Shown here: positions 1 through 38,567 of the stretch, piece by piece
Position numbering within the stretch: the stretch's first letter is position 1
How the letters are laid out: every line of letters starts with the position of its first letter
Source: Acidobacteriota bacterium
Lineage (GTDB): Bacteria; Acidobacteriota; Vicinamibacteria; Vicinamibacterales; JACQTH01
Direction: 5' to 3'
DNA length: 38,567 nt
Assembly: GCA_016178075.1 (NCBI GenBank)
Contig: JACOUA010000062.1
Span: forward strand, 1-38,567
Program-made: the position numbers and the translations under genes
The notes under the pieces: model-generated
The model's input: only the letters and a program-made list of their open reading frames with translations
What the model was told of the DNA's origin: nothing
Databases searched by the model: none

Positions 1-569
1 CCGCGCGTGTGGCCGCCCGTGACGTGCGCGGTGAGCGCGATCGGACCGACTCGGATCGTGTCGCCGTCCTTGAACCGGTGGTCGACGCGCACGGCCGGGT
101 AGCCGAGGATCCCGATCCGAATGAGCGCCCTCAACGGCAGGACCATGTCGGGGCCGTCGCCGCCGGAGGCGATGGCGTCCGCGCTCGCTTCGCTGGCCCA
201 CAGCTCGGCACCGGACGCCTGCTGGAGCGCCCCCAGCCCGCCCGCGTGGTCGGGGTGCGGCTCCGAGTTCAGGAGCACTTTGACGTCCTTGGTGTCGAAG
301 CCGAGCTTCGCAATGCTCGCCATGATCATCGACGCGGTGGTGGGATAGCCACCGTCGAGCACGATGTGGCCGTCGGGCCCGGTGATGAGGAAGGCCGCGA
401 CGTCGTTCGCCCCGACGTAGTAGAAGTTGCCGGCGATGCGGAACGGTTCAGCGGGCTCCTGCCCGCCGCGCTTTGTCGCGTTCAGCCACCTGCCGAACAG
501 TACCAGCGCAAGAGCGCTCAGCACTCCCAGCAGGACTACCAGCCAACGTCGCGTGGCAACGCGTTTCAC
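1..569 (-). CDS. Subclass B3-like metallo-beta-lactamase fold hydrolase (partial, C-terminus off window)
   Basis: This gene is not in the ORF track because it has no stop inside the window. Reading the minus strand from GTG at 569 gives 189 open codons. The start GTG overlaps the stop of the upstream permease gene (GTGA), which fixes it. Residues 1-30 form one hydrophobic segment (signal or anchor), followed by an alpha-beta/beta-alpha metallo-hydrolase N-half with the segments DVAAFLITGPDGHIVLDGG, LLNSEPHPDHAGG and HVTGGHTRG. In subclass B3 beta-lactamases the first motif is normally HxHxDH. Here the first His is Glu (EPHPDH), while the later His of GGHT is present. The final zinc ligand (His263 region) lies outside the window. 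The likely role is periplasmic hydrolysis of beta-lactams or lactones. The family fold is clear; the substrate is inferred. It is the last visible gene of a PadR-controlled operon. Confidence 0.88.
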   Translation of the reverse strand, partial: MKRVATRRWLVVLLGVLSALALVLFGRWLNATKRGGQEPAEPFRIAGNFYYVGANDVAAFLITGPDGHIVLDGGYPTTASMIMASIAKLGFDTKDVKVLLNSEPHPDHAGGLGALQQASGAELWASEASADAIASGGDGPDMVLPLRALIRIGILGYPAVRVDHRFKDGDTIRVGPIALTAHVTGGHTR

Positions 570-1951
570 GCGTACCCGAACAGCGGCGGAAACAGCAGGA
601 CGACGAGCGCGGCCCAGATCGAGTACACCGGCAGGTACGCGGTCTGCCACGCCTCGAGCGCGCGGAACGGTGTGCGCCCGCGCAGGAACGCGGCGAAGAG
701 CCACGCCGACCATGCGAGGTTGACCAGCAGGATCAGGTTCTCCCCGAGCGCCGCGACACGGTTCGGGGTGAAGCCGAACTCCGAGATGCGTGAGGCGATG
801 GCGGCAAGCGCCAGGGCGTCGACCACGAGGGCGCTCAGGATCAGCAGCAGCTGCAGGCCGTCAAACAGGTTCGGCGGCGCCTCCGGATCGCGCGCCGACG
901 CGGAATAGAGCACCAGGCCCACCACCAGTGCCAGCAGCAGGTCGAACGCAATCAGCACGTTGCGCTGGATGTCGATCGGGCGGCCGGTCCAGGCCATCGT
1001 CGCCAGGAACACCAGCAAGACGGTAGTGAAGAGCGGCGTGAACAGGCGCGTCAGCACGGGCGCCATGTTCTCGATGACGCTCTGCTTCGCCTCGACCAGC
1101 CACGAGCCGACGATGACCGCACCCGTCGCGCCGCACGGGATGAGCCAGTCCTGGGCGATCCAGTCGGGTTTCAAACCAATGGCCTGAAACATCATCATCG
1201 TGAATGCCGTGAGCACGCCGCCGCCGAGCGCGATGAGCACGTAATAGATGAACAGCTCGCCCGAGAAGCGCACGAAGTCCATGCGGCCGGCGCCCTCGAA
1301 CCAGCGGCCGCGCACGTAGGCGATGCCGACAACCAGCGACAGCGCGATCGGGAGGTGCATCGCACTCAGCGCCTCGGTGTCGCTGACAACCTGCTGAGGA
1401 CGTCGGGTGAACGGAAAGGTGTTGACGACGGCAGCGGCGGCGATGAACGGGACCGCCAGCCATACGCAGTGGCGCGGATCCATCCGGCGCTTCCAGACGA
1501 AATACCCCGTGAGGAACGGCAGCACGAAGAGGCTCGCGTTGCGCGCATAGAAGGCCGCGTCGCCGTCTGGCTTCAGGCCGAAGAGCACGGGAATCTTGAT
1601 TGCGAGCGCCGCGGCAGCGGCCAGCGCAAACACGACGAGCGTTTCGGTACGGGTGGCCGTCCCGGGCGCTGCGTCGCCTTCGGGAGCGATGACGAGCTGC
1701 TTCCACAGCCGCTCGGAGTGCTCGCGCGCGAACTCGCGCGAGAGGGCGTCCAGGCTGCCCATGCGCTTGACGGCGACCAGGAACGCCTCATCCTCCGCGA
1801 GCCCCGCCTGGGTGAGGACACCCACCTGGTCGCGCAGATGCGTTTCGAGCTCCTCGACGTCAGGCCCGTTGAAGGCGCGGCGCTGGCGGAGGTAGGCGCG
1901 CCACTGGCCGATCTGCTCTTCGAGCAGCGCGTGGCCGGGTCCGGCGCTCAT
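566..1951 (-). CDS. Permease-prefix-domain (HAAS-like) polytopic membrane protein, DUF4153-like
   Basis: The protein has 461 residues from the ATG at 1951, which overlaps the PadR stop (ATGA). The longer ORF in the track (to 2092) would run deep into padR and is not used. Residues 1-85 form a helical soluble domain of the permease prefix type (LLEEQIGQWRAYL, VEELETHLRDQV, EDEAFLVAVKRMG). This type is common in acidobacterial proteins co-encoded with PadR. From about residue 105 there are some ten hydrophobic helices to the C-terminus, with Trp-rich loops and no ABC or kinase motif. The fold resembles DUF4153 membrane proteins. Tight overlap on both sides (padR upstream, metallo-hydrolase downstream) indicates one transcript and coupled translation. 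The function is unknown; a membrane stress sensor or export partner is a guess. Confidence 0.85.
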   Translation of the reverse strand: MSAGPGHALLEEQIGQWRAYLRQRRAFNGPDVEELETHLRDQVGVLTQAGLAEDEAFLVAVKRMGSLDALSREFAREHSERLWKQLVIAPEGDAAPGTATRTETLVVFALAAAAALAIKIPVLFGLKPDGDAAFYARNASLFVLPFLTGYFVWKRRMDPRHCVWLAVPFIAAAAVVNTFPFTRRPQQVVSDTEALSAMHLPIALSLVVGIAYVRGRWFEGAGRMDFVRFSGELFIYYVLIALGGGVLTAFTMMMFQAIGLKPDWIAQDWLIPCGATGAVIVGSWLVEAKQSVIENMAPVLTRLFTPLFTTVLLVFLATMAWTGRPIDIQRNVLIAFDLLLALVVGLVLYSASARDPEAPPNLFDGLQLLLILSALVVDALALAAIASRISEFGFTPNRVAALGENLILLVNLAWSAWLFAAFLRGRTPFRALEAWQTAYLPVYSIWAALVVLLFPPLFGYA

Positions 1952-2286
1952 GCGCGGCAGGCCTTCATCCAGATGCGGTGCAGCGTCTCGTCGACGATCT
2001 GCCACCGTTTCCGCTCGGTCTCGAGCTCGGTGCGCCCTTCGTTCGTCAGGCGGTAGTACTTCCGGCGCCGGCCGCTCTCCGACGATCGCCACTTCGACGC
2101 GACGAGGCCGTGGTGCTCCAGCCGGTGCAGCACCGGATACAGCATGCCGTCGGTCCAGTGCACGTGCCCGCCGGACAGCTCGCTGACGCGTTTGATGATG
2201 GCGTAGCCGTAGCTCTCACCCTCGGCGAGGATGGCGAGCACGAGCGGCGTCGTGGAGGCGGCGACGAGATCTTTTCCGAGGTCCAT
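1948..2286 (-). CDS. PadR family transcriptional regulator
   Basis: The 112-residue protein is a complete winged-helix PadR regulator. It has the N-terminal helix, the family motif ESYGYAIIKRV (recognition of the helix-turn-helix start), the DGMLYPVLHRLEHHGLV wing helix, the KYYRLTNEGR wing strand and a C-terminal dimerisation helix rich in Glu, Arg and Trp. PadR proteins usually repress their own operon and release DNA on binding a phenolic or drug-like ligand. Here padR is the first gene of an operon with a membrane protein and a metallo-beta-lactamase-like enzyme, so the inducer may be a toxic small molecule (inference). An inverted repeat inside its own promoter (2298-2318) is the probable operator. 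The start codon lies about 9 bases after the -10 box with no Shine-Dalgarno sequence. Confidence 0.95.
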   Translation of the reverse strand: MDLGKDLVAASTTPLVLAILAEGESYGYAIIKRVSELSGGHVHWTDGMLYPVLHRLEHHGLVASKWRSSESGRRRKYYRLTNEGRTELETERKRWQIVDETLHRIWMKACRA

Positions 2287-2294
2287 ACCGAGGT

Positions 2295-2324
2295 CTTATA
2301 CATTGGACTTCTATGTATTGTCAA
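2295..2324 (-). promoter_or_regulatory. padR promoter with embedded inverted-repeat operator
   Basis: On the minus strand TTGACA (2324-2319) is followed after 18 bases by TATAAG (2300-2295), a near-consensus sigma-70 type promoter. Between and partly overlapping these boxes is a perfect inverted repeat ATACAT-N9-ATGTAT (2298-2318). This resembles PadR operators and would block the promoter when occupied. The expected transcription start falls within a few bases of the ATG at 2286, so the message may be leaderless or nearly so. Boxes and palindrome are seen directly; autoregulation is inferred. Confidence 0.75.
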
Positions 2325-2393
2325 CTGTGCCGCGTCAGAAACGGCTGCACGCGGAACGAAACTCACAGCGCCAGCCGTTTGCACGATCGAACT

Positions 2394-2633
2394 TCAACGC
2401 CTGCGCTTCGCTCGCACCTTGACCCACGACGCATGGTCGTTGGGGACGTCGATCGCCTTATGCAGCCTTACCCGTGCGCAGGAACGCCATATGGCCTGTT
2501 CGAGTTCGTCCTTTCGCAGCTTCTTCGCGGCGGGGATGCCGATGCGCTCGGCGAAGTTCTTCAATTGCTCGAGAGACCAATAGCCGTTCTCGAAGTCGCG
2601 CAGCGTCATCGTCGGAGAGAGGGCGTCCGCCAT
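2394..2633 (-). pseudogene. SAP-domain protein gene with frameshift and internal deletion
   Basis: The 79-codon ORF begins like acidobacterial SAP-domain proteins (TLRDFENGYWSLEQLKNFAERIG, then KLRKDELEQAI). The usual continuation, AFLRTGKAA, is present but in another frame: one base appears lost at GCCATATGGCG. It then hits a stop almost at once. The ORF instead runs into KAIDVPNDHASWVKVRAKRR, which resembles the normal C-terminal tail of the same family (usually around 190-200 residues). The middle of the gene, roughly 120 residues, therefore seems deleted. The SAP module normally binds nucleic acid. The alternative is a short functional SAP protein with a novel tail, but the recognisable out-of-frame AFLRTG piece argues for decay. 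Confidence 0.65.
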
Positions 2634-2665
2634 GTTGTGTTAGTTACAGGTACTTTGGCGCGCGA

Positions 2666-3268
2666 TTACTGTGCGGCTTTCGCTCGTTGGTAGTGGCGAC
2701 GCGCCTTCATACGGTTCCCACAGACACTCATGTCGCACCAGCGTCGGCTGCGGTTCCGGCTTTCGTCGACGAACAGCCAGGTGCAATCGGCGGAGGCGCA
2801 CTGGCGAATTCGACCCACGCGATCGCTGGCGAGCAGCTCTGCCGCGCTGGCGAGGACGGCAAAAAGAGCCTGCTGCAGCCCGTCGACTGCACTCGTCCAT
2901 GCCGTTTCGATCCTGTCGGCGCTCTTGTGCACACGCAGCCGTCCGGGCGCTTGTGCCATGGCTGAGTTCAACTCGGACAGACGCCGGGATGACACCGGAC
3001 GACCATGTGCGATGCCGGCGAAGATCGAGAACAGGAGGTCACGGATCGCCGTGCCCTTGGCCAGAGCAGCCGCGGCCTTCCGAGGATTGCGGTTGTAGTG
3101 CGCGGCTACGCGGTCGTGATCGGCCGAGGAGAGCAGCCCGGCTTCTTTCGCCCATTGCAGCAGGTCGGCGATCGCGTGCAGCTCCTCACCTTTGTCCTCG
3201 GCGCGCACGTTGTGGACGGTATTGGCGAACTCGAGGCAGAGGGCCCCGGCGATGAACTCAAACCGCAT
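2666..3268 (-). CDS. CGNR zinc-finger transcriptional regulator with ABATE domain
   Basis: The protein has 200 residues. The N-terminal part (about 1-150) begins FIAGALCLEFANTVHN, typical of the ABATE stress-response/ligand domain. The C-terminus carries the CGNR zinc finger: CASADCTWLFVDESRNRSRRWCDMSVCGNR, with four Cys and the SVCGNR signature, followed by a basic helix. The length is normal for the family and no scar is visible. Such proteins are one-component DNA-binding regulators. It stands between two broken genes, transcribed in the same direction, with no obvious operon partner, so its target is unknown. The start ATG at 3268 is the only reasonable one, giving the family's usual N-terminus. 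Confidence 0.9.
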   Translation of the reverse strand: MRFEFIAGALCLEFANTVHNVRAEDKGEELHAIADLLQWAKEAGLLSSADHDRVAAHYNRNPRKAAAALAKGTAIRDLLFSIFAGIAHGRPVSSRRLSELNSAMAQAPGRLRVHKSADRIETAWTSAVDGLQQALFAVLASAAELLASDRVGRIRQCASADCTWLFVDESRNRSRRWCDMSVCGNRMKARRHYQRAKAAQ

Positions 3269-3335
3269 GCAGCGATCCTAACCATCTATATCTGATTTGA
3301 GAGGAATTGCCTCGACATGTCCGACTGGCTCGTCA

Positions 3336-4285
3336 TTACCGAGGCGGCAGACTCACGAACGCTTGATGCTGCGATTCGATCTGTTCCGGCGTTGCAGCGC
3401 CTGACAGAATCACAATCCGGGATGTCCTGGGTTCTGCGGATGGTCGAGAATCGCGATCGTGACCGGCTCTTGCGCGACGGTGCCGGTGAGCATCATCCAG
3501 CGCGCTCGCGTTCCCCAGACGTCGTCGCCGACGTTCCCTTCGCTGCTGCGGTAAAGCCCCGTGACGCCGGTGTTGTCCAGTTTGGGCACCGTCGTGGCAT
3601 GGCCGCTGGCGTCGGTGAAGACTTGCGGCTCGTTGGACGGCTGTTCCAGCGATCGTGCGACGCGAATGCCGAAGGCTCCCTCCTTGGTGTCGTTGAAGAC
3701 GACGCGCTTGGCGCGCGCGGTCCAGCGCGTGACCCGGTCCACGGTGCGTGAGTCGGCGGTCCCGCGGAAGACAAACCGCGTCTCCTCGTCCAGGATCGTG
3801 GAGCCGTCTGGCATGACCCAATCGGCCGTCACCGCCAGCTCGCCGCGATCGGCGCCATTGAGCGTCTTGGTAATCGCCCTGTGACGAATCGTTCCCTTTT
3901 GGGGAACTTCGTCGCGCGGCGTCGCATCCGAGTATCCCCAGAAGTCGATCCCGTTCACGTCGCCGTACGTGAACCACGCGCCGACCTGATGCGTATGATC
4001 CGCTCGCTCGCCGGGACGCGGCTCGAGTGGAAATCCCCGGGTGACGATGGTCCCTCGTGCCGTGCGGAGCGGAAAGAGGACGGGCTTCTTGATCGTCGCC
4101 GGGTAGATATAGGACGTGAACGGCTGTCCGCCGACGATGACGTCGACGCGGCGCGCATCGTCTCTGCGCACCACCGTGACGCTCGATTCGCGATTCGTTC
4201 GTGCAGGCGATTTCAGCGACGCGGTTCCGGTTGCAACCGCGGCGCCGAGTACGACCAGAGCGGGGATCGTCAGTCGATTGAACAT
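3336..4285 (-). pseudogene. PmoA-family (DUF6807-like) secreted protein gene with internal out-of-frame deletion
   Basis: From ATG 4285 the reading frame codes a signal peptide (FNRLTIPALVVLGAAVATG). It then runs as a typical PmoA-family beta-sandwich: GGQPFTSYIYPA, HTHQVGAWFTYGDVNGIDFW and AILDHPQNPGHP, ending at a stop at 3410. The normal family tail continues in another frame (ORF ending 3336): IVILSGAATPEQIESQHQAF. About 40 residues that should separate these segments (the TYWHARGYGLFAANPLG-like stretch) are missing and the frame is shifted. The family is named after methane oxygenase but in soil bacteria is usually a secreted protein beside sugar dehydrogenases and ThuA. The truncated product might still fold, but a deletion is the simplest reading. 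An upstream in-frame codon at 4345 is less likely because it precedes the signal peptide. Confidence 0.75.
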
Positions 4286-4558
4286 ACACACACCCACTGC
4301 TTTCTGCGCCGCTGCCGCAAGTAGCGCGAGACGGACGCGCCACACTTCCTGCGCCCGGCCACCGGGTCAAAACGACCGGGCGTCGCTCAGATTATGTCCT
4401 GATAGGCGCGAAACATCCCGCGGAAACTTCAGGACGCGAACCGGATCGGCCGACTCCGCGCGAATGCGCGGCAGGCGCGAAGTGTCCTGTCCGTGGACTT
4501 CGAGCGGGATTCGGATGCCGTGCTCGGTCGCAAACACGCGCCCAGTTCCATACGATAG
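4286..4558. other. Intergenic stretch without recognisable gene
   Basis: This interval lies between two head-to-head relics (PmoA on minus, ThuA on plus). Small ORFs on both strands exist, for example a 72-codon minus ORF at 4367-4585. None shows a family signature I recognise. It may hold decayed remains of the 5' part of the ThuA gene. Confidence 0.4.
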
Positions 4559-4841
4559 CGGACGTTCAAGCCGGACTGGAAGCACTACGACGTCGTCGTG
4601 CTGAACTACAACACCGGGATCGGCGGCGATTCTCCGCAGTGGCTGCCGGAAATCAAGACGTCGTTTCAGCGGTACGTGTCAGTGGGTGGCGGTCTCGTCT
4701 CGGTACATGCCGCCGATAACGCGTTACGCGAACTGGCCGGAGTTCAACGAGATGATTGGCGTTGGCGGCTGGGGCGATCGAGACCAACGACACGGTGCCA
4801 TCGTCGTTGTTCGGCAGTCAATGAAGGCGAGGACGCCGTGA
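4559..4841 (+). pseudogene. ThuA-domain fragment, frameshifted
   Basis: The first frame (from a stop at 4556) codes TFKPDWKHYDVVVLNYN, then GIGGDSP and GGGLVSVHAADNA, the glutamine-amidotransferase-like core of ThuA proteins. After ADNALR a one-base insertion moves the homology to another frame: NWPEFNEMIGVGGWGDRDQRHGA, ending at TGA 4839-4841. Both the N-terminal third and the C-terminal half of the roughly 280-residue family are missing. ThuA proteins act on sugars such as trehalose and often sit near PmoA-family and Gfo/Idh/MocA genes, so this and the PmoA relic probably come from one lost sugar-use locus (inference). Confidence 0.8.
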
Positions 4842-5048
4842 GCCGAGCAGACAGTGTGCGCCGCTTGACACCCTTATTCAGACGATGACATCGTCGTCGG
4901 TTTACAGGTGCCGATCGATGACGCCGCTGTGCCATGCCTGCCGCTACGCGACCATCGTCAGAGGCGCCTACACAGAGAGAACACCATCGACTCTGTGCTC
5001 GAGCGATCTCGCGCCAAAGCACCGGTTTGTGCTCGCAAACGAGGACTT

Positions 5049-5552
5049 GTGAAGCTGCTCGTCATCTCGGGTTCGATGGGAACCGGGAAGACCACCATCA
5101 TGGCGGAAGCCTCGGACATCCTGTCGGCTCAGGGTGTCGAGCACGCCGCGATCGACGTGGACTCTCTCGGGACTGCTCACCTTCCGCGCGAGCTGTCGGA
5201 CGATCTGACGTGCCGCAACCTAGCGTCGGTCTGGGGAAACTATGCGGCGGTCGGCGTGAAGCGGCTGCTACTCGCCTGCGCCATCGAGGACGGGGCAGAG
5301 CTCGACCGACTCTATCGAACCCTTCAGATTGCCGAGGGCGTCGTCTGTCGGCTAAGGGCCGGAGTCCAGACTATGGAGCAACGTATTCGCGTACGCGAAC
5401 CGGGTATGCTTCAGGAACAGCTCGTGAGGCGAGCGGTTGAATTGGAAGCGGTGCTGGACCGGACGCACGTCGAAGACTTCTCGATCGCCAATGATGACCG
5501 CCCGGTCACAGACGTGGCGCACGAACTGCTTAGGCGCGCTGGATGGTTGTAG
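5049..5552 (+). CDS. P-loop NTPase / small-molecule kinase-like protein
   Basis: The protein has 167 residues from GTG 5049, chosen because the Walker A follows at once (KLLVISGSMGTGKTT, residues 2-17). The longer track ORF adds an unrelated 47-residue N-terminus. Later comes an Asp-rich strand (HAAIDVDSLG), as in adenylate- or shikimate-type kinases that bind a small acceptor. A hydrophobic strand (RLLLACAIED) and an LRAG..TMEQRIRVREPG segment follow, the latter resembling the Arg-containing lid and Q-R loop of this group. The C-terminus (THVEDFSIANDDRP..DVAHELLRRAGW) is the usual closing strand and helix. The substrate cannot be named. It ends 4 bases before recQ, but a functional link is doubtful. 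No scar is visible. Confidence 0.75.
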   Translation: MKLLVISGSMGTGKTTIMAEASDILSAQGVEHAAIDVDSLGTAHLPRELSDDLTCRNLASVWGNYAAVGVKRLLLACAIEDGAELDRLYRTLQIAEGVVCRLRAGVQTMEQRIRVREPGMLQEQLVRRAVELEAVLDRTHVEDFSIANDDRPVTDVAHELLRRAGWL

Positions 5553-5556
5553 CCCA

Positions 5557-7521
5557 ATGGTCGATCTGATTGCGCCGCTCCATCGCCATTTCGGCCACAC
5601 GGCGTTTCGCCCGGGCCAGGAGGATCTCGTCCGCGCGGTGCTGGACGGGCGCGACGTGCTCGCGGTCATGCCGACCGGATCGGGCAAGTCGCTCGGATTC
5701 CAATTGCCCGCTCTCCTGCTGCCGGGCACCACGCTGGTAGTTTCCCCGCTGATCTCCCTGATGAAAGACCAGGTGGACGAGCTGAATCGACGTGGCATCC
5801 GCGCGGCGGCGCTGCATTCGATGCTGTCGGGTGATGCTCGGCGCGAGATTCTGAGCTCCGCGCGGTCCGGCGACGTCCGCCTGCTGTACGTCGCGCCCGA
5901 GCGGTTCGCGTCGGATCACTTCGTTCGGACGCTCCGCGATCTCCCTGTCGCGAGATTCGTCGTCGACGAAGCGCATTGTGTGTCGGCATGGGGACACGAC
6001 TTCAGACCCGACTACCGCCGGCTGCGGCAGGCGGCCGCCGAGTGCCGTCGGAGCGACGCCCACCCGGGCCGGCCGCCCATCGCGGCCTTCACCGCGACGG
6101 CCACGCCAGAAGTCCGCGACGACATCGTCGACCTTCTCGGCCTGGCCGAGCCACAAGTCATCGTGGCGGGGTTCGATCGGCCCAACATCGAGCTGCGCGT
6201 ACGTCCCGTGACCGGCGAGTTGGAAAAGCGACAGCTTGTCACTGAACTCGTCGGTCATAAGCGAGCGCTCGTGTACGCGGCGACCCGCCGGAACGCAGAG
6301 TCGGCGGCAGAGGCGCTGCAAACCGCGGGTCACCAGGCCGCGGCGTATCACGCCGGCCTGGGCGATGCGGACCGAACCCGCGTGCAGGACCACTTCGCGT
6401 CCGGCGCATTGCTCGTCGTCTGCGCGACCAATGCGTTCGGCATGGGGATCGATCGCCCGGACGTCGAGGCGGTGGTGCACATCGATATCCCAGGATCGCT
6501 CGAGGCGTACTATCAGGAGATTGGCCGTGCGGGGAGGGACGCACGCCCGGCAATCGCGACGCTGCTCTGGAACTATGCCGACGTGAAGACACGCGAGTTT
6601 CTGATCAATCACGGGCGCGACGAGTCACCGGCGCGTCCAGGCGTGCCTCTCGATCCGGCCGAAGCCGCGCGTCGGAAGGAGCTCGAGCACAAGAAGCTTC
6701 GGCGCATGGTGGCGTACGCAGACAGCGCCGGCTGTCTGAGGGCAACGATTCTGCGATACTTCGGCGATCCTGCGGCACGAGAGCCGTGCGGGGCGTGTGG
6801 GAATTGCGATCGCCGCGCGCCGCTCGATGCCGACACGCGACTCCTGGTTCGGAAGATCCTGTCGGGCATCGCGAGAGGCGGCGAGCGGTACGGCCGGCGC
6901 AGAATCGCCGCGATGCTCATCGGCAACGTCGACGATCTGCCCGAGCCGCTGACGCGATTGTCCACGACCGGCCTGTTGCGGAACGAACAACCCCGGACGA
7001 TCGAGCGGTGGATCGACGCGGCGTGTGGGGCCGGGTTGATTGGTGTGTCAGAGGACCAGTATCGGACGCTCGGCTTGACACCGCTCGGCCGGGACGTGAT
7101 GGCCGGTCGCGTCGAGGATGTCAGGATGGCCGTGCCGCTGGTCCGTCAACCGTTCTCGCGCCGACATGCCTCGGGGCAACTCCGTGTGAGGCGGCGCGGC
7201 GCCGATCGGCCTGAACGCGGATACGGGCGCGTGGGATCAACCGAGGCGCCGGGAGTGGACGAGGAAGGCGGCGCGGCCAAGCCGCTCGAATCGGTCGTCG
7301 CGACGCTGCGCGCCTGGCGGCTCGAAGAGGCGCGCAAGCGGGCGATCGCCCCGTTCGTCATCCTGCACGATCGAACGCTCGTTGCCATTGCGACCACGCT
7401 GCCGCGCTCGTCCGCGGAGTTGCACGCCGTGCCTGGCATCGGACCTGCGAAGCTCGCGGCGTACGGCGACGCGATCCTGGCCGTGATTGAATCGATCGTC
7501 GCTTCCGTCAACACCCGATGA
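5557..7521 (+). CDS. recQ: ATP-dependent DNA helicase RecQ
   Basis: The protein has 654 residues. The start ATG 5557 follows the previous stop by 4 bases; the track ORF begins 40 codons too early inside the upstream gene. It has a Walker A (MPTGSGKS, about residue 35), an aromatic-rich loop and a DEAH box (VDEAHCVSAWGHDFRPDY, about 137). Helicase C motifs follow (ATNAFGMGIDRPDV, QEIGRAGRD). A zinc-binding Cys cluster (CLRATILRYFG..CGACGNC, about 390-420), a winged-helix RQC region and a C-terminal HRDC domain (FVILHDRTL..VPGIGPAKLAAYG) complete the canonical RecQ layout at normal length. It unwinds DNA 3' to 5' in recombination and repair. Between RQC and HRDC there is a basic, low-complexity linker of about 50 residues. 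Given the many deletion scars nearby, its repair role is of interest, but no causal link is shown. Confidence 0.96.
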   Translation: MVDLIAPLHRHFGHTAFRPGQEDLVRAVLDGRDVLAVMPTGSGKSLGFQLPALLLPGTTLVVSPLISLMKDQVDELNRRGIRAAALHSMLSGDARREILSSARSGDVRLLYVAPERFASDHFVRTLRDLPVARFVVDEAHCVSAWGHDFRPDYRRLRQAAAECRRSDAHPGRPPIAAFTATATPEVRDDIVDLLGLAEPQVIVAGFDRPNIELRVRPVTGELEKRQLVTELVGHKRALVYAATRRNAESAAEALQTAGHQAAAYHAGLGDADRTRVQDHFASGALLVVCATNAFGMGIDRPDVEAVVHIDIPGSLEAYYQEIGRAGRDARPAIATLLWNYADVKTREFLINHGRDESPARPGVPLDPAEAARRKELEHKKLRRMVAYADSAGCLRATILRYFGDPAAREPCGACGNCDRRAPLDADTRLLVRKILSGIARGGERYGRRRIAAMLIGNVDDLPEPLTRLSTTGLLRNEQPRTIERWIDAACGAGLIGVSEDQYRTLGLTPLGRDVMAGRVEDVRMAVPLVRQPFSRRHASGQLRVRRRGADRPERGYGRVGSTEAPGVDEEGGAAKPLESVVATLRAWRLEEARKRAIAPFVILHDRTLVAIATTLPRSSAELHAVPGIGPAKLAAYGDAILAVIESIVASVNTR

Positions 7522-7752
7522 AGGTGCGCGCGTTCCTGGTCGGCCTGAGGGCGCCGGGCGTCGCCTGATCGTGCTGTCCAGCTCACTCAATCGTGCAGCA
7601 CTGGCAGGCGGAATTCGCCAGACGCTAAGGACCCGGATGCCGGACGAGCGACACTGCCACAGGTCCATTCTGAAGCGCGTCCTCCGTACGCAGGGCGCGC
7701 GATTCGCCTGAGTCTTGCACCTCTCATACTGCTTCGAACGCGGGAGGCCACG

Positions 7753-8184
7753 ATGATCGCGGGTGCAGCAACTCTTCTTTTGGTAGCCGCCGCCTCACAG
7801 CAGGCCGCGCCGACCGACGATGTCCGCGAGCTGACCAGGCTGGAAGCGGTCTGGAACGACGCCCACGAGCGCGCCGAAGCGGAGGCGCTCGAGCGACTCT
7901 GGTCGGACGACCTCGAGGTTGCGGTGCCGAAGATGGCGCTAATGAACAAATCGGACGCGCTGAGGTTCTTCCGCGTCGGGCGAATGAAGTTCCAGCGGTA
8001 TCAGACGTCGGACGTCCGCGTGCGCCTCTACGGCGACGCGGCGGTTGTGACCGGCCGCCTGCGCAGGCAGCGGGTCGTCAACGGGCGGCAGTTGGATGAC
8101 GATTGGCGGTTCACCAAGACGTACGTGCGGCGGTCAGGGCACTGGCAGGTCGTCGCCTATCACGCGTCGGAAAGCGCGCCGTAA
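7753..8184 (+). CDS. Secreted NTF2-like (SnoaL/DUF4440) protein
   Basis: The protein has 143 residues. The N-terminus is a short Sec signal (MIAGAATLLLVAAASQQAA). The mature part is one NTF2-like cone fold: a first helix with ELTRLEAVWNDAHERAEAEALERLW, a strand region DDLEVAVPKM, and closing strands VRLYGDAAVVTGRLRRQR and WRFTKTYVRRSGHWQVVAYH. This order matches the DUF4440 group, whose members bind small ligands or serve as accessory domains. No catalytic set can be claimed. A GGGAGG-like ribosome site precedes the ATG. It is a single gene; the roughly 230 bases before it, after recQ, hold nothing recognised. Confidence 0.85.
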   Translation: MIAGAATLLLVAAASQQAAPTDDVRELTRLEAVWNDAHERAEAEALERLWSDDLEVAVPKMALMNKSDALRFFRVGRMKFQRYQTSDVRVRLYGDAAVVTGRLRRQRVVNGRQLDDDWRFTKTYVRRSGHWQVVAYHASESAP

Positions 8185-8356
8185 CCCAGATCGTCTACCT
8201 CGACGATCCTGCCGGTGTCAGGTCAACCTGCCGGCGTTGGAAGCGTGATGGCGCTCCAGCTCGGCGCCAGCGCGAGCGCAGCCATCAGGACGATCGGCTG
8301 CATGGATGTCATGGCAGATTATGGTCCGGGCGCCTCATCACGTGTAGAGTCATTCG

Positions 8357-8550
8357 ATGACACGGAAGCCCGGACGCCAGGCCCTCGTCTTCGTTCTGAT
8401 CACGGTCCTCATCGACATCATCGGCTTGGGCATGATCATGCCGGTCCTGCCGACGCTGACGCGCTCGTGTTGGGCTCTCTGCTCGTGGTGCAGGGCGCGC
8501 TGACGATCGCGTACCTCGTGCCGGGGCTCATTCCGCGCGTCGGGTCGTAG
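8357..8550 (+). pseudogene. MFS transporter reduced to its two ends
   Basis: ATG 8357 opens a frame coding MTRKPGRQALVFVLITV, then LIDIIGLGMIMPVLPTL, the first transmembrane helix of a drug-type (TetA-like) MFS transporter, after which the frame is nonsense and stops. In a second frame the next bases code ALVLGSLLVVQGALTIAYLVPG and end at TAG 8550, a plausible last transmembrane helix. About 300 or more residues of the transporter are missing and the ends are joined out of frame near 8450-8460. The family of the C-terminal piece is inferred only from hydrophobicity and position. Confidence 0.6.
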
Positions 8551-8606
8551 GCCAGGCTGGCCCACTACCCCGCGTCGTTCGAGAGCCGCTGAGCCGCCCG
8601 TCTGGG

Positions 8607-8612
8607 TATAAT
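8607..8612 (+). promoter_or_regulatory. -10 box of the F420/NADP oxidoreductase gene
   Basis: An exact TATAAT stands 44 bases upstream of the GTG start at 8651, in the context GGGTATAATCCGCG. No good -35 box lies 16-18 bases upstream. A strong GAGGAGG ribosome site follows at about 8636-8642. The same GTATAAT core occurs before two other genes in this window. Confidence 0.5.
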
Positions 8613-8650
8613 CCGCGATTGAACGCTTGCAACCCGAGGAGGTCTGTGCG

Positions 8651-9427
8651 GTGACCATCCATCAATCGCGTCTTCGGTTTTTCGTCGGCGCCGCCGCCGT
8701 TGCAGCCGCGCTGACGCTTTCGGCCATCGCGCTGACGGCGCAAGGGGGCCCCGCCCCGCAGACGCCCTTCGACTCCGCTCAGGGCAGGCGCCCGATGAAG
8801 ATCGGCCTCATCGGGTCCGGGCAGCAGGGCGGCGCGCTGGGCCTCTTGTGGGCGAAGGCGGGTCACGAGGTGCTCTTCTCGTCCCGCCATCCAGAGAACT
8901 TGAAAGATCTCGTCGCGCGCGCCGGGCCGAAGGCGCGTGCCGGCACGCCGCAGGAAGCCGCGACCTTCGGTGACGTCATTCTGATCGCCGTGCCGTACGG
9001 CGCAACGCCGCAAGTCGGGCGCGACTACGCGCCGCTGATGAAAGGCAAGATCGTGATCGATTGCGGGAACCCGCGCGAGGACCGCGACGGCCCGATGGCC
9101 AACGACGCGATCGCGAAAGGGACCGGCGTGGCGTCTGCGGAGTTTCTGCCGGGCGTCCGGCTTGTGCGCGCGTTCAACGCGATCAGCTTCACGATGCTGC
9201 AGAAAGAGGCGCATCGCGCCGGAGAACGGGTGGGGATCCCGGTGGCTGGTGACGATCAGGCGGCCGTCGCGACCGTCGTCAGGCTCGTCGTGGACGCGGG
9301 CTTCGACCCGGTGGTCGTCGGCCCGCTCTCGCGCGCCAGGGAGTTCGACCGGGGCACGCCTGTCTACGTGAAGGGCATGACCGCCCGTCAACTGCGCGAG
9401 GCCCTGAAACTCCCCCCGAGACCCTAG
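8651..9427 (+). CDS. Exported F420-dependent NADP oxidoreductase-like protein
   Basis: The protein has 258 residues. The GTG at 8651 is preferred because GAGGAGG lies 8 bases upstream and a signal peptide follows (FFVGAAAVAAALTLSAIALTAQ). The mature part opens with the dinucleotide-binding motif GLIGSGQQGGALG and HEVLFSSRHPE, then IAVPYGATPQVG, the layout of the F420-oxidoreductase/NADP N-domain family. C-terminal segments VRAFNAISF and VVVGPLSRAREFDRGTP fit the family. Members usually start at the Rossmann strand and are cytosolic. Here a signal plus the peptide TPFDSAQGR, encoded by a dispersed 21-bp repeat, is attached in front. Export of a nucleotide-dependent enzyme is odd. The stop TAG (9425-9427) is supplied by the end of a MITE, so a few C-terminal residues may have been replaced. 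Confidence 0.85.
   Translation: MTIHQSRLRFFVGAAAVAAALTLSAIALTAQGGPAPQTPFDSAQGRRPMKIGLIGSGQQGGALGLLWAKAGHEVLFSSRHPENLKDLVARAGPKARAGTPQEAATFGDVILIAVPYGATPQVGRDYAPLMKGKIVIDCGNPREDRDGPMANDAIAKGTGVASAEFLPGVRLVRAFNAISFTMLQKEAHRAGERVGIPVAGDDQAAVATVVRLVVDAGFDPVVVGPLSRAREFDRGTPVYVKGMTARQLREALKLPPRP
8765..8785. repeat. CCTTCGACT..GCTCAGG dispersed repeat inside a gene
   Basis: CCCTTCGACTCCGCTCAGGGC, an imperfect palindrome common in soil-bacterial genomes, is read in frame as PFDSAQG at the junction between signal peptide and mature enzyme. Related copies occur at 34555-34650 (four, opposite orientation) and 35706-35725. Confidence 0.8.
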
Positions 9428-9628
9428 CAGTCCGTGGTGCAAGTCCAGCGTCGCACCGAGACCGGCGATGCGCCCGGTCGACCACCCCAGCGCGGCTGCC
9501 GCGCTGGGGACGCCGGCTGGCAAGGCGCGACGACCGAGCATATCGGGAATATGTGAGGGAGGAGCAACGACGCCAGCCGCGATGCAGCGCCGGTCGAATG
9601 CAGCCGGACTTTCACCACGGACTGCTAG
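9424..9628. mobile_element. MITE with 23-bp terminal inverted repeats
   Basis: CTAGCAGTCCGTGGTGCAAGTCC (9424-9446) and GGACTTTCACCACGGACTGCTAG (9606-9628) are inverted copies with one mismatch. They enclose about 160 bases without a transposase, so it is a non-autonomous element of 205 bp. Both ends finish in CTAG, so the target duplication could be TA (IS630-like) or CTAG (IS5-like). Its left end supplies the stop codon of the oxidoreductase gene. Confidence 0.75.
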
Positions 9629-9748
9629 GCCGCAGAGCCGGCCGACTCGCACAACTTGCTGAGCACCAGTGGTTTGCCGCGCAGGATGTCGTGACAACCG
9701 CTGACAACCGGCGGCGCCAGGCCGGGCGAAAATAGTGCGTTGTCGCCG

Positions 9749-9754
9749 TATAAT
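9749..9754 (+). promoter_or_regulatory. -10 box upstream of the DUF1592 gene
   Basis: An exact TATAAT in CCGTATAATATTCAG lies about 95 bases before the GTG at 9850. No convincing -35 box is seen. The rest of 9629-9848 holds no recognisable gene. The long leader after this box includes a T-rich stretch and then AGGGAG just before the start codon. Confidence 0.45.
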
Positions 9755-9849
9755 ATTCAGTCAAGCTCACGGCGGGAAGCGGGCGTCTGCCGATACGTGG
9801 TGGGGGTGTCTTTCTGTACCTATTAAAGGATACAACGGCGAGGGAGCGA

Positions 9850-12342
9850 GTGTCGGGTCTGACGAAGTTCAGCGTCGCCATTCTGTGTATTGCGCTCGTC
9901 ACGCTCAGCCTCGCGGCCGCCAGCCAGCAGGCCGCGCCCGGTCAAGCGCCTCGCCCGGCGCCCGCTTTGGCCGTGGCGCATGACAGCCGCGCACTTTCGG
10001 CCGAATCACAGAGCGCGCTGGTCACTCAGTACTGCGTGGTCTGCCACAACGACAAGAACAAGGACAAGACCGCGGGCCTGACGCTCGCCGGCTTCGATCC
10101 GGCTCGCCTCGAGGAGCGAGCCGAAATCGGCGAGAAGATGATCCACAAGCTGCGCGCCGGCATGATGCCGCCGCCGGGCGCGCGCCGGCCGGACGCCGAC
10201 ACGATCAAGGCGTTCGTGACGGCGCTCGAGACGCGCATCGATCAGGCCGCCGCGCTTCGTCCGAATCCAGGCCGCCGAAGCTTCCAGCGTCTGAACCGGG
10301 CCGAGTACGAGCGGTCGGTCCGCGACCTGCTGGACCTCGACGTCGACGTCAACGCGTTTCTGCCGCCCGACACCATCAGCCACGGCTTCGACAACATCGC
10401 CGAAGCGCAGACGTTCTCGCCGACCCTGATGGAAGGCTATCTCCGGGCGGCGGCCAAGATTTCCAGCCTGGCGCTGGGCGATCGGACGGCGAGCCCGACC
10501 GAGGCGACCTACAAGGTGCCGCGCACGCAGTCGCAGATGCACCACATCGAGGGGACGCCCTGGGGCACGCGCGGCGGCCTCGCGATCAGCCACATCTTCC
10601 CGGCCGACGGCGAGTACAGCTTCCGAATCATGATGCACGGCGTGCCGACGGGTCAGCTGTACGGCGGCGCGTTCGGCCGCAACGAGCAGATCGAGGTGTC
10701 GATCAACGGCGAGCGCGTGGCGCTCCTCGACGTCAACTACCGGATGTCGGAGACCGACAAAGAAGGGCTCAACATCACGACGCCGCGCATCCACGTCACG
10801 GCGGGCCCGCAGCGTGTGGCGGCCGCGTTCCTCCAGCGCTTCGACGGCCCGGTGGACGACGTGATCGCGCCCATCGACTACACGCTGTCCGACACCGAGA
10901 GCGGGAGCTCGTTCGGCATTACGACGCTGCCGCACCTACGCGACTTCAGCATCACCGGGCCGTACCAGGTCACAGGCGTCTCCGATACGCCGAGCCGGCG
11001 CAAGGTGTTCACCTGCCGTCCGACCGCGGCCGACGAAGAGCCCGAGTGCGCGGCGCGCATCGTCAAACAACTGGCCGCGGTCGCCTATCGCCGGCCCCTG
11101 AAGCCTCAGGAATTCGAGAGCCTGATGTCCTTCTATGAGCGCGGCCGCACGGACAAGGACTTCGAGGGGGGGATCAAGGCGGCGCTGCAGGCGATGCTGG
11201 CGAGCCCGCACTTCCTCTTCCGGCTCGAGACGATGCCGGCCGGCGCGAAGCCGGGTCAGAACTACCGGATCGTGGATCTCGACCTCGCGTCGCGGCTCTC
11301 GTATTTTCTCTGGGCCGCGAGCCCCGACGCCGACCTGCTGAAGGTCGCGGCGAGCGGCACGCTCAGGACGCCGGCAGTGCTCGAGAAACAGGTGCGGCGC
11401 ATGCTCGCGGACCCGCGGTCGGAGGCGCTCGCGACGCGTTTCGCCTCGCAGTGGCTGCGACTGCAGGACGTCGACAAGATTCGTCCGGACGCCCTCCTCT
11501 ACGCGTCCTACGACAACGAGCTGGCCGAGTCCTACAAACGAGAGACCGAGCTCTTCTTCGACAGCATCGTGCGCGAGGACCGCAACGTGCTCGACGTCCT
11601 GACCGCGGACTACACCTTCGTCAACGAGCGTATTGCGAAGGTGTACCGGATCCCGAACGTCATGGGCCACGAGTTCCGACGGGTGACGATCGCGGACGAG
11701 GCGCGGCGAGGCATTCTGGGCCACGGCAGCGTCCTGATGCAGACGGCCGTAGCGGATCGGACCTCGCCGGTGCAGCGCGGGAAATGGATCATGGAAGTCC
11801 TGCTCGGGTCACCGCCGCCTCCCCCGCCGCCAAACGTGCCTCTGTTCGACGAGACCAAGGCGGTCGCGGACGGCGGTCGCACGCTTTCGGTACGCGAGCG
11901 CATGGAAGAGCACCGAAAGAACCCGGCCTGCACGTCGTGTCACCGCGTGATGGATCCGCTCGGCCTCGCGCTCGAGAATTTCGACGTTGTCGGCGCGTGG
12001 CGGATCAGGGACAACGGCGTCGTCGTGGATCCGTCGGGCAAGCTGTACGACGGCACGGATCTGAACGGCCCCGCCAGCCTGCGCCGCGCGCTCTTGAACC
12101 ATTCGGACTCGGTGCTCCTCAACTTCACCGAGAACCTGATGGCGTACGCGCTCGGCCGTCCGGTCGAGTATTTCGATCAGCCGGCGATCCGCGCGATCGT
12201 GAAGAAGGCGTCGCAGAGTGACAACCGGTTTTCGTCATTGGCCCTTGGGATCATCAACAGCGCGGCGTTCCAGATGAGCCAGGCGGAAGCCGTCCTGACC
12301 GAAGAAGCTCCATCACCCGGACGTCCCGAGAAGAACAGGTAG
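9850..12342 (+). CDS. DUF1592-family secreted haem protein (DUF1587/1595/1592/1588/1585 architecture)
   Basis: The protein has 830 residues from GTG 9850, with AGGGAG just upstream. It has a Sec signal peptide (FSVAILCIALVTLSLAAAS), then a cytochrome-c type site CVVCH at residue 62 in a short N-terminal haem domain. DUF1587-like (RLNRAEYERSVRDLLDLDVD), a carbohydrate-binding-like middle part, DUF1595, DUF1592 (SRLSYFLWAASPDADLL), DUF1588 with a second CxxCH (CTSCHRVMDPLGLALENFD, residue 694) and C-terminal DUF1585 complete the layout. This is the standard planctomycete/acidobacterial order. The proteins are thought to act in the periplasm, possibly in polymer degradation or redox chemistry; no reaction is proven. 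The following gene, 9 bases on, is the invariable DUF1552 partner. No deletion is visible. Confidence 0.93.
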   Translation: MSGLTKFSVAILCIALVTLSLAAASQQAAPGQAPRPAPALAVAHDSRALSAESQSALVTQYCVVCHNDKNKDKTAGLTLAGFDPARLEERAEIGEKMIHKLRAGMMPPPGARRPDADTIKAFVTALETRIDQAAALRPNPGRRSFQRLNRAEYERSVRDLLDLDVDVNAFLPPDTISHGFDNIAEAQTFSPTLMEGYLRAAAKISSLALGDRTASPTEATYKVPRTQSQMHHIEGTPWGTRGGLAISHIFPADGEYSFRIMMHGVPTGQLYGGAFGRNEQIEVSINGERVALLDVNYRMSETDKEGLNITTPRIHVTAGPQRVAAAFLQRFDGPVDDVIAPIDYTLSDTESGSSFGITTLPHLRDFSITGPYQVTGVSDTPSRRKVFTCRPTAADEEPECAARIVKQLAAVAYRRPLKPQEFESLMSFYERGRTDKDFEGGIKAALQAMLASPHFLFRLETMPAGAKPGQNYRIVDLDLASRLSYFLWAASPDADLLKVAASGTLRTPAVLEKQVRRMLADPRSEALATRFASQWLRLQDVDKIRPDALLYASYDNELAESYKRETELFFDSIVREDRNVLDVLTADYTFVNERIAKVYRIPNVMGHEFRRVTIADEARRGILGHGSVLMQTAVADRTSPVQRGKWIMEVLLGSPPPPPPPNVPLFDETKAVADGGRTLSVRERMEEHRKNPACTSCHRVMDPLGLALENFDVVGAWRIRDNGVVVDPSGKLYDGTDLNGPASLRRALLNHSDSVLLNFTENLMAYALGRPVEYFDQPAIRAIVKKASQSDNRFSSLALGIINSAAFQMSQAEAVLTEEAPSPGRPEKNR

Positions 12343-12351
12343 GGAGGCGTC

Positions 12352-13770
12352 ATGTATATCGAGCAGAAGCATCTTTCGCGTCGCACGGTCCTGAAGGGCA
12401 TGGGCGTGACCGTGGCGTTGCCATTCCTGGATGCGATGGTCCCGGCGGGCACGGCGTGGGCCAAGACTGCGGCGGGCTCGCCAAAGGTGCGGCTCCTCTG
12501 CATGGAGATGGTGCACGGCTCGGCCGGCAGCACCGCCTTCGGCATCAAGAAGAACCTCTGGGCGCCCGCCGGCGTCGGGCAGACCTTCGATTTGGGTCCC
12601 ACGAGCCTGGCGACACTCGAGCCGTTGCGTGACTACGTAACGATCGTGAGCAACACGGATGTCCGCAACGCCGAGGCGTTCGCGCTGCCCGAAATCGGCG
12701 GCGACCACTTCCGATCGAGCGCCGTGTTCCTGACCCAATCGCACCCCAAGCAGACCCAAGGGTCCGACGTCCACGCGGGCACGTCGTTGGATCAGCTCTA
12801 CGCGCAGCGGTTCGGGCAGGACACGCCAATCCCGTCGATGCAGCTGTCGGTCGAGAACGTCGACCAGGCGGGCGGGTGCGTCTACGGCTACTCCTGCGTG
12901 TATACCGACACGATCAGCTGGGCCTCCCCCACGCAGCCGCTCCCGATGGTGCGCGACCCGCGCGTTGTCTTCGATCAGTTGTTCGGCGTCGGCGCCACGG
13001 CCGAAGAGCGCCGCGCCAACCGTCGCGCCGACCGCAGCATCCTTGACTGGATCGCCGAGCAGGTCGCCCAGGTGCGGAAGGAGCTGAGCCCCGGCGACCG
13101 GGCGCGGTTGAACAAGTACCTCGACGACATCCGCGAGATCGAGCGCCGGATCCAGCAGGTCGAGGCCCGGAACTCGAGTGGCGAGCCGCGGGATCTCCCC
13201 GACGCGCCGATCGGCGTGCCCGACTCGTTCGAGGAGCACGTCAAGCTGTTGTTCGACCTGCAGGTGCTCGCTTTCGCGTCCGACAGTACCCGCGTCTTCT
13301 CGTTCAAGCTGGGGCGCGACGCCTCGGGCCGCTCCTATCCAGAGAGCGGCAACAGGACCGGCTTCCACAATGCGTCGCATCACGGCGAGCGCGAGGACCG
13401 CATCCTCGACTTCGCGAAGATCAACCGGTACCACGTCAGCCTGGTGCCGTATCTGCTCGAGAAGCTGAAGAACACGCCCGACGGCGACACCAACCTGCTG
13501 GAGAACAGCCTGGTGCTCTACGGCTCGCCGATGGGCGACTCGAATATTCACAACCACAAGCGGGTGCCGCTGTTCCTGGCCGGGCACGCTGGCGGCAAGC
13601 TGCGAGGGAACCTCCACCTCAAGGCCGCCGACGGGACCCCGATGGCCAACGTGATGTTGACGCTGCTTCACGGTCTCGGACTCGACGACCTGAAGACCTT
13701 CGGCGACAGCACCGCCGAATTCGACCTCACGTCCGTGCCGACCGAGACGACGGAATCGTCGAAGGCCTGA
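12352..13770 (+). CDS. Tat-exported DUF1552 protein
   Basis: The protein has 472 residues. The start ATG 12352 lies 9 bases after the DUF1592 stop with GGGAGG in the gap. The N-terminus is a Tat signal (HLSRRTVLKGMGVTVALPFL). The body is that of DUF1552: LCMEMVHGSAG, GGDHFRSSAVFLTQSHPKQ, HNASHHGER, NSLVLYGSPMGDSN and HNHKRVPLFLAGHAGG. Several His, Asp and Ser are in positions reminiscent of alkaline-phosphatase/sulfatase-like proteins (DUF1501 relatives), which may suggest a metal site. Tat export implies folding with a cofactor before secretion. It is co-transcribed with the DUF1592 gene and followed by the ankyrin gene after a palindromic repeat. The function is unknown. Confidence 0.93.
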   Translation: MYIEQKHLSRRTVLKGMGVTVALPFLDAMVPAGTAWAKTAAGSPKVRLLCMEMVHGSAGSTAFGIKKNLWAPAGVGQTFDLGPTSLATLEPLRDYVTIVSNTDVRNAEAFALPEIGGDHFRSSAVFLTQSHPKQTQGSDVHAGTSLDQLYAQRFGQDTPIPSMQLSVENVDQAGGCVYGYSCVYTDTISWASPTQPLPMVRDPRVVFDQLFGVGATAEERRANRRADRSILDWIAEQVAQVRKELSPGDRARLNKYLDDIREIERRIQQVEARNSSGEPRDLPDAPIGVPDSFEEHVKLLFDLQVLAFASDSTRVFSFKLGRDASGRSYPESGNRTGFHNASHHGEREDRILDFAKINRYHVSLVPYLLEKLKNTPDGDTNLLENSLVLYGSPMGDSNIHNHKRVPLFLAGHAGGKLRGNLHLKAADGTPMANVMLTLLHGLGLDDLKTFGDSTAEFDLTSVPTETTESSKA

Positions 13771-13806
13771 GCCCGCGGAGCCACGCCCAAGACCAAAGAG
13801 CCTGAG

Positions 13807-13900
13807 AAAAATGCCCACGATCACCACAGAGCTCACAGAGAACAATAGGGTTCTCTCCGTGGTCTCTGTGGGCTCTGTGGTAAAACGGGTTGTTTCACAA
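13807..13900. repeat. Palindromic CACAGAG dispersed repeat, copy 1
   Basis: AAAAATGCCCACGATCACCACAGAG and TTCTCTCCGTGGTCTCTGTGGGCTCTGTGG form a long imperfect inverted repeat followed by TAAAACGGGTTGTT. A near-identical copy in the same orientation lies at 15841-15944. It is able to fold as a strong hairpin and may act as a terminator of the DUF1592-DUF1552 transcript. Confidence 0.85.
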
Positions 13901-13975
13901 GCTCCAAAGACCGTCGCGCGAAGCGCGTGAAACGCGTGGGGGAACCCCCATGCGCAGTAAAGAGGAGTTCTGGAA

Positions 13976-15823
13976 ATGGTGCGAAGCATGCTTGTCAAAG
14001 GCCTCACCGTCAGCGCCGTCGCCGCGCTGTGGCTCTCGGCGCTGATGCAGGCGGCGCCGGTCAGCACGCCCGTCGCCGACGCCGCCATGCTGGGCAACAG
14101 GGACGCGGTTCGCGCCCTGTTGAAGGACGGCGCCGACGTGAACTCCGCCCAGGCCGACGGCATGACGGCGCTTCACTGGGCCGCGACCAAAGATGACGTG
14201 GAGATCGTGAAGATTCTGCTCTACGCGGGAGCGAACGTCAGAGCCACCACGCGACTCGGCGGCTACACGCCGCTCCTCCTCGCCAGCAAGAGCAGCAGCG
14301 CGGCCATGATCGAGACGCTCGTCGCCGCGGGCGCCGACCCGAACGCCACCACGACGAACGGTACGACCCCGCTCATGTTGGCGGCGGCATCCGGCAAGGT
14401 CGACGCGGTGAAGGCGCTGCTCGGTCGCGGCGCGAATGTGAACGCCGCGGAGAACGCCAAAGGCGAGACGGCGCTGACCTTCGCGGCCGCGTACGGCCGC
14501 GCGGACGTGATCCGCGCGCTCGCGTCACACGGCGCCGACCTCAAGACGACGACGAAGGTGCTCGACCTCGCCCAGTTCGCACGGGAAGAGTTGGAACGCT
14601 TCGCGCAGCAGGGCGGCGGCGGGGGCGGTCGCGCCGGCCGCGGCGGGCAGCCCGAACCCCAGCAGGGTGCGCAACCGGCGGCGGGCCAGCCTGCCGAGGC
14701 CAGCCGCCAGCCTGGACAGCGCGGCGCCGCCGCGCCGGCACCAACCGAACCACAGGGAGCGCCGGCGCCGGGCCGGGGAGGCCGTGGTGGTGGGCGCGGT
14801 GGTCCGCAGGTGCCGGGGGTCGATCGCAGATTGACGTATCCCGAGCAGGTCGGCTACCACGGTGGTCTTGCGCCTCTGCACATCGCGGCGCGGCAGGGCT
14901 CGACAGACGCGGTGCAGGCGCTCGTCGACGCAGGCGCCGACATCAACCAGCGGAGCGCGGGTGACAAGATTACGCCGATCATCATCGCGACCATCAACGG
15001 ACACTTCGATCTCGCGAAGCTCCTGCTCGACAAGGGCGCCGATCCGAATCTGATCGAGGACAACGGCGTCACGGCCCTCTACGGCGCCATCAACTGTCAG
15101 TGGGCCCCGAAAGCGCTGTACCCGCAGCCTCGCGCCTACGAACAGCAGCAGACGACGTATCTGGATCTGATGAAGGCGCTGCTCGAAAAAGGTGTCAATC
15201 CGAACGCCCGCGTGACGAAGAAAGTGTGGTACTCCGGCTACAACTTCGACCTCTCCGGCGTGGACGAGGCGGGCGCGACGGCGTTCTGGCGCGCCGCCTA
15301 TGCGGCCGATGTCGACGCGATGAAGCTGCTCGTGGCGTACGGCGCCGACCCGAACATCTGGACGATGAGAACCCCGGGGCGGCCGCGCGCGGGCGACCAG
15401 GAGCGCGAGGCCAGGGACGTCTCCGGGCTCCCGCCGGTGCCGGTCGGCGCGCAGGGCGTGCCACCGCTCCTGGCGGCCGCGGGCGTCGGGTACGGCGAGG
15501 GCTTCGCCGCGAACTCTCACCGGTTCGCCCCCGGCGGCCAGCTCGCCGCGGTCAAGTATCTCGTCGACGGGCTGCACGTCGACGTCAACGCGCGCGACCA
15601 CGAGGGCAATAGCGCTTTGCATCACGCCGCCGCGCGTGGCGACAACGACATGATCGTCTACCTCGTCTCCAAAGGCGCCGACGTCATGGCCGTCAGCCGT
15701 GAGGGCCGGACCACGGTCGACATGGCCAACGGGCCCGTGCAGCGGATTCAGCCGTTCCCCGAAACGATCAAGCTGCTCGAGGGCATGGGCGCGAAGAACA
15801 ACCACCGCTGCGTGTCCTGCTGA
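13976..15823 (+). CDS. Secreted ankyrin-repeat protein
   Basis: The protein has 615 residues, with AGAGGAG 9 bases before ATG 13976. A signal peptide (LVKGLTVSAVAALWLSALMQAA) is followed by ankyrin repeats of the form DGMTALHWAATKDDVEIVKILLYAGANV, TPLLLASKS..GADPNATT and ETALTFAAAYGRADVIRALASHGADL (about residues 40-200). There follows a Gly/Gln/Pro/Ala-rich linker (about 210-290). A second ankyrin block (LAPLHIAARQGSTDAVQALVDAGADIN onward) runs to the end, closing in HRCVSC. Ankyrin arrays bind proteins; this one is exported. It is the usual third member of the DUF1592-DUF1552 group in these bacteria. It sits between two direct copies of one palindromic repeat. Confidence 0.93.
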   Translation: MVRSMLVKGLTVSAVAALWLSALMQAAPVSTPVADAAMLGNRDAVRALLKDGADVNSAQADGMTALHWAATKDDVEIVKILLYAGANVRATTRLGGYTPLLLASKSSSAAMIETLVAAGADPNATTTNGTTPLMLAAASGKVDAVKALLGRGANVNAAENAKGETALTFAAAYGRADVIRALASHGADLKTTTKVLDLAQFAREELERFAQQGGGGGGRAGRGGQPEPQQGAQPAAGQPAEASRQPGQRGAAAPAPTEPQGAPAPGRGGRGGGRGGPQVPGVDRRLTYPEQVGYHGGLAPLHIAARQGSTDAVQALVDAGADINQRSAGDKITPIIIATINGHFDLAKLLLDKGADPNLIEDNGVTALYGAINCQWAPKALYPQPRAYEQQQTTYLDLMKALLEKGVNPNARVTKKVWYSGYNFDLSGVDEAGATAFWRAAYAADVDAMKLLVAYGADPNIWTMRTPGRPRAGDQEREARDVSGLPPVPVGAQGVPPLLAAAGVGYGEGFAANSHRFAPGGQLAAVKYLVDGLHVDVNARDHEGNSALHHAAARGDNDMIVYLVSKGADVMAVSREGRTTVDMANGPVQRIQPFPETIKLLEGMGAKNNHRCVSC

Positions 15824-15840
15824 CCTGGCGGCCTGCCGAA

Positions 15841-15944
15841 AAAAATGCCCCACGATCACCACAAAGCTCACAGAGCACACAGAGAACAATAGGGTTCTCT
15901 CCGTGGTCTCTGTGGACTCCATGGTAAAACGGGTTGTTGCACAA
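15841..15944. repeat. Palindromic CACAGAG dispersed repeat, copy 2
   Basis: This has the same sequence order as copy 1 at 13807-13900: AAAAATGCCCCACGATCACCACA, ACAGAGAACAATAGGGTTCTC, CCGTGGTCTCTGTGG and TAAAACGGGTTGTTGCACAA. It carries a 10-base longer left arm. It follows the ankyrin stop by about 17 bases and separates it from the convergent peptidase gene, so a terminator role is plausible. Confidence 0.85.
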
Positions 15945-15965
15945 CCTCTTTAGCTCTACGAACCG

Positions 15966-17192
15966 CTAGCGGCCGGGAACTTTGATCGGGCGCCCGTACT
16001 TCGCCATCGCCTGCGCGAGCCGGTCGTACGGAAGCCCGTAGACCGTATTGCCGTTGACGCCCGTCATGGTCTCGGCGGCCGTGAGCGCGTTCAGCACGGC
16101 TTCCTCGGTGGTCTCCACCACAGCGCGAAACAGCGGTTCGACGTTGTCCGTCGAGAGCAGCGACACCTGCAGGGTGCGGGGCGGCTTTTCGAGCGGGATC
16201 ACGTTGCCCGTCGAGAACGCGACGAAGATATCCCCACTGCTGTTCCCCGACACGGAGCCGGTGCGCGCCAGACCGAGGCTCGCGCGGCGCGCCATCCGCT
16301 CGAGCTGCCTGGACGACAGCGGCGCATCCGTGGCGATGACGACGATGACGGACCCTTCACGGGCCTCGGCGCCCACGCCATCCCGAGCGGCAACGGTGGC
16401 GCGGAGGTCGGGAATCTCGCGACCGACCGGGACCCCGTCGACCACGAGCTGATCGCGGCGGCCGAAGTTCGCCTGCACGAGCACGCCGACGGTGTAGCCG
16501 CCCGCTTCCGACGGCAGATGACGCGAGGAGGTGCCGATACCCCCCTTGAAGCTGTAGCACACCATCCCGGTTCCGCCGCCGACGTTGCCTTCGGCAACTG
16601 CGCCGCCCTTCGCGCCATCGAGCGCCGCGAACACGTGCTCCTCGCGGACGTGCCGGCCGCGGATGTCGTTGAGGCGGCCGTCCCACGTTTCCGCGACGAC
16701 GGGCAGAAACCCCCAGCTCCGGTTCGGGTGTCGCACGTTCATGTAGGCGATCGCGGCGTCATGGACCGCGCCGACGCTCGCCGTGTTCGTGATGAGCACC
16801 GGGTGGGCGAGCGTTTCGAGATCCCGAATCCAGTGCACGCCCGTCATCTCGCCGTCCCCGTTCAGCGTATGGGTCGCGGCGAAGACGGCGTTGAACCACA
16901 CGTCTTTCCGCGGCAGGACGGCCGTCACGCCGGTCCGCACCGGACCTTCCCCCACCTTGAGCGCGCCGCTGCCGCGAACGATTGTCGAGTGCCCGACCAG
17001 GACGCCGGTGACGTCGGTGATGGCGTTGGCGGGTCCCGGCGGGTAGATGCCGACGGCGATGCCGAGATCGCGTGCGCGGACGCGCGGCGACGGCGCGGTG
17101 CCGGGCGACGGCGACTGCATCCGGTCGCCCGCCGCGGCGGCGGAAAAGACGATGACGGCGAGGGCCGACAAAGAGATGGTCATGCGGCGCAT
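15966..17192 (-). CDS. P1 family peptidase (DmpA/BapA-like N-terminal nucleophile aminopeptidase), exported
   Basis: The protein has 408 residues. ATG 17192 has TGGAGG upstream on its strand and a signal peptide (ISLSALAVIVFSAAAAG). Family segments are RARDLGIAVGIYPPGPANAITDVTGVLVGH, VRTGVTAVLPR, GGGTGMVCYSFKGGIGTSSR, and GNSSGDIFVAFSTGN with the Ser before Gly-Asp that becomes the new N-terminal nucleophile after self-cleavage. The C-terminus (NGNTVYGLPYDRL) is typical. Enzymes of this group remove N-terminal D- or beta-amino acids or act as peptidases. The length fits an uncleaved precursor. It is transcribed divergently from the NHL genes with 104 bases between, and has a TATAAT box. Confidence 0.93.
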   Translation of the reverse strand: MRRMTISLSALAVIVFSAAAAGDRMQSPSPGTAPSPRVRARDLGIAVGIYPPGPANAITDVTGVLVGHSTIVRGSGALKVGEGPVRTGVTAVLPRKDVWFNAVFAATHTLNGDGEMTGVHWIRDLETLAHPVLITNTASVGAVHDAAIAYMNVRHPNRSWGFLPVVAETWDGRLNDIRGRHVREEHVFAALDGAKGGAVAEGNVGGGTGMVCYSFKGGIGTSSRHLPSEAGGYTVGVLVQANFGRRDQLVVDGVPVGREIPDLRATVAARDGVGAEAREGSVIVVIATDAPLSSRQLERMARRASLGLARTGSVSGNSSGDIFVAFSTGNVIPLEKPPRTLQVSLLSTDNVEPLFRAVVETTEEAVLNALTAAETMTGVNGNTVYGLPYDRLAQAMAKYGRPIKVPGR

Positions 17193-17227
17193 ACGGCCTC
17201 CAGCGAGGTTGCTGCGGGTGGTCCCGG

Positions 17228-17233
17228 ATTATA
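17228..17233 (-). promoter_or_regulatory. -10 box of the P1 peptidase gene
   Basis: On the minus strand CGTATAATCCGGG places an exact TATAAT about 35 bases before the ATG at 17192. The context GTATAATCCG matches that at 8606-8615. No clear -35 box is seen. Confidence 0.5.
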
Positions 17234-17296
17234 CGTGCCTCTTGATTGTTCGGCACATGTCCCATAACCTACCGCTTTCCATTCTGGAGGGCTGTG

Positions 17297-18529
17297 ATGT
17301 CGCATGCACGTCGAGTCGGATTCACGCCGGCAATGGTCGTTCTGGCGGTGGTCACCATGCTGGGCGGGGGGGCCTACATGCAGGAGGCGGTCAAGCCGAC
17401 CAATGACGCACCGAACCCGTATCTGACGATCGCGGACTACTTCAAGCTGCCCGAGGGGCGGACGTGGGGCTCGACGAGCGCGGTCGAGATCGACAAGGAC
17501 GGCCGGTCGATCTGGGTCGCCGAGCGGTGCGGCGCCAACAGCTGCCTCGATCGAGCGACCGGTAAGATGTCGGAGTTCAACACGGTTCTCAAGTTCGACC
17601 AGTCGGGAAAACTGGTGAGAAGCTTCGGGGCCGGGATGCTGATCTTCCCGCACGGCATTTTCGTGGATCGGGACGGTAACGTCTGGGTGACGGACGGCCA
17701 GGACAACGGGACGCAGCCGGCGCGCGGCGGCGCGGGAGTCGGTCAGCCGGCGGCGGGCGGCGCCGCAGCGGGGACACCGCCTCTAGGAGCGGCCGCTGCT
17801 GGCGTCGGTCGCGGTGCCGGTGAGCAGGCTGGCCGTGGCGGCGGCCGCATGGGACCGCCGGCCGACGCGACGAAAGGCCATCAGGTCTTCAAATTCAGCC
17901 CGGACGGCAAGCTACTGATGACGCTGGGGAAGCCAGGCGGTGCGGCCGACCCGGAGTACTTCTATCAGCCGAACGACGTTCTCGTCGCGCCGAACGGCGA
18001 CATCTTCGTTTCAGAAGGACATGGCGGAGCCAACTCGCGAATCCTGAAGTTCTCCAAGGACGGCACGTTCATCAAGTCGATCGGCAAGAAAGGCACGGCC
18101 CCGGGCGAGTTCGACCAGCCGCATGCGCTCGCGATGGACTCGAAGGGACGGCTGTTCGTCGGCGATCGCGGCAACAACCGCGTGCAGGTTCTCGACCAGG
18201 ACGGGCAGTTCATCGCCCAGACGACGGCGTTCAGCCGGCCGAGCGGGATCTTCATCGACAAGAACGAAACGCTCTACTCCGCCGATTCGGAGTCGGGTTC
18301 GGTCAACCCGAATCGTCCCGAGTGGAGGCGAGGGATTCGAATCGGGAAGCTCAGCGACCTCAAGGTCACGATGTTCATCCCGGATCCTGAAACAAAGAAC
18401 GCGCCCGACTTCCGCGGCACCAGCGCGGCCGAGGGCGTGGCCGTCGATCAGCAGGGCAACATCTACGGCGCGGAAGTCGGTCCGCGTGCGGTCAAGAAGT
18501 ACGTCAGGAAACAGGGCACCTCGCAGTGA
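17297..18529 (+). CDS. Secreted NHL-repeat six-bladed beta-propeller protein (first paralogue)
   Basis: The protein has 410 residues. ATG 17297 is chosen because CTGGAGGG lies 9 bases upstream and a signal peptide follows (VGFTPAMVVLAVVTMLGGGAY). NHL blades are seen as FPHGIFVDRDGNVWVTDG, KGHQVFKFSPDGKLLMTLGK, QPNDVLVAPNGDIFVSEGHG, FDQPHALAMDSKGRLFVGDRGNNRVQVLD and GVAVDQQGNIYGAEVG. Annotators often name such proteins after peptidyl-alpha-hydroxyglycine lyase, but no catalytic evidence exists here. After the second blade a Gly/Ala-rich insertion of about 50 residues (PARGGAGVGQPAAGGAAAG onward) is absent from the downstream paralogue. The two genes are 57 bases apart and share the opening NDxPNPYxTxxxYFKLPEGRTWGSTSAV. 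Confidence 0.92.
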   Translation: MSHARRVGFTPAMVVLAVVTMLGGGAYMQEAVKPTNDAPNPYLTIADYFKLPEGRTWGSTSAVEIDKDGRSIWVAERCGANSCLDRATGKMSEFNTVLKFDQSGKLVRSFGAGMLIFPHGIFVDRDGNVWVTDGQDNGTQPARGGAGVGQPAAGGAAAGTPPLGAAAAGVGRGAGEQAGRGGGRMGPPADATKGHQVFKFSPDGKLLMTLGKPGGAADPEYFYQPNDVLVAPNGDIFVSEGHGGANSRILKFSKDGTFIKSIGKKGTAPGEFDQPHALAMDSKGRLFVGDRGNNRVQVLDQDGQFIAQTTAFSRPSGIFIDKNETLYSADSESGSVNPNRPEWRRGIRIGKLSDLKVTMFIPDPETKNAPDFRGTSAAEGVAVDQQGNIYGAEVGPRAVKKYVRKQGTSQ

Positions 18530-18547
18530 CGCTTTCAAACCCGTAGA

Positions 18548-18567
18548 GGCCGACCTTCAGGTCGGCC
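18548..18567. repeat. Perfect 8-bp-stem hairpin between the NHL paralogues
   Basis: GGCCGACCTTCAGGTCGGCC is a perfect stem with a four-base loop, in the context TAGAGGCCGACC..GGTCGGCCCTTCGG. This motif is widespread in acidobacterial intergenic regions. It may attenuate transcription into the second paralogue; there is no T-run. Confidence 0.7.
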
Positions 18568-18586
18568 CTTCGGCGAAGAGGTGGTT

Positions 18587-19642
18587 ATGTCAGCCCGTCA
18601 TCCCAGCTTCGTCCTCCTCGCGTTCGTCGTCGTGTTCGCGGCGGGCGCGCACACGCAGAGCACGGTCCAACCGGTCAACGATCTCCCGAATCCGTACCAG
18701 ACGGTGGAGAACTATTTCAAGCTGCCGGAAGGCCGGACGTGGGGATCGACGAGCGCCGTCGACATCGATCGCGACGGCAAGTCGATCTGGGTCGCCGAGC
18801 GGTGCGGCGCGAACAGCTGCGTCGGGTCGAACCTGCCGCCCATCTTGAAGTTCGACGAGTCGGGAAAGCTCGCGAGGAGCTTCGGCGCCGGGATGTTCCT
18901 CTTTCCTCACGGCATCCACGTGGACCGGGACGGCAACGTCTGGATCACCGATGCGCAAGGTCCCGACGGCAAGGATCCGAGGCGAGACGGCAAGGGGCAT
19001 CAGGTCGTCAAGTTCAGCCCGGACGGCAAGGTTCTGATGGCGCTGGGCAAGGCGGGCGCGGCTGGCAACGGTCCCGACACGTTCAACGAGCCGAACGATG
19101 TCGTGACGGCGCCGAACGGTGACATCTTCGTCGGCGACGGCCACAGCGGTCAGAACCGGAACGCGAAGCCGGAGACGAACGCCCGTATCGTGAAGTTCAC
19201 GAAGGATGGCAAGTACATCAAGGAGTGGGGCAAGCTCGGATCGGGGCCCGGCGAGTTCCGAACGCCCCACAGCCTCGCCTTCGATTCGAAAGGGCGCCTG
19301 TTCGTCGCCGATCGTGGCAACCTCCGGCTCCAGATTTTCGACCAGGAAGGCACGTTCCTCGAGGAGTGGAAGCAGTTCAGCCGGTTGAGCGGGATCTTCA
19401 TCGACAAGAACGACATGCTGTACGGCGTCGACTCGGAGTCGAGTGACGCCAACCATCCTGGTTGGAAGCGTGGTCTGCGGATCGGGAGCGTCAGAGACGG
19501 CAAGGTGATGTATTTCGTCCCGGATCCAGAAAAGAACCCCACCGGCACCAGCGCCGCGGAGGGCGTGGCGGCGGATGCGGCCGGCAACATCTACGGCGCG
19601 GAGGTTGGCCCCCGCGCGGTGAAGAAGTACGTGAAGAAGTGA
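18587..19642 (+). CDS. Secreted NHL-repeat beta-propeller protein (second paralogue)
   Basis: The protein has 351 residues. ATG 18587 is preferred over the GTG two codons earlier because GAAGAGGTGG then sits as ribosome site. It has a signal peptide (FVLLAFVVVFAAGAHTQ). Blades follow the same order as in the first paralogue: VAERCGANSC, FPHGIHVDRDGNVWITDA, EPNDVVTAPNGDIFVGDGH, FRTPHSLAFDSKGRLFVADRGNLRLQIFD and AEGVAADAAGNIYGAEVG. It lacks the Gly/Ala insertion. Clear tandem duplication is supported by the shared N-terminal 40 residues and C-terminal GPRAVKKYVKK. The role is unknown; propellers of this type bind or cleave extracellular ligands. Immediately after its stop lies the tail of a lost gamma-glutamyltransferase gene. 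Confidence 0.92.
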   Translation: MSARHPSFVLLAFVVVFAAGAHTQSTVQPVNDLPNPYQTVENYFKLPEGRTWGSTSAVDIDRDGKSIWVAERCGANSCVGSNLPPILKFDESGKLARSFGAGMFLFPHGIHVDRDGNVWITDAQGPDGKDPRRDGKGHQVVKFSPDGKVLMALGKAGAAGNGPDTFNEPNDVVTAPNGDIFVGDGHSGQNRNAKPETNARIVKFTKDGKYIKEWGKLGSGPGEFRTPHSLAFDSKGRLFVADRGNLRLQIFDQEGTFLEEWKQFSRLSGIFIDKNDMLYGVDSESSDANHPGWKRGLRIGSVRDGKVMYFVPDPEKNPTGTSAAEGVAADAAGNIYGAEVGPRAVKKYVKK

Positions 19643-19821
19643 CCATCCCCCTCACGCGTCGTGATCTCATCCAGCGAGGCCACGAGCGCGTCATGCCGGG
19701 ACCCGGCTTGACGCACCGCGCGCTGATGGGCGGCGGTCAGGCCATCATGATCGACCCGGCCACCGGCGCGCTGCTGGGCGGCTCCGATTCACGCAAGGAT
19801 GGATTGGCGCTGGGGTACTGA
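19639..19821 (+). pseudogene. C-terminal tail of a gamma-glutamyltransferase
   Basis: Sixty codons in frame code IPLTRRDLIQRGHERV, then GGGQAIMIDPATGALLGGSDSRKDGLALGY, ending at TGA 19821. The pattern of a final IDPxTGxLxGxSDxRxDGxAxGY is the C-terminus of gamma-glutamyltransferase small subunits. Everything upstream (about 500 residues, including the catalytic Thr) is missing. The tail begins within a base of the NHL stop codon, so one deletion end probably lies there. Translation from the overlapping GTG is possible but would give a meaningless peptide. Confidence 0.75.
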
Positions 19822-19832
19822 GTGCCGAAACA

Positions 19833-19864
19833 ACCCCGGCCGCACCGTGGGGTGCGACCGGGGT
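19833..19864. terminator. Strong GC hairpin between convergent genes
   Basis: ACCCCGGCCGCACC and GGTGCGACCGGGGT pair with one mismatch around a GTGG loop. On the minus strand the hairpin is followed by TTGTTTCGG, so it best serves the TonB receptor gene. It is also suitable as a bidirectional terminator. Confidence 0.65.
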
Positions 19865-19898
19865 CAGCCTGTCTCAGCGATCGACGCTCACGCCCGTG

Positions 19899-22800
19899 CT
19901 AGAAATCGAGCCGGAGCGTGATCCCGATATTCCTCGGGTTGGTCGTCTGGTTGTACTTGCCCGTGTCCGGAGAAGTTTGGCCGTCCGCGGTGAACAAATA
20001 CGTCGCGTCCAGCCTCGTGAACTGGACCTGGTTCCAGAGGTTGTACGCCTGGATCTGTATTCGGAGATTGCCGTTCCGGCCCACCTTGACCGGCAGCCGT
20101 CGCGACAGCGTGAAGTCCCAGTTCCACCAGGAGGGATGCCGCAGCATGCCTAGCGGAGCATTGCCGAAGTTCCCGATGGAGCCGTTCGGCAGAGGCCGGC
20201 GGAACGCATTCACATTGAAGTGCGCCTGGTCCTCGAACGGCAAGCTCGAGTCCACCGTGTACCCGCTGAAGATCGGCTCGCCGGTCAACTCGCACCGCCC
20301 GTTCGACGCGTTCGTTGAGGCTGCGATGAACAGGCCGGTCAGCGACGGGTCGGTATTCGCCACGCCGCTGAGGTTGGTGCCGCAGACCGGGTCGAGGGGG
20401 TTGCCGGTCGTGAACTGGGTGACGCCCGCGGCCTCCCAGCCGTCCAGCGCTTGCTTGAGGATCGGGACGTCCTTGGCGGGATTCGGGATCGCGTAACTGT
20501 AGTGGACGACCAGGATGTGACGGCGATCCTGGTTTTGTGAGGCGGACGGTGGCCCGTAATACCGATCGCGGATGCCCTGCTTCCCGTACAGCTCCTCGGT
20601 CGCGAAATCCCAACCCTGGATCCCCTCGGCCTTGGAGAGCGTGTACGCCAGGCCCATCTGCAAGCCCCTGTGCAGGCGCCGCTGGACGCTGACCTGCATG
20701 GCGTTGTAGTTCAGGATGTCGTCGTCCGTGGTCAGGTAGCGCGTCTGCCCCAGACCCGGATAATCCCGCCGGAGGAAGTTGGCGTTGATCGGTTCGTTGC
20801 GGAACAGATTGGCCGGATTCGCGTAGGCATAGATCGGGATGTTATTTCCCGTCTTGATCCGCCAGAAGTGGCGCCCGAAGTTGCCGACCCACGCCACCTC
20901 GGCAACGGTGTCGAAGCCGATATCCTTCTGGAACGCGACGTTCGCCTGGTAGTTCTTTTCGGGTTGGAGCTTGCCCTGCGGCATCTGATTGCCATGCACG
21001 ATCAACGGCGCCCCGCCCGGCAAATTGCCTGTCTGAGGACTCTCCAGGAACGTGCCCGCTCGTGCGATATCCTGCACATCATCAATCGACGCATTGAGGA
21101 CGGTCCGGGTGCTGGCAATCAGGGGGCCGCCGTTATACAGATACTGGCTGCGGTTGATGAAGTTGTAGAAAATCCCCCCTGCGGCGCGAATCGCGGTCTT
21201 GCCATCGCCGAACACATCCCAGGCAAACCCGACGCGCGGCGCCCACGAGACGGGAGGCATGTTGTAGTACCAGCCGGCTTTCTCACCGGGGAGGCCCCCG
21301 GCGAACATGCCGTTGGTGATGCTGCCGGTGCCAGGCACGATGTTGCCCGCGTAGGCTTGTGAGAGGAACACGCCGGGATTGCGCGGGTCGATCGCTCTTC
21401 GGTTGGCTGCAGAGCACGCCTGGTTGCCGGCGACGCCGGTCGTACACACCGGTCGATAGAGGATCGCGGCCTGCCGGGGATCCCACAGCTTGGGGTCGAA
21501 GGCCGAGTTCATGTTTCTGGCTTCGTACACCGCACCGGCGTGCGTCACAGGGAGGCCGTGATCGGGGGTCATCCGTGGTGTGATGCGCCAGCTGTCCTGC
21601 GCGTAGCCGTCCGCCTGCCAATGCCGAACCTCCGCATCGATACGGTTCGTCAGTTCCGTGTAGCTCGTGAACACGCCGAGCAGGGCGTTCGCATACCCGT
21701 TGCCCGTGCTGAGCGGGTTGTCGGCGCTGTGGCCGAAGTTGTAGACGCCGTTGTAGTTGTTCGAGCCGGGCTCGGTCTTGCTGTCGCGCTCGATGAAGAA
21801 CCCGAACTTGAGGTTGTGGCGGCCCCTGGTCCACGACAGGTCGTCCTGGAACGTATAGCGATAGTTCTCATTCCGTCTCGGCAGGGGCCCGTTGCCGCCG
21901 CTCGGCCGATAGGACCCCAGCCCTGACCGATCGCCGCCGCTGTAGAGCATGTCTGGTAGGTACGGATACTCGTCCGTCTGGATCCGGCCCAAGTGCGGAG
22001 CGCCATAGGGCCCGTAGGGCTCCAACCGCGGCGGGTCGAGGCCGATGTTCTGACGGTACATGTCCGTGTAGTCGGCGGGATTGAGACTTCCTGTGCCTAC
22101 CCGGAAACCCCAGTGGTTGTGGGAGAAGCCCGCCGTGGCCTCGTTGACCATGGAGTCACTCAGCACGTGAGTGAAGCCTGCGGTCAGCAGATCCCCGGGA
22201 AACATGTTATTGACCGAGCCGATGCCCGGCGCCACTCGGTTGAACGTAATGCTGTCGTCGCGGTCGAACAGGGCCCTGGTGCTGAAGCGCATGCTCGGGC
22301 CGAGGACCGTATCGACCCGCATCACGAAGTTCTTGCGCTTGTGAATGGGCGTCACATCCTGCGCGTCATTCGAGGTCCACTCCTGGTTCACCGCTCGGTT
22401 CAGGATGCCGTTGGGGAGCGGCAGCAGGTTGAGCATCTTCACGCCCATCGCATGGAACCGTTCCGGGGGAATGACGTTGCCGGGGAACGGCTGCCCGGTG
22501 AGCGGGTCGATGATCACCTGGAGGGTGCCGTTGATCGCCGGGTTCGTCGACGTCCGGCGGGTCTGGGAGAAGTCACCGGCACGCTCGAGCGCGGTCGGCA
22601 AGTTCGTGCGGGTGACAGCGGTCGGGCGAATGTCGTCGGTGAATTCCTGCGACAGGAAGAAAAAGACCTTCTTCCGGCCCGCGCGGCTGTCAATCAACTT
22701 CGGAATCACCACCGGTCCGCCGATGCTGTAGCCCGAGATGTTCACCTCGAAGAAGGGCTTCGAGGCGCCCTGCTTGATGCGCAGGTAGTCGTTCGAGTTC

Positions 22801-23612
22801 CATTCGTCGCGCCGCGCGTTGTACCAGCCCGAACCTCTGAACTGACTCGTCCCTGACTTGGTGACGATGCTGATCAAGCCACTCGACTGGCGGCCGTTCT
22901 CGGCCGTGTAGCCGCTGGTAATGACCGTCACCTGGCCAATCGCGTCGATGTTCGGGGTGATGTGCGTGGTGCCGTCGCCTCCCTCCTCGCCGACCGGGAC
23001 GCCATCGATCGTCGTGTTCTTGTTCAGCGAGTTACCGCCGTTGATGCTCAGGCCGCGGCCCGAGCTCCACGAGGCGAAGTCGCGACTGAAGGTCGTATCG
23101 ACAACGCCGGGCAGGATCTTCATCATGCCGAAGATGTCGCGGCCCTTCACCTGAATCATCGTGAGCTGCTCGCCCGTCACGGTTCTCTGCAGCTGGCTGG
23201 ACGCGGTCTGCACGGGGGTGACCTCGGAGGTGACCGAGACGGTCTCGGTGAGCCCCCCGATCTCCAACGTCAATCTGCCCAGATCGCGTATCTCCGAGCT
23301 CAGCAGACTGATGTCGACGACGGTCACGGTCTTGAAGCTGGCGAGCTCGACGCTGAGGGCGTATCGGCCCGGATTCAACGCGGGGATGCGAAACACCCCC
23401 GAGTCGTTCGAGGCCGCCGTTCGAACGGACCCGGTGTTCGCTTCGGTCGCGTTCACGGTGGCGCCCGGAAGCGCGGCGCCCGTGCTGTCGACGACCGTGC
23501 CGGTGAGTATGCCGGTCCCGCCCCCGGCCTGCGCAAAGGCGGGGGCTGCGCCTGCCAGACAGAGCAGCGCGACGACGACGGCCCGTGCCCACGTGCAGCG
23601 CCTGTTGTCCAT
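19899..23612 (-). CDS. TonB-dependent receptor with carboxypeptidase-regulatory domain (Oar-like)
   Basis: The protein has 1237 residues from ATG 23612, preceded on its strand by GGGGAGG. The track ORF starts 28 codons early. It has a Sec signal (AVVVALLCLAGAAPAFAQ). An extracellular-fold carboxypeptidase regulatory-like domain follows (GTVVDSTGAALPGATVNATE to about residue 115). The plug is next (VKGRDIFGMMKILPGVVD, INGGNSLNKNTTIDGVPV), then a long beta barrel ending in the aromatic NIGITLRLDF. This is the standard acidobacterial outer-membrane transporter family for oligosaccharides or peptides. One barrel segment (TPRMTPDHGLPVTHAG) departs from the usual TLDYGLRFT, probably by substitution. 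Two LacI-type operators upstream suggest control by a sugar-responsive regulator. No inner-membrane partner lies beside it. Confidence 0.95.
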   Translation of the reverse strand: MDNRRCTWARAVVVALLCLAGAAPAFAQAGGGTGILTGTVVDSTGAALPGATVNATEANTGSVRTAASNDSGVFRIPALNPGRYALSVELASFKTVTVVDISLLSSEIRDLGRLTLEIGGLTETVSVTSEVTPVQTASSQLQRTVTGEQLTMIQVKGRDIFGMMKILPGVVDTTFSRDFASWSSGRGLSINGGNSLNKNTTIDGVPVGEEGGDGTTHITPNIDAIGQVTVITSGYTAENGRQSSGLISIVTKSGTSQFRGSGWYNARRDEWNSNDYLRIKQGASKPFFEVNISGYSIGGPVVIPKLIDSRAGRKKVFFFLSQEFTDDIRPTAVTRTNLPTALERAGDFSQTRRTSTNPAINGTLQVIIDPLTGQPFPGNVIPPERFHAMGVKMLNLLPLPNGILNRAVNQEWTSNDAQDVTPIHKRKNFVMRVDTVLGPSMRFSTRALFDRDDSITFNRVAPGIGSVNNMFPGDLLTAGFTHVLSDSMVNEATAGFSHNHWGFRVGTGSLNPADYTDMYRQNIGLDPPRLEPYGPYGAPHLGRIQTDEYPYLPDMLYSGGDRSGLGSYRPSGGNGPLPRRNENYRYTFQDDLSWTRGRHNLKFGFFIERDSKTEPGSNNYNGVYNFGHSADNPLSTGNGYANALLGVFTSYTELTNRIDAEVRHWQADGYAQDSWRITPRMTPDHGLPVTHAGAVYEARNMNSAFDPKLWDPRQAAILYRPVCTTGVAGNQACSAANRRAIDPRNPGVFLSQAYAGNIVPGTGSITNGMFAGGLPGEKAGWYYNMPPVSWAPRVGFAWDVFGDGKTAIRAAGGIFYNFINRSQYLYNGGPLIASTRTVLNASIDDVQDIARAGTFLESPQTGNLPGGAPLIVHGNQMPQGKLQPEKNYQANVAFQKDIGFDTVAEVAWVGNFGRHFWRIKTGNNIPIYAYANPANLFRNEPINANFLRRDYPGLGQTRYLTTDDDILNYNAMQVSVQRRLHRGLQMGLAYTLSKAEGIQGWDFATEELYGKQGIRDRYYGPPSASQNQDRRHILVVHYSYAIPNPAKDVPILKQALDGWEAAGVTQFTTGNPLDPVCGTNLSGVANTDPSLTGLFIAASTNASNGRCELTGEPIFSGYTVDSSLPFEDQAHFNVNAFRRPLPNGSIGNFGNAPLGMLRHPSWWNWDFTLSRRLPVKVGRNGNLRIQIQAYNLWNQVQFTRLDATYLFTADGQTSPDTGKYNQTTNPRNIGITLRLDF

Positions 23613-23637
23613 GTCGGGCCTCCCCTTCCTGCCTATC

Positions 23638-23651
23638 TGCAATCGATTACA
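23638..23651. promoter_or_regulatory. LacI-type operator proximal to the TonB receptor gene
   Basis: TGCAATCGATTACA is a 14-base palindrome with one mismatch, centred on CG as LacI/GalR-family sites are. It lies 26 bases upstream of the receptor start codon, just before the ribosome site, where bound repressor would block transcription. Confidence 0.65.
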
Positions 23652-23807
23652 TGCGGTCGCCGGGTGTACCGACCCATTGTGGGCGGACCCTACCACGAAA
23701 CCGCAGACCCCGCAAGGGGGATCTCTCCCTTCCCGTCACGCGCCCGCCGCCGCCAAAGTTCGCCGGAGCCCCGGCGAACGCGAATCGGTCGACCCGCCGG
23801 AGCCTAG

Positions 23808-23825
23808 AATGTAATCCATTACATT
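23808..23825. promoter_or_regulatory. Second LacI-type operator upstream of the TonB receptor gene
   Basis: AATGTAATCCATTACATT is a perfect 18-base inverted repeat with a CC centre. It shares GTAAT-CN-ATTAC with the proximal site. The centres are about 172 bases apart, compatible with loop formation. It is the strongest palindrome in the intergenic region. Confidence 0.65.
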
Positions 23826-23950
23826 TATCCGCCCGCCGCCCGTCGAGTTGTGAGACCATTACCTCCCGCTGGCCGAACAGGCGGTGAGACTGCAAATCAG
23901 ATAAGGCCGAAGCGCGGAGCGGGGAGGAAGGGGCCCCGCGAGCGCGAGGC

Positions 23951-24020
23951 TTGGCGGGGTGCAGCCGCCTTCGCGCAAGGCTTCGGCGGCCCGGCGAAGC
24001 TCGAAGAGCGGAGTCGGGGA
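23951..24020. repeat. Palindromic CCGCCTTCG..CGGCGG dispersed repeat
   Basis: GCCGCCTTCG (23964 on) pairs with CTTCGGCGGC (to 23990), followed by CCGGCGAAGCTCGAAGAGCGGAG. This arrangement is seen in many soil-bacterial intergenic repeats. The whole interval 23613-24213 codes for no recognisable protein; it holds two operators, this repeat and the next. Confidence 0.55.
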
Positions 24021-24026
24021 CCCCGG

Positions 24027-24180
24027 GTTGAGACCGCGCGAGCGCAGTTCTGGAAAAACGCGCCGCAGGCCAGACTGCCGCGCAGGTCAGCACTTGACCG
24101 GCGCGGGTCGCTCAGCGCGGCGCCGAAGGCGTGTTTTCCGCGCGGCCGATAGGGGCGAGCACCAAACTGACCTGCTACCC
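24027..24180. repeat. Dispersed repeat, copy A (related to the MITE at 32846-33159)
   Basis: It shares TTCTGGAAAAACGCGCCGCAGGCC, AGACTGCCGCGCAGGTCAG, CCGAAGGCGTGTTTT and the right end GGGGCGA-CACCAA-CTGAC-C-CTACC with the element at 32846-33159. It lacks a matching left terminal repeat and the nested insertion. It contains the hairpin GCGCAGGTCA..TGACCGGCGC. It is probably a decayed copy. Confidence 0.8.
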
Positions 24181-24213
24181 GTCCGCGTCATACGCGATAT
24201 CGGAGAGGGTGCC

Positions 24214-24705
24214 ATGAAGGCTTTGTTGCACGTCACTGATCGCGTTGCGTTCGGACTGGCGGTTCTCGCGGTCGCGATTGGTGTCTCTCTGATCGAGGAG
24301 GCCGTTCGACTCGCCGAGGCTCGCTCAGGGCAGGTCCAGAGGCCCGCGCCGGGACCGCTGGAAGTGCCGGCTCGTACCGTGCCGGTCCCGACGACCGTCA
24401 GCCCCGAGATGCAAGCGCTCATTGGAGCCCCGCTCAGCTCAAACTGGAACCTCCTGCCAAAGTCGGCTGAGGAGTGGAAAGCGATGTCCGCGCCCTCAGC
24501 CGGCCGGGGTCTCCCGGCGCTTCGCGAGCGGTTCGGCGTCACGTCGGAACCTCTCATGGTGAACGGCGTGAAAGCCTACATGGTGACCCCTCAGGTCATC
24601 CCGCCCGAGAATCGCAACCACTACATGCGCGACGGCACCGCGCCCGAGACCAAGGAAGCGTTCGAGGAAATCGCCCGGTTCTTTGACAGGCACCTCGGAA
24701 GATAG
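24214..24705 (+). pseudogene. Alpha/beta-hydrolase (esterase) gene with in-frame deletion of the catalytic core
   Basis: The 163-codon ORF (ATG 24214, GAGAGGG upstream) has a signal peptide (DRVAFGLAVLAVAIGVSLIEEA). It then has the N-terminal cap region of acidobacterial secreted esterases: TVSPEMQALIGAPLSSNWNL, LPALRERFGVTSEPLMVNGVKA and VTPQVIPPENRN. Directly after this, in frame, comes HYMRDGTAPETKEAFEEIARFFDRHL, the normal last 28 residues of the same family. The roughly 200 or more residues between, with the HGGG oxyanion hole, GxSxG nucleophile and the Asp and His of the triad, are gone. The product cannot be an esterase. Because the frame is kept, a stable exported stub might be made, but loss is the simple reading. 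Confidence 0.8.
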
Positions 24706-24777
24706 AATCTGAACCGAGACCGCGCCCACGCTGACCGTCTGCCCAAGGCGTGACGCGGCGTTAGGTACAGGGTTCCC

Positions 24778-27603
24778 ATGCCCCCCGATCAATCGCGGCC
24801 TTCCGTATCGCCCGCCGTCCTCGCCGGGTTCTTTGCGCTGCTTCTGAACTCCGCCTACCTTGCCGCGTTCGCGCACGCGTCGGTGTTCTATTTCATGAAC
24901 GTCGGCGTGCACCCGCTGGTCGGCCTCGGCCTGGGGGTGATCCTGGCGCGCCGGTTCGCGTGGCGCGGGCTTCGCGCCTCGTCTTCGCTCCTGACTGCCG
25001 GTGTGCTGGGCCTCGCGCTTGGGCTGATCCTGGGCGTGGCTGTTCTGGTGTTCGGGGCGACGCGCCCGTACCGCGCGCTGCTGCAGGCGCACATCCTCGC
25101 GTCGACTGCCGGCGCGGCGTTGGTGACCATTCATCTCTGGCGGGCGGTGTCGCAGGGACGGGCCGCGGCCCTGCTGGTTCGGCTGGCCGTCTCCGCGGCG
25201 ATCATCGCGGCCGGCGCAGCGCTCGTCTTGCGTCTGGGCCGCAGCGAAGATCGTCGTCAGGCCTATCGCATCGAGAACCCCACGGTCGTGCCGTCCAGCA
25301 TGGATCAGGAAGGCAGCGGCCCCACGAGCCCGTTCTTCCCTTCGTCCGCCGATACAAACGTCCGGGGTATCATCCCCGCCAACTTTTTCCTCACGAGCGA
25401 GAACTGCGGGCGGTGTCATCGCGACGTCTACGAGCAGTGGAGCTCGTCGGCGCATCATTTCTCGTCGTTCAACAACCAGTGGTACCGCAAGTCGGTCGAG
25501 TACATGCAGGACGTCGTCGGCACCCGGCCCTCGAAATGGTGCGCCGGTTGCCACGACCACGCGGTCTTTTTCAACGGCCGTTTCGAGCGGCCTATCAAAG
25601 AGCAGATCGAGACCCCCGAAGCGCACGCGGGTCTGGCGTGCACGTCGTGCCATTCCATCACGCGCGTGAGGAGCACGATGGGGCAGGGGGATTTCGAGAT
25701 CGAGTACCCGCCGCTGCACGACCTGGCCGTCAGCCACAACCCCGTCCTGCGTGCGGTGCACGACAAGCTCCTGGAGCTGGATCCGGAGCCTCATCGTGAG
25801 ACGTTCCTGAAGCCGTTCCACCGCGAGCAGACGCCGGAGTTCTGCTCGACCTGCCACAAGGTCCACCTCGACGTGCCGGTCAATGCGTACCGGTGGTTCC
25901 GCGGCTTCAACGACTATGACAATTGGCAGGCGTCCGGCGTCTCAGGTGAGGGCGCCCGCTCGTTTTATTACCCGCCCAAGTCGCAGAAGTGCGCCGATTG
26001 CCACATGCCGCTGGTCGATTCGAACGACCCGGCGGCGAGGAACGGAAGGATCCGATCGCACCGCTTCCCGGCGGCAAACGCCGCCTTGCCGTTTGTCAAC
26101 GGTGACTCGGCTCAGCTCACCGCCGTTCAGGCCTTCCTGAAAGACGGGCAAGTCAGCGTCGACATCTTTGGCATCGTCCGCGCTGGCGCGCCAGCCGCCG
26201 GAGCGGAGATTGGAGGTCGGGAGGGCGCCGAGACTCAGATCGCCAGCACGTTCGCTGTGGGCGAGGAATCGATGGCCTTTGGCGCCGAGCGGGCGCTGAT
26301 GACCGCCCCCGCCGAAGTCGTCGGCCCCCTCGGGAAGGTGCCGGTGTCAGTCCACCGGGGGGAATCGGTCCGGCTGGAAGTGGTCGTCCGCACGCGGAAA
26401 GTGGGTCACTTCTTCCCCGCCGGCACTGTCGATGCGTTTGACGTGTGGGTCGAGCTGGAAGCGGTCGACGATCGCGGCCGCAAGGTGTTCCACAGCGGCG
26501 CGCTGGAGAATGGATCGGGCCCTGTCGATCCGGGAGCACATTTCTATCGCAGCCTGCTGCTCGACGAGCATGGAAACCGCATCAACAAGCGAAACGCATG
26601 GGCGGCCAGATCGGTCGCGTACGTTCGGCTCATTCCTCCCGGTGCCGCCGATACGATCCACTATCGCCTGGATATCCCTTCGGACGCCGGCGATCGGATC
26701 TTCCTGACGGCGAAAGTCAATTACCGAAAATTTGCCTGGTGGAACACACAGTGGGCGTTTGCGGGAGTGCGAGATCCCGGTCAGCCGCGGTTTCCGCTCG
26801 CTCCCGGGTACGACGATGGCCGATGGGTGTTCGTGGGGGATACGTCGCGGGTCTCGGGCCGGCTGAAAGCCGTCCCGGATGTCCCCATCACCGTGATGGC
26901 CGAAAACAGAGCGAGCTTGACGGTCCTTCCCGAAGACGCCGCGCGTCGAGAAGCGCAACGCCTGCTCGACCCGTCGGTGCGCGAGCGTTGGAACGACTAC
27001 GGCATCGGGTTATTGTTGCAAGGCGACATCAAGGGCGCCGAGTCGGTCTTTCTCGAGGTGACCCGGATGGAGCCGGGCTATGCGGACGGCTGGGTCAACG
27101 TGGGTCGGGCGCGCATCCAGGAAGGGAACATGGCCGGCGCCGAGCAGGTGCTGCGCGCGGCGCTCGACGTGGATCCGCAGCTCGCCAAGTCGCATTTCTT
27201 CCTGGCGACGGCCCTCAAAGCGCTCGGTCGGTACGATGAGGCCGTCGCGCATCTCCGGCACGCATCGTCGCAGTACCCGCGGGACCGCGTGGTCCTCAAC
27301 CAGCTCGGGCGCGTGCTGTTTCTGAAGAGGCGCTACGACGAGGCGATTGTCCAGTTCCAGAGGGTGCTCACCATCGACCCGGAGGATCTGCAGGCACACT
27401 ACAACCTCATGCTGTGCTACCAGGGGCTCGGGGATTCCGCCAACGGCGACAAGGAGCGTGTGTTGTATTTGCGCTTCAAGGCGGACGAATCCTCGCAGGC
27501 CATCACCGGGAACTTCCGCCGTCTCAATCCGGAGGACAACAACGAGCGGCAGCAGATTCACGAGCACCGGTCCGGCCCGCTGCTCCCCTCCCTGTATCCG
27601 TGA
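24778..27603 (+). CDS. Membrane-anchored pentahaem cytochrome c with C-terminal TPR repeats
   Basis: The protein has 941 residues. Residues 10-150 hold four to five transmembrane helices (AVLAGFFALLLNSAYLAAF; GVLGLALGLILGVAVLVFG; LLVRLAVSAAIIAAGAALVL). The exported part has five CxxCH sites at residues 210 (CGRCH), 255 (CAGCH), 288 (CTSCH), 356 (CSTCH) and 405 (CADCH), spread as in cytochrome c554/NrfB-like multihaem folds with extra His ligands. There follows a beta-rich region (GKVPVSVHRGESVRLEVVVRTRKVGHFFPAGTVD) and, from about 740, TPR repeats (WVNVGRARIQEGNMAGAEQVL; YDEAIVQFQRVLTIDPED). The role is probably periplasmic electron transfer coupled to a protein-binding scaffold; the partner is unknown. 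The stop overlaps the start of the next gene (TGATG), so the two are translationally coupled. Confidence 0.92.
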   Translation: MPPDQSRPSVSPAVLAGFFALLLNSAYLAAFAHASVFYFMNVGVHPLVGLGLGVILARRFAWRGLRASSSLLTAGVLGLALGLILGVAVLVFGATRPYRALLQAHILASTAGAALVTIHLWRAVSQGRAAALLVRLAVSAAIIAAGAALVLRLGRSEDRRQAYRIENPTVVPSSMDQEGSGPTSPFFPSSADTNVRGIIPANFFLTSENCGRCHRDVYEQWSSSAHHFSSFNNQWYRKSVEYMQDVVGTRPSKWCAGCHDHAVFFNGRFERPIKEQIETPEAHAGLACTSCHSITRVRSTMGQGDFEIEYPPLHDLAVSHNPVLRAVHDKLLELDPEPHRETFLKPFHREQTPEFCSTCHKVHLDVPVNAYRWFRGFNDYDNWQASGVSGEGARSFYYPPKSQKCADCHMPLVDSNDPAARNGRIRSHRFPAANAALPFVNGDSAQLTAVQAFLKDGQVSVDIFGIVRAGAPAAGAEIGGREGAETQIASTFAVGEESMAFGAERALMTAPAEVVGPLGKVPVSVHRGESVRLEVVVRTRKVGHFFPAGTVDAFDVWVELEAVDDRGRKVFHSGALENGSGPVDPGAHFYRSLLLDEHGNRINKRNAWAARSVAYVRLIPPGAADTIHYRLDIPSDAGDRIFLTAKVNYRKFAWWNTQWAFAGVRDPGQPRFPLAPGYDDGRWVFVGDTSRVSGRLKAVPDVPITVMAENRASLTVLPEDAARREAQRLLDPSVRERWNDYGIGLLLQGDIKGAESVFLEVTRMEPGYADGWVNVGRARIQEGNMAGAEQVLRAALDVDPQLAKSHFFLATALKALGRYDEAVAHLRHASSQYPRDRVVLNQLGRVLFLKRRYDEAIVQFQRVLTIDPEDLQAHYNLMLCYQGLGDSANGDKERVLYLRFKADESSQAITGNFRRLNPEDNNERQQIHEHRSGPLLPSLYP

Positions 27604-29327
27604 TGCTCCGCGCGGCTTGTATGCTGTCGTTGGGTTTGGTGGCTGGCGGCATCATCCAACCTGCTTCGTCCCCGCAGAAGGCCCTCGGTTCGGTCACCTT
27701 CGTCGACGTAACGGCGAAGTCCGGTATTCGCTTCCGTCACAACAGCGGTGCGTTCGGCAAGAAGTACCTGCCGGAAACGCTGGGATCGGGGGTGGCCTTT
27801 CTGGACGTCGACGGTGACGGGTGGCAGGACATCTTTCTCGTCAACTCGACGAATTGGCCGGGCCGGAAGGGTAAACCGTCGTTCTCCGCGCTCTACCGGA
27901 ACAAGGGCGATGGCACCTTCACCGATATCACGACGGCGTCTGGACTGCAGGTGGAGCTGTACGGGCTCGGCGTTGCGAGCGCGGACTATGACAACGACGG
28001 CCTGGCCGATCTCTACATCACCGCGCTCGGGCGCAACCGCTTGTTTCGAAATCTTGGTGGATCCCGGTTCGCCGATGTCACCGACGGCGCCGGCGTCGGC
28101 GACCCGGGGTTTTCGACGAGCGCCGCCTGGATCGACTATGACCGCGACGGACGGCTGGACCTGTTCGTCTGCAACTACGTCGAGTGGTCCATCCAGAAGG
28201 ACCTGTTCTGCACGCTGGACGGGACAACGAAGTCGTACTGCACGCCGGAATCGTACGTGGGCCAGAGCTCTACGCTGTATCGGAACAGGGGCGACGGGAC
28301 GTTCGAGAACGTCACGCGCGCCGCCGGCTTGTACGATCCCGCGTCCAAGGCCTTGGGTGTGGCCCTCATCGACTACGACAACGACGCGTGGATGGATCTG
28401 TTCATCGCGAACGACACCCAGCCTAATCGGCTGTATCACAACAATCGCGACGGAACCTTCAACGACGTCGGCGTGATGGCGGGCGTGGCGTTCAATGAAG
28501 GCGGCGTGGCCCGGGCCGGCATGGGGGTCGATGCGGCGGACTATGACGGCTCGGGGCGCCAGAGTTTGATTATCGGGAACTTTTCGAACGAGATGATGGC
28601 CTTGTACACGAATGAGGGCACCGGACTCTTCATCGACGAAGCGCCCACGACCACAATCGGCAAGGCCTCGCTCCTGACCCTGACCTTCGCCTGTTTCTTC
28701 TTCGACTACGATCTCGACGGGTTGGTGGACATCTTCGCCGCCAACGGCCACGTGGCCGATGACATCGGACGCGTGCAGCCGACGGTCAAGTATGCGCAAC
28801 CGCCCCACCTCTTCCGCAATCTCGGGTCGCGCCACTTCGACGAGGTCACCGACCGCGTCGGTCCGGCCTTCAAGCGCGCGATGGTCGCCCGCGGTGCGGC
28901 GTATGGCGATTTCGATCGGGATGGTGATCTGGATCTGCTCGTGACGACCAACAACGGGCCGCCCCGACTGCTTCGCAACGATGGGGGCAACCACCTGAAC
29001 CGTCTGCGGGTCTCGACGATCGGCACGAGCTCGAATCGGGACGGAATTGGGACGAAGATTCAAGCGCTCATTGGGGGCAAGCCTGGCCCCTGGGCGATGG
29101 TGAAGACCGGATCGAGCTACTGCTCACAAAGCGAGCTGCCCCTCACACTGGGCCTCGGGACGGTGTCCAGGATCTCGGGCCTGCGCGTCACGTGGCCGAA
29201 CGGTCGTGTCGAAACCCTTCCGGCGACGGACGCCAATCAGGCCATCACGATCCAGGAGGGAAAAGGTATCATCCGCGCCGTGCCTTACGGACCGACGGGC
29301 GTTCCACCCACCACTTTGGCCCGATAG
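27603..29327 (+). CDS. CRTAC1-family FG-GAP/UnbV-ASPIC secreted protein
   Basis: The protein has 574 residues. ATG 27603 overlaps the cytochrome stop (TGATG). The track ORF begins too early. It has a signal peptide (MLSLGLVAGGIIQPA). FG-GAP/VCBS calcium-binding repeats follow: AFLDVDGDGWQDIFLVN, ASADYDNDGLADLYIT, AWIDYDRDGRLDLFVCNYVEW, ALIDYDNDAWMDLFIAN, FFDYDLDGLVDIFAANGH and AYGDFDRDGDLDLLVTTN, alternating with LYRNKGDGTFTDIT-type linkers. The C-terminal ASPIC/UnbV domain (SNRDGIGTKIQALIG.. LGLGTVSRISGLRVTWPNG) closes it. It is a calcium-stabilised beta-propeller of unknown role, commonly next to TPR or cytochrome proteins in Acidobacteriota. It is complete in length. Confidence 0.94.
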   Translation: MLRAACMLSLGLVAGGIIQPASSPQKALGSVTFVDVTAKSGIRFRHNSGAFGKKYLPETLGSGVAFLDVDGDGWQDIFLVNSTNWPGRKGKPSFSALYRNKGDGTFTDITTASGLQVELYGLGVASADYDNDGLADLYITALGRNRLFRNLGGSRFADVTDGAGVGDPGFSTSAAWIDYDRDGRLDLFVCNYVEWSIQKDLFCTLDGTTKSYCTPESYVGQSSTLYRNRGDGTFENVTRAAGLYDPASKALGVALIDYDNDAWMDLFIANDTQPNRLYHNNRDGTFNDVGVMAGVAFNEGGVARAGMGVDAADYDGSGRQSLIIGNFSNEMMALYTNEGTGLFIDEAPTTTIGKASLLTLTFACFFFDYDLDGLVDIFAANGHVADDIGRVQPTVKYAQPPHLFRNLGSRHFDEVTDRVGPAFKRAMVARGAAYGDFDRDGDLDLLVTTNNGPPRLLRNDGGNHLNRLRVSTIGTSSNRDGIGTKIQALIGGKPGPWAMVKTGSSYCSQSELPLTLGLGTVSRISGLRVTWPNGRVETLPATDANQAITIQEGKGIIRAVPYGPTGVPPTTLAR

Positions 29328-29380
29328 TGGTCCGACCTAGACCACTACGTCAGCCTCAGGAGTGTCGCTGTACTGCGTTC

Positions 29381-32300
29381 ATGAACAAAGCCGCTCGTTC
29401 CTGCTGGCTGATGGCGGTTCTCGGTGTCGGGCTGTTCACAGGACATGCGGGGCGATCCGATCACCCGCAGGCGGTGAAGCCGGACGACCGGCGCGAAGCT
29501 GCGTATCGCGCCAACAACCGCGGTGTGGCGCTGCTCGAGCAATTCGCGTATCAGGCAGCGGTCGGAGCATTTCGACAGGCGATCGAGCTGGACCCGTCAC
29601 TCCGGCTGCCGCGGTTGAATCTGCCGATCGCGCTCTTCTACGCTGGCAGCGTCAAGGAAGCCACCACGCAAGCGGCCGCGGCGCGCGACAAGTATCCGGA
29701 CGCGCCACAACCTTCCTATCTGCTCGGCCTCGTCGCCCGCTCCGAGAACCGGCCAGACGAGGCGGCCACGGCGTTTCGGCACGTCCTCGAGATGGATAGC
29801 CAGGATGTCGGCGCCAAAGTGAATCTGGCCCAGGTGTACATCCAACAGCGGAAGTACGCCGAAGCGGCGACGCTCTGCGAGTCGGCGTTGGCGATCGAGC
29901 CATACAACGCGACCGCCGCGTACAACCGGGCGATCGCGTTGGTGAGGGCCGGCAGCCGCGACCGAGGGCAGGCGGCCATGCAGCGCTTTCAGGAGCTGCG
30001 CGCCAGCGCCTACTCCGTTACCTACTCTCAAAACTATCTGGAGCAAGGCCGCTACGCGGAGGCCGTCTCGTCGACAGGCGCCGAGCCGGAGCTGGTGAGC
30101 ACGGAACCACCGCCGGTCGTCTTCGCTGATGCCACGGCCAGCTTACTCGACGGCGAGGGCGGCCGGTCGGAGGCCGCTCAACTCGGGCAGGTGGCATCGC
30201 CGACTGGTGGCGTCACGCTGGCGGACATCGATGGTGATGGGGACCTTGACGTGATCAGCACGGGAGCGACCGTGCGCGTGCTGAAAAACGACCGCCCGCG
30301 CCTGGTCGACGTGACGCGACAGGTCGGACTCGCGATGGTTGGCGGCCCGACGACCGGAGCGGTGGCGGGCGACTTCAACAACGACAGCAGAATCGACCTC
30401 CTCCTCCTGGGCTCCACCGGCCAGCGGCTGTTTGTCCAAGGCGGAAACGGCGTGTTCCGCGTGGTGGATCCCAGCGTCGGGCTGACGGGCCTGCCTGCGG
30501 TCGCCCGCTCAGCGGCCTTCGTCGACATCGATCACGATGGCGACCTCGATATCTTCGTGGGAGGTCCCACAAGCCGACTGATGCGGAACAACGGGAATGG
30601 CACCTTCACTGACATCACCACGGCGTCCGGTCTCGATGGAGTCGCCGCCGTGGTGGCGGTGGCTCCGACCGACTTCGACAACCGTCGCGACATCGACCTC
30701 TTGATCGCGTCGCACGGCACGCGCCCGAGGCTTTTTCGCAATCTCCGTAACGGCTCTTTTGTCGACGTCGCCGCGTCGGTTGGCCTGCCCGACGGCGGGC
30801 CGTACACGACGATGGCGGTGGGTGATGTCAACAAGGACGGGTTCACCGACGCGTTCTTCGGTCGGGAGGCGGCCACGGGTCTCTGGGCCATCAGCGACGG
30901 GCGTGGGCGCTTCCGCCTCGAGAACGCCCCGCCGAGCTCGCAAGACACGACCGCCGCCCAGATCTTCGATTACGACAACGATGGTCTGCTCGACGTGTTT
31001 TCCATCACCCGCGATGGGCCGCGAGTCTTGCGGAATGCGGGCCGTTTGTGGCAGGAGCAGACTGGTCGCGCGCTTTCAAAGGAGGTGCAGGACGGAGCTC
31101 GAGCCGCGGGCGGCGTGACCGCCATCGCATCCGGCGATCTCGATCTCGATGGGGACACCGACGTCGTGGCCCGCCTGCAGACCGGAGCGTTGCGCATCTG
31201 GCGCAACGATGGCGGGAACCGAAACCGGTCGCTTCGCGTCCGCCTCACCGGTCGAGTCAGCAACCGTGGAGGCGTGGGCGCCAAGGTCGAGGTCCGCGCG
31301 GGAAGCCTGTATGAAAAGCTCGAGACCGCCGCAACGGCGCCGCCGACGGCGCCGGCGGACGTGGTCTTCGGGCTCGGGCGCCGCAGCGCGGCCGACGTCG
31401 TCCGAATCCTGTGGCCCGCCGGAATCCTCCAGACGGAGACGAACCTGGGCGAGGCCGTCCCTTCTGCCGGGCTGAGCATCCTGGAACTGGATCGGAAACC
31501 CTCGTCATGCCCGTATCTCTACGCGTGGAACGGCCAGCGGTTCGCGTTCGTGACCGACTTCCTCGGTGGCGGCGAGATGGGCTCGTGGGTTGCCCCGAAC
31601 GTGCGCAACGTTCCTGATCCGGATGAGTACGTTCGGATGACCGACCAGCAGTTGAAGCCGCGGGATGGCAGAGTCGAGATCCGGGTCACGAACGAGCTGG
31701 AAGAAGCCCTGTTCCTGGACGAGGTCAAGCTGCTCGCCGTGACGCACCCGGCAGAGGTCGAGGTCTACCCCGACGAGGGCATGCGAGCGAGGCCCCGACC
31801 CTTCCGGTTGTTTGCCACGCGGGACGCGCACGCGCCCATCGCCGCCATCGATGATCACGGTCACGATGTCCTCGCAAAGATTTCGCACCTCGATCGGAGT
31901 TATCCGGACGATTTCGAGCTCCTGCCGATCCGGGGCTACGCGCGCGAGCACGCCGTCACGGTTGAACTTCCGGCGGGCGCTCTGCCTGCGAACGCGGCCG
32001 GGGCACGAACCGTGCTGCTGCTCACCGGCTGGACCGATTACGCATTCTCGTCCGACAACGTGGCCGCGCATCAAGCGGGCCTGAGCCTCAGCCCGCCTGC
32101 GCTGCAGGCGGAGGGTCCCGACGGCCGGTGGCGAACCGTCGACCCTGACGTTGGCGTGCCGGTGGGCCGGCCGCAGACGCTCGTCGTGGATATCACCACG
32201 TTCCTGCGTGAGAGCCGGCGATTCCGAATCGTCACCACGATGCGGGTTTATTGGGATCGGATACTCGTGGCGACGGCGATCCCGGATGTCCCGACGCCAC

Positions 32301-32791
32301 GGGCGCTCGCGAGGCGTTCCGCGAATCTGGCGTGGCGGGGCTTCTCGGCGGAGATCACCGCGGACGGCCGCGAGCCGCTTGCCTACGACTACGACCGGAT
32401 CTTGTTCGTCTCGCCGTGGAAGCTCATGCCGGGACGCTATACGCGCGAGGGCGACGTCTCGGAGCTCGTCGCGCGCGCGGACGATCGATTCGTCGTGTCA
32501 CGGCCCGGCGACGCGTTGGCGTTGTCGTTTGACGCCTCCGCGCTGCCCCCGTTGCCTCCGCGTACTCGCCGCACCTTCCTCCTCCACAGCGTCGGCTATA
32601 GCAAGGAAATGGACCTGCACTCGGCCAGTCCAGACGAGGCGCTGCCGATACCGTTTCGAGCCATGCGTCGCTATCCGTACACATCGCCCGAGCGCTATCC
32701 CCACGACCAGGATTTCGATCGCTTCCATACGCGCGTGGTGTCCCGATCCATTCCAGCCCTCCATGCTGCAGGTCCTCTTCTCGATCGGTAG
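29381..32791 (+). CDS. TPR plus FG-GAP secreted protein with additional C-terminal domain
   Basis: The protein has 1136 residues. ATG 29381 starts the signal peptide (SCWLMAVLGVGLFTGHAG). The track ORF is 63 codons too long and overlaps the previous gene. TPR repeats (RGVALLEQFAYQAAVGAFRQAIELDP; YLLGLVARSENRPDEAATAF; YAEAATLCESALAIEP) fill about 45-230. FG-GAP repeats (LADIDGDGDLDVIST, AFVDIDHDGDLDIFVGG, IFDYDNDGLLDVFSI) fill about 270-610, and an ASPIC-like piece (GVGAKVEVRAG..) 640-700. From about residue 705 a further domain begins CPYLYAWNGQRFAFVTDFLG. It has no family I can name but is found at the end of similar acidobacterial proteins. The AGGAG 15-20 bases upstream is far for a ribosome site. 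It forms a run of three with the cytochrome and CRTAC1 genes, so a joint complex is plausible. Confidence 0.9.
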   Translation: MNKAARSCWLMAVLGVGLFTGHAGRSDHPQAVKPDDRREAAYRANNRGVALLEQFAYQAAVGAFRQAIELDPSLRLPRLNLPIALFYAGSVKEATTQAAAARDKYPDAPQPSYLLGLVARSENRPDEAATAFRHVLEMDSQDVGAKVNLAQVYIQQRKYAEAATLCESALAIEPYNATAAYNRAIALVRAGSRDRGQAAMQRFQELRASAYSVTYSQNYLEQGRYAEAVSSTGAEPELVSTEPPPVVFADATASLLDGEGGRSEAAQLGQVASPTGGVTLADIDGDGDLDVISTGATVRVLKNDRPRLVDVTRQVGLAMVGGPTTGAVAGDFNNDSRIDLLLLGSTGQRLFVQGGNGVFRVVDPSVGLTGLPAVARSAAFVDIDHDGDLDIFVGGPTSRLMRNNGNGTFTDITTASGLDGVAAVVAVAPTDFDNRRDIDLLIASHGTRPRLFRNLRNGSFVDVAASVGLPDGGPYTTMAVGDVNKDGFTDAFFGREAATGLWAISDGRGRFRLENAPPSSQDTTAAQIFDYDNDGLLDVFSITRDGPRVLRNAGRLWQEQTGRALSKEVQDGARAAGGVTAIASGDLDLDGDTDVVARLQTGALRIWRNDGGNRNRSLRVRLTGRVSNRGGVGAKVEVRAGSLYEKLETAATAPPTAPADVVFGLGRRSAADVVRILWPAGILQTETNLGEAVPSAGLSILELDRKPSSCPYLYAWNGQRFAFVTDFLGGGEMGSWVAPNVRNVPDPDEYVRMTDQQLKPRDGRVEIRVTNELEEALFLDEVKLLAVTHPAEVEVYPDEGMRARPRPFRLFATRDAHAPIAAIDDHGHDVLAKISHLDRSYPDDFELLPIRGYAREHAVTVELPAGALPANAAGARTVLLLTGWTDYAFSSDNVAAHQAGLSLSPPALQAEGPDGRWRTVDPDVGVPVGRPQTLVVDITTFLRESRRFRIVTTMRVYWDRILVATAIPDVPTPRALARRSANLAWRGFSAEITADGREPLAYDYDRILFVSPWKLMPGRYTREGDVSELVARADDRFVVSRPGDALALSFDASALPPLPPRTRRTFLLHSVGYSKEMDLHSASPDEALPIPFRAMRRYPYTSPERYPHDQDFDRFHTRVVSRSIPALHAAGPLLDR

Positions 32792-32845
32792 CGGCGCGTG
32801 TTCAGACTCGCCGTCGAGCGAAAACGCGCGATCCGCCCGGGCGGC

Positions 32846-33159
32846 CGACTACTCGGTAGTGGGTCAGATTGGTGTTCGCCCCGTTGAGGCCGCGCGAGAA
32901 CGGTTCTGGAAAAACGCGCCGCAGGCCAGACTGCCGCGCAGGTCAGAACTTGACCTGCGCGGGTCGCTAAAGGGTTTTTCACTTCGCTGTAGCGTAGTTC
33001 TCAGTTATCAGTCATCAGTTTTCAGTTATTTGCGGGCGAGATCCGAACTGAAAACTGACTACTGAGAACTGAAAACTGCATTAAAGGCGATGCCGAAGGC
33101 GTGTTTTTCCGCACGGCCGAACGGGGCGAACACCAATCTGACCCACTACCGAGTAGTCG
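32846..33159. mobile_element. MITE-like element with perfect 40-bp terminal inverted repeats (copy B)
   Basis: Left end CGACTACTCGGTAGTGGGTC (continuing 20 more bases to 32885) and right end 33120-33159 are perfect inverted copies over 40 bases. Each tip contains a small palindrome, ACTAC-TCG-GTAGT. The body has a perfect hairpin GCGCAGGTCA-GAACT-TGACCTGCGC and shares about 150 bases with copy A at 24027-24180. There is no transposase, and no target duplication is visible. It fills most of the gap between the TPR/FG-GAP gene and the FMN oxidase pair. Confidence 0.85.
32996..33079. repeat. Nested CAGTTTTCAGTT palindromic insertion inside the MITE
   Basis: AGTTCTCAGTTATCAGTCAT on the left and GAACTGAAAACTGACTACTG on the right form an imperfect inverted repeat of CAGTT/AACTG units. 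It is AT-rich against its surroundings. Copy A of the host element lacks it, so it was inserted later. Repeats of this type are common in Acidobacteriota and other bacteria. Confidence 0.75.
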
Positions 33160-33235
33160 TCCCCTGAAAGCCTGGGCTCGTGTGTGTTACCATCGCGCCC
33201 GCAAATCAGGGCTGGCACGACCAGGAGAGGATTCC

Positions 33236-34492
33236 GTGGGAACGATCGACAACCGGTGGCGCCATGGCCCCACGCGCCGCCAGGCCCTCCTGGCATTGGC
33301 CGGGATGCTGGCTGGCTCGCCACTTCTCCGCGCGCAACGAGATCCGCATCCGATAACAGGGCACAAACGGGTGCCCGGGCTCGACGAGATGATGACCGCG
33401 TTCGACTTCGAGCCGATCTGTTTCGCGAACGTGGTGTTGGCCCGATACGAGTACATGGCCCGCGCGAGCGAGTCAGAATTCACGCTGCGCCGAAATCGCG
33501 AGGCGTTCGAGTGGGTCGATCTCGTCGAGCGTCCGGGCGCGGCGACCGCCGCGCTGCAGACGTCCACCGAGGTGCTGGGGATCAAGATGGATTTTCCGAT
33601 CATGATCGCCCCCACCGCCGCGCAGCGAGACCTGCACCCTGATGCCGAGTCCGCGATGTACCAGGGCGCATCCGCCGCGAAGACGCCCATGATCGTGGTC
33701 GGTCGCTCCACGATCCCAATTGAGAAAATCGCGCAGGCCGCCACCGGTCCACGATGGTCCCAGTTCTATCCGGTGCAGGATCTGAAGATCAGCCGCGAGA
33801 CGATCGAGACCTTCCAGGCGGCGGGGGCGAGGGCGCTCGTGGTGACGGTCGATCAGCAAACGGATACCGGGTACGAGCGCGACTTGCACAATCGAAATCT
33901 CGGCGGTACCCCACGTGGCGCCTCTGGTGGCCGGGGCGGCGGTGCGCCCGAACAGGGTCGGGGCGGACGCGGTGGTGGATCAGCGGCGCCGGCTCCGATG
34001 CAGGGTCCGGCTCTGTACCGCGTCATCCCTGCCCGGCTCTGGTACACCTGGAAGTACCTCGATGACATCCGGGCGTTCACCAAGATCCCGATTCTCCTCA
34101 AAGGCATCCTGACCGCCGAAGACGCCAAGCTGTGCGTCGAACGCGGCTTCGACGGGGTCATCGTCTCGAATCATGGCGGCCGATCGATGGACTACGGACC
34201 GTCGACGTTGGAGGTCTTGCCGGAGATCGTGGACGCGGTGGGCGGAAAAATCCCGGTGCTGATCGATGGCGGCTTTCGCCGCGGAAGCGACATCGTGAAG
34301 GCGATGGCGCTCGGCGCGAGCGCGGTTTGCCTCGGGCGCGCGCCACGATGGGGCCTCGGAGCCTTCGGTCCGCAGGGCGTGCAGCGCCTGCTGGAAATCC
34401 TGCAGGCCGAGTTCCTCGAGGCCATGGCGAGAACCGGACGCACCACATTGGCGGCGCTCGACCGACGCGCGGTGAGGGTGAACTTCACATGA
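33236..34492 (+). CDS. Exported FMN-dependent alpha-hydroxy-acid oxidase/dehydrogenase
   Basis: The protein has 418 residues from GTG 33236, with AGGAGAGG 5 bases upstream. The N-terminus TRRQALLALAGMLAGSPLLRAQ is a Tat-like signal. The TIM-barrel family pattern is complete: EYMARASESEFTLRRN (substrate Tyr region), APTAAQRDLHPDAE, WSQFYPVQD (second Tyr), VTVDQQ (catalytic Asp, about 204), LLKGIL (Lys, about 288), SNHGGRSMD (base His and carboxylate-binding Arg, about 312-316) and DGGFRRGSDIV (FMN-binding Arg). It would oxidise lactate, glycolate, mandelate or a similar acid. In the variable loop it carries a low-complexity insert GGRGGGAPEQGRGGRGGG. Its stop overlaps the start of the next gene (ATGA), a paralogue. 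Confidence 0.92.
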   Translation: MGTIDNRWRHGPTRRQALLALAGMLAGSPLLRAQRDPHPITGHKRVPGLDEMMTAFDFEPICFANVVLARYEYMARASESEFTLRRNREAFEWVDLVERPGAATAALQTSTEVLGIKMDFPIMIAPTAAQRDLHPDAESAMYQGASAAKTPMIVVGRSTIPIEKIAQAATGPRWSQFYPVQDLKISRETIETFQAAGARALVVTVDQQTDTGYERDLHNRNLGGTPRGASGGRGGGAPEQGRGGRGGGSAAPAPMQGPALYRVIPARLWYTWKYLDDIRAFTKIPILLKGILTAEDAKLCVERGFDGVIVSNHGGRSMDYGPSTLEVLPEIVDAVGGKIPVLIDGGFRRGSDIVKAMALGASAVCLGRAPRWGLGAFGPQGVQRLLEILQAEFLEAMARTGRTTLAALDRRAVRVNFT

Positions 34493-35637
34493 GCAACCTG
34501 AAAGTCAGTCGGCGCGAGGCGCTGGGGAGCGTGGCGGGACTCATCGCCGGGCCCGGCCTGAGCGGAGTCGAAGGCCCCGGCCTGAGCGCAGTCGAAGGCC
34601 CCGGCCTGAGCGGAGTCGAAGGCCCCGGCCTGAGCGCAGTCGAAGGCCCGTCCCTTGCTCGCGGGCAGGTAGCAAAGGGGACACCTCCGCCACGACGTCC
34701 GCCACGGGATGAGCTCGTGAACGCCCTCGAGTTCGAGGACGTGGCCAAGCTCATGCTGCCTGCGGCCGTGTATTCGACGATCGCGGGCAGCGACCGTGCG
34801 GCGTTCGACCGGATCACATTTCGGCCGCGCATGCTGGTCCCCACGCTGGATCTCGACTTGAGCGTGGACCTGTTCGGGGAGAAGCACCTTGCGCCGATCC
34901 TCGTGGGCCCCGTCGCCGAGCAGCGGCAGTACCACGCTGAGGGCGAGCTGGCCACCGTGCGGGGCGCGTCCGCGGCGAAGACAGGAGTCATCGTCAGCAG
35001 CCGCTCGAGCGTGCCGATCGCCGAGATTGCGGCACAGGCCAAGACGCCCCTGTGGTATTCGGTGTACGCGGCGGACGCCAGCGCACGAAAGCAGGTTGAT
35101 CAGGCGATCGCGGCGGGCTGCAAGGTCGTCTGCGTCACCGTCGGCGCCTCGCTTGATGCCGGCCGCGCGACATCCAAGGTGCCTGCGGATTGGAAGGCTG
35201 TCGATCGGATCCGGCAGGGTCTCGACCTCCCGATCGTGATCAAAGGCGTGATGACACCCGAGGACGCGAACGCGGCGATCGCGCAAGGCGCGCGGGGCAT
35301 CGTCGTGTCGAACCACGGCGGCGTGGTGGCCGGCAGGGCGCCGCTTGAGGTCCTCGCGTCGATCGTCGACCTTGTCGGCGCGAAGATCACGGTGCTCGTC
35401 GATGGCAGCTTCCGGCGCGGAACCGACATCCTGAAGGCGCTCGTGTTCGGCGCACAGGCCGTGCTTCTCGCGAGGCCTGTGATGTGGGGGCTTGCGGCGT
35501 ACGGAGCCGAAGGTGTGCAGAGCGTGATCGAGCTGCTGCAAACCACGCTTGGCCGGAACTTCGGCATGATCGGCGCGCCGAATCTCAAAAGCCTGAATCG
35601 CGCCATGGTGAAGGTTCACGCCGAACGGAAAACGTGA
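34489..35637 (+). CDS. Alpha-hydroxy-acid oxidase paralogue lacking key catalytic residues
   Basis: The protein has 382 residues. ATG 34489 overlaps the previous stop (ATGA). A Tat-type start (SRREALGSVAGLIAG) runs into a tandem PGLSGVEG/PGLSAVEG repeat (four copies of 24 bases), then the FMN TIM barrel: FEDVAKLMLPAAVYSTIAGSD, GPVAEQRQYHAEGE, LWYSVYAADAS, VIKGVM, SNHGG and DGSFRRGTDIL. The FMN-contact Lys, His and Arg (GSFRRG) remain, but the catalytic Asp is Gly (VTVGAS) and the carboxylate-binding Arg after the HGG is Val (SNHGGVVAG). It may be a non-oxidase flavoprotein, act on a different substrate, or support its partner. The C-terminus (NFGMIGAPNLKSLNRAMV) is normal. No frameshift is seen. 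Confidence 0.9.
   Translation: MSNLKVSRREALGSVAGLIAGPGLSGVEGPGLSAVEGPGLSGVEGPGLSAVEGPSLARGQVAKGTPPPRRPPRDELVNALEFEDVAKLMLPAAVYSTIAGSDRAAFDRITFRPRMLVPTLDLDLSVDLFGEKHLAPILVGPVAEQRQYHAEGELATVRGASAAKTGVIVSSRSSVPIAEIAAQAKTPLWYSVYAADASARKQVDQAIAAGCKVVCVTVGASLDAGRATSKVPADWKAVDRIRQGLDLPIVIKGVMTPEDANAAIAQGARGIVVSNHGGVVAGRAPLEVLASIVDLVGAKITVLVDGSFRRGTDILKALVFGAQAVLLARPVMWGLAAYGAEGVQSVIELLQTTLGRNFGMIGAPNLKSLNRAMVKVHAERKT
34555..34650. repeat. Four in-frame tandem copies of a 24-bp unit
   Basis: GGCCTGAGCGGAGTCGAAGG plus CCCC is repeated four times, alternating GGA and GCA in the middle, giving a 48-bp higher-order unit. It codes GLSGVEGP/GLSAVEGP. The core GGCCTGAGCGNAGTCGAAGGCC is the reverse complement of the CCTTCGACT..GCTCAGG repeat found at 8765 and 35706. 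Confidence 0.9.
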
Positions 35638-35664
35638 TGTGGCGTCACGAGGCATCTCTACAAC

Positions 35665-35725
35665 CGTTCGTGGTGAGCCTGTCGAACCACGAACGCCCAG
35701 GTTCACCCTTCGACAGGCTCAGGGC
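35665..35725. repeat. Two adjacent palindromic repeats
   Basis: CGTTCGTGGTGAGCCTGTCG (continuing to 35695) is a hairpin: CGTTCGTGGT pairs with ACCACGAACG. Ten bases on, CCCTTCGACAGGCTCAGGGC (35706-35725) is the same repeat family as at 8765-8785. Together they could end the FMN oxidase transcript. The 108 bases between the two genes hold nothing else. Confidence 0.8.
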
Positions 35726-35745
35726 AAACGGCACTCAATGAGCCG

Positions 35746-37649
35746 TTGCAGACCGTGCATCTAGTGTCCAGAAGCCTTCTCGGCGCTTGCGTCCTGCTGG
35801 GCGCGACGGCCCTCTCGGCACAACACGGCACCACGAACGGGGAGTGGCGGACGTGGGCTGGCGACCTGGGGGCCACTCGGTACGCCCCCCTCGATCAGAT
35901 CAACGCCGCCAATTTCAACAAGCTCGAGATCGCCTGGCGCTTCAAGACGGACAACCTCGGCTCGCGGCCGGAGCCATCGACGCGGCCACCGGCGAGCTGT
36001 TGTGGGTGCATCGGCTCGACGAAGGCCGGCGCGCCCAGGCGTCCGCGCGGCGGTTGTCGGGACGCGGTGTCGGCTACTGGACCGATGGCAAGGGCGACGA
36101 GCGGATCTTTTACGTGACGATCGGCTATCAGCTCGTGGGCCTCGACGCGAAGACCGGCCGGCCGCTCGAGGATTTCGGCGTCCATGGGGTCGTCGATCTC
36201 AAAAAAGACGACGACCAGGAGCTCGATCCGATCGAAGGCGAGGTCGCGTGGAACGGCGCACCTGTGGTCGCGAAAAACGTCGTGATCGTCGGCGCGGCCC
36301 ACCGGGCCGGCGCCGTGCCGCGCAGCAGGAAAAACGCCAAGGGCTATATCCGGGGCTTCGACGTCCGCTCGGGGAAGCGGATCTGGATCTTCCACACGAT
36401 TCCATTGCCCGGCGAGCTCGGTAACGACACCTGGCTCGACGGGTCGTGGGAGTACACGGGCAACACCGGCGTCTGGACGCAGATGACGGTGGACGAGGAG
36501 CTGGGCATCGCCTACCTGCCGGTCGAAATCCCCACCGGGGACTACTTCGGCGGTCATCGCCCCGGGCAGAACCTATTTGGCGAGAGCCTCGTCGCCGTCG
36601 ACCTGCAGACCGGCAGACGCATCTGGCACTATCAGTTCGTTCACCATCCCATCTGGGACTACGACATTCCGTGCGCGCCGATCCTCGTGGACATCGCCGT
36701 CGACGGCCGAAAGATCAAGGCTGTCGCGCAGCCGACGAAGCAGGGCTTTGTCTTCGTGTTCGATCGTCAGACCGGCGAGCCGGTCTGGCCCATCGAGGAG
36801 CGGCCGGTCGAAAAAGGCGGAGTCCCGACCGAGTGGTACTCGCCCACCCAGCCATTCCCCACCAAACCGCCGCCGTTCGAGCGTCAGGGATTTCTCGCGG
36901 ACTACGTCATCGACTTCACGCCGGAGCTCAAGGCCGAGGGGTTGAAAACGCTCTCGCGGTACAAGATCGGGCCCGTCTATACACCACCGATCGCGCGCGA
37001 CCAGGGCGGCAACGCGGGTCTCCTCTACATTCCAAACGGCGCGAACTGGCCGGGCGGCTCGTTCGATCCCGACACGGGCATGCTCTACGTCTATTCACAC
37101 ACGCTGTTGCGCGTGCTCTCGCTCGTGAACGACCCGAAGCGCTCGGACATGAACTACATCAACAGCGGCGGCGGGGATGATGGCGGCGGGGGCGGCGGGG
37201 CGCTGAGCGTGCAAGGGTTGCCGCTCGTCAAGCCCCCGTGGGGGCGGATCACGGCGATCGATCTCAACAAGGGCGAGATTGTCTGGCGGATCGCGCACGG
37301 CGAGACGCCGGACTCCGTGAAGAACCATCCCGCGCTCAAGGGGCTCACCATTCCGCGCACGGGCCGGCCTGGCGGCGCCGGCGGAAGCTCCGGCGGCATC
37401 GGCACGCTGGTGACGAAGACGCTCGTGATCTCCGGCGAAGGCGGCGTCTTCACGACGCCGACCGGGCAGCGCGGCGCCATGCTGCGTGCCTACGACAAAC
37501 ACACGGGCGCGGAGGTGGGTGCGGTCTACATGCCGGGCGCGCAGACTGGCTCGCCGATGACCTTCATGCTGAAGGGCAAGCAGTACGTGCTCCTGTCGGT
37601 GAGCAGCAGCACGCTGCCCGGCGAGATCATCGCGTACAAGCTGCCATAG
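35746..37649 (+). pseudogene. PQQ-dependent dehydrogenase gene broken by a short internal deletion
   Basis: A first frame (from TTG 35746 or GTG 35764) codes a signal peptide (LLGACVLLGATALSAQ) and the family start GEWRTWAGDLGATRYAPLDQINAANF, then KLEIAWRFKTDNLGSRPE. Near 35970 homology jumps to another frame (continuing to TAG 37649): AIDAATGELLWVHRLDEG, GLDAKTGRPLEDFG, TGNTGVWTQMTVDEELGIAYLPVE, GHRPGQNLFGESLVAVDLQTG and many further propeller blades. The normal link of about 25-28 residues (the TPLMVNGVLY..RRAVV stretch, blade 1) is missing with a length not divisible by three. The rest is intact over 560 codons, so the loss is recent or reads through by slippage. Intact enzymes oxidise sugars or alcohols in the periplasm with PQQ. 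Confidence 0.82.
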
Positions 37650-38079
37650 CTACGTCGGCCCGGCCGTTTCGCCGGGTGCCCATGGCGCTCGGAGGCTCCC
37701 GCCGACGCGCGGGGAAAACCGCCTCCTTCGGCGTGGCCTCACGATCACCGCGCCGGCTCGGGTTAGCCGCTGCCCGGTGAGCCGACTGTTCATCTCTCAG
37801 GTTAGCCAATCACCTTCCGCGTACTCGTGGCCGGCGCGGCGGCGAGGCCTGCGGAGGCGGTTTAACGTCTGACGCGTGTCCCGCGCGTCGGAGGTCGCCC
37901 CGATCACCACGGGCACCCGGCGTGAAACTTCTGGAGCCGCCTGGGACGGCGAAGAGGAGCCCCGAGCGGAATGGCCGTTCGCCGCTCGCTGACGGTGGCG
38001 GTCCTGAAAACAACCGGATAAGCAAAAGATCTCTATCCGCCCCCGGCGCCGTCAGCTGCAGGCGGTGTTAGCTCGCCAC
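37650..38079. other. Gene-free stretch before the IS110 element
   Basis: Two short minus-strand ORFs (37627-37809 and 37810-38025) are Arg- and Pro-rich and resemble no family I know. I see no tRNA or terminator with a T-run. Part of it may be the target site or older insertion-sequence debris. Confidence 0.35.
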
Positions 38080-38290
38080 CCGTCTGCGACGGACCCCGTG
38101 GACATGAAACACGGTACAGTGTCGCCGGCGCTGACGCAGAGGTCGGCCCGTCATTGGTGCTGAGAGCCCGTGTGTGAGCTTGACCCGGAGCCCCGCGAGC
38201 ACCCCGTCTTGCGTGCCGTTCAGAACGGAGAGCGCATCTCTTAGATTTCGCTGAACGCGGACTCCATGCCAGCGTCGTTCACGAAGGGAG
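38080..38290 (+). ncRNA. Candidate IS110 bridge RNA region
   Basis: IS110-group elements carry a long non-coding end before the recombinase gene that is transcribed as a guide (bridge) RNA. Here about 210 bases without an ORF precede the transposase start. A nested stem lies at its 3' part: CGTTCAG (38217-38223) pairs with CTGAACG (38251-38257), with GAGAG..CTCTT inside. The exact ends and loops cannot be set from one sequence. The assignment rests on position and the family rule. Confidence 0.4.
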
Positions 38291-38295
38291 GTCAC

Positions 38296-38567
38296 ATGGA
38301 AGTCCTGTATGCGCGGTGTGCCGGCTTGGACGTGCATGCCGCCAGTCTCACCGCCTGCGTGCGGGTCGCGACGGGGGCGACCGTCACGTATCAGCATCGC
38401 CCGGTGTCCACCACCACCCGCGGGCTGCTCGATCTGGGCGAATGGCTCGCGGTATGTGGGTGCACGCACGTGGCCATGGAAGCCACGGGGGTCTACTGGA
38501 AGCCGGTGTGGCACATCCTGGAAGGGCGGTTCACCCTGATCCTGGCCAACGCGATGCCCATCCGGAA
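38296..38567 (+). mobile_element. IS110-family transposase gene, 5' part (runs off the window)
   Basis: ATG 38296 has GGGAGG 5-10 bases upstream and stays open for 90 codons to the window end. It codes MEVLYARCAGLDVHAASLTA, then MEATGVYWKPVWHILEG and ILANAMPI. LDVH (first Asp of the DEDD RuvC-like site) and MEATGVYW (Glu) are the hallmarks of IS110-family transposases, which lack inverted repeats and cut through a Tyr/Ser-assisted recombinase. The ORF track misses it because there is no stop. The right-hand part, including the C-terminal Ser domain, lies outside. Confidence 0.92.

Follow-up and report, generated by a model that had tools for sequence, protein, structure and literature searches.

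Three consecutive genes of an Acidobacteriota genome encode a di-haem protein, a DUF1552 protein and an ankyrin-repeat protein, all of them exported, and the question raised by this locus is what these proteins accomplish together. The genes lie on the forward strand of a 38,567-nucleotide stretch of DNA, referred to as the window. The first (9850-12342, GTG start) encodes an exported protein of 830 residues with the domain order DUF1587-1595-1592-1588-1585. Pfam, the counts of homologues upstream of DUF1552 genes and an AlphaFold2 model support its assignment to the DUF1592/PSCyt3 (PSD2-5) family, and five of its five Pfam domains pass the curated cut-off (E-values: DUF1592 3e-43, DUF1588 8.5e-35, DUF1587 1.8e-22, DUF1585 5.8e-21, DUF1595 3.2e-20). 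The second (12352-13770, 472 residues) is a Tat-exported member of DUF1552 (PF07586, HXXSHH; E-value 1.9e-84, 284 bits for a cut-off of 30). The third (13976-15823), which follows 3' of DUF1552, encodes an exported protein of 615 residues with multiple ankyrin repeats above the cut-off (E-value 1.8e-66, 216.7 bits). Third-position GC is high in all three ORFs, which is the pattern of real genes in the source genome, and an NCBIfam search of the three proteins returned nothing useful beyond Pfam.

An earlier note, made from the sequence of the window, had described these genes as a recurring group and had named lack of co-occurrence across genomes as the observation that would count against it. 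Such a lack was not observed. The source genome (4.96 Mb, 457 contigs, 87% complete) contains seven DUF1552 and seven DUF1592 genes that share the same seven contigs, and an ankyrin gene comes after DUF1552 in six of the seven clusters. At the seventh (L020:7921-12643), a leucine-rich-repeat protein gene lies upstream of the DUF1592-DUF1552 pair and no ankyrin gene adjoins. Scanning the window's DUF1552 subtype against species genomes yielded 73 loci, chiefly from Vicinamibacterales and Gemmatimonadota, which were pooled with the loci of the source genome to give 103 DUF1552 genes for adjacency counts. The cytochrome gene is found upstream in all 100 cases with room for it (median gap 20 nt), and clusters are also found as tandem arrays of two or three. 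Among 247 Acidobacteriota genomes, DUF1552 is present in 44 and DUF1592 in 44, with 43 genomes having both, one each having either alone and 202 having neither (Fisher P 7e-46, indicative only since independence is assumed and relatedness ignored). On one complete chromosome (G248), 40 matches to DUF1552 are found, 39 of which have a cytochrome gene nearby and 32 an ankyrin gene within 8 kb. The grouping also holds at the Gemmatimonadota loci. The three exported proteins occur nearly always together in Vicinamibacterales and Gemmatimonadota; the grouping is real, and its recurrence in Acidobacteriota is far beyond chance.

The ankyrin gene might still be a frequent neighbour with no functional link to the other two, as could be argued from the seven of 92 DUF1552 genes that lack one directly downstream and from the window copy, in which a repeat separates the two genes. 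The remaining 85 of the 92 are nevertheless followed by an ankyrin gene at a median gap of 15 nt, and 29 of the 37 ankyrin genes of the G248 chromosome have a DUF1552 no more than 5 kb away; the intervals so defined make up ~6.5% of that chromosome (any P-value here is indicative only, independence being assumed). These adjacency statistics already largely refute the absence of a link, which we consider hardly credible. The larger gap of the window copy (205 nt) contains an 80-bp dispersed palindromic repeat (13825-13904), and a second copy, 93% identical, follows the ankyrin gene (15869-15948), so that the repeat flanks this gene on both sides. It forms a strong hairpin (z -6.4 and -4.0) and returned no match in Rfam; it looks like a dispersed element of the REP/MITE type. 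As a dispersed element with ~40 copies in the genome, it was rejected as a functional part of the module and lies outside it. Elsewhere, the window harbors adjoining TPR proteins with cytochrome c554-like and FG-GAP/UnbV-ASPIC domains (24778-32791), a 43-nt near-perfect inverted repeat with 234 nt between its arms (32843-32885 and 33120-33162) and, near it, an 86-nt stretch (32883-32968) that is 93% identical to 24027-24112. It also encodes an FMN-dependent dehydrogenase (33101-34492), a PQQ-type dehydrogenase (35787-37649) and an IS110-type transposase truncated at the contig end (38266-38567).

The di-haem protein possesses two CxxCH motifs on the + strand, CVVCH at 10033-10047, in a domain whose profile matches cytochromes, and CTSCH at 11929-11943, within DUF1588 and preceded by an invariant H688. 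Both behave as the motifs of a c-type cytochrome: the second is invariant among homologues (C694/C697/H698 kept in 99-100%) and the first nearly so (80-94%, truncated copies included). The conserved GMMPPP segment downstream of the first motif (10159-10176) may provide the axial methionine. The AlphaFold2 model of the protein has a pLDDT of 87 and a pTM of 0.86. Its N-terminal domain is cytochrome-like, with profile matches to cytochrome c555 and, weakly, to cbb3 CcoP chains; the X183 structure (PDB 7B21) is absent among its sequence and profile matches, in which other cytochromes appear. Foldseek analysis of the model reports a β-sandwich resembling carbohydrate-binding modules (CBM) for residues 217-376 (10498-10977, + strand), the best matches being BcsB, CBM6, CBM36 and malectin, all weak (best E-value 1e-3). 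Across 34 paralogues encoded on one chromosome, no domain of the mature protein varies more than this CBM-like domain (34% versus 49-63% elsewhere), a low conservation that fits diversification of the substrate.

The DUF1552 protein carries a twin arginine at residues 10-11 that is kept in 97-100% of homologues, and its match with the Pfam TAT_signal profile is below threshold. Its AlphaFold2 model, built with 65 sequences (pLDDT 86, pTM 0.85), retrieves the alkaline-phosphatase superfamily throughout among the PDB matches listed at E <= 0.001 (best E-value 2.1e-5, probability ~1.0, TM-scores a modest ~0.3-0.4). Nearly all of the top 50 PDB matches are sulfatases, LtaP, alkaline phosphatase, ENPP/autotaxin and similar proteins, and in a viral structure library sulfatase-like proteins rank first, at E-values slightly above 0.001. 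A PDB search with the sequence returned no match, and comparing sequence profiles yields a weak, non-significant similarity to sulfatases. The predicted fold is hence described at the superfamily level, as alkaline-phosphatase/sulfatase-like, and on this model DUF1552 is related to sulfatases and phosphatases but divergent from them. An alignment of 173 DUF1552 sequences reveals an invariant set of histidines and aspartates. The HxxSHH motif (HNASHH in the window copy, 13366-13383, + strand) is 98-100% conserved and comprises H339, H343 and H344. Together with it, H400 (accompanied by H402, 13549-13557) and H422 (13615-13617) are candidate metal ligands: H339 and H400 are invariant (100% for H400), and H343, H344, H119 and H422 are kept at 96-99% (96% for H422). 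The H119-FRSSAVFLTQ segment (12706-12738, + strand; H119 98%, L127 97%, T128 91%) possibly corresponds to the sulfatase signature C-x-P-S-R-x3-L-T-G, and hhalign places H119 at the position of the sulfatase catalytic cysteine; as this profile alignment is not significant, the correspondence is a lead only. Nothing obvious was found at the expected positions for the canonical metal-binding aspartate pair and the Ser/Thr/fGly-Cys nucleophile in the 173-sequence alignment and the weak sulfatase profile alignment. Lastly, C166/C405 and C176/C182 are each gained or lost as pairs, which suggests that they form internal disulfides.

Direct reading of the ankyrin protein reveals a Sec-like signal sequence at its start and a conserved tail, LEGMGAKNNHRCVSC-stop (15776-15820, + strand), at its end. 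The CxxC of this tail lies at 15809-15820, so that the window copy ends in ...NNHRCVSC. The CxxC terminates the protein in all 80 sequences of the window's subtype with an intact C-terminus, and the consensus of the tail in this subtype is LGAKNNHKCVSC. Both cysteines belong to the 49 nearly invariant columns of an alignment of 87 proteins (median pairwise identity 53%), and in 33 of the 80 they are the only cysteines counted in the reading frame. The second cysteine is the last residue in 73; the other seven have 1-10 extra residues, which weakens the idea that the tail works as a signal requiring a strictly C-terminal carboxylate. In the 247-genome sample, 34 of the 45 strong tail matches have a DUF1552, among the matches listed, at a distance of at most 4.5 kb, and several of the remaining 11, counted against the same matches, are at contig ends or in gene remnants. 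Other DUF1552 subtypes have ankyrin neighbors without the CxxC tail, and no pairing of the tail with a subtype-specific cysteine of DUF1552 is evident. We found no literature on ankyrin proteins with such a tail. Two further tails were observed: a paralogous ankyrin gene with an apparent frameshift (L017:6655-8265) retains an intact ...NNHRCVSC in another frame, and a 109-residue ORF on the minus strand (L126:6827-7156) joins a signal peptide through a short linker to the tail LGATNNHRCVSC. The latter is probably a gene remnant, which chimeric tail fragments in the same genome also resemble, and possibly a minimal carrier.

Could this tail attach c-type haem as a degenerate or unusual site, and could the ankyrin protein itself then be a cytochrome? 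The tetrapeptides CVSC, CITC and CLSC are typical of haem motifs, and one ankyrin homologue, encoded directly 3' of a DUF1552 gene on a complete Vicinamibacterales chromosome (L155:6304-8265), is fused to a genuine cytochrome c (Cytochrome_CBB3, 2.3e-12); that fusion lacks the CxxC tail. However, the histidine needed by cytochrome c maturation follows the CxxC in none of the 80 tails. A standard haem-c site is rejected on this ground, and an unusual one is very unlikely. The ankyrin CxxC tail, the DUF1552 fold with its invariant histidines, the variable CBM-like domain of the cytochrome and the ankyrin-cytochrome c fusion are new here.

What, then, do the three proteins do? Genes that recur near the clusters encode PQQ dehydrogenases (14 loci), HpcH/HpaI-type aldolases (13), TonB-type outer-membrane proteins (12) and GMC oxidoreductases (6). 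In Cellvibrio japonicus, the X183 domain of Cbp2D is a c-type cytochrome that can reduce LPMOs (PMC8981238), and growth on insoluble cellulose suffers when cbp2D or cbp2E is deleted; that study proposes a novel mechanism in which cellulose is cut directly (PMC12542752). In Verrucomicrobia, cytochromes of this kind often adjoin sulfatase genes and occur in domain combinations with CBMs (PMC5615132). Because of the Cbp2D data, these sulfatase and CBM associations and the PQQ, GMC and other neighboring genes, we tentatively favor, with a rough probability of 0.45, an exported, hitherto undescribed three-protein redox module of the periplasm that would act on carbohydrates or carbohydrate-bound substrates; the complex, metal, electron flow, substrate and reaction are all parts of this proposal. 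The di-haem protein would grip the substrate by its CBM-like domain and pass electrons between its two haems. DUF1552 would be the catalytic metalloenzyme, exported folded by the Tat pathway with its metal already in place, and its active center, in an alkaline-phosphatase/sulfatase-type fold, would be rich in histidines in place of the usual Asp/fGly-Cys set. Docking would fall to the ankyrin solenoid, whose flexible C-terminal CxxC may act towards its partners as a thiol/disulfide or metal (or electron) relay. The several to ~40 versions of the module per genome, diverging most in the CBM-like domain, would presumably address different substrates. The gene grouping, the DUF1552 fold with its invariant residues, the CBM-like domain and the ankyrin-cytochrome c fusion count in favor of this reading; the modest TM-scores, the weak matches to sulfatase profiles and CBMs, the lack of an evident canonical aspartate pair and nucleophile, the missing match to 7B21 and the seven DUF1552 genes with no ankyrin gene next to them downstream count against it. 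Part of what the earlier note had read in these genes is supported: a co-occurring exported group, two c-haem motifs conserved in homologues, Tat export of DUF1552 and a binding scaffold, the exported ankyrin array. The CxxC tail of the ankyrin protein and the alkaline-phosphatase/sulfatase-like fold of DUF1552 had escaped it. Its suggestion of a redox or polymer-cleaving role is consistent with the CBM-like domain, the PQQ and GMC oxidoreductase neighbors and the need for Cbp2D on insoluble cellulose. A bolder version, which we judge improbable, would see in the module a periplasmic machine of a new class, oxidative and active on carbohydrates, in which a histidine-centered metalloenzyme of sulfatase fold performs redox instead of ester chemistry, is fed by a substrate-binding di-haem cytochrome and relies on the ankyrin CxxC as a dedicated thiol or metal relay.

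The fold match of DUF1552 with sulfatases and phosphatases, as well as the proximity of Verrucomicrobia sulfatase genes to PSCyt genes, would also suit an ordinary alkaline-phosphatase-superfamily hydrolase that cleaves glycan esters of sulfate or phosphate. The cytochrome and ankyrin proteins would then only bind or anchor, and the substrate would undergo no redox reaction. Such an enzyme is unlikely here, given that no canonical Asp-Asp pair or Cys/Ser nucleophile is evident in DUF1552 and that both CxxCH motifs of the cytochrome are kept. The module could also be a pure electron-transfer unit, in which the cytochrome accepts electrons from sugar dehydrogenases of the PQQ or GMC type or delivers them to LPMO-like enzymes, and in which DUF1552 is a structural partner without catalysis. 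The reduction of LPMOs by X183 and the recurrence of PQQ and GMC genes around the clusters speak for it, but the many invariant histidines and aspartates of DUF1552 and its near-perfect co-occurrence exceed what a passive partner needs, and single-gene deletion of cbp2D or cbp2E harmed growth more than loss of the LPMO gene did (PMC12542752), which leaves this possibility doubtful.

Soil and freshwater bacteria that are themselves widespread carry the DUF1592 and DUF1552 genes in up to ~40 copies per genome, and the literature searched reports no reaction for them. The superfamily assignment of DUF1552, its conserved histidine set and the ankyrin CxxC tail provide concrete targets for mutation and a candidate three-protein complex, and the findings bear on how proteins of the Cbp2D type aid the breakdown of recalcitrant polysaccharides.

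Among known systems, the sulfatase and alkaline phosphatase superfamily resembles DUF1552 in predicted fold, whereas DUF1552 exhibits invariant histidines without a clear canonical metal/nucleophile set, and the sequence similarity is non-significant. The planctomycete-specific PSCyt3/PSD2-5 proteins of Rhodopirellula and freshwater Verrucomicrobia have the same set of Pfam domains as the window protein; their genes were reported to adjoin an unknown gene family (PMC5615132), and a secreted DUF1552 protein is listed for R. baltica (PMC2754498). In contrast, the group analyzed here stems from Acidobacteriota and Gemmatimonadota, and neither an ankyrin third member nor a CxxC tail was found described for PSCyt3 systems in the literature searched. 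The nearest studied relative is Cbp2D of Cellvibrio (CBM2-X158-FN3-X183-DUF1587-X132), along with TERTU_2913 and TERTU_3803 of Teredinibacter turnerae. In place of CBM2/X158, the window protein carries a CBM-like insert within its chain, and it is encoded with DUF1552 and ankyrin genes, whereas the discussed partner of Cbp2D is Cbp2E; its N-terminal cytochrome is analogous to X183 in architecture, although its sequence does not match 7B21. In common, these proteins possess, in this order, a small c-type cytochrome, a small Pfam DUF (DUF1587 in Cbp2D) and an X132 region, described as having no characterised homologues (PMC10916295), with a further CxxCH. They are also alike in being secreted, in carrying carbohydrate-binding domains in several cases and in their tie to polysaccharide use (PMC8981238, PMC12542752, PMC10916295).
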